From Lytechinus variegatus (taxonomy: Eukaryota; Echinodermata; Echinoidea; Temnopleuroida; Toxopneustidae), in the NCBI RefSeq assembly GCF_018143015.1, contig NC_054748.1, forward strand, positions 19,424,725 through 19,488,724: a DNA stretch of 64,000 bases, read 5' to 3'. Position 1 is the stretch's first letter, and each line of letters starts with the position of its first letter. Shown here piece by piece: positions 1 to 64,000 of this stretch. The translations under genes and the position numbers were made by a program. The notes beneath the pieces were generated by a model. The model saw only the letters and a list, made by a program, of their open reading frames with translations. It was not told the origin of the DNA and did no database searches.

Positions 1-156
1 CAGGATTTAATTTTTTTTAGCTTCTTCTTATCCCCCTTATCCCATCCTTAAATTTGTAAGATGAATGTTCAAGAGATATGTTTGCTTTGAATATTTAAAT
101 TTTCACAGAAAATCGCTCATTGAAAAACGGATCAAACGGCTGCTAAACATATTTAA
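1..156. other. AT-rich flank, no feature seen
   Basis: There is no open frame of note, no RNA gene and no recognisable repeat before the MITE that starts at 157. Confidence 0.5.
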
Positions 157-732
157 AGGTCAAGTCCACTGACTTGAATGAATAGAGAAAAATCAAACTA
201 GCATAACGCTGAAAATTTAATCAAAATCGGATGTAAAATAAGAAAGTTATGACATTTTAAAGTTTCGCTTATTTTTCACAAAATAGTGATATGCACAACT
301 TGGTGGGTCAGTCGATGATGTACATCACTCACTTTTTCTTTTGTTTTTTATTGTTTGAATTATTCAATATTTCATTTTTTATGGATTCGAAAATAATAAC
401 CAACTTGACTGAATCATATAGAATTAAATAATGCTAATTTCACATGATCATTGAGGAATTAATTATTGTTTCACTTGACAATGAGGAGAAAATTAGAATA
501 TTTCAGATTTGACATATTAAAATAGAAAAGAAATAGAGTGGATGACGTCATAGTCTCCTCATTTGCATACCAACCAGGATGTGCATATAACTGTTTTGTG
601 AAATTAAGCGAAACTTTAAAATGACATAACTTTCTTATTTTACATCCGATTTTGATGAAATTTTCAGTGTTAATCATGTTTGATTTTTCTCTTTTTATTC
701 AAATCAACTTTTTGTTGTGGTAGAATTGACCT
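157..732. mobile_element. Foldback MITE with TTAA target site
   Basis: The two ends are inverted copies of each other for well over 100 bp. For example, the stretch about reduced motility to 'AAGAAAGTTATGACATTTTA' near 240 reappears reverse-complemented near 625. The termini read TTAA|AGGTCAA at 153-163 and TTGACCT|TTAA at 726-736, so a TTAA target duplication of piggyBac type is likely. There is no transposase, so the element is non-autonomous. Related fragments lie at about 12512-13030 and 34175-34315. Confidence 0.7.
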
Positions 733-1781
733 TTAAAATTAAAACGTTTAATGATGATGACAATAACAATATGCAACATTTATTACGATGTATCTAAGTG
801 CTGCATTCTGTTATCTAGTTTTTTTCCACATCAGTGACCCTTTACCAAAGATAAAACCCCGGGGGGGGGGGCACTTCCATTCACGAGTGGATACAATGTG
901 CGGCAAAGGGGTCTCGAAAAGCACCTTAAACACGTAATTTCTATATTCTGAAAATGCACCCCTTAACAAGTATTGGCGTGTGAAACCCTACCCTTAACAA
1001 GTATTGGGAACAAAACGATACTCTTGGCAAATATTCCCTGAAATGAACCCCTAAACAAGTACAGCTTCTACACCTCGCGCAAATCGGACTCTAAACACGA
1101 AGTGTTGGGGAAAAATTTTATTTTATCCTTTCCTTTTTTTTCAAGGAGAGGGAGTGAAATAACTTGTTTGTTGATTTACAGAAGGTATAATAAGAACGCA
1201 TTTTCTTTCATTATTTCAAAAGACATTTTACTGAATTTTCATTACATGATATATTGGGAAGCTGCTCGGAATAAAAACAATTAAAATTCTAATAAAGTTT
1301 TTAATCTTTGAACGATATTCCTCAAACATTCATCGATATCTTATATTTTTTCTGCTATTTTTTACAATAAACTTCTTGTCAGGGTGAACTTTGTCTTTCA
1401 TCACAGTGAATAATATTCCTTAGCACATAACACATGCACTGGAAAAATTCAAATCAAAGTAAAATAATATCAAATCAGAAATCATCAAATAGACACATCG
1501 AGATCTTGATTAAACTAATTTTATTAGATTGCAGCATCCCGCAAATTATACAAATCAATAATTTCACTTTTTGTGACAAAAAATATATAAACCTGAAATC
1601 AAGAAAATTAAAAGGCTTTTGCTAGTCTGCATGCACAGACCTTTAGTTTTTGCAATTCACACACTCAGTGCATATTAAAGTCAGAGTCTGAAGTAGTAAG
1701 ACTAGATTCACTATGTACTGTAGCTGCCTCTACTTAATTAACAGAGTTTGGTGTTAGTCTACACTCTAGACATGGTTTAAT
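733..1781. other. Intergenic, short degenerate repeats
   Basis: A run of G at about 860-870 is followed by a degenerate tandem of the motif AACAAGTATTGG (about 965-1065). The rest is AT-rich with no convincing gene. Short open frames at 1102-1284 and 1434-1625 show no domain or codon signal. Confidence 0.4.
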
Positions 1782-1987
1782 CAGAACTGCCAACCTGAAC
1801 AAGAACATTTTAGTATTCTTAAAGCTGAAAATCAGTATTTTGGTGAGGAATCAGTATTTTCAAAGAAATACCGTAAGACAATACATAAAACTGACACTTT
1901 AGAAATCAGTATTTTGCATTTAACCATCAGTATTCTTCTGATTTTTCAGTACTAAATACAGAAAATCAGTACAACTTGGCAGCTCTG
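1782..1987. mobile_element. Short MITE, TIR CAGAnCTGCCAA, 6-bp TSD
   Basis: This 206-bp element begins CAGAACTGCCAA and ends TTGGCAGCTCTG. It is flanked on both sides by TTTAAT (1776-1781 and 1988-1993). The interior consists of repeated 'AATCAGTATTTTG'-like motifs. A second, 87-bp member of the family lies at 26479-26565. Confidence 0.75.
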
Positions 1988-2818
1988 TTTAATTGTTTAA
2001 GGTTGAAAATTTGAGTCTGTGCTCACAGACTAGCCTTCTGCAGCCTCCATCTGGAATGAATAAGTTGGTACATGTTTACTGTTTCCTATGAATAATAACA
2101 CAAGATAGTCAAATAAGTATCCAAACCATGTGATGTATTGTATACCTCTAAGTTCAATTTCTCGAATGATGACCAGGGCTCTGTAACACAAAGGTTTGGG
2201 ATAAATTGCAAATATGAAAGAACCGCCGTTATTGGTTCCCGGTCAGTATTATAAACAAAGTGCACATGCCATGATGATCTTGATTGGTCATTGGTATTTA
2301 GCGATTGATTGCAAACATTTGTGTTACGGAGCCCAGATTTGTCTGTGAAACATGTGACTTCGACAGAGCCACCAATATTCTATTAAATCTCTTGTATTGT
2401 TTCATGTTGGAATGTCATCCATTAAATTCCCTTTTTCTACATAGAAATAATAAATACTTTTCATTTTGAGGGTTAATAATGCTAAACCTCAACAAATACG
2501 CTTCATTATGCACATATATTTTAAAGAATAATATAAAGGTTTTCTACACATTATCCATTAGTCAAATTTTCAATTTTGGGGTCAAGAAGAACTTCATATT
2601 TTTGGTTTTGGGGGGAACAATATTTTTTTTAATATTTGTATGTGTCTTTGTTACACTTTTGGGGGTTTCTTTTTTTTCTAAAACAAATTGATTCATTGCT
2701 TGGATTTTAAAAGATATGGTTTTTTTTCAGATTCTTTTGGGTTAAGGGTATTCAATATGTGTATCTAAAAATAATAATTAAAACAGTAGTACTATCGATT
2801 ATGTAAATATTACCAACT
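1988..2818. other. Intergenic, nothing recognised
   Basis: AT-rich sequence with no RNA gene, domain or repeat boundary that I can support. Confidence 0.4.
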
Positions 2819-3330
2819 TAAAAATCAAAGAATAAGAATAAAGAAAGTTTAAGAAAAATCAGACAAATAGTGAGAAAGTCATGAGTATTTGAATATTGCA
2901 ATCACTATTGCTATGGAGATCCTCACATTGGCAATGCCACAAGGATGTGTGATGTCACTGATGAACAACTTTCCCTTTGGTGGACTATAAAATACCCTCA
3001 AAATGTCTTTTTTGCTTTTTCTTATGATGATACAAACTCTTTATCCATGATGTATTCTTCAAAAAAATATGTATTACATGCCCTTATGTAGAAAGAACAC
3101 ATGATTTATGGATAGATGTGATAAAAGAGGCAATTCAAGTGAAATATATACTAAAGTTATGGGGAGAGTTGTTCACAAGTGACATCACACATCTTTGTTG
3201 CATTGCCAATTTGCTATCTCCATAGCATTAAGTGATCGCAATATTCAAATGCTCATAACTTTCTCACTATTTGTCTGATTTTTCTCAAACTTTCGTTGAT
3301 CTCTTTCTTTGATTTTTCTGTTTTCACAAA
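2819..3330. mobile_element. Foldback MITE-like repeat
   Basis: The left part (about 2822-2960) and the right part (about 3180-3330) are imperfect inverted copies. Both contain the motif around 'CAGACAAATAGTGAGAAAGT' in opposite orientations, and both contain 'TGTGATGTCACT'-like segments. A related fragment lies at about 29410-29570. The ends are not sharp and I see no target duplication. Confidence 0.6.
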
Positions 3331-4019
3331 AGCTTTCTTGTTCCAATGGTTTCATTCTCCTTTAATTACATTAATTATAACAAATGTTGTGTGGACAGGG
3401 CTGTTGTGGTAAGCAGTTCTGAAACTGACAATGCTACCCTGTATAAATAAAACTACAAATAAACTAATAAATAAATAAAATATTTTCTTCATCCTTGTCT
3501 TTGATGCTCCTCTTTTGTATTTTTTTGTTCACAACTTGAAACATTATATGAAATCACAGACCTATTACAACTGGTTAGTCGGCAGAAAGGTCAATAAATA
3601 ATGAATACATGTATATATCTTTCTTTTACTTTACAAGAGAATCTTAATCATAATCTAAATGTTAGATGGTATTTATAGTTAAGCTTAACTTTCGCATCGA
3701 AGTGTGCAGAGAGGACAGTTCGTGATGCGTGCGAGGAATTTTATCAATGCTCAGTACATTTTCACAAAATAGCTTTATTTCGTGTCGTGAAATTACATAG
3801 ATAAAATAGAAACTAATAATTTATTACACAATATTAAATAAATAGATACAAACATGTATATATATTGCAACATAAATACCGTACTATAGAAGATTTCCAT
3901 GTAAGATCACTCTGAGATCACATTTGATTTCAATAACTTTCCCACTATAAATGCACTTTTAAAAGTTTTCAATAAAAAGTTTGGGTTGGTCCCAAAAATG
4001 GTCTCTAAGACAGGTTTGA
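3331..4019. other. Intergenic, nothing recognised
   Basis: AT-rich, with (AAAT)-like low complexity near 3455-3480. No gene or repeat boundary is supported. Confidence 0.35.
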
Positions 4020-4259
4020 CAATTCACAATGCACTTAAAAGAGGGAAAAAATATCCCAAGAAAAAATCTAAATGCATTGGAATGTAAAATGTCATTAAAC
4101 AGCCGGCAAAATGCATTTTCAACTAGGAGTATAAATAACTGGAATGCTTTACCTCAGGAAGCAGTTTCTGCATCTAGTGTCAATATGTTCAAATTAGAGG
4201 CATTGGAAAAACCATCCACTAAAGTTTTTACCCTACCAGAGAATAATCCAACGTGACGA
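4020..4259 (+). pseudogene. LINE reverse-transcriptase C-terminal remnant
   Basis: The open frame at 4029-4256 contains the pattern STRSINNWNALPQEAV...SVNMFK. This resembles the 'W-N-x-LP' block found near the C-terminus of CR1/L2/Rex1-type LINE proteins; the intact LINE at 40.4 kb has the equivalent LAWNQLPNEVV block. Only about 75 codons remain, so this is a 5'-truncated dead copy. Confidence 0.55.
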
Positions 4260-4895
4260 GGGGCAAATAAGCTCCAAGCTTTACGTCTCTACATCCAAGT
4301 AAATCCAAGTAAGTAAACACCTTGGCACTACACATTCCATTGCTCTGTATAATAATGCACTTCATTCATATAGCGCCTTTGCATCAGATACAAAGTCTAT
4401 AAAACAAAGAATAACATTGGAAACCGTACAGAAAATTCAGAATAAGTTAGGTAAGTTTTTAGGCCTTTTTTTAAATGAGAAAAGTGTTTGGGAGTCTTTA
4501 GTGAAGGTGGCAAGGAGTTCCATGTTCTGGGGGCAACGGTACAAAAGGCCCAATCACCTATTTATTTAGCAGTAAGAGTATTACTAGTGGCTGAGCGAGT
4601 GTTGCATTTGGATGTGTGTGCAAAGAGGTCAGCTTAATAAGTTGGGGCTTGATTGTTAACACATTAACACTGTATGATATAAAGGCTTGGTCCCGCTGCA
4701 CTTAAGAATGCAAAGAAGATGTAAAACGAAAAGAATCTTGCCATCCGTTGGACAATGTTATGTATCCATTGTTTCATCTTTGCAGGATACGTGTTTCTTA
4801 CGCTCTATATCCATCGAGCATCCATCTACTGTGATTTCATTTATGAATATGTTTTCTGTCCATCGGCCATTGGGACCAGGTTTTTTTTTTATGAA
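4260..4895. other. Intergenic, unclassified repeat-like DNA
   Basis: The segment near 4355-4400 ('TATAGCGCCTTTGCATC') resembles the tails of LINE/SINE repeats elsewhere in the window. No gene is seen. Confidence 0.3.
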
Positions 4896-4899
4896 AGTG

Positions 4900-4970
4900 A
4901 CTTGGTGCAGTGGAATTAACTCTCATCCTACTGTGAGGTCGTAGGTTCAAATTCCATTCCATTTATTCAT
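4900..4970 (+). repeat. tRNA-derived SINE head (fragment)
   Basis: A polymerase III B-box-like motif, GGTTCAAATTCC, lies at about 4944-4955. It is preceded at tRNA-like distance by an A-box-like TGGTGCAGTGGAATTAACTC. The segment is short and I see no matching tail, so it is a fragment and not a functional tRNA gene. Confidence 0.5.
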
Positions 4971-5130
4971 TTCTTTGATACTTAGATAATGTAAATGGGT
5001 ACCCAGTACGAGAGTGCTGCTGATAGAATTCAGGGCAGCACTGACCAGCCAGGACGGGGTGTTCTGTACTTAGATGGCCAAAACACCAACGACTCCTTGT
5101 AGACCACCTTCCTATTAAGCTCCCATAATA

Positions 5131-8100
5131 GTCCGGCAGCCCAGGAGGTTTATTCAACCGAAAGCCGGACAAGCAAATGACCCCATAGCTGGATGGCATG
5201 GACCTTGAAGTTTACAAACATGCATTGCTGCCGGGTTCTATGCGTGGTCTTCCCTCCGAAATGACGTAATATATGACGTCACTACAAAATGGTCCTATTT
5301 CACCATTTTTCAGACATTGTACACATAGCATAAAGTCAAGGGAGAATATCTCAGCCAAATCATGCTTGTTTTGTATGAAACTTTCACAATGTATTATTCG
5401 AGTAGTGCACAAGAGATATGCAAAATTTCACGAACAGAAATTATTGTTTACATATGCAAATTACATAATGAAATTTGCATATCATTAGTTTTGGAGATTT
5501 CTCGCATAAAAAAATGTCAAAAATCGATTTAGAAATTTATTTTCTTTTGTAGTGTACTTTATTTATTTTTTCTCTCAAGCATAATACCATTGTCTTCATC
5601 TATATCTCTACTTTAAGAAAATATATAACAGTAATTGAAAAAGACATTATAGACTGTGATTTCAGCCCCCTTTCCAATATGGTGCGCACGTAGAAATCGT
5701 GCGTTTTTGGCCTATTTTCACCATATGGCTGAGGTGTGCGAACGATATGCCTACTTTATTGATGTTTCCTGCATTTTGCATATTAAATCTTCCAAACAAC
5801 ATATTTTCTTCTTCATTATGTCTCTGGTGATCAATCAATGATTTCAGCAAAAATTGATTCCCCACTGGGCAGTCTATAGGCTACGTTTTCAGCCTAGTTT
5901 TCAACAACGAACCTATACCATGTATGACTGCATCGTTGTAGTCGAGTCGGATAAGGGGGTTTCTATGTACCATCAAAACATTTTTCACTCGATGTTTTGG
6001 TATTTGCCTAAAGTGTCTAGTTAATGAATCTTGATGTTCCCTTCCCAAAATCGTGCCCAACGGAGTTCAAAATTGGTATCTTTGGCAGCCCTCTTGGACA
6101 TTTTTAATGAAAATCAATTATTTTCATATTTTATTGCACAAAGTCTGACAATGGGAAATTTTAAATCAATACGCATTTCACTAGGATTTGGATAGTAGAA
6201 ATCGGTTGAAATTGTTTTCTGAATAGTCCGGTTAATATATTAAAAAAAAGAATTCATCAAAAATTTTGAACCAAAATGTTCAAGTGCATTGACATCTATC
6301 TGTTTCATCTTGCATCCGATCGCCTTTGTTGATGTGCCTAACATGCAGAAAATAACGTACTTAGCGATCGATAGAAAGGTATGTATTACTTGTATAATGT
6401 GTATGAGGGTAAAAGGCATTTTCTACACAAAGCAATTTTTATGATAATTAAATCTCTTGAAAAAGATAGAAGTTCGAGGCATTGCTCTGCATTTTCATTT
6501 TGCATACAATTACTCTCGGGCACCTTAAAGCATAGTCCCACAAGAACCAGTAAAATGTTACATACAGTACCATACCATTATCCATAGCTTGACTATGATG
6601 ATATCGTGCTTTTCGGAGCCCCCAATGTGGTAACATTTTGTTTTGAGTATGTAATTTTTTCCTTTAAATCACTTTTCTCTATCAGCTACATATAAACAAA
6701 TTGGGGCATAGCAAAGCCTAACCCTCAGGGGGCTGCCAAAGTCGCCCAATCTTTTTTTCGTATCTTGCCAGTTTCTCGGAAAATTAGTCACTTTGAGGCA
6801 AACAGTGTTTCTGCCTTGCGGCAAAGCCCTTGTTTTTGTTTTGTAACCACATAAAGAGACAAAGTAGGATCTTCTTTATCAGTTACATATGTCTATTTTC
6901 ATTTTTTATTGTAAAAAAATGCAATGTTTGAGCCCCCATTCAGACAAAAGGGCATTTCTGCTATATAGTAAAGCTAGCTTTGATTTTGGAAACCACTTTG
7001 AAATAAAAGAAGAGGCATTTTTATCTATCAGCTACATGTAAAAAAAAGTGCCGTACATCGACTGCTACCTTCTTCAGAGGCTCCAAGATTGGCAGATTTT
7101 CCCCATATTGGAAAAAATATGGAAAAGGGGTGTGTGACTTTCGGAACCCCCGGAGGGGATAGACTTTGCTGTGCAACCACTTATTAGCAGCAGATTGAAG
7201 AAAGTCTACTCCTTTAATTCCATGTAGTTTCAAAAGAATGAAACTGGCTTCACCATATAGCAGAAACGCTTTTTGCCTGAATGGGGGCTCGAAAATAGCA
7301 CATTTTCCCATAAACAGGTAAAGTATGGAAAAAGGGTAGGTGATTTCGGCGACCCCATAAGGGGGGTATGTTCCAATATGCCAACACCTCTTTATATGCA
7401 GCAGATAGAGGAAACTCTACTCTTTCGTCTCCATATAGTTTAAAAGCAATAAGATTAGTTTTACTATATAGCAGAAACACCTTTTGCCTCAATGGGGGCT
7501 CGAAAATAGCATATTCTCCCCCAAAATAGTCAAATTATGAAATAGGGTAGGTGATTTTGGTGACCCCCTAAGGGGGTATGTTCTAATATGCCAACACCTC
7601 TTATATGTAGCAGATAGAGGAAACTCTACTCTTTCGCCTCCATATAGTTTAAAAGCAATAAGAGTAGTTTTACTACATAGCAGAAACCCCTTTTGCTTCA
7701 ATGGGGGCTCGAAAATAGCATATTTTCCCATAAATATATAGTTAAAATATGAAATAGGGTAGTTGAATTTGGCGACCCCCCAAGGGAGGTATGTTCCAAT
7801 ATGCCAACACCTCTTTATATGTAGCAGATAGAGGAAACTCTACTCTTTCGTCTCCATATAGTTTAAAAGCAATAAGAGTAGTTTTACTACATAGCAGAAA
7901 CACCTTTTGCCTCAATGGGGGCTCGAAAATAGCATATTTTCCAATGATTTTGCAAATTACGTAAAAGGGGCGGGTAACTTTGGCAGTTCCTAAAGGAGGT
8001 AGGCTTTATGGTACCAGCACTTCTTTATATGTAGCAGATAGAGGAAACTCTACTCTTTCGTCTCCATATAGTTTAAAAGCAATAAAAGTAGTTTTACTAC

Positions 8101-10725
8101 ATAGCAGAAACACCTTTTGCCTCAATGGGGGCTCGAAAATAGCATATTTTCCAATAAATAGGTAAATATGGAAAATGGGTAGTTGAATTTGGCGACCCCC
8201 CAAGGGGAGTATGTTCCAATATGCCAACACCTCTTTATATGTAGCAGATAGAGGAAACTCTACTCTTTCGTCTCCATATAGTTTAAAAGCAATAAGAGTA
8301 GTTTTACTACATAGCAGAAACACCTTTGCCTCAATGGGGGCTCGAAAATAGCACATTTTCCCATGAATTTGCAAATTACGTAAAAGGGGAGGGTAACTTT
8401 GGCAGTTCCCAAAGGTGGTAGGCTTTACTGTACCAGCACTTCTTTATATGTAGCAGATAGAAGAAAGTCTACTCTTTCGTCTCCATATAGTTTGAAAAAA
8501 ATAAAGGTGGCCTTACTACATAGCAGAAACACTTTTGCCTCAATGGGGGCTCGAAAATTGCATATTTTCCCATAAATAGGTAAAATATGGAAAAAGGGTA
8601 AGTGATTTCGGAGACCCCCTAAGGGGGTATGTTCCAATATGCCAACACCTCTTTATATGTAGCAGATAGAAGAAAGTCTACTCTTTCGTCTCCATATAGT
8701 TTGAAAAAAATAAAGGTGGCCTTACTACATAGCAGAAACACTTTTGCCTCAATGGGGGCTCGAAAATTGCATATTTTCCCATAAATAGGTAAAATATGGA
8801 AAAAGGGTAAGTGATTTCGGAGAGCCCCTAAGGGGGTATGTTCCAATATGCTAACACCTCTTTATATGTAGCAGATAGAAGAAAGTCTACTCTTTCGTCT
8901 CCATATAGTTTGAAAATAATAAACGTGGTTTTACTAAATAGCAGAAGCACTTTTTGCCCAAATGGGGGCTCGAAAATAGCATATTTTCCCATTAATGGGC
9001 AAAATATGTATAATTATCGGGTAACTTTAGCAGTCCTCAGAGGGGGTAGGCTTTGCTGTAACAGCACACCTTTTTTGTAGCAGATAGAGAAAACTCTACT
9101 CTTGTCTCCAAATAGTTTAAAAACAATGAAAGTGGCCGTACTACATAGCAGCAACACTTTTTGCCTCAATGGGGGCTTGAAAAAGCATATTTTCCCACAA
9201 ATATGAAAAAGGGTGGGTGATTTCGACGCTCCCTGAAGGGGTATGCTTCAGTATGCTAGTAGCAGATAGAGGAAACTCTACCCTTCTTATCTCCATGTAG
9301 TTTAAAAAGAATGAAAGTGGCTTTATTCCATATCAGAAACGTTTTTTACCTTAATGTGGGCTCCAACTGTCCAAAGTGGCATATTTTCCAATAAATGGGT
9401 AATAATAGTATTTGCCCTTTAACTAGGCAAATAAAGACATACATATTGTCATGAAGCGTTACAGTATTATCGGTATAATATATCCTCTTTCGTGTCGAAT
9501 GCTGATATTTTGAAATAGTTGTTGATGTTAATGATTGAACAGATAGATATCAATGCACATGCAAATTTTTGACCAAAATCATGCCCATTTCGGGATAAAT
9601 CTTATTTCAAAATATATCATCAGAAAACAAATTAAATCGATTTCTACTATCCCAATCATAGAGAAATGCGTATTGATTAAAAGATTGTCCCATTGTCAGA
9701 CTCCGTGCAATAAAATATGAAAATAATTGATTTTCATTTTTAAAAAGTCCAAGAGGGCCGCCAAAGATATCAATTTTGAACCCCGTTGGACACGATTTTG
9801 GGAAGGGAACATCAAGATTCATTAACGAGACAGTTTAGACAAATACCAAAACGTTGATTGAAAAATTGAGTGAAAAATATTTTGATGGTACACAGGAACC
9901 TCTTATCCGACTCGACTACAACGATGCAGTCTTACATTGTATAGGTTCGTTGTTGAAAACTAGGCTGAAAACGTAGCCTATAGACTGCCCAGTGGGCAAT
10001 CAATTTTTGCTGAAATCATTGATTGATCACCAGAGACATAATGAAGAAGAAAATATGTTGTTTGGAAGATTTAATATGCAAAATGCAGGAAACATCAATA
10101 AAGTAGGCATATCGTTCGCACACCTCAGCCATATGGTGAAAATAGGCCAAAAACGCATGATTTCTACGTGCGCACCATATTGGAAAGGGGGCTGAAATCA
10201 CAGTCTGTAATGTCTTTTTCAATTACTGTTATATATTTTCTTAAAGTAGAGATATAGATAAAGACAATGATATTATGCTTGAGAGAAAAAATATCAAATA
10301 AAGTACACTACAAAAGAAAATAAATTTCTAAATCGATTTTTGACAATTTTTTATGCGAGAAATCTCCAAAACTAATGATATGCAAATTTCATTACGTAAT
10401 TTGCATATGTAAACAATAATTTCTGTTCGTGAAATTTTGCATATCTCTTGTGCACTACTCGAACAATACATTGTGAAAGTTTCATACAGAACAAGCATGA
10501 TTTGGCTGAGATATTCTCCCTTGACTTCATGATATGTGTACAATGTCTGAAAAATGGTGAAATAGGGCCATTTTGTAGTGACGTCATATATTACGTCATT
10601 TCGGAAGACCACGCATAGAACCCGGCAGCAATGCATTTTTGTAAACTTCAAGGTCCATGCCATCCAGCTATGGGGTCATTTGCTTGTCCGGCTTTCGGTT
10701 GAATAAACCTCCTGGGCTGCCGGAC
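5131..10725. mobile_element. 5.6-kb long-inverted-repeat (foldback) element
   Basis: The left arm 5131 to about 6310 and the right arm about 9530 to 10725 are near-identical inverted copies, about 1.2 kb each. The outer ends read TA|GTCCGGCAGCCCAGG and CCTGGGCTGCCGGAC|TA, compatible with a TA target duplication. The arms contain matched short open frames (5662-5865 minus and 9992-10195 plus) that exist only because the arms are mirror images. The interior is unique DNA followed by a 210-bp tandem array. No transposase or other protein domain is visible, so it is non-autonomous. The architecture recalls the foldback TU elements described in sea urchins; that link is from memory of the architecture and not from sequence comparison. 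Confidence 0.8.
6930..9380. repeat. Tandem array, about 210-bp unit, about 11 copies
   Basis: The motif 'AATGGGGGCTCGAAAAT' recurs at about 7283, 7491, 7702, 7914, 8124, 8334, 8545, 8753, 8961 and 9168, a period close to 210 bp. The array forms the core of the long-inverted-repeat element. Minus-strand open frames run across single units and sometimes two, but unit lengths vary by one base and break the frame. Confidence 0.9.
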
Positions 10726-10848
10726 TATAAGATGTAATCTAATCATTATTTCCGAAGCTGTAATGTAAATGAGAAGAAAATGGCATATGCAAATTGCATG
10801 GACTAATAATATACTGTAATAATAATCAGAAAAATAACAATAACATTA

Positions 10849-11446
10849 GGGCACTAGTATTTAACTTGTTTTGAGAGATTCCTCAAATATAAAGAAATAT
10901 AGAATTTACCTGAATTTCAGACCCATCTTATTTCAAAGAGCAAATGCTGGTTATTCTTTTTCCGTTACTTATTTCTTCAACCAGTCGACTGTGTGCGCGG
11001 GTGATCGAATTATACGGCGACAGTTTTTGGCACTAGTATTCAACCTGTCGGCACTAGCATTCAACCTAGCGATGAAAGATGGCCCTGTTTCTCAATCTGC
11101 CCTTGTCTCATCCGAATATGGACTAGACCATTTGAGATGAGACCAAACAAGGAATTAATCGAAGCCAGAGACTTACATAGATCTAGATCTAATTTAGCAA
11201 TCTAAACCCTTTTGAGATTTGCTATCTATCCTCACTAGGTTGAATACTAGTATCATTCAGTGCAAAAGGTCATCGCCGCATAATTCGATCCTCCGCGTAT
11301 AGTCGACAGATTGAAAGAAGAAAATACCGACAACAGATTACCCTGGAAATAACAAAGGTATGAAATCAAGATAGATTCCATATTTCTAAGTATTTTGGGG
11401 AATATGTCAAAATCTTTCAATTATGCCGGGTTGAATACTAGTGCCC
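10849..11446. mobile_element. Harbinger-like foldback MITE, TTA target site
   Basis: The termini are GGGCACTAGTATTTAAC and its inverse GTTGAATACTAGTGCCC, flanked by TTA on both sides (10846-10848 and 11447-11449). GGG-starting TIRs with a 3-bp TTA/TAA duplication are typical of PIF/Harbinger elements. The interior is a long imperfect palindrome; for instance the 'GATCGAATTATACGGCGA' region near 11002 is inverted near 11275. There is no transposase. It lies 11 bp beyond the SCYL2 stop codon. Confidence 0.8.
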
Positions 11447-11460
11447 TTACGGTACTGCAG

Positions 11461-13309
11461 CTATCCTAGGAAATCAAGTAGGTTGTCCCCACCAACAGCC
11501 TTCTGCTTCTGTTGACTCGTTGCACCGGTGCTGGCAAACGGATCAAATCCTGCAGCCATTCCCGTTCCTTGTTGCTGCACGTTTGACCTCGGCAACGACC
11601 TCTGACCTGTGCCCGTAGAACCTCGGCCGTAATTTCCCATCATGCCTTGCTGTCCGAAGGCACCCTGTCCTTGATGATTCATATTTCCGAATGACCCCTG
11701 ACCCATGCCTCCCTGCGACCCCTGACCAAATGCCGCCTGGGCCATGCCAACTTGAGATCTCTGGAAAGAGTTCTGCCCCATTGGAGGGTTAGCGGGGTGT
11801 GGGGAATTCGCCGAAGACATTTGATTGAGCGTCCTATTGGACTTCTGCGACTGGGACGGCGCTAGGAGGGAATCGAACGCTGACATGTCAATGTTCTTTT
11901 TCGCTTGAGACGGTTGGCCCATTTGAGGAACCTTCTGTGGCACGTTACCGACCGGCTGCGAGAGAAAGGAAGAATTTGAAAGGCCCATTCCCCCTGTCCC
12001 AACGACACTCCCTGCAGACACAGTACCCGATGGTGAGTAAGGTGAACTGTTCATGCTGCTAATCCCGCTTGAGAGAAGACCAGTATTGCCACTTCCACCT
12101 GTCCTGGTGCCCATACCCACACTCTCCACTCCCGCAGCCTGGCCTTGACCCTTACTCCTGGAATCCATCAGTGACCCCGTCAGATCCTTGGCAGTAGACC
12201 TTGACGGTTGCTTCACGGCATCTTCAGGCTGGATCGCCTTCTGATTCTTCAATCTCTGTTGGAATTCCTGCTCCTTCTGAAGCCGTTGTTTCTCCTCCAG
12301 GCTCAGGGAGACCTGGGACGGACGTACAGGAACAGGTTCCGGTCTCTTGCTGGAGGAGCTGTTCGCTTGGCTGGATAGGGACTGTTTCTCGATCACAGGG
12401 CTGCTCTTTCCGTTAGTGTGACTGTCCAAACCAAACATCTGGTCAATCTAGGAAATTAAGGTTTGACATTTTATTAAATTACGAATACTTGTAAATGTGA
12501 TTAGCTTTTAAAGGTCAAGTCCACCCCAGTAAAATGTTGACATGAATAAATAGAGAAAAATAAAACTAGCAAAACGCTCAAAATTTGATCAAAATTGGAT
12601 ATAAATTAAGAAAGTTATGACATTTTTAATGTTCCAGTTAATTTTACTAAAGAGTTATACATACATCGTGGTTGGTATGCAAATGAGGGGACTGGTGACA
12701 TCATCCACTCACTATTTCTTTTGTATTTCATTACATGAAATATAAAATATTCAAATTTTTCCCTCGTTGTCCTGTGAAACCAAGCTTTATTCCTCCCTGA
12801 ACATGTGGAATTACCATTGTTTAAATATTTTCTGGTGGTGTCAATTTGATCCTTATTGTCAAATCTTTAAAAGTTGAAATATTCTATAATTCAAACAATA
12901 AAAACACAAAACAAATAGTGAGTGAAGACATCGACTGTCTCATTTGCATGTTGTCATCCAGGTGTCAAGTAAGATTAAATATTTCACAAAGAAATACATC
13001 AGAATTCTTTCCTAAAGCAATAACCTTTTAAACAGACTTTAAATCATGCTTATCGATTTTCCTGTTAAAAACAGAAGCCAACCAAGCAATATGATATCTT
13101 ATATCTTCCTTTTACATTTTAACTGGCATGCAAGCGAAAAAAAATCTAGTCACTTAAAAGTGTTTATCATAACACTGTAATACAGTTAATTATATTTTTT
13201 TCTACTCACTCCTGTCCCTCCAGAAGTATTGCTCTCCCCTCTCGATGACAATGGAACATCTCCATCTCCTTGACTGGTTTGTAGCTTCTGGGCAAATTCC
13301 ACTGATGTC
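11461..13309 (-). other. SCYL2: SCYL2 exons 14-15: adaptor-binding tail (aa 610-971)
   Basis: Exon 14 (13210-13309) is a short polar linker. Exon 15 (11461-12447, aa 644-971) starts [14 protein letters not shown] and holds the conserved [14 protein letters not shown] helix, [10 protein letters not shown] and [11 protein letters not shown] long region rich in Gly, Gln, Met and Ser follows. Near the end is FDPF (aa 944-947), a DPF-type motif of the kind that binds the AP-2 alpha ear, and the protein ends NLLDFLG. This agrees with the known clathrin/AP-2-binding C-terminus of SCYL2; binding here is inferred. Confidence 0.9.
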
Positions 13310-16300
13310 CTAGGGGTGTACAATTAGAGAAATGTATCATTTCAACAAGTCTTTACATTAAATCTAAAATTGCCATAAATGCTTCTTCATGTACCTGCTA
13401 ATCGGCCAATAATTTCATTGTACTTCCTTTGAAAAATATCCATCAATTAAAACACTCTAAAACAGAATATTTAAGTGTTGTCGATCCTTATTTAATTTAC
13501 CATTTTTTTTTCAATAAACATTGATAGAGAAGGCTTGCAAATCACTGAATCACTAAATATCTGGGGAATTGCAGAAAGATTGAAGTCTCAATAAAATCAC
13601 ATTTAAATTCTGTCAGAGAATATGACTTCAATAATAGGTGTATTCCAAGGGCCTAAAAGCTCCGTGGTTTATGTAGATTTTCTGTAGAAATTACCCTTAT
13701 TTACCACGTTTATTAAAAAATTCCACTGCTGATGCGCACTTTTGTCACAATGCGCCAAGTCGATGCCTGTTGCCTTGGTTATCCATGCTATTTTATTCAT
13801 GAGTCCACTCTTCAAACAGTGGAATCATGCATAAAATAGTGTATCTTACCATGGTAACAGGCGACAATTTTGCGCACTGTGACAAATGCGCGCATCAGCA
13901 TTGGACATTTTTAATACACGCGCTCGATACACGCTAAATTAAGCGTAAATTTATACAGGAAATCTGCATAAACCATGGATTCAACCGTGGGTTTTCAAAA
14001 CCACCTTTGTGAATTCGGGCCATTTATGTTTTAACCAACGAACATAGAGGGCAGCAACACACAAGCTGTGTGTTGCTGCCCTCTACGTTTGTTGGTTTTA
14101 ACTTTAAAAGATGAGATGGAAAGAGAGAGGGGAGGAATGGAAATATTTATAAAACAAAGGCATGGTAAAGGAGTCATGTGTCAAAAGAATTTTAACATAC
14201 TTTTGTTCTTCTTGTAAAGCATTGAGTTGTTCCAGTTTGACCCTTTGTTCCTTCTCAACCAATTTGATGAGGTCTCTTATCACTGACATGTATGCGTTAA
14301 ACTGTGATACACAAACAAAAGAAATGGTACCAATCTCCTTATCACTGACATTTATGCATTAAACTGATATATAGATGAAAGAAATGGTACCAATCTCCTT
14401 ATCACTGACATGTATGCATTAAACTGTGATAGATAGATGAAAGAAATGGTACCGATCTCCTTATCACTGACATTTATGCATTAAACTGATATATAGATGA
14501 AAGAAATGGTACCAATCTCCTTATCACTGACATGTATGCATTAAACTGTGATATATAGATGAAAGAAATGGTACTAATCTCCTTATCACTGACATGTATG
14601 CATTAAACTGTGATAGATAGATGAAAGAAATGGTACCGATCTCCTTATCACTGACATGTATGCATTAAACTGATATATAGATTAAACAAGTGGAATGCCT
14701 CTGGCCGTCTCACCTGCATCACGCGGTTCAATATAGCAGCAGTGCTGACTTTGAATACTACTCTAACTCGCACAAGATGTTCAGTGATACATGGTTACTC
14801 TTATGTCCACTTTTTATGAACTAGACCAATAAACTTAGAGATATGATGGTTATTCAACAAAAAACCCCAACATGGCCAAAGTTCATTGACCTTACATGAC
14901 CTTTGACCTTGATCATGTGACCTGAAACTCAAACAGGATGTTCAGTGATACTTGATTACTCTTATGTACAAGTTTCATGAATCAGATCCATAAACTTTCA
15001 AAGTTATGATGGTAATTCAACAGATACACCCAATTCGGCCAAAGTTCATTGACCTTTGACCTTGGCCATGTGACCTGAAATGCGCACAGGATGTTCAGTG
15101 ATACTTGATTACTCTAATGTCCAAGTTTAATGAACTAGACCAATAAACTTTCAAAGTTATGATGGTAATTCAACAGATACCCCCCATTCGGCCAAAGTTC
15201 ATTGACCCTAAATGACCTTTGACCTTAATCATGAGACCTCAAACTTGCACAAAATTTTCAGTGATGCTTGATTACTATTATGTCCAAGTTTCATGAATCA
15301 GATCCATAAACTTTCAAAGTTATGAGGGGAAATCAACAGATATCCCCAATTTGGCCAAAGTTCATTGACCCTAAATGACCTTTGACCTTGGTCATGTGAC
15401 ATGAACCTCATGTAGGATGTTCAGTGATACTTGATTAACCTTATGTCCAAGTTTCATGAACTAGGTCCATATATTTTCTAAGTTATGATGACATTTCAAA
15501 AACTTAACCTCAGGTTAAGATTTCGATGTTGATTCCTCCAACATGGTCTAAGTTTATTGACCCTAAATGACCTTTGACCTTGGTCATGTGACATGAAACT
15601 CTAATAGGATGTTCAGTAATACTTGATTAACCTTATGGCCAAGTTTTATTAACCAGGTCCATATACTTTCTAAGTTATGACGTCATTTCAAAACTTTAAC
15701 CTCAGGTTAAGATTTGATGTTGACGCCGCCGCCGTCGGAAAAGCGGCGCCTATAGTCTCACTTTGCTTCGCAGGTGAGACAATAAATGGTACCAATCTCC
15801 TTATCACTGACATGTATGCATTAAACTGATATATAGATGAAAGAAATGGTACCAATCTCCTTATCACTGACATGTATGCATTAAACTGATATATAGATGA
15901 AAGAAATGGTACCAATCTCCTTATCACTGACATGTATGCATTAAACTGATATATAGATGAAAGAAATGGTACCGATCTCCTTATCACTGACATGTATGCA
16001 TTAAACTGATATATAGATTAAATGAATGGTACCAATCTCCTTATCACTGACATGTATGCATTAAACTGTGATAGATAGATGAAAGAAATGGTACCAATCT
16101 CCTTATCACTGACATGTATGCATTAAACTGATATATAGATGAAAGAAATGGTACCAATCTCCTTATCACTGACATGTATGCATTAAACTGATATATAGAT
16201 GAAAGAAATGGTACCAATCTCCTTATCACCGACATGTATGCATTAAACTGATATATAGATGAAAGAAATGGTACCAATCTCCTTATCACTGACATGTATG

Positions 16301-19300
16301 CATTAAACTGTGATAGATAGATGAAAGAAATGGTACCAATCTCCTTACATCTGACATGTATGCATTAAACTGTGATACACAAACAAAAGAAATGGTACCA
16401 ATCTCCTTATCACTGACATGTATGCATTAAACTGATATATAGATGAAAGAAATGGTACCGATCTCCTTATCACTGACATGTATGCATTAAACTGATAGAT
16501 GAAAGAAATGGTACCAATCTCCTTATCACTGACATGTATGCATTAAACTGTGATACACAATCAAAAGAAATGGTACCAATCTTCTTCACTGACACATGTT
16601 ACTCAATTTTGTCCAATTACCATTTCAAAGCAAGGATGTGCTAAAAGCTCAATAATGATCTCATTAAAAAATCTCATAATTCATTTTAGGAGACTTATTG
16701 TTGGTTTGGGATTGGCAGGTCAAATGATGATGATGATGTTGAATATCTTACCTGATTTAGATTGAGGTTATTATCAATGGAGAGCGGGAAGAGGAATGGA
16801 AGTAACTTAGTGGCAGCGACATCCTTGCTGATTCCCAGCTTCTTATGGGTCATAGCCACTTTGATGATACCTGAAACAAAAAGAAAGCATGTCTTCGGTC
16901 ATTTGGCAAGTTTGGTATTTAAATGATACATTACCATGGTAATCATAGGCGACCGCACACCTTACGATTGGTCTGCGGCCCGATTTCAGAATAAAATGTA
17001 GTAGAATTTGATGCTAATATTGAGACTTGGAATATCTTACTGTGTAATGTTCTAAATCATCGTACGAATACTTATGTTCAAATCTGTGACAATGCTATCA
17101 TCCTTCTTAAAATAAAAGCGAATTTAATATCTAGTCCTAATGATGTCATAGCAGTTGTACGATTGCCCACGATTTGAAACAAATTTGCTTTTGTCTTTAC
17201 TCCAAAATAAAAGCTTGCAATCTTTTAAAATGGTTATATTAGTATTCTTTCAACTAATTTTAACCTCAAATAAAATGATATGTTCCATTCACTTTTTCAG
17301 TAAATGAGCAAAATGCAATTTGTTCCAGGTGTTAAGGTGTGCGGTAGCCTTAAGTAATGTATAGCAGTGATATTCGTAAACACATAACTTAATTTGCATC
17401 TGCAAAACTGCATTGCTTCATAATTCTATTTCTTTATCATATTATTCCATTAATACATCAATGCATAACTCAATCACTTCATGAAATAAATAGAAGAGGA
17501 ATGACACCATCAAGGACAAACCATTGATCTAAGATTCCCATAAGAACTGCTGGCACTCTTGATGGTATCTGTAGAAGGATATCATCAAGGACAAACCATT
17601 TATCCATATGCTCCAACAAAGACTCACTGGTATCCTAACAAATTTACCTAAGATTTCCATCAGAACGGCTGGCTCTCTTGGTGATATAATGATATCGTCA
17701 AGGACAAACCATTCATCCATGTCCTTTAACCAAGACTCACCAATATCCTAACAAACATACCTAGGATCCCCATAAGAACAGCCGGCTCCCTTGAAGGTAT
17801 CTGTAGAAGGAGTGGTATGATGTCATCAAGGACAAACCATTTGTCCATGTGCTCTAGCCAAGACTCACCAGTATCCTAACAAACTTACCTAAGATTTCCA
17901 TCAGAACAGCCGGCTGTCTTGATGGAATCTGTAGAAGGAGTGGAATGATGTCATCAAGGACAAACCATTTATCCATGTCCTCTAACCAAGACTCACTAGT
18001 ATCCTAACAAACTTACCTAAGATTTCCATCAGAACGGCTGGCTCTCTTGGTGATATAAGGATATTACCAAGGACGAACCATTTATCCATGTCCTCTAACC
18101 AAGACTCACCAGTATCGTAACAAACTTACCTAAGATCCCCATAAGAACAGCCGGCTCCCTTGATGGAATCTGTAGGAGTGGTATGAAGTCATCAAGGACA
18201 AACCATTTATCCATGTGCTCTAACCAAGACTCACTACTATCCTAACAAACTTACCTAAGATTTCCATCAGAACGGCTGGCTCTCGATCTTGGTGATATAA
18301 GGATATCATCTAGGACGAACCATTTGACATCCATGATTGGCCAGGTTCTGCCATCTCCTTCAGTATGTGATCTGGGTGTAATTTTTGATAAGAATGTGAA
18401 CATGCGCCAACACGTAAATATTGTTTGTCGCAAGGCCTCGTTTGCTCTGAGACGTATTGGAATGATTCGGTCATACCTTAGTAAGAATGTGACTGAGATC
18501 CTCATTCATGTTTTTGTATCTTCCCTTCTTGATAACTGTAACAGTCTTTTGTACGGAACGCCGGACAAAGATATAGCAAAGCTCCAAAGAATCCAAAATT
18601 CAGCCGCAAGACTTGTCTCCAGATCCAAGAAACACAACCACATCACCCCAATCCTCAAAGAACTTCACTGGCTACCTATCAAATCACGAATTCGCTTCAA
18701 AGTCCTTCTAATAACATTTAATGCTGTCCATGGTTTTGCCCCTCAATATATTTCTGAACTTGTTTCTCCATACACCCCCTCTAGGACACTTAGATCATCA
18801 ACTCAACTACTCCTTCAAGTACCCAGACTAAGAACTAAGACGCATGGCAAAAGGTCCTTCTCCCACAGTGCCCCAACCCTTTGGAATTCCCTCCCCAGTA
18901 CTCTCCGATCACAAAATAATCCTGGACTTTTCAAATCACAACTTAAAAAATTTCTTTTTAATGAAGCATTCAACTAAGCCTTTCCAAATACTTATGCCAT
19001 ACATGTATGTAACTGATTAATGTTGATGTTGCCAATTGTTATTCTAAGTAATTCCTTATATTGTATAATTCTTATTTTTGTAAAGTGCATTGAGAGTCCT
19101 TTCAGGTCTGAAATGCGCTATATAAGAACTACATTATTATTATTATTATTATTTATCCATGTGCTCTAACCAAGACTCACTAGTATCCTAACAAACTTAC
19201 CTAAGATCCCCATAAGAACAGCCGGCTCCCTTGATGGAATCTGTAGGAGTGGTATGATGTCATCAAGGACAAACCATTTATCCATGTGCTCTAGCCAAGA

Positions 19301-22300
19301 CTCACCAGTATCCTAACAAACTTACCTAAGATTTCCATCAGAATGGCTGGCTCTCTTGATGATATAAGGATATCACCAAGGACAATCCATTTATCCATGT
19401 CCTCTAACCAAGACTCACTAATATCCTAACAAACTTACCTAAGATCCCCATAAGAACAGCCGGCTCCCTTGATGGAATCTGTAGGAGTGGGTTGATGTCA
19501 TCTAGGACGAACCATTTATCCATGTGCTCTAACCAAGACTCACTAGTATCCTAACAAACTTACCTAAGATTTCCATCAGAACAGCCGGCTCTCTTGATGG
19601 AATCTGTAGGAGTGGAATGATGTCATCTAGGACGAACCATTTATCCATGTCCTCTAACCAAGACTCACCAGTATCCTAAAAAACATACTTAAGATTTCCA
19701 TCAGAACAGCCGGCTCTCTTCATGGAATCTGTAAGAGTAGAATGATGTCATCAAGGACAAACCATTTATCCATGTCCTCTAACCAAGACTCACCAGTTTC
19801 CTAACAAACTTACCTAGGATCGCCATAAGAACAGCCGGCTCCCTTGATGGAATCTGTAGAAGGAGTGGTATGATGTCATCAAGGACAAACCATTTGTCCA
19901 TGTCCTCTAACCAAGACTCACTAGTATCCTAACAAACTTACCTAGGATCCCCATAAGAACAGCCGGCTCCCTTGAAGGTATTTGTAGAAGGAGTGGTATG
20001 ATGTCATCAAGGACAAACCATTTATCCATGTGCTCTAGCATCTTTCCCAGGCTAACCAGACATCCCACACGAACCTAAATCAACAGCAAAGATTAGACCG
20101 AATCAGTATCTTACCCATTTAGGATTAAACATGTACCACAGGTTTTTCATATAGTTACTACAAGCAACTTTACGAATGACCGGTAATCCCTTCTTAGTTG
20201 CTAAATCAACACCAATTTAATTTTGGTGTACATTGCTTACCACAAGAAAGGATCACCGATCATTCGTAATGTCACCTGTAACTTACAAACAGCTTTATGA
20301 AACAGCCACCAGGACAGACACTATGTTCAAACTATTACATCCTGGGTTAAAGGAAAGACAGCAAAAACAATAATGATAATAATATGCAACTTTTATAAAG
20401 CACTAAATAAAAATATTTCTAAGCACTGCATACTATTCCCCAAGCTTCTTGGTGCGTGAGCATTGAAGGAATGTCTTCCTACCGGGTAGTGGTACCCATT
20501 TACTCGACCTTAAGAATGACTGGTGAACATTTCTTACGTGCTAAATAATATAATATATAATGTTTTATTGTCCAACTTAATGGAAATTCATTTTGTTTAC
20601 ATGCAAACATACAAATTACAAATATACATAATCAAGGAGAGACAAACTTAATACAAAATACTGGCATGCACGTAATACATTCGTTCTTATACATAAGACG
20701 ATTAAAAGAGTATAACGAGATCATTGCTGAAATACGAACAACAAGAAGGCATATTCGGTGTAGTTATCATTACCATCATTCTAAAACTGTTAAATAAGTA
20801 AAAGTATCAGGTCATTTTATTTTATTTATTTATTTATTACTTGAAGCATAATTCACATATAAAAAATCCACAACTCTTCATTGACCATGATGTCGATACT
20901 ATTATTCTAATCATTATAGTTGCAGTTATTATTATTATTATAATTATTATCATTATTATCATTACTATTATTACTATTACTACTACTATCATTACTCTTT
21001 ACATTTGTGGCAGTTTTGTATTGTATTAAAGAGGAGACATAGATGGCAATATTGAAGGGTAAGTGTAATTCTGCAATAAGGTGACTTGTTTTCTATTTAA
21101 TGGTTGAGAAGACGAATTGAGAAAGGAATAAAAGAATTTCTGTAACGGCTCGTTCTGGCCTTAACTGATTCCCACCTTCTTCCACTACGAAGTAGTTTGT
21201 ATTTCTTATTTAATGGATGGGAGTGATCACTGACTATTGCTTGGGTTTTGTCAACTACCTTTCCTTGACATATCCTATCCAAATCTACAACACACTTCGT
21301 AATCCTACTAGCCCGTTTCACGACTCTATACAATTTATCCTTATCCTTCTGTCTGGCACTGTGATACCAGGCAACACAGTCATGGGTGATGATACTCTGA
21401 ATAACTGATGTATAAAACAAATACAATATTTTCTCGTTTACATGAAATTGTTTCATCTTCCGAAGAAAAAACAATCTGTGGTTGCACTTGAGTGTGGTAG
21501 CTTTAGTCTGCTCGGACCAATCAAGTTTGTCATCAACAATAGTGCCTAGATACCTATAACTATGGACAATTTCAATTGGATGACCAATTCGATGTGAATA
21601 GGGAAATCTACAGGATCAAAAGATTTCTTCTTCCTGAAGTCAAAGATGATTTCTTTAGTTTTGTTAGAATTCAACACCAGATGGTTTTCAGTGCACCACC
21701 TACCAAAAGAGGATATACTCTCCCTATATTCTAACTCACTCTCTTTTATCAGGCATACAATAACAGTATCATCGGCATATTTCAAAATACGAACCAACGG
21801 AATATTGGAAATACAGTCATTAGTATATAATATATAGAGAACAGGTGAGAGAACACACCCCTGAGGAGACCCTGTGTTCGTTGTGAGTACGTTGGAGAGT
21901 ACATCATTAACCTTAACCCTCTGGGTTCTACCATGTAAGAAGTCATAGATCCAGAGAACCAGTGACGGTTTCACATCCAAGAAGCTTAATTTTTCTATTA
22001 ACTTATATGGCTGGATGGTATTAAATGCGGAGGAAAAATCCACAAATGTAGCTCTTGCATAAGAACTAACAGAATCTAAATGCTGGTAGAGTGAATGGGT
22101 TAACATGAGTACTGCATCTATGACAGACCTCTTAGACTGATATGCAAATTGGTTTAGATCAATTTTGTGACGGATTGATACAAGTACTTTTTCCAAAATA
22201 ATTCTTTCAAAACATTTCATGACAACAGGACTTATAATGCTACTGGTCTAAAATCATTATTCAACCTAGGACGATTATTTTTAGGCACTGGTGTAATGAC

Positions 22301-25300
22301 TGATGCTTTCCAGCATTTTGGTACGATATGCTCATTTATTGACCTTTGAAATAACATACAGTACGGAGCAGTGAGTTCAGATGCGCATGTCCGTAGGACA
22401 CGCCCACTAACACCATCGGGCCCAGTCGCTTTTCTCGGTTGATCAACTTTAAACGTCTCCGAACTTCGTGCTCTTCAATGACAATTGGGTTGTCATCCGA
22501 CGCGCGCAACCGTTCAACTTGTTCATCGGCGATATGACGGAAGTTTTCATTCTCAAAACGGGCGAAGAATGCGTTTAATTCGTCAGCTCTTTGTTGTGGA
22601 TTAGGTTCATTTGCAAACATGTTTTCTTTCCGACTACTCGAATAATCTGTCATGTGCTCTAGACATTTCCACGCGTCTCGGGGATTATTTGTATGGAAGT
22701 TTTCTTCGAGCTTTTCACCATAATCTTTTTTTGCTTCACTGATTTTCCGTTTCAGCCTATTTGTCAAGTCTTTAACAAGTTCACTGTCCCTCAGATGAAA
22801 TGCCCTTTTCCTTTCTTTCAAAATCAATTTCATTTCTTTCGTGAACCAAGGCTTATTGTTCGGATAAATAGTAACCAATTTAGACTGAATGTGAAGATTC
22901 TCACAGAAGATGACATAATTGTTAATTGTGTCTGTGAGTTAATGTATGTCGTCGCAGGCACCATAAAACAGTTCCCAATCCGTAATATCAAATCCCGTCT
23001 GCAGTAAGTCAACTGACGTATTGTTCCAAACTTGAACGTTCCTTTTTTTCGCACTGATTGGACTTAATCCGTTGCTTGTATTTTGGTAACATGTGAACGG
23101 TGTGATGATCGGACGCTCCCAGTCCCGGTCTCACAAGAGATTTGTATGCATTTGGTATCGAACTGTAGCATCTGTCTAAAATATTTCTTCCCCGTGTAGC
23201 AAAATCAACCAACTGATGATATTGGGGCATGGTATCCTCTAATTCACAATGATTGAAGTCTCCCAAAATAATAACCGGGGAATCAGGGGATCGCGTTTCA
23301 AGTTCACTCACTTTATCTTCGATGATCTGAATAGCTGTTACTTTATTTGCATCAGGGGGAATATATACCAACACAACGTGAACTTGTGGAAATTCTCGAG
23401 GGAGATAGAATGGTCGAAAAGAGAGAGACAAAAGTTCAATATCAGTACAGCATGTAGACGATCTTACAGTATAGTTGTTGCACCACTGTTTGTTTACAAA
23501 TACACATATCCCACCTCCTCTCTTTTTGTTTGTTAATTCAAAAGAACGATCAAGCCTTTCTACATCAAAACCAGCTATATCAATATTGTTGGAATGAATG
23601 TCATTATTAAGCCACGTTTCTGTTATACAAATCAAGCTAGAATTTCTATATTCGTGATCATATCTGACGTTAGCACGAAGTTCGTCCATCTTATTTACAA
23701 TCGATCTCACATTACTGAGGGTGATCGTTGGTAAAGGTGGACGATGGCCCCTCATCCGTTCACCAGTGAATACACCGTTTACCACAAGAAAGAATAACCT
23801 GTCGTTTTTAAAGTCGCTCCTAAAGTACAAACAACTTTATGAAACACCTACCTGGTCATGATCTTTGCCCAACTTCTCAATGTTTGTGTTCTTGTTTCAT
23901 AAAGTGGTTTGTAAGTTACAAGTGACATTACGAATGATTGGTGATCCTTTCTTGTGGTAAATGATGTACACCAAAATTGAATTGGTGTTGATTTAGCAAC
24001 TAAGAAGGGATAACCGGTCATTCGTAAAGTTGCTTGTAGTAACTATATGAAAAACCTACAGTACATGTTTATTTTGGCGATTATTTAAGCATGTAAGAAA
24101 TGTTCACCAGTCATTCTTAAGGTCGCTCTTAACTCACAATTTTCTGCAACAGCCTCCTGGGTGGAGAGTGGCAAATGTGGTTTCACACAAATAGATTTAC
24201 AAAAACAAACAAGATCTAGATCTAACATGACATGGTGACAATCAACCTGAATTTTAAAGACTTTCTGATAAAAATCATGGTTTGGTGATATAATATTCCT
24301 TTAGCTTTAATACTCACCGCCAGTAGAGATGTCTCCAAGCAAAGTTTCTTCATTCGTGGGACTATGGAATGTTTGATGGAGTTATACTCTATCATCCCAG
24401 CAAATGTAGGTAGAATATTTAAACATAGTTCCTACAGAAAGAAAGAAACAGTCAATTTTAGATATAAAGTCAATAGATAAACAGTCAATATAAGATATAA
24501 AGTCAATAAACAGTCAATATAAGATATAAAAGCAAATTGCCATCTTGGAGTAATAAACCAATTCCATGTAATACATGTATGTTGGCACATAAAATTAAAA
24601 CAGATTTTCTCAAAACAATCAATATGAATTTTATTTCTCGGGGGGACAAGGGTTGTTTCAACATTTCTAAAGAAAATGGATGGTGCAAGTTTGCAAGTTG
24701 TATTAATAATACATATTGAATGGACTTATACATTCTAAATAATGGCATTACATGGCCTATCATAGTTGTGATTACTAGGATCAATCACAAATCTTTGTAA
24801 GATAGGGCCGTGATAACCTGTATCTGAGCTGAACACGATTCTAAAACCCTATAGTCCATGGTACAAATCATTGTAAGATAGGGCCATGATAACCTGTATC
24901 TGAGCTGAACACGATTCTAAAACCCTATTGACCATGGTGCATGCAAGTGCATACATCACATTTACAAAACATGTTGAATGAACATAAACATTAAAAATGT
25001 ATATATAGCTTTCCATAGTTGATCGGATCAACTAACAACTCTTTGTAAGAAAGATTCCTGCTAACCTGTATCTGAGCTGAACACGATTCTAAAACCCTAT
25101 AGACCATGGTGCATGCAAGTGCATACATCACATTTACAAAACATGTTGAATGAACATAAACATTGAAAATGTATATAGGCTATAGCTTTCCATAGTTGAT
25201 CGGATCAACTAACAACTCTTTGTAAGAAAGGTTCCTGCTAACCTGTATCTGAGCAGAAGACGATTCTAAAGCTCTATACACCATGGGTAGAACATGATTC

Positions 25301-27039
25301 TTGATGTCATCAGAGGGCGTCTTGGTGAGTAGAAGGGTCATCCGTTGCATGAAGATCAGTAAAATCTTAAAAGAACATAAAAAGGGATACATAAAGGGAA
25401 CAGGGAACAAATGAACAAAATTAAGTTTTAAAATCAATCCAATGGTGGATGGTGGATCCAGGGAGCATTTCCAGCCTGTGCCCCCCCTCCTTTTGAAAGT
25501 CACAGTCAATTTTTTAATGAGAATATGTCTTCCATACACACATGACACATGTGCCCCCCCCCCTTGAGTGTCACAGTAAATATTTTTAATGGGAATATGT
25601 CGTTCATACAAAAGCGAGGACCGTTCTTTTTCCTTGTCAAATTTTCTCGGGAATATGTGCCACCCCCCCCCCTTGGAAAATCCTGGACCCGCCTCTGTAT
25701 AAGAAAGGATTATTTACATCTGGGGGCGACCATTAAAGATCAGTAAAATCTTAAAAAAGAAACATCCAAAGAGGTACATTAGGAGAAGGTTTCAAAACTG
25801 TATGCATTCGAGTTCTAGCAGACATGGACCAATCAGATTATTTACATCTGGGGCCGGCATTCAAAGGGGAAGTTCACCCTGACAGAATTTTTTTTTTTTT
25901 TTTAAGTAGAAAAGTGTGAGAACTGTACATTGGTGAAAGTTTGATGAATATGCATCAAAGAATAAGAGTTACGACTGCTAAGTTTTTGATATTTGATGTA
26001 GTATGCAAACAGCTCCTTCATATCGTATAAAATGAAAAACCTGCACTAAATCCTCATCGATAAAAAGAAAACAATTAGCGCAAGACCAGTGTCTATAGTC
26101 TATGACAGCATCGCCGCCATGGTTCATAGTACTCTGCATCAGACGTATTGCTAACAGCATCAGACTCATAATTGCAAACAAAAAACTGCAGCCTTGCCGA
26201 GATCATGGGCTGGGTTTTCCTGCCATCCTACTCCTTACCTGAACAGGTTCTTGCATCTTGAAGACATTCTTTAGGCTCGGTAAGACCAGCTTCACATACT
26301 CCTGATCGGTGCATTGTTCGGCGATGAGGAGTACATTGGGTAAGACAAACGGCACCATGTCAGGATTCATGAACTCCTTACACAAGCATGGTAGTATTCT
26401 CTGCTGAACAACCCTCTAGGAATGAAAATATTGATGACCATAAACATAATAAAAATTAATGATAATGATTATCATCATCAGAGCTGCCAACCTGAAAAAG
26501 AACAGTTCAGTATGTTTAAAGTTGAAAAACTGAATACTGAAAATCATTGCTACTTGGCAGCTCTGCATCATCCTCATCATAATCATCAACATCATCAACA
26601 TCATCCTCAACATCAACATCAACATCACCACATCATCACCATCATCATCATCATCATCATCACCACCACCATCATCATCACCATCATCAACATCACCATC
26701 ATCAACATCACCATCATCAACATCACCATCATCAACATCATCATCATCAACATCATCACCACCACATCATCATAATCATCAACATCCTCACCATCATAAT
26801 CATCCTCAACATCACCACCACATCATCATCATCAACAACATCATCACCACCACATCATCATCATCATCATCCTCACCATCATCATCAACATCATCACCAT
26901 CATCATCATCACCATCATCATCAACATCATCACCACCACCTCATCATCATCATCATCATCAACATCATCATCATCACCATCATCATCATCAATCATCATC
27001 ACAATCACCATCACCAGCATCCTCAACATCATCACCATC

Positions 27040-27070
<31 letters not shown>

Positions 27071-30000
27071 CAATCACCACCATCACCACCTCATCATCAC
27101 AATCATCATCATCATCAAAATAATAATCATCATTAAGCGAAAATGCACCGACTACTAACTGGTATTAAATAGTTGGCAAAGTACAGAAACAGGCTAATGC
27201 ATTCAAAGCGGAAATGCATCAAATACCTTCATAGAGTGTTCATTGATGTGCTAAATTCCAGTAACCTGCTCTATACCATTTCTGCGTCCTGCTATGTAAA
27301 GCAGGCTTATTTTGAAAATCACCTATCCTATTAAAAGAAATGAAAGCTTATTTGAACAAATTTATCCATTAGGTAACCATGAACCGGTCTATTGTAAAAC
27401 CTTCCATCCATTAAATCCGACTTACCTTGGGAAGAGTTGAGATTACTTTTGGAAGACCTTTGAAGAATTGAGCTTTCTGTTTGCTTTCTTGTTGAAACAA
27501 TGAGTCAACGTACTGGAGAGTCATGGCACCAACGTCGTCAAAATATGGAATCTACGAATGAATTCAAATAGAATGATTTCAACAATGTCATCAGAACTAA
27601 AAATTAATTCAAATAAAATGATTGCAAACTTGTAATCAAAACATGGAATCTAAGAATGACTTCAAATAGAATGATTTCAACAATGTCATCAGAACATGGA
27701 ATCTAAAAATTAATTCAAATAAAATGATTGCAAACTTGTAATCAAAATATGGAATCTAAGAATGACTTCAAATAGAATGATTTCAACAATGTCATCAGAA
27801 CATGGAATCTAAGAATGGATTCTAATTGAATGATTGCAAACATGTAATCAAAATATGGAATCTAAGAATGGATTCTAATAGAATGATTGCAACAATGTAA
27901 TCAAAATATGGAATCTAAGAATGGATTTTAATAATAGGATGATTGCAACAATGTAATCAAATAAGTAATCTAAGAATGACTTCAAATAGAATGATTGCAA
28001 CAATGTAATCAAAATAAGTAATTTAAGAATGGATTCTAATTGAATGATTGCAAACATGTAATCAAAATATGGAATCTAAGAATGGATTCTAATAGAATGA
28101 TTTCAACAATGTATTCAAAATAAGTAATCTAAGAATGGATTCTAATTGAATGATTGCAACAATGTAATCAAAATATGGAATCTAAGAATGGATTCTAATA
28201 GAATGATTGCAACAATGTAATCAAAATAAGTTATCTAAGAATGACTTTAAATAGAATGATTGCAACAATGTAATCAAAATAAGTAATTTAACCCTAAAAA
28301 GACTGGGGGGGGGCTGATTCAGCCCCCCCCTCGACATTTTTCGCGATAAATCCGCCGCGCAATTTTTTTTGACCGTGTCGCTCACTGGCTTTTTACTTTC
28401 AAGTCTCGCGCAACTTTTGAGACCAAAATTGTGACCCCCGGGTACGCGGTTCGGAAATTACGCAACATTTTGTAAGTGCATGCACACCCAAAATTACTCA
28501 AAAACGTGAATTTGTGTACAAATCCAATGGAAATAGTGTTTTTAACCAAAATTCATAAATGTATCATTATTTTTCCTTTTACTGCTTAAAATCAATTAAT
28601 TTTATCTTTTTTATGGTCCAAATAAAGTCCCTGACAATTTCCATTGAAAAAACAATAAAAAACAAAAAGTCGAAAAACAAAGAAATACATAAGAAATTTA
28701 GAAAACAATAGAATACATAAGAAAATAAATGTGATGTTGAAATTTTTTTTTAATAAATTTGATCAGATGCCTATCTAGAGTATGTGAAACAAAAATTAGC
28801 ATTTCAGGGGCATTATTTTATTAATTACAGCAAACTTATGATTTTACGCATAAATTAGCATAATTAATCAAACACGAGATTTTTGCAGAATTTGATGTTA
28901 TTGTTTTGTAGATAATGCCATGGGTAACGCGTGTGCCAATTTTCGTCGCGATCGCGTGATCGACGGCCGAGATCATAAGGGGGGGCTGAATCAGCCCCCC
29001 CCAGTCTTCTTAGGCGTCGAAATAGCCCAGTCTATTTAGGGTTAAGAATGGATTCTAATTGAATGATTGCAAACATGTAATCAAAATATGGAATCTAAGA
29101 ATGGATTCTAATAGAATGATTGCAACAATGTAATCAAAATAAGGAATCTAAGAATGACTTCAAATAGAATGATTGCCACATTGTCATCAAAACATGGATG
29201 TCATCAACACATGGAATCTGAGTATGGATGCCAATAGAATGATTACAACAATGTCACTAAAATATGGATACTAAGGATGGATTCAAAAGAATGATTGAAT
29301 CAATGAGTTTTAAAACAATGAGTCATGGCCCCAAAGTCACCAAAATATGGAATGTGGATGACTTGATAAAAGTGAGGATTAAAGAAATAATGAGGCGGGG
29401 GAGGGGGGGTGTAGACGTGTATTAAACATCACACATCTTGGTCGCAATGTCAAATGGGAGGATTTTCACAACAAATGTGATCTCAAATGCTCACAAAATT
29501 CTTATTTAACAAATTTTTTTCTCAAATTTTCATTGACTTATTTCGTCAGATTGCTTTTACTCACTCATGTGTTAATGGGGGATCATGAGTTATACCATGC
29601 CAAAGAGATTCTAAGCTTCACAATAATAGTTCATTTTTCTATTTTATTTGTGATTAAGTTTATATGATAAAGGATCGATAATCCTCAGTTTCATTTTTAG
29701 TGGGGGCGCACTTTCCTTCTCTTACCTTGCCTAGTTGATCAGCGTCCGGTCTGATGGTTGGTGTGGTACTTAGTAACATCTTCACATACTCTTTCAAACC
29801 ATCAGGAAGGCTTGATAATAAAGATATATTCAGACTTCGCAACTGAAAAATCAAAACAAGAAGGATACTGATGTATCGTATTTCTATTCAATATGCTTTA
29901 TGCAGATCAAATCCACAGTAATTAACCATTTTTTTTACTCCATATATCATAATATATGGAGTAAATATATCATAATATATGGAGCATTGGAGCGTTGTGG

Positions 30001-32253
30001 CCCAGTGGATTAGTCTTCGGACTTTGAAACAGAGGGTCATGGGTTCAAATCCCAGCCATGGCATAATTTCCTTCAGCAAGAAACTGATCCACAATATGCT
30101 GCACTCAACCCAGGTGAGGTAAATGGGTACCGGTAGGAATTGATTCCTTAACCCTATCGAGGCCGGGGGGGCCTTGGAGGCCCCCCCAACGAGTCGCGCG
30201 ATATTTCGCGCAAATTTTTTTGACCACGCTGCTCGCTGACTTTTTACTTTCAAATCTTGCGCAACTTTTGAGACCAATTTTGGGCACCCGGGTACGCGGT
30301 TCTGAAGTTACGCAACGTTATGTAAGTGCATGTCAGACCAAAAATTGCTCAAAAACGTGATTTCGTGTACAAAGTAAATGTAAATTGTGTTTTCAATCAA
30401 AAATCATAAATGTATGATTATTTTTAGTTTTGCTGGACTAAATGTTTGTATTTTATGCTTTTTATGATTGTAGAAGAGTCCCTAACATTGAAAAACAAAA
30501 GGTCAAAAAACAAAGAAATACATAAGAAATTGCAAAAAAAAAAACAATATAAATCATAAGAAATTGATCTGATATCACAATTTCTTTCATGTACACTTGC
30601 TAAGAACATCACAAAGAGTTTCTATGCTAAAAATCAGAACATTTGGAGCTTTATTTATGGAGTTAGAGGAAAAAGTATGATTTCGCATACTAATTACGCA
30701 TAAATTAACATAATTACATAATAATAATTCACATGAAAAAAATTACTATACAATTTTGTAGATTATATCCCAGACAACCTGCGTGCCAATTTTCGGCGCG
30801 CGGTCGAAGGCCGAGATCTCATGGGGGGACCTGGGAGGCCCCCCCCCCCGGCCATATGAACTCCGAAAATACCCCGGCCTAGATAGGGTTAAAAAGCTGT
30901 GTGCGCTATGAACGCCTAGCTTAGCCAGGTAATAATAATGGTCAGTTCTTGTATAGCGCATAACACATTTTAAATACCGTCTCTATGCACTTCCAAAGGA
31001 CTTGGATATTATTACCCCGGCTGTAGCTAAAGCAGCCTTTCCAGCACTCGGCATTTTAAGGAATTAATTCCTGCCAGGTACCCATTTACCTCACCTGGGT
31101 TGAGTGCAGCACAATGTGGATAAATTTCTTGCTGAAGGAAACTACGCCATGGCTGGGATTTGAACCCATGATCCTCTGTTTCAAAGTCCAGAGACTAATC
31201 CACTGGGCCGCAAAGCTCCACATAATGTGGAAGTGACAATAATATGGAAGTGAACCTTTTAACTATAATTTGTCAAGTACAGTCACAATCAGTGTCGTAC
31301 AGATGGGGGACTTTCCAAGAAAAAAAAAGAGGAAAGGAAAGAAAGGGAAAGAGAGAAGGGTGAAATATATTATTTTCAGAATATTATGTCAAAGTCTATC
31401 AACAATTGATTTTTTTTTGAAAAAATGTCAAAATTTTTGCTCGCACACTTCGGTTGCTCACAACTTTTTTTTAAAATAAATTTTGTCCTATATGCATTAT
31501 CCAGCCCCCTCAGAACTTTTGGTTCATTACTGGTCAAAGCTGTCTATAAAATAGAGGAAACAGTAAAAGTGGACCCCGGAGACAAGTAACCTTTATAGTC
31601 AGGTTTTCACGAAAGACAGGTGGTTGTTGAGACAGGTTTGACCATGAAATTAATTTTTGAAATTATCAAAGATATTACTACCTGTTCAGATTTCTGTTTA
31701 AATGTGGCAAGATTCTCGTTGCAATCATGGAAGAGTTTGCCGTTGTTGATCACGGAGTACATTAACATACCAAGACTGAACATATCACTGGACGTATCAC
31801 AGCTCTGTGTTAACTGGTACTCCGGAGCTAAGTAGTTCAAGTCTGGCTGAAGCAATGCTGAGATATTGTTCATAAGTTCACGTGAAGGGAAACTAGCCTA
31901 TGAGAGAATGAGAATTATGCGATTAGGCACAGATATTTCCAGCTATTTGAGGAGACATTCAAAGTCCTGGGTTCGATATCGGCCATGGCACTTACACCAG
32001 TGAGCAAAGCATTTAATGAAGAGTGCTCCTGTATCATGCATTCAAATAAATGGAAATTCTGTACACATACTTGGAAACTATATGCCACTTTAACAAACAC
32101 AATAAATGAATGAAATATTTATTCCAGTGACTGTGATAGACTTATGTGATTGACAGATCACAAATGCTCTTCATCACCATCACCACCACCATCATCACCA
32201 TCATCATCACCATCATCAGCTTCATCACCACCATCACCATCATCATCAGCTTC

Positions 32254-32285
<32 letters not shown>

Positions 32286-32313
32286 CATCATCATCAGCTT
32301 CATCATCATCACC

Positions 32314-32345
<32 letters not shown>

Positions 32346-33812
32346 CAGCTTCATCATCATCATCACCATCATCATCACCATCATCATCAGCTTCATCATC
32401 ATCATCACCATCATCATCACCATCATCATCAGCTTCATCATCATCATCATCATCAGCTTCATCATCATCACCATCATCATCAGCTTCATCATATGACTTA
32501 CTGGTTGATCAGGTGGTGATGAGGAAGGGAAAACAAAGTCATGTGACTTACTGGTTGATCAGGTGGTGATGAGGAAGTGATAACAAAGTCATGTGACTTA
32601 GTGATTGATCAGGTGGTGAAGAGGAAGAGACAACAATGTCTGGTTAATCAGGTGGTGATGAGGTGGACAAATAAATCACATGATTTTTACTGGTTGATCA
32701 GGTGGTGAAGAGGAAAGGATAAAAAAAGTCAGGTAACTTTCTGGTTGATCAGGTGGTTAGGAGGAAGGGAAAACAAAGTCATGTGACTTACTGGTTGATC
32801 AGGTGGTGATGAGGAAGGAATAACAAAGTCAAATCCAGCTAGCTTCCAGGCTCCATTACCATTCAAGATAATACTCGCCGGTGAAATATTACCATGGACC
32901 ATATGAACATCATTATGAAGAAACTTCAAGGCATCTGTTAACTGTAAAAGAGCAAACAATAGTCATGTTCTACACTGAATCAGAAACAGGAAACATACAA
33001 AATATTCAGAGATAAGTTTTAATTTCAACTTTGTTTCCTATGATATAATACTACAGTCACATCTTGAATTTTCTTTTTTTTTCAAATCATTCCCTATATC
33101 AATGGATGTTTTCTGAACTTGCATTCAAATTCTGTTATTTCAAAATAGTGTAAACAATAACAATTTGGTTACAAGCACAAGTAAATTACTTTATACTGAG
33201 AGCACACAACCCACCTGTAGAAGGCCATATTTGATCTCGACTTCAAACAACTTGTGTTCTCCAATGTCCGGTGGTATGGGCGTCGGCATGTTGTCATGGC
33301 AACCTAATATATTGGCTAGGCTGGCAAAGACAGGCTCTGTAGCAAACGCCAGGCTTTCTCTGTGAAGTGAAGGAAGAGCAGAAGAGAAAATCAATTGCAG
33401 AAACTGCTGTAATCACCAATTAAATCGTGGTAATATTACTTGTGCAAGAGATCTATAATCACTGTAAAAAGGAAAATGTGTGAAGTCAATGATCAATGCC
33501 TGTGGATGTTCCACTCAAGAGAATGCTCCAGTCTTGCATAGAAAAAAAGTTGTGCATAACTTTAAAAGAGCTTTATAAAATACCACCCTGCATGCTGACA
33601 TCAATCCCTCCCCCCCTTGAACTTTGTAGTTTATTTACCGGTATGTTTCATCCCCATTGGACTCCATGAAAGATGAAACCATGTGTGAAAAAGGCTACCC
33701 TGATTTTTGGATGAACAAAAAATGAAATCAAAGAAAAAAATGGATGGATGGATAGATGGATGGGTGGAAAGATGGATGAATGGATGGATGACTGGATGAA
33801 TGGATGGATGAC

Positions 33813-33847
<35 letters not shown>

Positions 33848-34504
33848 ATGGTTGGATGGATGGTTGGATGGATGGTTGGATGGATGATGGATGGATGGAT
33901 GACAGGATGGTTAGATGACTGGATGGATGGATGGACGGACAGATGGATGATATAACGAATGAACAAAGAATATAATGAATGAATGAAACAATACGTAAAC
34001 AAGAGAACTAACCTTGTTTCTTCCAATGGATGTTGAACCGTAAGCACACACGGATGTCTTAGCCTGGTCAACTGGGTTGAACCCTTACGTAAGATCTCTA
34101 ACAATGGTTCTCTATCCTTTTTGGCAAATCTTTCCAGGAGTTTCTTCTCGAATACAAATACACCTGCTTCCTGTTACCATGGAGATGAGCAAAACAATTC
34201 AAAATGTCATAATTTATTATTTTACATCCAATTTTGATGAATTTTTCAGCACTATGCTTCATTTTTTTTCTCTTTTTTAAAATCAAATCAACATTTTGAT
34301 AGGGTGAACTAGTAGTCTTTCATAAACGGCTAATGAATCTGCATCTCTACAAACCTGTTTCGTTGATCTTTTGACAGCAAGATAGATCTTCCACAAACAC
34401 CCGGGACCGCCGCTACCGACATGCCGAATGACCTCATATTCTCTCATCACTGGGTTCCCGATAAACCCACCAACCGTACTTTTCAATTTATTCAGCATCT
34501 CCAT
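11461..34504 (-). CDS. SCYL2: SCY1-like protein 2 (SCYL2/CVAK104), 15 coding exons
   Basis: SCYL2 is a pseudokinase-like protein of clathrin-coated vesicles that binds clathrin and AP-2 and acts in endosomal traffic. Coding exons in transcript order: 34355-34504, 34013-34170, 33215-33359, 32792-32941, 31682-31897, 29726-29842, 27426-27551, 26239-26415, 25243-25365, 24318-24431, 19942-20074, 16752-16870, 14201-14301, 13210-13309, 11461-12447. All introns have GT-AG ends and phases agree. The sum is 2916 nt, or 971 aa plus stop, against about 930 aa in vertebrates. The order is N-terminal kinase-homology domain (about 20-310), HEAT-like helical region (about 315-610), then a low-complexity Gly/Gln/Ser/Met tail. 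The start is the ATG at 34502-34504, which gives [11 protein letters not shown], matching the family N-terminus; no base shifts were needed. Introns make up most of the gene and carry many transposons. Five exon junctions are tandemly amplified (see findings). Confidence 0.95.
12512..13030. mobile_element. Partial foldback MITEs in SCYL2 intron 14
   Basis: The left end TTAA|AGGTCAAG at about 12508-12519 and the following 250 bp match the element at 157-732. A further piece in the opposite orientation seems to follow at about 12850-12990. The right terminus is not clear, so the copy is broken or nested. Confidence 0.55.
13650..14022. mobile_element. Foldback MITE in SCYL2 intron 13
   Basis: About 13655-13800 and 13835-13980 are inverted copies: TGATGCGCACTTTTGTCACA near 13730 is mirrored near 13900, and GTGGTTTATGTAGATTTTCTG near 13662 is mirrored near 13970. 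The ends look like GGGCC...GGCCC, but no target duplication is certain. Confidence 0.6.
14035..14095. repeat. 29-bp-arm near-perfect hairpin
   Basis: The arms 14035-14063 and 14067-14095 are complementary with two mismatches, around a 3-base loop (AGC). The arm contains AGAGGGCAGCAACACACA. It lies in SCYL2 intron 13, about 105 bp downstream (in transcript sense) of exon 13. Confidence 0.85.
14684..15782 (-). mobile_element. Pearl-like (Helentron-type?) element, copy 1
   Basis: It shares both ends and internal order with 61968-62927, in the opposite orientation. The ends carry GTCTCACCTGC and its inverse GCAGGTGAGAC. The core is a tandem of about 163-bp units, each with TGACCTTTGACCT. It sits inside the 60-bp array with no clear target duplication. 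A tandem core near 160 bp resembles the 'pearl' elements described in bivalves and echinoderms, which have been grouped with Helentron-related non-autonomous elements; that assignment is inference. There is no protein coding. Confidence 0.75.
14897..15580 (-). promoter_or_regulatory. Five perfect DR1 nuclear-receptor motifs
   Basis: TGACCTTTGACCT (AGGTCA-A-AGGTCA on the minus strand) occurs at 14897-14909, 15050-15062, 15213-15225, 15376-15388 and 15568-15580. Spacings are 153, 163, 163 and 192. DR1 is the consensus for RXR, HNF4 and COUP-TF type receptors. Function is not shown; the motifs are part of the transposon core. Confidence 0.6.
17521..19941 (-). repeat. Tandem array of SCYL2 exon 11 cassettes
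   Basis: About 13 extra copies of roughly 120-128 bp follow the true exon 11 (19942-20074), with an L2-like LINE inserted at 18325-19153. On the minus strand most copies read (E)-[13 protein letters not shown]...PSREPAVLM(G/E)IL and end in a strong donor, TAG|GTAAGT. The equivalent of the exon's first 40 nt is missing; instead TTGGTTAG precedes the open cassette. Two main types differ at the end (MGIL and MEIL), plus a shortened type reading [18 protein letters not shown]. The copy near 19690-19790 has an in-frame TGA. Confidence 0.92.
18325..19153 (+). pseudogene. 5'-truncated L2/CR1-type LINE fragment
   Basis: The open frame to 18977 encodes the C-terminal part of a LINE polymerase. It starts near the DLGVIFD block, then has [32 protein letters not shown] and the APTLWNSLP block. 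It stops at 18977, and about 170 bp of 3' UTR end in (ATT)n at 19134-19153, the usual L2-type tail. It is inserted in the exon 11 cassette array, in the opposite orientation to SCYL2. The RT catalytic motif is missing, so it is a dead copy, although the remaining frame is unbroken. Confidence 0.85.
20153..20312. mobile_element. Palindromic MITE, left member of an inverted pair
   Basis: The sequence is near the reverse complement of 23893-24062, and each copy is itself roughly palindromic (CAACTTTACGAATGACCGGT on one half, ATCATTCGTAATGTCACCTG on the other). A further piece at about 20510-20555 is inverted at about 24080-24125. Confidence 0.65.
20580..23770 (-). pseudogene. Rex1-like LINE, decayed, in SCYL2 intron 10
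   Basis: This non-LTR retrotransposon lies in the same orientation as SCYL2. From 5' to 3' it has an endonuclease frame (to 23009; [23 protein letters not shown] and LGASDHHTV blocks), a linker frame (22336-22878; NKPWFTKEM), an RT frame (21546-22220; [35 protein letters not shown] and the catalytic YADD at about 21770-21780), and a tail frame (21097-21474). At least three frame breaks separate these, so it is inactive. The [20 protein letters not shown] signature fits the Rex1/Babar group of the CR1 superfamily. The 3' end is rich in (TAA)n at about 20905-20995. The 5' end abuts MITE sequence near 23770. Confidence 0.85.
23893..24062. mobile_element. Palindromic MITE, right member of an inverted pair
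   Basis: It is the inverted relative of 20153-20312, with the same ATTCGTAA-containing half palindromes. Together the two copies bracket the Rex1-like LINE. Confidence 0.65.
24790..25242 (-). repeat. Tandem copies of the SCYL2 exon 9 donor end
   Basis: Three extra copies of the exon 9 3' end lie at about 24800-24855, 24878-24940 and 25053-25110. On the minus strand they read [14 protein letters not shown], against [13 protein letters not shown] in the true exon 9 (25243-25365). Two early copies are about 75 bp apart; later ones form a unit of about 177 bp that also contains unique intron DNA. The GT donor is kept in each. Confidence 0.85.
25870..26170. repeat. MITE fragment in SCYL2 intron 8
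   Basis: It begins GGGGAAGTTCACCCTGACAG followed by a T run, similar in style to other MITE ends in the window (compare 1380-1390 and 34300-34315). No second end is seen. The rest of intron 8 has C-rich runs near 25480-25680. Confidence 0.35.
26479..26565. mobile_element. 87-bp MITE inserted in a (CAT)n tract
   Basis: It begins CAGAGCTGCCAA, ends TTGGCAGCTCTG, and is flanked by CATCAT on both sides (26473-26478 and 26566-26571). Same family as 1782-1987. Confidence 0.75.
26566..27135. repeat. (CAT/CAC)n microsatellite in SCYL2 intron 7
   Basis: About 570 bp of imperfect CAT trinucleotides with CAC and CAA variants. Long open frames on both strands here are low-complexity artefacts. Confidence 0.95.
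27552..29300 (-). repeat. 53-bp tandem array copying the SCYL2 exon 7 acceptor
   Basis: A unit near 53 bp is repeated about 15-20 times at 27552-28290 and 29046-29300, split by a piggyBac-like element. On the minus strand each unit has TTAG|ATTCCATATTTTGA, close to the true exon 7 start (GTAG|ATTCCATATTTTGAC at 27551). Unit variants differ in the GACTTCAAAT and GGATTCTAAT segments. Confidence 0.9.
28292..29041. mobile_element. piggyBac-like MITE, TTAA duplication (copy 1)
   Basis: The ends read TTAA|CCCTAAAAAGACT and AGTCTATTTAGGG|TTAA. Just inside each end is a G9/C8-type hairpin (GGGGGGGGGCTGATTC and its complement). The interior shares GCGCAACTTTTGAGACCAAA and GGGTACGCGGTTC with 30152-30888. 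It is 750 bp with no coding, and sits inside the exon 7 acceptor array. Confidence 0.85.
29992..30925 (+). repeat. tRNA-derived SINE split by a piggyBac-like element
   Basis: The head 29992-30065 has tRNA-like A-box (TGGCCCAGTGGATTAG) and B-box (GGGTTCAAATCCC) motifs. The body continues to 30151 and resumes at 30889-30925 after the inserted element. Its head matches the SINE at 30926-31222 in the opposite orientation, so the two are tail to tail. Confidence 0.8.
30152..30888. mobile_element. piggyBac-like MITE, TTAA duplication (copy 2)
   Basis: TTAA|CCCTATCGAGGCC at the left and GGCCTAGATAGGG|TTAA at the right. G-rich/C-rich hairpins (GGGGGGGCC...GGCCCCCCC) stand just inside each end. It is 737 bp and similar in the interior to 28292-29041. 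It is inserted into a SINE. Confidence 0.85.
30926..31222 (-). repeat. Nearly full-length tRNA-derived SINE
   Basis: Read on the minus strand, it has a GGCCCAGTGGATTAGTC head, a GGGTTCAAATCCCAGCC B-box, a body containing CACCTGGGT/GGTACCTGG-like motifs, and a tail ATGCGCTATACAAGAACTG ending in ATT repeats. The tail resembles that of the L2-like LINE at about 19115-19153. It lies in SCYL2 intron 5. Confidence 0.8.
32160..32492. repeat. (CAT/CAC)n microsatellite with AGCTT interruptions
   Basis: About 330 bp of CAT/CAC trinucleotides, interrupted regularly by 'CAGCTT' in a higher-order pattern. It lies in SCYL2 intron 4, next to the exon 4 donor array. Confidence 0.95.
32493..32791 (-). repeat. 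About 49-bp tandem array copying the SCYL2 exon 4 donor
   Basis: Six extra copies stand at about 32495, 32543, 32592, 32640, 32686 and 32735, next to the true exon end at 32792. On the minus strand a unit has CCACCTGATCAACCA|GTAAGT, i.e. the last exon 4 codons plus the donor. GTAAGT is intact in the copies at about 32495 and 32543; others have GTAAAA or lost GT. Confidence 0.88.
33735..33955. repeat. (ATGG)n minisatellite in SCYL2 intron 2
   Basis: Imperfect ATGG/TGGA tetranucleotide repeats over about 220 bp. Open frames here are low-complexity artefacts. Confidence 0.95.
34175..34320. mobile_element. MITE fragment in SCYL2 intron 1
   Basis: The segment matches the right end of the 157-732 element (AATTTATTATTTTACATCCA and the T-rich stretch that follows). 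It fills most of the 184-bp intron between coding exons 1 and 2. Confidence 0.6.
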
Positions 34505-34562
34505 CACGCTCGTCTGTTCTTGTCATCCACCTGCTAAGAAGTGGTCCGAAGATGCAAAAAAT
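34505..34562 (-). other. SCYL2: SCYL2 5' UTR part of coding exon 1
   Basis: On the minus strand TTTTTTCAG ends just before 34562, a good acceptor. That implies at least one upstream non-coding exon. Confidence 0.6.
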
Positions 34563-35154
34563 CTGAAAAAATAATTATTTTAAAATGTTAAATGTAGGCA
34601 ACTTTATGAATGTTATAGATGACAGGAAATTTATAGAGGACAACGTGAAAATGATTGCCATCATCGCATTAATTATACATGAATACTGATTTTAACTGAT
34701 TCACCTGGCCCCATCATGCTTCGTTTGGAAACTACCGTGGAAAAAACTTTATAACAAAATGTCTTCTTCATAAAGGAATATCCAGACAAACTTTGTTGAC
34801 AAAAAACAAAAGCTAAAGGCTGAAAAAAAGCTTTACAAAACAATTCCTAGAACATACTTGTCTAGCACTTTAAATATTTTCATCAGGTTCATTATTCATC
34901 ATACCTACGATACCCCTTTTTGGTTGACATGAATTAAAAATTAAATTTATTCAAACCAGACAAAAACAGGAATGCATAGACATGAGTATGTCTATCACAT
35001 ATTAACCATGTCTTTTGAAACTGACCACCTTGCATGCATTAACATAAAAATTATTCGTATATCTATATATCAAATACAAATGCTACGCACGGAAGAGTAA
35101 TGTTAGGCGCAGTGTCCATAAGAACGATAAGAATTGATCTCACAAGAAAAAAAC

Positions 35155-35262
35155 AGGGGGAAAGGTAGACCAAAAGCTTCAGTCTCTGTATTTTGGTTGT
35201 TCCGTTGAACTACGTTGGCTCCACTCACCATACGTAGACTGAAGAGCTTGGGGGGCCCGTGG
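35155..35262. repeat. Hairpin-forming repeat, copy 1
   Basis: It shares GGGGGAAAGGTAGACCAAAA and overall layout with 36012-36115. The arms AAGCTTCAGTCTCTGTA and TACGTAGACTGAAGAGCTT are imperfectly complementary. It falls between the putative 5' UTR exon and coding exon 1 of SCYL2. Confidence 0.7.
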
Positions 35263-35387
35263 CTACAGACAACGTACAGTGAACTAGCGTTTTATAGATC
35301 GCGATTTAAAACTGTTTTTTGAGCGAAATTTACAGTTTCATGGTTTCCATTATCAGGAAAATATAAATAACTTAAGTAATTGCATAC

Positions 35388-35700
35388 CTTGGACTGGAGT
35401 TATTGAAAAAAAATCCACTGGATGATTGAGAAATCTGTCATCTAAGACATTTTCACCTGAACTGACGGTTTTTCTTGCAAGTTGCCATCTTGAATGACCT
35501 CATTATCGTTAACTTTATGTCTCGATATATCGCGATTATAACTAGTATCGTTTGTCTCTTCGTGTAGTGTATCGTATTATTGTTTTCGTATATTGCCTTG
35601 TAGGCTTGTAGGTGTGCTGGTGGAATGCAATATCGATATCACATTCGTAAAATGGTGACGCCCTCTCTGTTCATTTGTAAATATTTCATAGTTTGGCTGC
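35388..35700 (-). promoter_or_regulatory. SCYL2: Likely SCYL2 5' UTR exon and promoter region
   Basis: A donor-like CCAGTCCAAG|GTATGC sits at 35387/35388 on the minus strand and could pair with the acceptor at 34562. Further upstream, minus-strand CAAGATGGCAAC (about 35483) and AAAATGGCAGC (about 35697) resemble YY1-type sites common near housekeeping promoters. The transcription start cannot be placed. Confidence 0.4.
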
Positions 35701-36011
35701 CATTTTGATCATTTTTCCTGTGTCCTACCCAACTAAACATCGGTAAAGTATAATTTTTCATGCATTTCATCTATATCGTTTAAAGTATTTTAATAATGAA
35801 TAATCATTCTTACTTAGTTTGTAGTTTATAAATCCTTAGAGTGTAAATTCGATGTGAAAAATAACACTAAACTTTGGACTGTGGATTGACAAAAGTGCGG
35901 GTGTGATAACAAATGCGAGCCCACACGGACACTTTACTGTCGGTGAATGGGGATTACAGTAAATTGTCAGAAATTGTTGAATAAATCCCCAGAAACGACG
36001 GTTGTTCCTGT

Positions 36012-36115
36012 CTAGGGGGAAAGGTAGACCAAAAGCTTTGGTCTCTGTTTTGTCGGTTGTTCAGCTGAACTCAAGTGGCTTCACTCACCAAATACAGAGA
36101 CCGAAGTTCTAGCGC
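36012..36115. repeat. Hairpin-forming repeat, copy 2
   Basis: Similar to 35155-35262. The arms AAGCTTTGGTCTCTGT and ACAGAGACCGAAGTTCT pair, and the loop carries the palindrome GTTCAGCTGAAC. A third partial start (CTGTCTAGGGGAAAGGG) occurs at about 36465. Confidence 0.7.
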
Positions 36116-36119
36116 GATC

Positions 36120-36894
36120 TGTACAGGGGACTCAATGGCCATGTTTATGTACTTAAGATTGGATAAAACGGGGAAGTGGATAAAACGGGGAAGTGAATTT
36201 GCGCGACAGCCGAGGTAAGTCACTATTTTTTTTCCTTTTAACTTCATTTTTCTCAGTTTTTTGGCAATCAATGCCAAGAGGGAATATAAATTGGCATTTT
36301 GGTCGCGTTAATTTTCAAAAATTTTATTCATTAAAGACAAAAATTGAAGAGCCCCGACGGGGGGATTTTGCATTGCAAGTCCCCTAATGGTGGCTGCACT
36401 ATAGCGAGCCGTCTGTGTACAAGGAGAAATAAAAAAAACTCCTCGAAACAGACGGCTGCCAGCTGTCTAGGGGAAAGGGTACTATACCCAGGTGTTGTGT
36501 GTCCGGACTATCAATTTTAGAAAGACATTTGATTTGGAAAAAAATTACAAGCAAAGTTTCAATTTTTTGTTGTAGTATAAAATGTTAAATATTATTATAG
36601 AGAACAAAATAGATGGAGAGGGCGCCACCGCCACCGTCGGACGTAACTTCTGGGAGCTCCGGCCTAAAGTTGTAAATATTCACTTAAATCTTGTCAATCC
36701 TGTTATCTCTGTATATTTTGTTGACATATATTCAAATTTAATGATTAATTCTATGCTCTGTTGTATATATATATTTTTTGTCATGTCTTGCTAAAAAGTA
36801 GGAAATAAGGGCCTCCCCTCGACCACTAAAACACCAATAGCAAACCCACGTAGAACTGTGTATTGCGTATGTATGTGTATGGACAGCCAGTGGT
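36120..36894. other. Region upstream of the LINE ORF, probably its 5' UTR
   Basis: There is no separate gene. The part from about 36480 onward probably belongs to the LINE 5' UTR; the 5' boundary is not visible. GAGGGCGCCACCGCCACCG near 36618 is a GC-rich patch. Confidence 0.35.
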
Positions 36895-38007
36895 ATGGCA
36901 TTGCGAACTGTACGGTCACCCTATCCATCTATTTGTCTGCAGTTCATTGTACCTGTTGCTTTTCTATATGCATCCTACCTACCTAATCCCAAGAACTGTA
37001 AGACATATGAACCTACAACTCTCACTTCAGTGTCTGTCATTGTGAATCATGGGAAACTGAGCAGGTTGATGTCAATGTCGATAGATATCTCTTCTTCACA
37101 AATACGACATCGTAAACATCTCTGTTTGACAACAATATTACTATTACTGGCTGGGGACATTCAAACCAATCCAGGGCCGAAGTCAACTCCAGTGTACCCT
37201 TGTGGATTCTGTGAACGCCCAGTTACGTGGTCCCAGCTTGCTGTCTGCTGTTGTAATTGTAGTATATGGTACCACAAGTCCTGTGAAGGATTAAATACGC
37301 AGGATATGTCACACTTAGGACATGATAGTGTAGTGTGGCATTGTTACAAATGTGATAGCATCAATGTGGACAACTTTACATTCAACCACTTCGAGCTTGA
37401 AACATCTAACACTTTTTACCTACTCTCGCCAGCTGCAACAAGTTCAGTGGACTCATTTGCATCTGATGATCTGGATAAGCTTTACCCAGTCAACGAGAGC
37501 AGTCCAAAGTCGCCTAAAGGCAAAAGAAGAGAGAAAAGAAACTCCATTGAAAAGTGTACGAGTAGCACATCGTCCTCGACATCGCAAGAATCTAGTCGTA
37601 GCTCTCCGATCCATCCCAAAAAGACTAACTTGAGGGTGCTTACTGTAAACTGTTGCAGCATCAGGAGTAATCGATCGGAATTCACCGCAGCCATGGATTA
37701 TGTGAAACCAGACATCATTTGCGGCACCGAATCATGGCTAAGTGGCATTAAGCCAGGGAAAGATCCGACGGATGATGCAATAAAGTCCAGTGAAGTCTTC
37801 CCGGACTCCCACTTTTTCCACAGGAATGATAGTGAAACTGCTGGAGGAGTCTTTGTCGGCATCAACAGAACTATGACATCTGATTGTAGGCCTGACTTAA
37901 TCACTGATTGTGAAGTCATCTGGACTAAAGTTAAACTCCAAGGAGGTGCGAACAGGGACTTATCTTGTGGTTCATTCTACACCCTCATCGTGATTTACGA
38001 CACCTAA
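36895..38007 (+). CDS. LINE: 2A-like peptide, PHD finger, endonuclease N-half
   Basis: This is the N-terminal part of a CR1/L2-type non-LTR retrotransposon protein. Residues 87-95 are GDIQTNPGP, preceded by a hydrophobic segment (LLLLA). This is a 2A-like ribosome-skipping motif with Gln in place of the usual Glu. A C4HC3 PHD-type finger follows (C103, C106, C119/C120, C122, H127, C130 and a later CYKC). After a Ser/Lys-rich linker the endonuclease domain starts (LRVLTVNCCSIRS, then IICGTESWLSG with the catalytic Glu). The frame ends at 38007 because of a frameshift at about 37975-37985; the domain continues in the frame that starts near 37965. The true start may differ, since upstream Met codons exist in other frames. 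Confidence 0.88.
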   Translation: MALRTVRSPYPSICLQFIVPVAFLYASYLPNPKNCKTYEPTTLTSVSVIVNHGKLSRLMSMSIDISSSQIRHRKHLCLTTILLLLAGDIQTNPGPKSTPVYPCGFCERPVTWSQLAVCCCNCSIWYHKSCEGLNTQDMSHLGHDSVVWHCYKCDSINVDNFTFNHFELETSNTFYLLSPAATSSVDSFASDDLDKLYPVNESSPKSPKGKRREKRNSIEKCTSSTSSSTSQESSRSSPIHPKKTNLRVLTVNCCSIRSNRSEFTAAMDYVKPDIICGTESWLSGIKPGKDPTDDAIKSSEVFPDSHFFHRNDSETAGGVFVGINRTMTSDCRPDLITDCEVIWTKVKLQGGANRDLSCGSFYTLIVIYDT

Positions 38008-40523
38008 ATCAGCTACATGCTTCCCTGGGTCGGGTACTTAACTCAAAAACAGGGAAACATATTATTCTTGCAGGAGACTTTAATTGCCCCGATATAGATT
38101 GGGACAATCTTTGTGTTCGACCAGGAGCATCCGATAGAGATGTACAGCAGGCGTTGATTGATATCTCTGTGGAATATGGCCTTACTCAAGTCCACAATCA
38201 ACCTACTAGACAAGACAATATATTGGATTTGATCTTTACAAATAACCCTTCTGTGGTCAAGTCTTCTTCAAGTATTCCTGGTATCAGTGATCATGCCATG
38301 GTGGTTACTGATTTTGACATCCTACCAAGCATCACCAAATACCACAAGAGAAAGTGTTTCTTGTTCAAAAAGGCAGACTGGAATAAAATAAGAGATGAGA
38401 TGTCAAAGTTATCTGATGAAATTTCTCGTCAAGTAGAGTTAGACGGCAATATTGATGATATCTGGACTCTCTTCAAAACATCCCTCATGAAAGTGGTAGA
38501 TAAAAACATACCATCAAAGATGAGGAGTGGTAGGAAATCTCTTCCATGGTTCTGCCACTCGTTGAAACGCATGGTAAAAAGGAAGGCTAGACTCTACAAG
38601 AAGGCTAAAGACCCCAGAAGGACTTCCAACAAAGCTGAAGATTGGGAGAAGTACAAGTGTTTCCAGCGTACTTGTAAGAAGGCCTTTAAGAAGGCAGAGG
38701 AGGAGCATGTAACATCATCAATTGTTCAAGGCCTTGAAGAAAATAACCCGAAACCATTTTGGCGTTATATAGCATCAAAACGCCAAGACAGAACAGGGCT
38801 ACCCCCACTCAAGAATGCTGGAAACCTTATCCATGAAAGTAAAGCCAAGGCTCAGTTGTTGGTTAAGGAATTCAAATCTGTATTTTCAAGAGGAACTTAT
38901 GCTCCACCTGAATTGAATAATCCATGCAGAAGAAAGATCTCTCCACTGCACATCACCGTAAATGGAGTTGAGAAGTTACTATCAAGGATAAATGCTTCCA
39001 AAGCGTCGGGTCCTGATCTCATCCCAAACACGGTACTTAAAGAATGTGCAAGGGAACTGGCTCCAGGTTTGCGAGATTTTTTCCAGTTATCAGTTGATCT
39101 AGGCAGAGTACCATCTGACTGGAAGAAGGCACATGTTACACCAGTCTTTAAGAAAGGTGATGTACACTCAACTGGAAATTATCGACCAGTCTCCCTCACA
39201 TCAGTGATTTGCAAACAACTTGAGCATATCATCTGTAAGCACCTCTTCAAACATCTACAAGAAAACAATATCTTGTCTTCTCTCAACCATGGGTTCAGGT
39301 CTGGTCATTCAACTGAAACTCAACTACTGACCACAGTACACGATCTCCTTCTTGCCCATGACAAGAAAGTACAGTCAGACGTCATCATACTAGACTTTGC
39401 AAAGGCGTTTGATACAGTGCCTCACTCTCTACTCCTACACAAACTAGCGAACTATGGGATAGATGGCTCGATACACAAGTGGCTCACATCCTTCCTAACA
39501 CACAGGGAGATGACGGTTGTAGTTGATGGAGAGCATTCCGACCCAGAAGAAGTAACATCAGGAGTGCCGCAGGGGACAGTGCTCGGGCCCTTGTTATTTC
39601 TATGCCACATCAACGACCTCCCTGATGTCGTCCAGTCACAGGTTCGCTTATTCGCAGATGACTGTGTGCTGTATAGACAGATTAAGTCTCAACGAGACCA
39701 TCATAAGCTGCAGCAGGACCTTACTGCATTAGAAAGCTGGGCATCCACCTGGGGAATGAGGTTCAATGCTAACAAGTGCCAAGTTATGAGTATAAATGCC
39801 AAAACCTCATACTTCTACACCATAAATGACAGTATACTCAAACATGTATCTCAACATTCATATCTTGGAGTAACACTAGCCGACAATCTGAAATGGTCAC
39901 CCCAGATCAACAAAGCTGTGAGGAAGGCAAACTCTGTCCTTGCTTTACTCAGAAGGAATCTAAGTTTCTGCCCACAGAATTGCAAACGCACAGCATACAT
40001 TGCACTAGTCAGATCTATCCTGGAATATGGTGCATGTGTCTGGGATCCCTATCTTCAGAAGGACATTCAATGTCTGGAGAAAACACAGCGTAGAGCAGTA
40101 CGGTTCATCTGTGGCGACTACAGCTCTCGAGAACCAGGCTCGATTACCAAGATGAGAGAGAATCTCAACCTGCCTACTCTTGCCTCAAGACGCCAAGTCC
40201 TGAAACTTACATCCTACTTCAAAGTGGTCGAGGGGTTGGTTCCTGCCCTTCCTGTTGATAAATTTCTTATTAAAGCAAGACCCAAACGTAATATCAAAGC
40301 TAAGAAATTTGTAAACTTTGATGCTACTAATGTGGTAGAGAAACAAGTTACAAATAATTCCAAGTGTTTCTCAATAAGACATTGTAACACAGAGCAGTTA
40401 AGAAATTCTTTTTTTGTGAATACAACGTTGGCCTGGAATCAACTCCCTAACGAAGTTGTCAGCAGTACATCACCAGAGGTGTTTAATGCCAAGATCGAGG
40501 AAAGCCACCTACGTTTCGACTAG
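37965..40523 (+). CDS. LINE: endonuclease C-half and reverse transcriptase
   Basis: This is the continuation of the LINE protein after the frameshift. It begins in the endonuclease (IILAGDFNCPDIDWDN, then ISDHAMVVTDF with the SDH motif). The RT follows with YRPVSLTSVICKQLE, GFRSGHSTETQL, LDFAKAFDTVPH (39390 on), SGVPQGTVLGPLLF and the catalytic FADD at 39651-39662. The C-terminus has LEYGACVWDP, KTQRRAVRFI and TLAWNQLPNEVV. The frame is otherwise uninterrupted for about 850 codons, so the copy is young. It lies on the opposite strand to SCYL2, between its promoter and the transposon nest. Replication would need the frameshift to be absent or bypassed. Confidence 0.92.
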   Translation: MWFILHPHRDLRHLNQLHASLGRVLNSKTGKHIILAGDFNCPDIDWDNLCVRPGASDRDVQQALIDISVEYGLTQVHNQPTRQDNILDLIFTNNPSVVKSSSSIPGISDHAMVVTDFDILPSITKYHKRKCFLFKKADWNKIRDEMSKLSDEISRQVELDGNIDDIWTLFKTSLMKVVDKNIPSKMRSGRKSLPWFCHSLKRMVKRKARLYKKAKDPRRTSNKAEDWEKYKCFQRTCKKAFKKAEEEHVTSSIVQGLEENNPKPFWRYIASKRQDRTGLPPLKNAGNLIHESKAKAQLLVKEFKSVFSRGTYAPPELNNPCRRKISPLHITVNGVEKLLSRINASKASGPDLIPNTVLKECARELAPGLRDFFQLSVDLGRVPSDWKKAHVTPVFKKGDVHSTGNYRPVSLTSVICKQLEHIICKHLFKHLQENNILSSLNHGFRSGHSTETQLLTTVHDLLLAHDKKVQSDVIILDFAKAFDTVPHSLLLHKLANYGIDGSIHKWLTSFLTHREMTVVVDGEHSDPEEVTSGVPQGTVLGPLLFLCHINDLPDVVQSQVRLFADDCVLYRQIKSQRDHHKLQQDLTALESWASTWGMRFNANKCQVMSINAKTSYFYTINDSILKHVSQHSYLGVTLADNLKWSPQINKAVRKANSVLALLRRNLSFCPQNCKRTAYIALVRSILEYGACVWDPYLQKDIQCLEKTQRRAVRFICGDYSSREPGSITKMRENLNLPTLASRRQVLKLTSYFKVVEGLVPALPVDKFLIKARPKRNIKAKKFVNFDATNVVEKQVTNNSKCFSIRHCNTEQLRNSFFVNTTLAWNQLPNEVVSSTSPEVFNAKIEESHLRFD

Positions 40524-41546
40524 ACTCATTTGCGCCCTCTCCTAACCCCGGTGCATTATACCTAACGGTCCTGCACTGTACTACATCCAGATCCAGATGA
40601 TTATAACTATTGAATTAATATTTTTAGTGTAATTCAAAGACAAAAAGAAGGCTTTAAAAATATAAAGTGTCCAGACACAGGAACGTCCCCTCCCCCCCCA
40701 TCCTAAACTTTAAAGTTTTGCAGAATTTATCAATTATTTACTCGTGTAGACAAGTTTTCTGATTTATTGTCCAGACCCAGCCGAACCCAACAGTGGTTCA
40801 TACCAAGAAATCAAATTTTTTTTTTGCATGGAACCACTCAGCTTATTCTCGATATTCTGACAAGTCTGACTCTTCAGCAATCGAGACTAGGCCTAGGCAC
40901 CCATGGGTTCATATCGTCTCGCGAGTGAAGGATTATCAGTCATACGCACGCGACACACCACTACACTTCGAAAATACAGTGGGCTTTTGCCCACATAAAA
41001 TGTTATGTTTAAATAAACATTCCACATCCTGCTATGACACTTACCGAATCATTTAGATCCTTCCGTGACTTCTCCTTGAAGTTTCTTTCTAAAAATATGT
41101 ATATTTTCTTGATCTTTAGTGAAGATTTTACGGAGATAGAAATCAGTCAGCGTTGATATCAATTTTCTCCTGAAGAGGGCGCGCGATTTATATTCATATC
41201 AAAGACACGTCAAGGGAAAGAATAGGCACCTACACTATTTTACACGCATATCGACGCAAGGCATTACGCAAAGTCCGTGAAGTGTCCAATCTTTTCATTG
41301 TATAGACTTTGGTACACCGTATACGTATTATTGACGTTCGTCAAAGCTTGTACTGCTGGTTTCTTTCCAGGCACGTATATTATTTTCATTTTTTTTTATC
41401 AGTCATCTTTTTCAATTAATGCAAATGAGTGTTATCATCACCAATAATAATCATTATTTTTTTGAAGGCATTTCATTAATTGGTGCCCATAATTAGTAAA
41501 TTAATCATGAGGATTGCGCATTCAAAGAATTTTAGATACAGTTATA
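40524..41546. other. LINE 3' UTR then unassigned DNA
   Basis: About 100-150 bp after the stop are probably LINE 3' UTR, including the local repeat CCAGATCCAGATGATTATAA. After that I see no gene, only a C-run near 40690 and AT-rich DNA. Confidence 0.35.
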
Positions 41547-42012
41547 GGACGCACACCACTAATAGGATCCGGCAATTTCGGGAATCCCCTTTAGACCCGT
41601 ACCTAAAATGATGTAATGGTTGGAAAAATATTCATATAAAATCAACGGTGCATATCTGAACAATTTTTTTCATATGGGCATAGAGAGGGATTACTGCTGG
41701 ATCTATTCAGTCCCATGGGAGAGCAGTAATTTGTCAATGCTGGGTTTTATGGGAACTTAATTAGTTGCCCAAGAAACCCTGTGAGCACTGTGACTGCAAC
41801 CAAGTTTGCACGTAGTCTTGGTTTGAGCCCCTGTAGTGCGAAAAAATCCTGAAAAACACCTTTTCATATATTTAGCGTTTGAAGGATATTGGATGAACTA
41901 CCAAATGATAAAGGTGTGGATGATGTGATTATTAAGACTTATTTTTGGCGATTTTTTCAAATCTCATTTTTAACACATGAGTCTATGGGGAAATAGTTAG
42001 TGGTGTGTGCCC
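41547..42012. mobile_element. Element E, copy 1 (uninterrupted, 466 bp)
   Basis: The termini are GGACGCACACCACTAA and TTAGTGGTGTGTGCCC, an inverted pair with one or two mismatches. It is the same as 45529-47262 once the nested element there is removed. No coding. Its own flanks do not match each other (TTATA at the left, TGAA at the right). Confidence 0.8.
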
Positions 42013-44196
42013 TGAACAGGTGATGTGCAGTAAACAGGGCTAGTTGGATGTAATTGCTGCTGGAAGGGAAACTGATCGAAAAGAAGGGGTGCAAACACTC
42101 TGAATGAATGCCTGTCATGTTGTTCTATCTGGAAAACCCAATTGACAGCTAACTAAGCACTTTTTTCTTCAAATTACTCAAAGAAATATAAAAATGCCAG
42201 TTTTGCCATTCACTTTGTATGTAATTTTGGCACTTGCCTATATTGGGGTCTTAAATTCAAGGCTAGCATGCGCGTAGTAATCAGAAATACGTGTAGTTTG
42301 TAGAACAGAGTGATAAACAGGCCAGCATCTAGCTAATTGTTAGTAATTCTCTTTTAACATCTTCCCAAGATAGGATTTCGGTTAAGTTAAAGGGAATAAC
42401 ATGAAAAGGTAAAATGTGAGGTTTTTAAATTGAATTTGATAGCTATGATCGTCTGGGTACTTAATTAATTATTAAAGGCAAATCTCGTATTTATTGTTAA
42501 TGTCAATAATTATTGTTAGGCTTATTGTTAAGTGTTAGACGTTAGGCCCAGCCCCTAACGTTAGACCCCTGTTAGTGTTGTGTTCCAACTTTGTCAAAAT
42601 TTTAGACAGTAGGCCTATGACAAACACAAAAGGGCCAAGATTTCACTACATTTCTTAGCTGTCTTGGAAACATCTATCCAGTTGGAATATCATTGCTGTT
42701 GTAAACAAATGTTAGAATCCTGCTTGCAGCAGTGTTTGCAATAGATGCCCCCCCCCCCTTCTTTTTTGCTAGCCCCACCTGTCATGATGTTTGGTACAGC
42801 TGTTTTCTCCTGATTCTGTTTTAACTATCTCTCTGGAAAATGTTAAAGCAGGCACTTGATTCAAATTCACAATTCATGCACTTGAATAATATGGTAATAA
42901 CTGCAATTCCTCTTTATTTTCCCCCTTTTTCGTCAGGAATCATCCTACATGTTCGAACACCAGTCCCAGGCCAGGGCTAAATGTTTATGCTTCTTGTTGG
43001 CAAGCTTCATCATTGATGACCACGGTATTCTTCTCTACATCAACAATCCGATGGCCGAACAGTGGGACCATCAGCGGTACAGAGTCTTCTGATGTCTTTG
43101 GTTCTAAGATGATTGTCGTGAAAAAGCGACTGACTGGTTAATCATATTGGTGAATTTATCGTGCTCTCAAGGACAATTGTACGCTCCAACCTAGTCCTCT
43201 CATGTTAGACATACATATTTCAGCTTTAGAATACTGTTGGGATTACCAAGCTACCCACTTCAGCCCATGCATGTTCCATGCACTGTATGGCCAGGTACAA
43301 AGAAGTTCTTTTTTACTTGTCAGATAGATTCTTGGGGGCCCATTTTTAACTGCATTTGGTGTGACAGGGGAGATTTCCTCTTGCATTTATACACTTTTCT
43401 AGTGTGCATCTGAAATGTCATAATCACCCCCCCCCCCCCCTCAGTCAATCAGAAAAAAAAATCACAAATTATGTCAGGAATTTTTATAATACCTTACAGA
43501 CAACCCCCTTTTTGTCCCAGAAGGGCAGCAGTAACATACTTGTAGCATGGTATTCCCTGAGTACTTTCATGTCCTCACCTAGTTACATGACACATTTGAT
43601 TTGGTGACAGATTGATGCTAATTACAAACTGACCATGCTGACCAGCAATAAATTAATGTCCCCTTCTTGTACTACTGAACCATTGCTGTTGATCATGATG
43701 AATATCACAATTTATTTAGCTCTCATTCTCTGTCATTTTGCTCATCCCCCCCCCCCCCTCTCTCTCTCTCTCTCCCTCTCCTCTTTCCACCATTTCCAAT
43801 CCCTTTCTAAATACCAACTCATTTTATCTGCCTCCTTAAAACCCTGAATGTGATTACACATGATACACTTATTTTTTTTGTATTTCTATTGTTTTTTATT
43901 GTTTTTATTCTTTATATCCTGAATTGTGCTATCAGTTTCAATAACTCATGACTTAGACAAATGAAAATAGTACTATTGAAATGTATTTATAACAAATCAA
44001 AGACAAGGATCATCATTAAATTTCAATTCATGAATATGAATTGAGCAAATTATCTCTTTAAAGTGCACTGTTTAAACTGTGTGTATTCTGTATGTATTAT
44101 GCCCCTGGAGAGACAATGTTTATTACCTGTTCGAAAGAGAACAGGGTCACGAAACAATTCTTTTTTTTTTTTAATTATGCATATGGTACCCTAAGG
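42013..44196. other. DNA between the E copies, mostly unassigned
   Basis: Apart from the possible exon at 42937-43141 and C-runs at about 42749, 43428 and 43747, no gene or repeat is recognised. Confidence 0.35.
42937..43141 (+). other. Possible exon, unknown gene
   Basis: A polypyrimidine tract and CGTCAG at 42921-42936 are followed by about 200 bp that are clearly more GC-rich than the surroundings. Two frames stay open: one of 51 codons ending at TGA 43092, one of 67 codons ending at TAA 43141. I do not recognise either product. It might be a terminal exon, a UTR exon or a duplicated gene fragment. Confidence 0.25.
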
Positions 44197-45472
44197 CAAG
44201 GCTCGACATTAGCGGTGGCCGGTGGCCCGGGGCCACCAAAAATTCATCTCGGGCAACCATTATTGAAAAATGTTAAGTTTTGGTGGCCCGAATCGGGCAA
44301 CCAATAATTTTCAAAGTAACGCAATTTTCTCCCGATTTTGCATGCATTTATCAACCTTCTACAGTTAAAATTGCAAGCCAATTCGTCATGCGCCTTTTTT
44401 GTTAATCTACACACAAATACACACACAAAGAGTGCATAGTCATGACAGTATGTAGGCCTACCGCTAGCATACAGTACCTATTATTCAGCCGGCCGCGCCG
44501 GGTGTCTGGCTGAGCTTTGCATGCATGAAACCAATGCAGCTAGCTGTGCACGAGCAGACTATTCAGACCCAGGGAGCTGCGATACGAAATGTTACTGCTA
44601 AGAAATCTTCCCTAGAACTTTGGAAATCTACGTCAAAGTCACATTTTACACCAATGAAATGCCCTTCTACAGTCCATATTACTGAAACCTGATTAATTGC
44701 AAGCATTAAAAGGAGGAATTATGACCTCTCTTTTGACTCAAAAAGACCGATTTCCAAATGCATTAATACACATAGGTGAGTACATCACAGTCCCATATGT
44801 GCATTTGTATGTATGTTGATATTTGGTTTATTTCGAAGCTGTGTCTCTTTGAGCCAAAAATAAATAGGCCGCTCTTTCTTTCTTGTTTACAAATGACTTC
44901 TTAAACCACTCTTAAGGAAGTAAATACTTTGGGAAGGCATTTCATTGATATGACATGTGATTTTTTTTCCCATCATTTTGTCAAATATAGGGAAGGAATT
45001 GTCTCACTACTTTTTCCAGATAACTTTTGCCATTTTATTTTTTTCTTTCATTTTTTTTCAGTGATTAAACCATTTATATTGAAAATACCTGATTAAAGAA
45101 CATGTTTCTACTGAATAATAATAATTTTCCTCATTTTTTGATAATTTTGTTTTATTTATTTTTCTTAAATTTTCTTTTGTTTTTCTCAAATTTTTTTTAT
45201 GACCTGTTCTTTGTTTTTTTCTTTCTTCATTTTTTTGTTTTATGCAAAGTAAAATAACAGCAAGCACAATTTATATACAAGATGTACAAAGAATAGTGGT
45301 ACGTGTTAGTGATTGCAGAATATTTCAGTTTGTTTTATTAATTTTTTAATGAATGTTTTTCTTCATATTTTTCGGGCCACCAAACTTTATTAGTGGGCCA
45401 CCAAACAAAGTTATTTGAAGGTTTTGGTGGCCCGAACGGGCCACCACCAAAAAAAGTTAATGTGGAGCCTTG
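44197..45472 (+). mobile_element. Element N, copy 1 (1276 bp, 7-bp TSD)
   Basis: It begins CAAGGCTCGACATTA and ends TAATGTGGAGCCTTG, with the 7-bp duplication CCTAAGG on both sides (44190-44196 and 45473-45479). Subterminal GGTGGCCCG/CGGGCCACC motifs occur at both ends. No transposase is seen. A CA-starting TIR could suggest a hAT or P-like family, but 7 bp is not the usual hAT size, so the superfamily is open. Confidence 0.85.
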
Positions 45473-45528
45473 CCTAAGGTTGTGCCAAATTTTTTTTTCC
45501 AAGTTCAGTGCAAATCGCACCCTCTGAA

Positions 45529-47262
45529 GGACGCACACCACTAATAGGATCCAGCAATTTCGGGAATCCCCTTTAGACCCGTACCTAAAACAAGGCTCCA
45601 CATTAACTTTTTTTGGTGGTGGCCCGTTCGGGCCACCAAAACCTTCAAATAATTTTTTTTGGTGGCCCATTAGTAAAGTTTGGTGGCCCGAAAAATATAA
45701 AGAAAAACATTAATTAAAAATGAATAAAACAAACTGAAATATTCTGCAGTCACTACCACGTACCACTCTTCTTTGTACATCTTGTATGTAAATTGTGCTT
45801 GCTGTTATTTTGTGGTAATATATAAATTGTTCTATCATTGTGAATATGAAATGATTGTAAAGAATTGAAAAAAAAGAAAATGTAAGAAAAATGAATAAGA
45901 AAAAATTATCAGAAAAAATGGGGAAAATTATTATTATTATTCAGTAGAAACATGTTCTTTAATCAGGCATATTCAATGGGAAGGGGTATAAATGGTTTAA
46001 TCACTGTAAAAAATGACAGAAAAAAATAAGAAAACGGCAAGTTATCTGGAAAAAACAGTGAGAAAATTCCTTCCCTATTTTTGACAAAATGATGGAAAAA
46101 AATTCACATTTCATATCAATAAAATGCCTTCCCAAGTATTTACTTCCTTAAGAGTGGTTTAAGAAGTCATTTATAAACAAGAAAGAAAGAAGCTGTCTAT
46201 TCAAGACAGCTTCGAAAATAAACCAAATATCAACATACATACAAATGCACATGTGGGACTGTGATGTACTCACCTATGTGTATTAATGCATTTGGAAATC
46301 GGTCTTTTTGAGTCAAAATAGAGGTCATAATTCCTCCTTTTAATGCTTGCAAATTATCAGGTTTCAGTAATATGGACTGTAGAAGGGCATGTCATTGGTG
46401 TAAATGTGACTTTGACGTAGATTTTCAAAGTTCTGGGGAAGATTTCTTAGCAGCAACATTTCACATCGCAGCTCCCTTAGTCTGAATAGTCTGCTACCGC
46501 ACAGCCAGCTGCAGTGGTTTCACGCATGCAAAGCTCAGCCAGACAGCCGGCATGGCCGGCTAAATAATAGTTACTGTATGCTAGCTGTAGGCCTACATAC
46601 TGTCATGACTGTGCAATCTTTGTGTGTGTATTTGTGTGTAGATTGACAAAAAAGGCGCATGACGAATTGACTTGCAAATTGAACTGTAGAAAGTTGATAA
46701 ATGTATGCAAAATCGGGAGAAAAATGGGCTACTTTGAAAATTATTGGTTGCCCGATTCGGGCCACCAAAACTTAACATTTTTTCAATAATGGTTGCCGAG
46801 ATGAATTTTTGGTGGCCCCGGGCCACCGGGCCACCGCTAATGTCGAGCCTTGCCTAAAATGATGTAATGGTTGGAAAAATATTCATATAAAATCAACGGT
46901 GCATATCTGAACAATTTTTTTCATATGGGCATAGAGAGGGATTACTACTGGATCTGTTCAGTCCCATGGGAGAGCAGTAATTTGTCAATGCTGGGTTTTA
47001 TGGGAACTTGATTAGTTGCCCAAGAAACCCTGTGAGCACTGTGACTGCAACCAAGTTTGCACGTAGTCTTGGTTTGAGCCCCTGTAGTGCGAAAAAATCC
47101 TGAAAAACACCTTTTCATATATTTAGCGTTTGAAGGATATTGGATGAACTACCAAATGATAAAGGTGTGGATGATGTGATTATTAAGACTTATTTTTGCG
47201 ATTTTTTCAAATCTCATTTTTAACACATGAGTCTATGGGGAAATAGTTAGTGGTGTGTGCCC
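45529..47262. mobile_element. Element E, copy 2, interrupted by element N
   Basis: The same ends as 41547-42012 and in the same orientation. It is split by element N at 45591-46852. Without the insert and one 7-bp duplication it is 465 bp, one base shorter than copy 1. Confidence 0.85.
45591..46852 (-). mobile_element. Element N, copy 2, nested in E (1262 bp)
   Basis: CAAGGCTCCACATTA to TAATGTCGAGCCTTG, with the duplication CCTAAAA at 45584-45590 and 46853-46859. The uninterrupted E copy has a single CCTAAAA at the same place (about 41602-41608), which proves the target duplication. It is in the opposite orientation to N copy 1. Confidence 0.92.
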
Positions 47263-47371
47263 TTATAAAATTACCGAGGAGCTGAATCAAGGTTGTGAAA
47301 TTATTAGCGCCACCAACGGGCTTCCTTGTATTTCCGTGGAAGAGACAAGCGAAGTCAATTTCGAGGCCGAG
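47263..47371 (+). other. Possible exon, unknown gene
   Basis: An open frame runs YKITEELNQGCEIISATNG and on to EVNFEAE, then a good donor GAG|GTAAGC at 47371/47372. No acceptor is visible directly upstream because element E abuts it. If element E interrupted the exon, the original acceptor could be the ATACAG at about 41536-41541, left of E copy 1. The product is not recognised. Confidence 0.3.
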
Positions 47372-48214
47372 GTAAGCAAAAATGTGCTTTTTTTATCGGA
47401 TTATTATTTTATTATTATTTTATATTCAACAAAATCTTGCTACTTACCGGCAAGAGCCCCGGTGCGTAGCGAGAAGGAGCTTCGCCCTTCGGCAAATATT
47501 ACTTCAGCAATGAAGCGATGTTTGCCGACTACTTCGAAATCCAGGGTCAAACACGGTCTATTGTACGAGGTTAGTACATACTAACCTCGTACAATGTGTG
47601 AGTGAGGCCTAGGTTAATACTCTTACAGTATCCACTTAGCACAACGACGTTGCTTCATCCGGCGAATTAGCTCCTCTGCAATTTATATACAACTTACAAA
47701 GCAAACATGACATCCCAGTTCGTTTGTGTGCAATAGAATTCGCACGCGCAACTTAAGAGGAGACACAAATTGTTTTCTGCAAAGACTGCGATATCAGTTA
47801 TCACTCCACTCAAAATTTAGGATTGCATTCTACATTACATTCATCATACCCATAAATTCATAGAAACCAACCTAATGTATTTTTCGAGCAAAACTTACCA
47901 AAATTGAGGAATTAGAAAATTAGGACAGGTTTATTCCACCGCACTGGTACAATATACCGGCGTGAAGTTGGTTGGATATTCGATATTCGATATTCAAACT
48001 GTGAAGTTGGTTGGATATTCAGGTTCGATATTCAAACGGGTGTGAAGTTGGATATTCAATATTCGATATTCAAAAATTAGGGGTTTTGAAAGCTAGCTAG
48101 GGGGTTTAAAAGGTAGAACACATCTCGGGCAACCATAAAATAGCTGGCTTGCCCTAATACGAGGATTTTTTAGGGACAAAAGTCAGTGAATAAAAGGGAT
48201 GGAAATTTCTAATT
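47372..48214. other. Unassigned DNA with palindrome and GATATTCGATATTC motifs
   Basis: A perfect 17-bp-arm palindrome is at 47560-47595. Short direct repeats of GTTGGATATTCGATATTC occur at about 47967-48075. A donor-like GCCG|GTAAGTAG on the minus strand near 47445 is not enough to call a gene. Confidence 0.4.
47560..47595. repeat. Perfect 17-bp inverted repeat, 2-base loop
   Basis: The arms are ATTGTACGAGGTTAGTA and its exact complement around CA. Confidence 0.95.
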
Positions 48215-51200
48215 CAATTTTTTTTTTCAAAGGGCCCCCAGGGATATCCCGACGGCCTAGCCAGGGTGACCACCTATCCTAACTTGTAGAACTCGATTCG
48301 GGCAACAAGATAAACACCTGCCTGACCCGGCGCATGCACATTAAGGGGGCTCAAATTAACAAAATTAAAGGGAATAAAGGGCTATTTAGACCATTTTTTA
48401 ATTTAAAAAAGTATTTTTTTCAAGGGGCCCCCAGGGATATCCCGACGGCCTAGCCAGGGTACCACCACCTCCTAACTTGTAGAACTCGATTCGCGGCAAC
48501 AAGATAAACACCTGCCTGACCCGGCGCATGCACATTAAGGGGGCTCAAATTAACAAAATTAAAGGGAATAAAGGGCTATTTAGACCATTTTTTAATTTAA
48601 AAAAGTATTTTTTTCAAGGGGCCCCAGGGATATCCCGACGGCCTAGCCAGGGTAACCACCTATCCGAACTTGTAAAAATTGATTCCGGCAACAAGATAAA
48701 CACCTGCTTGACCCGGCGCATGCACATAAAGGGGGCTCAAATTAACAAAATTAAAGGGAATAAAGGACTATTTAGACCATTTTTTTATTTTAAAAAAGCA
48801 TCTTTTTCAAGGGGCCCCAGGGATATCCCGACGGCCTAGCAAGGGTAACCACCTATCCTAACTTGTAGAACTCGATTGGGGCAACAAGATAAATACCTGC
48901 CTGACCCGGCGCATGCACATTAAGGGGGCTCAAATTAACAAAATTAAAGGGAAATAAAGGGCTATTTAGACCATTTTTTATTTAAAAAAAGTATTTTTTT
49001 TCAAGGGCCCCCAGGCATATCCCGACGGCCTAGCCAGGGTAACCACCTATCCTAACTTGTAGAACTCGATTTGGGCAACAAGATAAATACCTGCCTGACC
49101 GGCGCATGCACATTGAAGGGGGCTCAAATTAACAAAATTAAAGGGAATAACGGGCTATTTAGACCATTTTTTTATTTAAAAAAAGTATTTTTTTCAAGGG
49201 GCCCAGGGATATCCCGACGGCCTAGCCAGGGTAACCACCTATCCGAACTTGTAAAAATTGATTCTGGCAACAAGATAAACACCTGCTTGACCGGCGCATG
49301 CACATTAAGGGGGCTCAAATTAACAAAATTAAGGGAATAAAGGACTATTTAGACCATTTTTTTATTTTAAAAAAGCATCTTTTTCAAGGGGCCCCCAGGG
49401 ATATCCCGACGGCCTATCCAGGGTAACCACCTATCCTAACTTGTAGAACTCGATTCGGGCAACAAGATAAATACCTGCCTGACCCGGCGCATGCACATTA
49501 AGGGGGCTCAAATTAACAAAATTAAAGGGAATAAAGGGCTATTTAGACCATTTTTTTATTTAAAAAAAGTATTTTTTTCAAGGGGCCCCCAGGCATATCC
49601 CGACGGCCTAGCCAGGGTAACCACCTATCCTAACTTGTAGAACTCGATTCGGGCAACAAGATAAATACCTGCCTGACCCGGCGCATGCACATTGAAGGGG
49701 GCTCAATTAACAAAATTAAAGGGAATAAAGGGCTATTTAGACCATTTTTTTATTTAAAAAAAGTATTTTTTTCAAGGGGCCCCCAGGGATATCCCGACGG
49801 CCTAGCCAGGGTAACCACCTATCCGAACTTGTAAAAAATTGATTCCGGCAACAAGATAAACACCTGACTGACCCGGCGCATGCACATTAAGGGGGCTCAA
49901 ATTAACAAAATTAAAGGGAATAAAGGACTATTTAGAACATTTTTTTATTTTAAAAAAGCATCTTTTTTCAAGGGGCCCCAGGGATATCCCGACGGCCTAG
50001 CCAGGGTAACCACCTATCCTAACTTGTAGAACTTGATTCGGGCAACAAGATAAACACCTGCCTGACCCGGCGCATGCACATTAAGGGGGCTTAAATTAAC
50101 AAAATTAAAGGGAATAACGGGCTATTTAGACCATTTTTTTTTATTTAAAAAAAGTATTTTTTTCAAGGGGCCCCCAGGGATATCCCGACGGCCTAGCCAG
50201 GGTAACCACCGATCCTAACTTGTAGAACTTGATTCGGGCAACAAGATAACACCTGCCTGACAGGGCGCATGCACATTAAGGGGCTCAAATTAACAAAATT
50301 GAGGGAATAAAGGGCTATTTAGACCATTTTTTTATTTTAAAAAAGTATCTTTTTCAAGGGGCCCCCAGGGATATCCCGACGGCCTAGCCAGGGTAACCAC
50401 CTATCCTAACTTGTAGAACTCGATTCGGGCAACAAGATAAACACCTGCCTGACCGGTGCATGCATATTAGGGGGCTCAAATTAACAAAATTGAAGGGAAT
50501 AAAGGGCTATTTAAACCATTTTTTTGTTTAAAAAAAAGTATTTTTTTCAAGGGGCCCCCAGGGATATCCCGACGGCCTATCCAGGGTAACCACCTATCCT
50601 AACTTGTAGAACTCGATTTGGGCAACAAGATAAACACCTGCTTGACCCGGCGCATGCACATTAAGGGGCTCAAATTAACAAAATTGAAGGGAATAAAGGG
50701 CTATTTAGACCATTTTTTATTTAAAAAAGTATTTTTTCAAGGGGCCCCAGGGATATCCCGACGGCCTAGCCAGGGTGACCACCTATCCTAACTTGTAGAA
50801 CTTGATTCGGGCAACAAGATAAAACACCTGCCTGACCCGGCGCATGAACATTAAGGGGGCTCAAATTAACAAAATTAAAGGGAATAAAGGGCTATTTAGA
50901 CCATTTTTTTATTTAAAAAAAGTATTTTTTTCAAGGGGCCCAGGGATATCCCAACGGCCTAGCCAGGGTAACCACCTATCCGAACTTGTAAAAATTGATT
51001 CGGCAACAAGATAAATACCTGCCTGACCCGGCGCATGCACATTAAGGGGGCTCAAATTAACAAAATTAAAGGGAATAAAGGGTATTTAGACCATTTTTTA
51101 TTAAAAAAAAGTATTTTTTTCAAGGGGCCCCCAGGGATATCCGACGGCCTAGCCAGGGTAAACCACCTATCCGAACTTGTAAAAATTGATTCCGGCAACA

Positions 51201-53430
51201 AGATAAACACCTGCTTGACCCGGCGCATGCACATTAAGGGGGCTCAAATTAACAAAATTAAGGGAATAAAGGGCTATTTAGACCATTTTTTTATTAAAAA
51301 AAAGTATTTTTTTCAAGGGGCCCCCAGGGATATCCCGACGGCCTAGCCAGGGTAACCACCTATCCGAACTTGTAAAAATTGATTCCGGCAACAAGATAAA
51401 CACCTGACTGACCCGGCGCATGCACATTAAGGGGGCTCAAATTAACAAAATTAAAGGGAATAAAGGACTATTTAGAACATTTTTTTATTTTAAAAAGCAT
51501 CTTTTTCAAGGGGCCCCCAGGGATATCCCGACGGCTATCCAGGGTAACCACCTATCCTAACTTGTAGAACTTGATTCGGGCAACAAGATAAACACCTGCC
51601 TGACCCGGCGCATGCACATTAAGGGGGCTCAAATTAACAAAATTAAAGGGAATAACGGGCTATTTAGACCATTTTTTTTTATTTAAAAAAAGTATTTTTT
51701 CAAGGGGCCCCCAAGGATATCCCGACGGCCTAGCCAGGGTAACCACCGATCCTAACTTGTAGAACTTGATTCGGGCAACAAGATAACACCTGCCTGACCC
51801 GGCGCATGCACATTAAGGGGGCTCAAATTAACAAAATTAAAGGGAATAACGGGCTATTTAGACCATTTTTTTTTATTTAAAAAAAGTATTTTTTTCAAGG
51901 GGCCCCCAGGGATCCCGACGGCCTAGCCAGATTAACCACCGATCCTAACTTGTAGAACTTGATTCGGGCAAAAAGATAACACCTGCCTGACAGGGCGCAT
52001 GCACATTAAGGGGGCTCAAATTAACAAAATTAAAGGGAATAACGGGCTATTTAGACCATTTTTTTTTATTTTAAAAAAGTATCTTTTTCAAGGGGCCCCC
52101 AGGGATATCCCGACGGCTAGCAGGGTAACCACCTATCCTAACTTGTAGAACTCGATTCGGCAACAAGATAAACACCTGCCTGACCGGCGCATGCATATTA
52201 AGGGGGCTAATTAACAAAATTGAAGGGAATAAAGGGCTATTTAGACCATTTTTTTGTTTAAAAAAGTATTTTTTTCAAGGGGCCCCAGGATATCCGACGG
52301 CCTAGCCAGGGTAACCACCTATCCTAACTTGTAGAACTCGATTGGGGCAACAAGATAAAAACCTGCCTGACCCTGCGCATGCACATTAAGGGGGTCAAAT
52401 TAACAAAATTAAAGGGAATAACGGGCTATTTAGACCATTTTTTTTTATTTTAAAAAGTATCTTTTTCAAGGGGCCCCAGGGATATCCCGACGGCCTAGCC
52501 AGGGTAACCACCTATCCTAACTTGTAGAACTCGATTCGGGCAACAAGATAAACACCTGCCTGGGCGCATGCATATTAAGGGGGCTCAAATTAACAAAATT
52601 AAAGGGAAATAAAGGGCTATTTAGACCATTTTTTTGTTTAAAAAAAAGTATTTTTTTCAAGGGGCCCCCAGGGATATCCCGACGGCCTAGCCAGGGTAAC
52701 CACCTATCCTAACTTGTAGACTCGATTCGGGCAACAAGATAAACACCTGCTGACCCGGCGCATGCATATTAAGGGGGCTCAAATTAACAAAATTAAAGGG
52801 ATAAAGGGCTATTTAGACCATTTTTTTGTTTAAAAAAAGTATTTTTTTCAAGGGCCCCCAGGGATATCCCGACGGCCTAGCCAGGGTAACCACTATCCGA
52901 ACTTGTAAAAATTGATTCCGGCAACAAGATAAACACCTGACTGCCGGCGCATGCACATTAAGGGGGCTCAAATTCAAAATTAAAGGGAATAAAGGACTAT
53001 TTAGAACTTTTTTTTATTTTAAAAAAGCATCTTTTTCAAGGGGCCCCCAGGGATATCCCGACGGCCTAGCCAGGGTAACCACTATCCTAACTTGTAGAAC
53101 TCGATTCGGGCAACAAGATAAACACCTGCCTGACCGGTGCATGCACATAAGGGGGCTCAAATTAACAAAATTAAAGGGAATAACGGGCTATTTAGACCAT
53201 TTTTTTTATTTAAAAAAAGTATTTTTTCAAGAGGCCCACAGGATATCCCGACGGCCTAGCCAGGGTAACCACCGATCCTAACTTGTAGAACTTGATTCGG
53301 GCAACAAGATAACACCTGCCTGACAGGGCGTATGCACATTAAGGGGGCTCAAATTAACAAAATTGAAGGGAATAAAGGGCTATTTAGACCATTTTTTTAT
53401 TTTAAAAAAGTATCTTTTTCAAGGGGCCCC
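48215..53430. repeat. Satellite array, about 193-bp unit, about 27 copies
   Basis: The motif GATATCCCGACGGCCTAGCC recurs about every 193 bp. Two unit types are clear: type A has TAGAACTCGATTCGGGC, type B has TAAAAATTGATTCCGGC. From about 48470 to 49900 the order is A-B-A-A-B-A-A-B, a trimeric higher-order repeat near 580 bp; B units are usually followed by AAAAAGCATCTTTTTCAAGG. Later the pattern breaks down (runs of A, then three B at 50980-51370). Open frames inside it have no coding meaning. The array continues into the assembly gap. Confidence 0.95.
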
Positions 53431-53930
53431 NNNNNNNNNNNNNNNNNNNNNNNNNNNNNNNNNNNNNNNNNNNNNNNNNNNNNNNNNNNNNNNNNNNNNN
53501 NNNNNNNNNNNNNNNNNNNNNNNNNNNNNNNNNNNNNNNNNNNNNNNNNNNNNNNNNNNNNNNNNNNNNNNNNNNNNNNNNNNNNNNNNNNNNNNNNNNN
53601 NNNNNNNNNNNNNNNNNNNNNNNNNNNNNNNNNNNNNNNNNNNNNNNNNNNNNNNNNNNNNNNNNNNNNNNNNNNNNNNNNNNNNNNNNNNNNNNNNNNN
53701 NNNNNNNNNNNNNNNNNNNNNNNNNNNNNNNNNNNNNNNNNNNNNNNNNNNNNNNNNNNNNNNNNNNNNNNNNNNNNNNNNNNNNNNNNNNNNNNNNNNN
53801 NNNNNNNNNNNNNNNNNNNNNNNNNNNNNNNNNNNNNNNNNNNNNNNNNNNNNNNNNNNNNNNNNNNNNNNNNNNNNNNNNNNNNNNNNNNNNNNNNNNN
53901 NNNNNNNNNNNNNNNNNNNNNNNNNNNNNN
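53431..53930. other. Assembly gap, 500 N
   Basis: Exactly 500 undetermined bases between the satellite and a LINE remnant. A round number may be a placeholder, so the real length is unknown. Confidence 0.99.
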
Positions 53931-55365
53931 GCATAAGATACCTAGGCATCATGTTAGATTGTTAACTATGCTGGGATGCTCATATAAAATATTTTATTAA
54001 GTCTTTAAGTTACAAAATATTCACACTAATGAAAATTAGTAAATTTTTAAACAAGGATGATTTGAATAAAATATATAAATGCACCATACAACCAACCTTT
54101 GATTATTCTTGTTCCGTATGGGGAAACTGTTCTTTATATAATAGATATACACTTTTACGATTACAGAAAAGGGTTGCACGCATAGTAACAGGCAATTTTG
54201 ATTATTATGTAAATGGCCTTGATATAATTAATTCTCTTAAATGGCAAACTCTTGATATCAGACGTGATTACTTTTTAGCTTGTATAATGTACAGTGCGTC
54301 CCAGAAAAAACGAAACCGAGATTTAGCGATGATTTATCATAACTTAATCATAAATAAAATAGACAAATGTCCTATCAATGTAAAGCTTAGAATCTCTTCT
54401 TTCATCTGGTATTACTTAGATTATTCTTCATTCACGCATGAGTGAGTAAAAACGATTCGAAGAGAGGACGCCAAAAACTCACTTGGCGGGGGGTATCTGA
54501 ATTTCAAAAGGAAAATCACATGACTAAAAAGTTCAATATCTGCTCTTTTCTTTGATACCTTTATCACAGAAAATGGTCGAGAATTAAACAAGTTATGATC
54601 CCTCGAAACAATGCGTGTATTTCCCTAACTTCATTAAATAAACTTGTTTTCACCGGTTTCCCACAGAAGCTATCGCACGGTAACAAAAGACTTCATGCAT
54701 GGCTGATCGTCAACAAAAAGGAGTGTCGAGTGAGTTTGAACCCTAGCCTGTAAAACCTCTTCATTTTCTGAAATTATTGAAATTCAAGCCTTATTTCAAA
54801 TAACCAGAACTTTGTTATTTATAGACCATTTTCTGTAATTGAGGTATCAAATTAAAGAGAAGATATTGAACTTTTTAAAAATGTGTTTTTTTTTCAAAAC
54901 ACAGATACGGCCCGCCAAGTGACTTTTTGGTATCCCCTTTTCAAATTATTTTTGCTCACTCATGCGTGAATGAGAAATAATCTAAGTAATACCACATGAA
55001 AGAGGAGATTCTAAGCTTTACATTGATAGGTCATTTGTCTATTTTATTTATGATTAAGTCATGATAAATCATCGCTAAATCTCGGTTTCGTTTTTTCTGG
55101 GACGCACTGTATAACTGTATTCATGAAAAGGCCCCAGTCCGAATGTGCAATGAAGTGGAAATGGTTTTTGAAAGACATTCTGTTAATACTAGACTTGCCA
55201 ATACGTTGAACGTCGTTTTACCAAATCCTACTCTCGAATAAGAGTTGTTTTAAATATGCTGGTGGCTTGGTTTGGAATAGCCTCCCATCTGATATTCAAA
55301 ATGCAAATTCTCTTGAAGTTTTTAGACGTATGTATAAAGGCCAATATTTTAAAGCCGTCGTTTAA
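53931..55365 (+). pseudogene. LINE RT C-terminal remnant, split by a MITE
   Basis: The frame from about 54029 has KIYKCTIQPTFDYSCSVWG and LLRLQKRVARIVTG, the thumb/C-terminal blocks of CR1-type LINE proteins. It is interrupted at 54292 by a mariner-like MITE and resumes at 55110 (NEVEMVFERHS), with a W-N-SLPSDIQ block at about 55270-55305 in another frame. It is dead: truncated 5' by the gap, split and frameshifted. 3' UTR-like sequence runs to about 55750. Confidence 0.8.
54292..55109. mobile_element. Mariner-like foldback MITE, TA duplication
   Basis: TA|CAGTGCGTCCCAGAAAAAACG at the left and the inverse, CGTTTTTTCTGGGACGCACTG|TA, at the right. The inverted similarity continues for roughly 350 bp inward on each side. 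It is 818 bp with no transposase. Confidence 0.88.
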
Positions 55366-55519
55366 TGAAATGATATGTATTGTTTTCTAATTGACTGACC
55401 TTCTTTTATTTCCTTCTCCCACCTCCCCCCTCCTCTTTCTCTTCCCTTCCTCTCTTGTCTTTCTTCTTTCTTTTATCCTGTTCTTCGTCTAGGTCATACC
55501 ACTTATAAATTTTTTTATA

Positions 55520-55561
55520 TTGTGAGCCATGCATGTAGTTTACTACATGCATGGCTCACAA
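55520..55561. repeat. Perfect 20-bp inverted repeat, 2-base loop
   Basis: The arms TTGTGAGCCATGCATGTAGT and its exact complement flank TT; one more A/T pair extends it. It lies downstream of the LINE remnant. Confidence 0.95.
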
Positions 55562-55749
55562 TCTTTTATTATTCTAACTTAATTGGTTTGGAGGCTTATG
55601 TTTGTATTTTTATGATTTTTGTATATTGATAGTTTACTTTGAAATTTTCATGTTGTTCAAAATTGTCTTTGTATATACCTAATCTTACATGTAACACGAT
55701 CTTTACAATGTAAAACAATGTAAATTTAGCCTTTGGGCTACCATGAAAG

Positions 55750-56975
55750 CAGCATAGACTATACCCTACTGAAGGTGTTAATTACTTCTTCCGGTAAACA
55801 ATAGGGAAGCGGAAATTGGTTAATTAGTAACCTTTCCAGTGACAATGATGAAGCAGGTATTCGTTAATGAGATGTCCTTCCGGTGACATCCTGTAAACAA
55901 TAGGAACACGGATATTCATTATTGAGGCATCCTCCCAGTGTCTTCATTTATCCGGAAGCACATTCTTTTGTTCTAGAATCATTCATGGAGCAAGAAGGGG
56001 GGGGGTCACTGAGCCGTTTACCTGGGGATCAGCTACTTGGCTTCCTTGAGCAGGATAATCAGACATGTATTATGTCTGTTTATACAAAATGATCAATAAA
56101 TTACATTCTGATATTTCTGTGGACACGCCCACCTTATTAGATAGAACCTGATTGGTCATTCGGTTTGACGATTTTAGAGTGAGATATATGTCAGTTATGA
56201 AAAGGGCATGATGCACATGTATTCCTCTTCACTTTTAGACCATTCCCCCCCTGTTTTCATTTTTATTCTTATTCTATATTTGTGATTCAATTCAATTGCG
56301 GGTATATTACTCTTGATTTTATTCGATGAAACAATCTTCATACTGTTTCATACTTCAGATTTGAATTTAGTTTGTTTGGTTTATTATTATAAAGTAGACG
56401 CCCCCTGCTGTTTTGTCATTACCACTTGGTTGTTGCGTTATGTGTTATCTACAAACCATTCCTATTTATTGGGGAGGGTGTGGTAGATGGGGTAGGGTAG
56501 GGTGGTGGGTCTATTTAAAGATTAGTAGCTGAGGTATTGATTTATTTCAGATTTTGTATAATAATATAATAATAATGAAAACAATGATAGTTACATTTAT
56601 ATAGCGCTTCATAAGTTGGTTTGTAAGCATTTTACACATGTCATTATCATCACCCTGGCCAGGCAACTATTTATCGGTGCACATGCACATACCAATCTAT
56701 TCGCATTGACGTTCACATCCTATCGCGTACCCATTTAATACCTGGGTGGAGAGTGGCAAAGTGTGGATTGTATGTAGATAGTTCTACTTGAAAAAAATGA
56801 AGTTTCAGCCCTTGGTAGACGTAGGTACTGCAATATCAAACACATGTACAACATAATTAAAGTGAACAGTAGTTTATTTTTTCAATGTGCATTAACATAT
56901 AGAAATTACAATCGTCATTACTGTCAGAGTATTTTCTTTCACAGAGTTCGTTTACGGTCAGTGTGAATCTTATGC
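55750..56975. other. Intergenic, short degenerate tandem and repeat tail
   Basis: About 55795-55960 has three degenerate copies of AAACAATAGGGAA-like units. About 56560-56760 resembles other repeats in the window (ATATAGCGCTTCATAAG, then CCTGGGTGGAGAGTGGCAAA, also at about 24165). No gene is seen. Confidence 0.4.
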
Positions 56976-56984
56976 ATCTTTGCC

Positions 56985-57674
56985 TCACTTGCCAGCATCT
57001 TCGGTCTCGTCTGTTTCTCCTTCACTGCTGTCTTCATCTTCATCCTGGTATTGGAACAATCCCTCAAATTTTGTCCTATGTCTGGCTAATACACGGCGAA
57101 TGGCCTTCCACTTCTTCATGCCATTTTCTACTTTCTTCATGATGTCAGAAAGGATTTCGTAATTGGTGTCATCATCTTCAAGGTACAAGCTCTGTCGCAA
57201 GAAGTTAGAGTAGTGGTCAAAGAAGACTCGTTTAACAGCCCATAGAACTTTCACGTGGGCTTTTTCTTTAGCATCATCTTCACTCATACCAATGGAGATA
57301 TATTTTTTTGTATTTTTCATTCCTCGACTCCTCAGTTTCTATCATGGCCATTTCTAACCATTCATGGTAAGCCTGGTTATCTTCAAGTTCTCCTGTCTCG
57401 TCCATCTCTGAATTTATTGATTCTTCCTCTCCACTTTCTGAGTCCTCGGATGGTGCATTGCCGTCATGGATAGCCTCCGCAACTCGGTGGTTTTAGATGG
57501 AGGTTCATACTGAGAATCATCTTCGCTATCCTCTTTTTCGTATTCAGTGTATTCGTGGTCTTCCATTTGGGGGTGTACAATCTGTTCGTGCCTCTTGAGA
57601 TCAAATTTTCGACCATATGATTTATTACACAGTGAACAACTGTAGCGCTTGGACATGAAACTATTCATGTTCAT
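56985..57674 (-). pseudogene. C2H2 zinc-finger acidic protein, two frame breaks
   Basis: The start is ATG at 57672-57674. The first frame has a C2H2 finger (YSCSLCNKSYGRKFDLKRHE...H), then acidic EYEKEDSEDD. Near 57485 the sensible reading moves to another frame (RVAEAIHDGNAPSEDSESGE and on to ETEESRNEKYKK). Near 57305, at a run of seven A, it returns to the first frame (YISIGMSEDDAKEKAHVKVL, then LYLEDDDTNYEILSDIMKKV) and stops at 56985. The two shifts compensate. I do not recognise the family; finger plus acidic stretch plus helical C-terminus could be an element-encoded or orphan nuclear protein. It may be a pseudogene or carry sequencing errors. Confidence 0.5.
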
Positions 57675-57707
57675 TCGTTGAGGTTCCGTTTGCAAAATGA
57701 CACAGAG

Positions 57708-57856
57708 CAACTGAATCTTCAGACTTGTACAGATCGCATTGCCGCAAAAAACGGCGTTTACGCCGTAACGCCGTTGACGGCGCTCGAAATGCATAAATAT
57801 GGCATCAAAGAACAACTGAATCTTCAGACTTGTACAGATCGCATTGCCGCAAAAAA
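57708..57856. repeat. 44-bp direct repeat around a palindromic spacer
   Basis: 57708-57751 and 57813-57856 are the same 44 bp (containing CTTCAGACTTGTACAGATCG). The spacer has ACGGCGTTTACGCCGT. It lies just upstream of the zinc-finger ORF start. Confidence 0.9.
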
Positions 57857-58014
57857 AAACGATTGTTACCAGTGAGAAATTGTAACATTACTATCTATGA
57901 ACAGACAGGATCGAAACAATTAAATTATATATACAAAGATCGTTGTTTAGATGTGATCAGACTTATTTTCCAACCCGGAAGTAATGGGGAAAATGAAAAG
58001 GTAAATTGCCTATT

Positions 58015-58740
58015 CGTCTAATGCTAATTCTTCCACTCACCACATGGTCTACCTTGATTTAGTCTAATGCCATTCGGTCCATCAACATCAATTTTTGTAA
58101 CTGAAGAAAACTTAATATGCCTTTTTAGGATGGAATTTGTTAATCTTTAATAATAGGTGAATCAAATGATTTTATTCCTCTGTTATTACATTCTTGCCAT
58201 TACTATACTACAGGGGATGAGGAATACTTAAAATGAGACAAACTGACTGCTCTTACTACATGTTTATCAATTATCTGTTGAAAAGCTGTATACTTCTTAA
58301 ATGTAAACTAATAATGTGTATGCTGCCTGTTTTTCTTTTCTTGTTTTGTTTATTCTGTTATATTTTAAATTACTCGTATTAATTATATGTGATTTGTTAT
58401 ACAAAATTATGACCCAATAAAAACTTAAGAAAAAAAAACAATTTGGTCCAATCGTCACTTCGTCTAATCACCAGTTCGTCTATTACCATTTCGTCTCATA
58501 ACCAGTTGGTCTAAATAAATATCCATTTCATTTTAATTTATTGTGTCCAATTAACACTAAGTTCAGTTAGACTAGATTTCAGACTTAATTGCTATTATCC
58601 AAACTGGTTATTATATAAACTGGTGAGTGTAAGAAGTTGCAATTAGACCATGTGGATAGTGGATTAGCTTATGTTAGACCAAATGATAGTAAAGGAGTTT
58701 GGTAATTGGATGAAATGGCACTAGACTAATTGGAAATAAA
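58015..58740. repeat. GTCTAAT-rich foldback repeat
   Basis: Repeated motifs CGTCTAATCACCAGTTCGTC and relatives at about 58018-58080 and 58445-58515 are mirrored as TTAGACCAAATGATAG-type motifs at about 58645-58735. The structure is imperfect and the ends are not defined. Confidence 0.5.
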
Positions 58741-59044
58741 CTTATAAAAATAATACTCTGTTTAAAGCAATATAATTCCTAATACTCTTCTTTTGTTTCA
58801 CTCCTTTCCTTAATTTCACCTTCCCAATTTATTCCCATCGTACCAAGCTCCTCTTTCCATTCCTCTTTCTCCCCTCCCCCCTCATTTTATCATTTCCAAT
58901 TTCCAATTGCTCCTCCCCTTCCTTTCCCTATTCCAAAACACAACGTAATCTTTTTATTACTCAGTTATGTAAGTCAAATGGCAGATTCTACGGTCCTTAC
59001 GTGTTTATTATTCTTCATCTTGTTTTGTAATAATTATTTTTCAG

Positions 59045-60964
59045 ACTTCTATAAACCCAACTATGGCTGAAGCATTAAAGACTGTCATCTCCCAGAGTAT
59101 GGAGTATCCAGTGTGTCTTTCTACCTTCATCGATCCCAAGATCCTGTCTTGTTCTCACACTTTCTGCAAGACTTGCCTGGACAACCTCTTAGAGTGTCAC
59201 GGTAACTGCCAGATCCGATGCCCTGTCTGCAGAGCTGTGACCCAGGTCCCAAACCAAGATGTCGGCAAACTACAGGTAAATCTTGCTTTGAAGAGTCTAA
59301 TAGAGGATATGGAGGGCCATCCTCAGATTTGCACAAATTGTAAATCAGATGACAAGTCCCATGCTGCTGTCTACTGCCAAGACTGTGGCAAGTATCTCTG
59401 CACATCTTGTCTTAATAAGCACTCTCAATGGGAAGGCTTTGTCGATCATGAAGTCATTGTAATGAGTGAGATCTCATCAGGGAAGGTGTCTGTACGTAGA
59501 TACCGGAAATGCAGGAAACACCCGAAAGAAGACGAGGATTACTTCTGTTCCACCTGCAGGAGATTCACATGCTTCAGATGCGGTATGATGGAATATAAAG
59601 ACGAGGGACACCAGGTCGTCGAGGGAGCTGCTTATGAGGACAAACACGTGAAGAACATCGAAGACCTGAAATCAAAGGTTGACAAGCAACAGTCATGCTT
59701 TCAGAAGTACATTGATTTCATAGATAAACAGACCAAGAGTGTTGACAGTGCTAAGAAACAGTGTACAAGTGACATCAACAAAGCATATGATGATGCGGTC
59801 CGGCACTTGACAGAGAAGAGAGAAAGCTTGCTAAAAGAAGTCAAGGAAACGACTGAAGGACCAGAGAAAGAACTGGAAAGCATGAAGACCACGGCTAAGA
59901 AGTACATCAATCAGTTGACGACCATGGCTGAAATGGTAACAAACAAAATAAATATTCCATTAGATATGGATACTTTGGCTGCACACGACACTTTGTGTGA
60001 AGAGTTACGAGAGGTCATTGATCAAAAGGATCCTGACTACGAGCAGCCGAAGAAATCGGGCATAAAGGGGAAAAGTGTCAGGTTCAAGAGAAATGTTGGA
60101 GTGGATGAGCTAGGCCTTGGGAAGATTGTTAATGTAGTTGAAAGAAAGGTCGCCTTACCCACTAATAAAACCTTTGATGAAAAGGACGTTTCATTGCCTA
60201 CGTATAATATTGATAATGTAAAGAAGGTTGCTTTGCCAGCTCAATATATCATGAATGCCATGGTTGGTACACCAGACGGTAGAATGGCAGTAGGATGTGA
60301 TGCAGGTGGCATGAATATCTCCTCTGCTGATGGTCAGCTTCAGGAGACAGTTCTGAACGATGTTAAATTTTGTGGGGTAGGGTTCCTTTCTGATGGTCGA
60401 TGTGTTGTGATTGATACTTCAAACAACATCACACTGTACACACCAGAGTACACACAATTGAATGTAATGTTTAAGACTCTAAGTCGAGCTGAAGGTGGGG
60501 GTTCTGATCTCACTGTTGATGCTGATGATCTGATTTATGTGAGCTACATGAAAGCCAATAAGATCCAGGTATTTTCAACAGCAGGTGGGCAAGCAGTCAG
60601 GAAGATACCATGCAACGGGTATAAACCTCAGCAAATCACTAGTTTCCATGGTTCTCTGATCATTTCATCATGGGATACTATTAGATTGATAGACAAACAG
60701 GGTGCTGTTCAACATGAATTAAAGAAACCGGGTAGCAACCTTTGCGCTGCTGTATCTCAATGGAATACAATCCTGATAGCCAAGGTGAAGGACGATGAAG
60801 GTTTGGTGAGTATTGACGAGTATACAAATGAACTAAGACACATTCGAAACCTTGTTAATGATTACAAGATTGAGAAGCATTGGTTTGATTGGTATTACCT
60901 CCAGCAGTACCGATCAGGGGAGATCGCTTTCTGCACTTCGGATAGACTGTATATATTCCGCTGA
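59045..60964 (+). CDS. TRIM-like RING/B-box/coiled-coil protein, 633 aa
   Basis: The coding region is 59063-60964 in one exon. An acceptor, TTTTTCAG at 59044, shows an upstream 5' UTR exon. Domains: RING (C18, C30, H32, C35, C38, C53, C56), B-box 1 (C90, C93, C105, C108, C113, C116, H120, H129), B-box 2 (C150, H153, C162, C165, C170, C173, H183), coiled coil about 195-300, a basic linker, then about 390-633 with repeated VxSxDGR/VxADD-type strands like an NHL/beta-propeller fold. Family members (TRIM2/3/56-like) act as cytosolic ubiquitin ligases, often in immunity. The first RING ligand is Tyr15 (codon TAT 59105-59107) instead of Cys, so ligase activity is uncertain. There is no SPRY domain. 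The start ATG is the first after the acceptor. Confidence 0.9.
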   Translation, partial: TSINPTMAEALKTVISQSMEYPVCLSTFIDPKILSCSHTFCKTCLDNLLECHGNCQIRCPVCRAVTQVPNQDVGKLQVNLALKSLIEDMEGHPQICTNCKSDDKSHAAVYCQDCGKYLCTSCLNKHSQWEGFVDHEVIVMSEISSGKVSVRRYRKCRKHPKEDEDYFCSTCRRFTCFRCGMMEYKDEGHQVVEGAAYEDKHVKNIEDLKSKVDKQQSCFQKYIDFIDKQTKSVDSAKKQCTSDINKAYDDAVRHLTEKRESLLKEVKETTEGPEKELESMKTTAKKYINQLTTMAEMVTNKINIPLDMDTLAAHDTLCEELREVIDQKDPDYEQPKKSGIKGKSVRFKRNVGVDELGLGKIVNVVERKVALPTNKTFDEKDVSLPTYNIDNVKKVALPAQYIMNAMVGTPDGRMAVGCDAGGMNISSADGQLQETVLNDVKFCGVGFLSDGRCVVIDTSNNITLYTPEYTQLNVMFKTLSRAEGGGSDLTVDADDLIYVSYMKANKIQVFSTAGGQAVRKIPCNGYKPQQITSFHGSLIISSWDTIRLIDKQGAVQHELKKPGSNLCAAVSQWNTILIAKVKDDEGLVSIDEYTNELRHIRNLVNDYKIEKHWFDWYYLQQYRSGEIAFCTSDRLYIFR

Positions 60965-61848
60965 AAATAATTGATGACATGATATCATAATTATTATTGC
61001 AGAAGATGGGGGGGGGGTGATACCCACCGAGTTGCCATTTTCTGCTAAAGTAAGCTGCTATAATGTCGAAATACATAAAACAATTGTTGGATCATTTCTT
61101 TCTCGTTTCTCACTCATAAAAAAGTATTTCGCTGCTTACAACTTTTTATTTTTATCTTTGCATGTATCGACCATCATATCATGTTTATCCTCTGTGTGGG
61201 GGGAATTCTAGTACTTGCATATTAGACATAATGTTGTTGAATATTTCATGACAAACCATATGATTCTCTATTCATATTCATGACTGTATATAATATTTGA
61301 CTAGTAATGCCATCATGGGTGGTCAGATCTTCATCATTGATATTAAAAGAGTATACTGTTTATGCGCGTATACTTGTATGTTTTCATAAATTGAAACATA
61401 TCTATGCTGTGAATCAAGACATTATTATAACGTGTGAATATATAAATATTATCTTCATTGAGATGGTCTGATCATCACTTTTCGATATTTTTTGGAGTGT
61501 GAAACACTTTAAACAAATTATTTCATTTATGAAAATTGCACGAAAAATGCATAAAACAGCATATAGTCAATAGATCTTTTTATTTCTAGCTTTGCATTTA
61601 TCAATCTTTGTCATGTGTATCCTGTGTGTGTAAAATTCTCCTACTTGGAGACCAGACATAATGTTATTAGATATTTCATTAGAAATTAAATGATAATCGA
61701 TCCATGTACACATGAATGATATTTGACTAGTTATGATCATGGTGGTAGTGACACATTAACCATTCCTATTAAAGAGTGTATGATATATGCTTTATGCACG
61801 AATACCTGCATTTTTATGCATGTATCGTTATTCTACGATATCATTCTA
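60965..61848 (+). other. Probable 3' UTR of the TRIM-like gene
   Basis: AT-rich with no other gene. A G-run lies at about 61007-61017. Two diverged copies of a segment of about 400 bp seem present: compare CCATCATATCATG...CTCTGTGTG near 61170 with CAATCTTTGTCATG...CCTGTGTG near 61600. I see no certain polyadenylation site. Confidence 0.4.
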
Positions 61849-61967
61849 TCTAGACATGATTATAATGTGTAAATACATATATTATCTTCATCTGATACGG
61901 AAATGATCTGGTCTACTAACACTCCTCGATATTTTTTTAGAAGTAGTTCGATATGTAAATGTAATTT

Positions 61968-62927
61968 TTGTCTCACCTGCGAAGCAAAGTGAGACTATAG
62001 GCGCCGCTTTTCCGACGGCGGCGGCGGCGGCGGCGGCGTCAACATCAAATCTTAACCTGAGGTTAAGTTTTTGAAATGACGTCATAACTTAGAAAGTATA
62101 TGGACCTAGTTAATAAAAATTGGCCATAAGGTTAATCAAGTATTACTGAACATCCTATTAGAGTTTCATGTCACATGACCAAGGTCAAAGGTCATTTAGG
62201 GTCAATGAACTTAGACCATGTTGGAGGAATCAACATCAAAATCTTAACCTGAGGTTAAGTTTTTGAAATGTCATCATAACTTAGAAAATATATGGACCTA
62301 GTTCATGAAACTTGGACATAAGGTTAATCAAGTATCACTGAACATCCTGCATGAGTTTCACGTCACACGACCAAGGTCAAAGGTCATTTAGGGTCAATGA
62401 ACTTTGGCCGAATTGGGGATATCTGTTGAATTCCCATCATAACTTTGAAAGTTTATGGATCTGATTCATGAAACTTAGATATAATAGTAATCAAGCATCA
62501 CTGAAAATTTTGTGCAAGTTTCAGGTCTCATGATTAAGGTCAAAGGTCATTTAGGGTCAATGAACTTTGGCCGAATCGGGGGTATCTGTTGAATTACCAT
62601 CATAACTTTGAAAGTTTATGGATCTGATTCATGAAACTTGTACATAAGAGTAATCAAGTATCACTGAACATCCTGTTCGAGTTTCAGGTCACATGATCAA
62701 GGTCAAAGGTCATGTAAGGTCAATGAACTTTGGCCATGTTGGGGTTTTTTGTTGAATAACCATCATATCTCTGTAAGTTTATTGGTCTAGTTCATAAAAA
62801 GTGGACATAAGAGTAACCATGTATCACTGAACATCTTGTGCGAGTTAGAGTAGTATTCAAAGTCAGCACTGCTGCTGTCTTGAACCGCGTGATGCAGGTG
62901 AGACGGCCAGAGGCATTCCACTTGTTT
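61968..62927 (+). mobile_element. Pearl-like (Helentron-type?) element, copy 2
   Basis: Opposite orientation to 14684-15782 with the same ends (GTCTCACCTGC and GCAGGTGAGAC, plus CACTTGTTT outside). It has a (CGG)n-like run at about 62017-62037. It carries four core units against five in copy 1. No coding and no clear target duplication; it sits between T runs of the minisatellite, which would suit Helentron insertion. Confidence 0.75.
62182..62712 (+). promoter_or_regulatory. Four perfect DR1 nuclear-receptor motifs
   Basis: AGGTCAAAGGTCA at 62182-62194, 62374-62386, 62537-62549 and 62700-62712; spacings 192, 163 and 163, matching those in copy 1. A further GGGTCA/GGTCAA half site follows each. 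Confidence 0.6.
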
Positions 62928-63445
62928 ATGGAATAACTCGGATGTGTAAATACATATATTATCTTCATCTGATACAGAAATGATCTAATCTACTAACACT
63001 CCTCGATATTTTTTAGAAGTAGTTCGATATGTTAATGTAATTTTTTATGGAATAACTCGGATGTGTAAATACATATATTATCTTCATCGAATACAGAAAT
63101 GATCTGATCTACTAACACTCCTCGATATTTTTTTAGAAGTAGTTCGATATGTAAATGTAATTTTTTATGGAATAACTCGGATGTGTAAATACATATATTA
63201 TCTACATCTGATACAGAAATGATCTAATCTACTAACATTCCTCGATATTTTTTAGAAGTAGTTCGATATGTAAATGTAATTTTTTATGGAATAACTCGGA
63301 TGTGTAAATACATATATTATCTTCATCTGATACGGAAATGATCTGATCTACATGTACTAACACTCCTCGATATTTTTTTAGAAGACGGTAGTTCGATATG
63401 TAAATGTAATTTTTCATGGAATAACTTGGATGTGTAAATACATAC

Positions 63446-63640
63446 AGTGCCGGCCGCGGGAAACGTCACGCCCGAGCACGCAAACAGCCTAGGGGGCTTT
63501 CGCGTCTAACCGAGGGTATTCAAGGGGAGCAGTCTAGGGCGTTTAGACGGGCCCGCGGTTTCCTGCGTGCTATATAATATTGGCCGTGCCCGCACTTACC
63601 CTAGGAAATCCTAGGGTAAGTACAATGCACTATGTTTACA
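63446..63640. repeat. GC-rich palindromic segment, possible MITE end
   Basis: It begins CAGTGCCGGCCGCGGGAAAC, a sharp GC island in AT-rich DNA. GGCCCGCGGTTTCCTGCG at about 63549-63567 is partly inverted to the start. A perfect 13-bp-arm palindrome (ACTTACCCTAGGA with loop AA) is at 63594-63621. Confidence 0.5.
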
Positions 63641-63719
63641 TGTACATGTACTTCGATTATCTTGCGATAGACCATTATGTTTTTAAACTAGCGTGATCGG
63701 GATCTATTCGAGGTTGAAT

Positions 63720-64000
63720 TTTTGATTTAAGATGTTATTTGTTTTTCTTTCATCCTTTCTTTCATTCTTTAATTTCTGTTTCCTTTTTAATTCTTTTCCC
63801 TTATTATTTCTTTCCCTTCTTTCCTTCCCTGTTTCCTTTCCGTTTTTCTTCTTTCTTTGTTTCTTTCAAATAATAAAGGAATTATTTTTCTTTCGTTCTT
63901 CCCTTCTTTCTATTTTTTCTTTTCTCTTTTCTCTCAATATATTTTTTCTTTCACACATTCATCTTCCCTTCCTTTATTTTAATTATTTCTTCCTTTATTC
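63720..64000. repeat. Pyrimidine-rich (CTTT)n low-complexity DNA
   Basis: Long C/T-rich strand of CTTT/CTTTC/TTCC motifs up to the window end; no gene. Confidence 0.9.

Follow-up and report, generated by a model that had tools for sequence, protein, structure and literature searches.

The window, by which we mean the whole 64,000-nucleotide stretch of Lytechinus variegatus DNA analyzed here, carries the coding part of SCYL2 on the minus strand (11464..34504), in which 15 coding exons were found. Exons 1 to 13 were positioned by splice consensus and lie, in the order of transcription, at 34504-34355, 34170-34013, 33359-33215, 32941-32792, 31897-31682, 29842-29726, 27551-27426, 26415-26239, 25365-25243, 24431-24318, 20074-19942, 16870-16752 and 14301-14201; exon 14 follows at 13309-13210, and the last exon starts at 12447, both on the same strand. 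A human SCYL2 sequence was used solely as a guide for finding exons, and the 609-aa translation of exons 1-13 is 100% identical to the NCBI record of L. variegatus SCY1-like protein 2. Elsewhere in the window we noted a tandem array outside SCYL2 with a 209 bp unit in about 9.6 copies (7189-9210), a 193 bp satellite of 27 copies adjoining a gap of 500 N (48221-53430), a 661 aa open frame with RING and B-box domains (58976-60958), and a long open frame (37935-40517) in which endonuclease and reverse transcriptase domains were recognized and which presumably belongs to a retroelement of the non-LTR type.

Five of the SCYL2 exon-intron junctions are tandemly repeated, as the original prediction had claimed: all five arrays were detected by TRF and by edge alignment, and the predicted unit sizes (about 49, 53, 75/177, 125 and 60 bp) agree with TRF and with the alignments of the units. 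When each true edge, with 60 bp to either side, was aligned to its surroundings and every match that extended 8 bp or more past the edge in both directions was counted as a crossing copy, such copies appeared at all five edges. The exon 4 donor array (32489..32831; minus strand, like the other four junction arrays) is built of a 49 bp unit comprising the last 40 bp of exon 4 and 9 bp of intron, and GT is present in three of its six crossing copies; a TGA-type microsatellite adjoins the array beyond its end. At the exon 9 donor (24778..25286), units of 75 bp and ~177 bp hold the last 44 bp of exon 9 together with intron sequence, 31 bp of it in the shorter form and more in the longer one, and all three crossing copies keep the GT. 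The exon 11 donor array, whose ~125 bp unit joins the last 86 bp of exon 11 to ~39 bp of intron, consists of a near part that includes the working exon end (19151..20037) and a far part (17529..18325), which together give 12 further crossing copies, every one with GT (12/12). The two acceptor arrays are likewise in two parts. At exon 7, a 53 bp unit made of 18 bp of intron with the terminal AG and the first 35 bp of the exon fills 27517..28281 and 29043..29371, and AG is found in 15 of the 16 crossing copies of both parts; the outermost copy is similar to an extended portion of the exon from which a piece is missing, and its AG is replaced by AC, which would fit an older layer. The 60 bp unit at exon 13 combines 34 bp of intron, terminal AG included, with the first 26 bp of the exon, and its near (14276..14684) and far (15784..16594) parts contain 18 crossing copies, all with AG (18/18).

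These arrays, three at donors (exons 4, 9 and 11) and two at acceptors (exons 7 and 13), are unrelated to one another, and their units combine ~26-86 bp of exon with 9-39 bp of intron. In total we counted 55 crossing copies, and the expectation that splice sites are retained in many of them was borne out, GT or AG being found in 51/55 by pairwise and in 49/54 by multiple alignment (the copy sets differ slightly). The additional copies are confined to the intron side; next to the exon stands the intact copy that serves as its working edge. All arrays contain diverged copies, with many different substitutions and indels; in the exon part, the copies of exons 7, 9 and 13 are closer to each other than to the working edge, and those of exons 4 and 11 are not. 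Beyond the exon 13 array, an intron stretch, ACATGTGTCAGTGA, is closely similar to ACATGTCAGTGA of exon 13, which may reflect either the chance homology that founded the array or a decayed copy. Among the 28 SCYL2 splice edges tested, three of which belong to exon 14 and the last exon, the only other edge with a crossing copy is the exon 9 acceptor, where a single diverged copy (25736..25787, minus strand; 79% over ~52 bp) sits ~370 bp upstream of the edge; none was found at the remaining edges.

Three of the arrays, those of exons 13, 11 and 7, are interrupted by inserts, which are listed here with no strand assigned. The exon 13 array is split by a high-copy dispersed element (14685..15783) that has GTCTCACCTGC/GCAGGTGAGAC near its ends, contains a 163 bp repeat and occurs at 97-100% identity in at least 39 other long genomic places. 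The insert in the exon 11 array (18326..19150), probably a transposable element, has an ATT-repeat tail and an open frame that gave no Pfam match, and that in the exon 7 array (28282..29042) has inverted ends of the TTAACCCTAAA type. The notion that the array units themselves are transposons was rejected: the sequence of each unit corresponds to the edge of its own exon, and in a genome search of 14302-15302 the long places listed match the insert only, from base 14656. Two further repeats of the gene lie off the edges, namely a 29 bp array (24446..24530, minus strand), which leaves a gap of ~15 bp to the exon 10 acceptor and does not cross it, and a degenerate intronic repeat at ~25480-25680, which falls below the TRF threshold.

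It had also been claimed that every array spans an exon edge. Taking TRF families with a period of at least 20 and a score of at least 80, after joining split halves and excluding insert-internal repeats and TGA-type microsatellites, we found this to be true of five of the six SCYL2 families but not of the 29 bp array near exon 10. A founder unit whose position is drawn at random from the sequence outside exons and inserts has a 2 to 15% chance of crossing an edge, depending on its length; under such founder placement, finding at least five of six families at edges has a P of 6.5e-6, which rises to 3.8e-5 when another non-edge family is added, both values being post hoc since the gene was chosen for the pattern. 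By coverage within 500 bp, crossing copies are present at 6/25 edges versus 226/715 intronic points outside inserts, and the edges are not special in this measure because the arrays occupy about one third of the intron points.

As controls we used exons of the same genome, obtained by family searches that returned 75 myosin-head rows and 104 ubiquitin-hydrolase rows. The 57 slices fetched represent 78 places (52/75 and 26/104), dense clusters and clean strong matches having been favored, and 153 edges were placed in them by a simple splice score; the sample is of limited size, and longer units may escape detection in flanks of 200-400 bp. Nine of the 153 control edges have a crossing copy, three of them in slice L050, four in L051 and the others in L045 and L081. 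At L050 (C1:57037100-57037900), the start of a ubiquitin-hydrolase-domain exon is repeated in tandem, with a 126 bp unit that includes the acceptor. At L051 (C4:12147850-12149900), two copies of a whole exon with its flanks, 97% identical, lie 1.4 kb apart, and the domain range concerned is matched again near C4:9.52 Mb. These two slices had been chosen for their already visible doubled matches, and dropping them (4 exons, 8 edges) leaves 74 exons with a crossing copy at 2/145 edges versus ~3% of intronic points; over all slices 95/1669 control intronic points have one, 54 of them outside L050 and L051 and some of these stemming from the L045 and L081 repeats. Seven TRF families (score 80, period at least 20) are present in the 55 remaining slices, and one of them crosses an edge, against 0.74 expected; the L081 repeat is not among the seven, as its slice is not long enough for the unit. 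L045 (C5:7371750-7374350) shows the duplication of a myosin acceptor edge, with a 69 bp unit in several copies, and L081 (C5:7356706-7357294) another acceptor-edge duplication, in which ~85 bp of exon are repeated nearly unchanged; since the two lie on the same strand ~15 kb apart, they probably belong to one myosin gene. Two other candidates were discarded: the supposed donor-edge array of L058 (C7:19503590-19504820) is a 21 bp array (799-875) that starts at the placed donor (875 versus 876) and lies on the intron side only, and at L048 a 130 bp doubling adjoins the acceptor, with no crossing in the edge test. When only copies within 200 bp of the edge are counted, as in the controls, SCYL2 has crossing copies at 4/25 edges compared with 2/145 in the controls (Fisher P 0.005, post hoc), and counting all five arrays gives a P of 8e-4, which is likewise post hoc.

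The original prediction held that no named phenomenon fits such arrays, yet minisatellites at exon-intron boundaries had already been named mirages in amphioxus, as PMC3087553 makes clear. That paper reports, in the globin genes, tandem duplications resembling minisatellites that cover exon-intron boundaries, cites earlier mirages in Adh3 and other genes, and credits the name to Canestro 2002. Amphioxus mirages affect either boundary, have units of 10-160 bp, and carry AG/GT in many, but not all, copies; splicing is normal and turnover takes place inside the clusters (PMC3087553 and PMC3902484). The second paper adds a PGBD5 mirage and cites TnC, and the mirage genes named in the two papers are Adh3, the globins BflGb6 and BflGb9, TnC and PGBD5. 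Of the mirage features, the SCYL2 arrays display units across the exon-intron boundary at five edges (3-18 crossing copies each), repetition of the donor side at three of these and of the acceptor side at two, and AG/GT in many but not all copies; length polymorphism and somatic instability are further mirage traits, whereas the SCYL2 arrays are known here from one assembled sequence. The anatomy shared with the amphioxus cases supports the reading of the SCYL2 arrays as mirages. The greater similarity of the copies to each other than to the real edge in the exon part of three of the five arrays is in line with mirage turnover, whereas the lack of such homogenization at exons 4 and 11 counts against this reading. 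L050 is another mirage, as are the acceptor-edge repeats of L045 and L081, and mirages are therefore not private to SCYL2. Our literature search, which covered titles and abstract openings and mainly openly available papers, found no sea-urchin mirage case.

Taken together, we consider it likely that the SCYL2 arrays are mirage minisatellites produced by ordinary tandem duplication and by array growth that spared the working copy. Founder duplications of roughly 50-125 bp would not be tied to any part of the gene, might start from short chance homologies, and would in some cases happen to span a splice junction; those that did would survive because the donor or acceptor joined to the exon would still be functional. 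The arrays would subsequently expand into the intron through slippage or unequal exchange, the exon-joined copy being held by selection and the remaining copies turning over neutrally. Several arrays in one gene would represent the extreme of a genome-wide background, possibly together with a rate of tandem duplication that is elevated across the gene. Such ordinary duplication is supported by the control exons, which show no edge excess, and by the level of repeats in the genome at large: 20 samples of 10 kb, spread evenly over the 870 Mb genome, contain 29 arrays that make up 4.9% of the bases, tandem arrays thus being common in this genome and the raw material for mirages with them. Counting against it are the edge rate of SCYL2, which is far above that of the controls, the position of its founders at edges beyond chance, and the location of both control-positive edges apparently in one gene, which hints at gene-wide clustering beyond plain randomness.

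An alternative is a process that operates at splice junctions, or in particular genes, perhaps by way of transcription-linked structures, and that favors exon-intron edges as targets of duplication. We regard this as unlikely. It is favored by the five of six SCYL2 families at edges (P 6.5e-6 by founder placement, post hoc) and by the fact that two of the three control-gene junction duplications apparently lie in one myosin gene, but control arrays have no edge preference, control edges (2/145) do not exceed control intronic points (~3%), donors and acceptors are both affected, and the five units share no common motif by eye. Of the earlier suggestion, the part that finds support is that five separate junction-built arrays in SCYL2 exceed random founder placement, a post hoc comparison; a general junction hot spot is not supported, the small control sample having 1/7 against 0.74 expected. 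In a more far-reaching version, a gene-wide process in some mirage-bearing deuterostome genes (urchin, lancelet) would repeatedly duplicate splice junctions, SCYL2 and one myosin gene being examples; we think this improbable, but if it were true, the affected genes would be natural nurseries of new introns and exons.

The original prediction also raised the option that the extra splice sites were selected, and they could in principle serve alternative or buffered splicing of SCYL2. The retention of GT/AG in 51 of 55 crossing copies would fit this, yet in none of the five arrays did we find GT/AG to be better retained than other dinucleotides of the unit: with the real edge counted among the copies, retention equals or exceeds that of the splice dinucleotide for 81, 33, 65, 37 and 49% of the unit dinucleotides (exons 4, 7, 9, 11 and 13), and by this comparison selected splice options were rejected. 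Additionally, the array copies are absent from the annotated SCYL2 protein, whose NCBI record bears no isoform label, and no inserts occur at the array-bearing joins in this protein or in its Strongylocentrotus and Diadema relatives; we hence judge selection for these sites highly improbable. It is scarcely credible that the arrays are assembly artefacts. Tandem arrays are error-prone and the copy numbers may be wrong, but the copies differ by many different substitutions and indels, three of the arrays are interrupted by different inserts, and the window's 500 N are confined to 53431-53930.

Read as mirages, the SCYL2 arrays extend a phenomenon that the cited papers describe from lancelets to an echinoderm whose genome is sequenced at chromosome scale, and they do so with five cases in one gene. 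This makes it testable whether junctions attract tandem duplication or whether such arrays look special since exons are easily recognized. With their insert-split members, the arrays also provide material for studying why the spliceosome passes over so many intact decoys and how introns are gained by duplication.

A related case in mammals is the human CBS gene, in which a 31 bp VNTR lies across the border of exon 13 and intron 13. As in that VNTR, the repeat unit in SCYL2 contains the splice site at a coding exon edge, but CBS is one mammalian locus, whereas SCYL2 has five arrays in one gene. Intron gain is said to occur through tandem duplication of AGGT-containing segments (the Rogers model), reportedly exemplified by a potato RdRp gene; in SCYL2, too, tandem duplication multiplies splice signals, but a new intron is not seen. 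Like ordinary intronic minisatellites, the SCYL2 arrays grow, turn over and take later inserts; unlike them, their units carry coding sequence and a working splice site. In human duplicated genes, variable internal tandem repeats have been described at exon-intron boundaries (PMC2812944), and these repeats and the SCYL2 arrays share the boundary position and may both add splice signals. The human repeats are tied to new introns in recent gene copies, whereas the SCYL2 copies lie inside existing introns. The closest counterparts are the mirages of amphioxus, which the cited papers report from lancelets, whereas SCYL2 is an echinoderm gene with five of them and with up to 18 extra copies at an edge.
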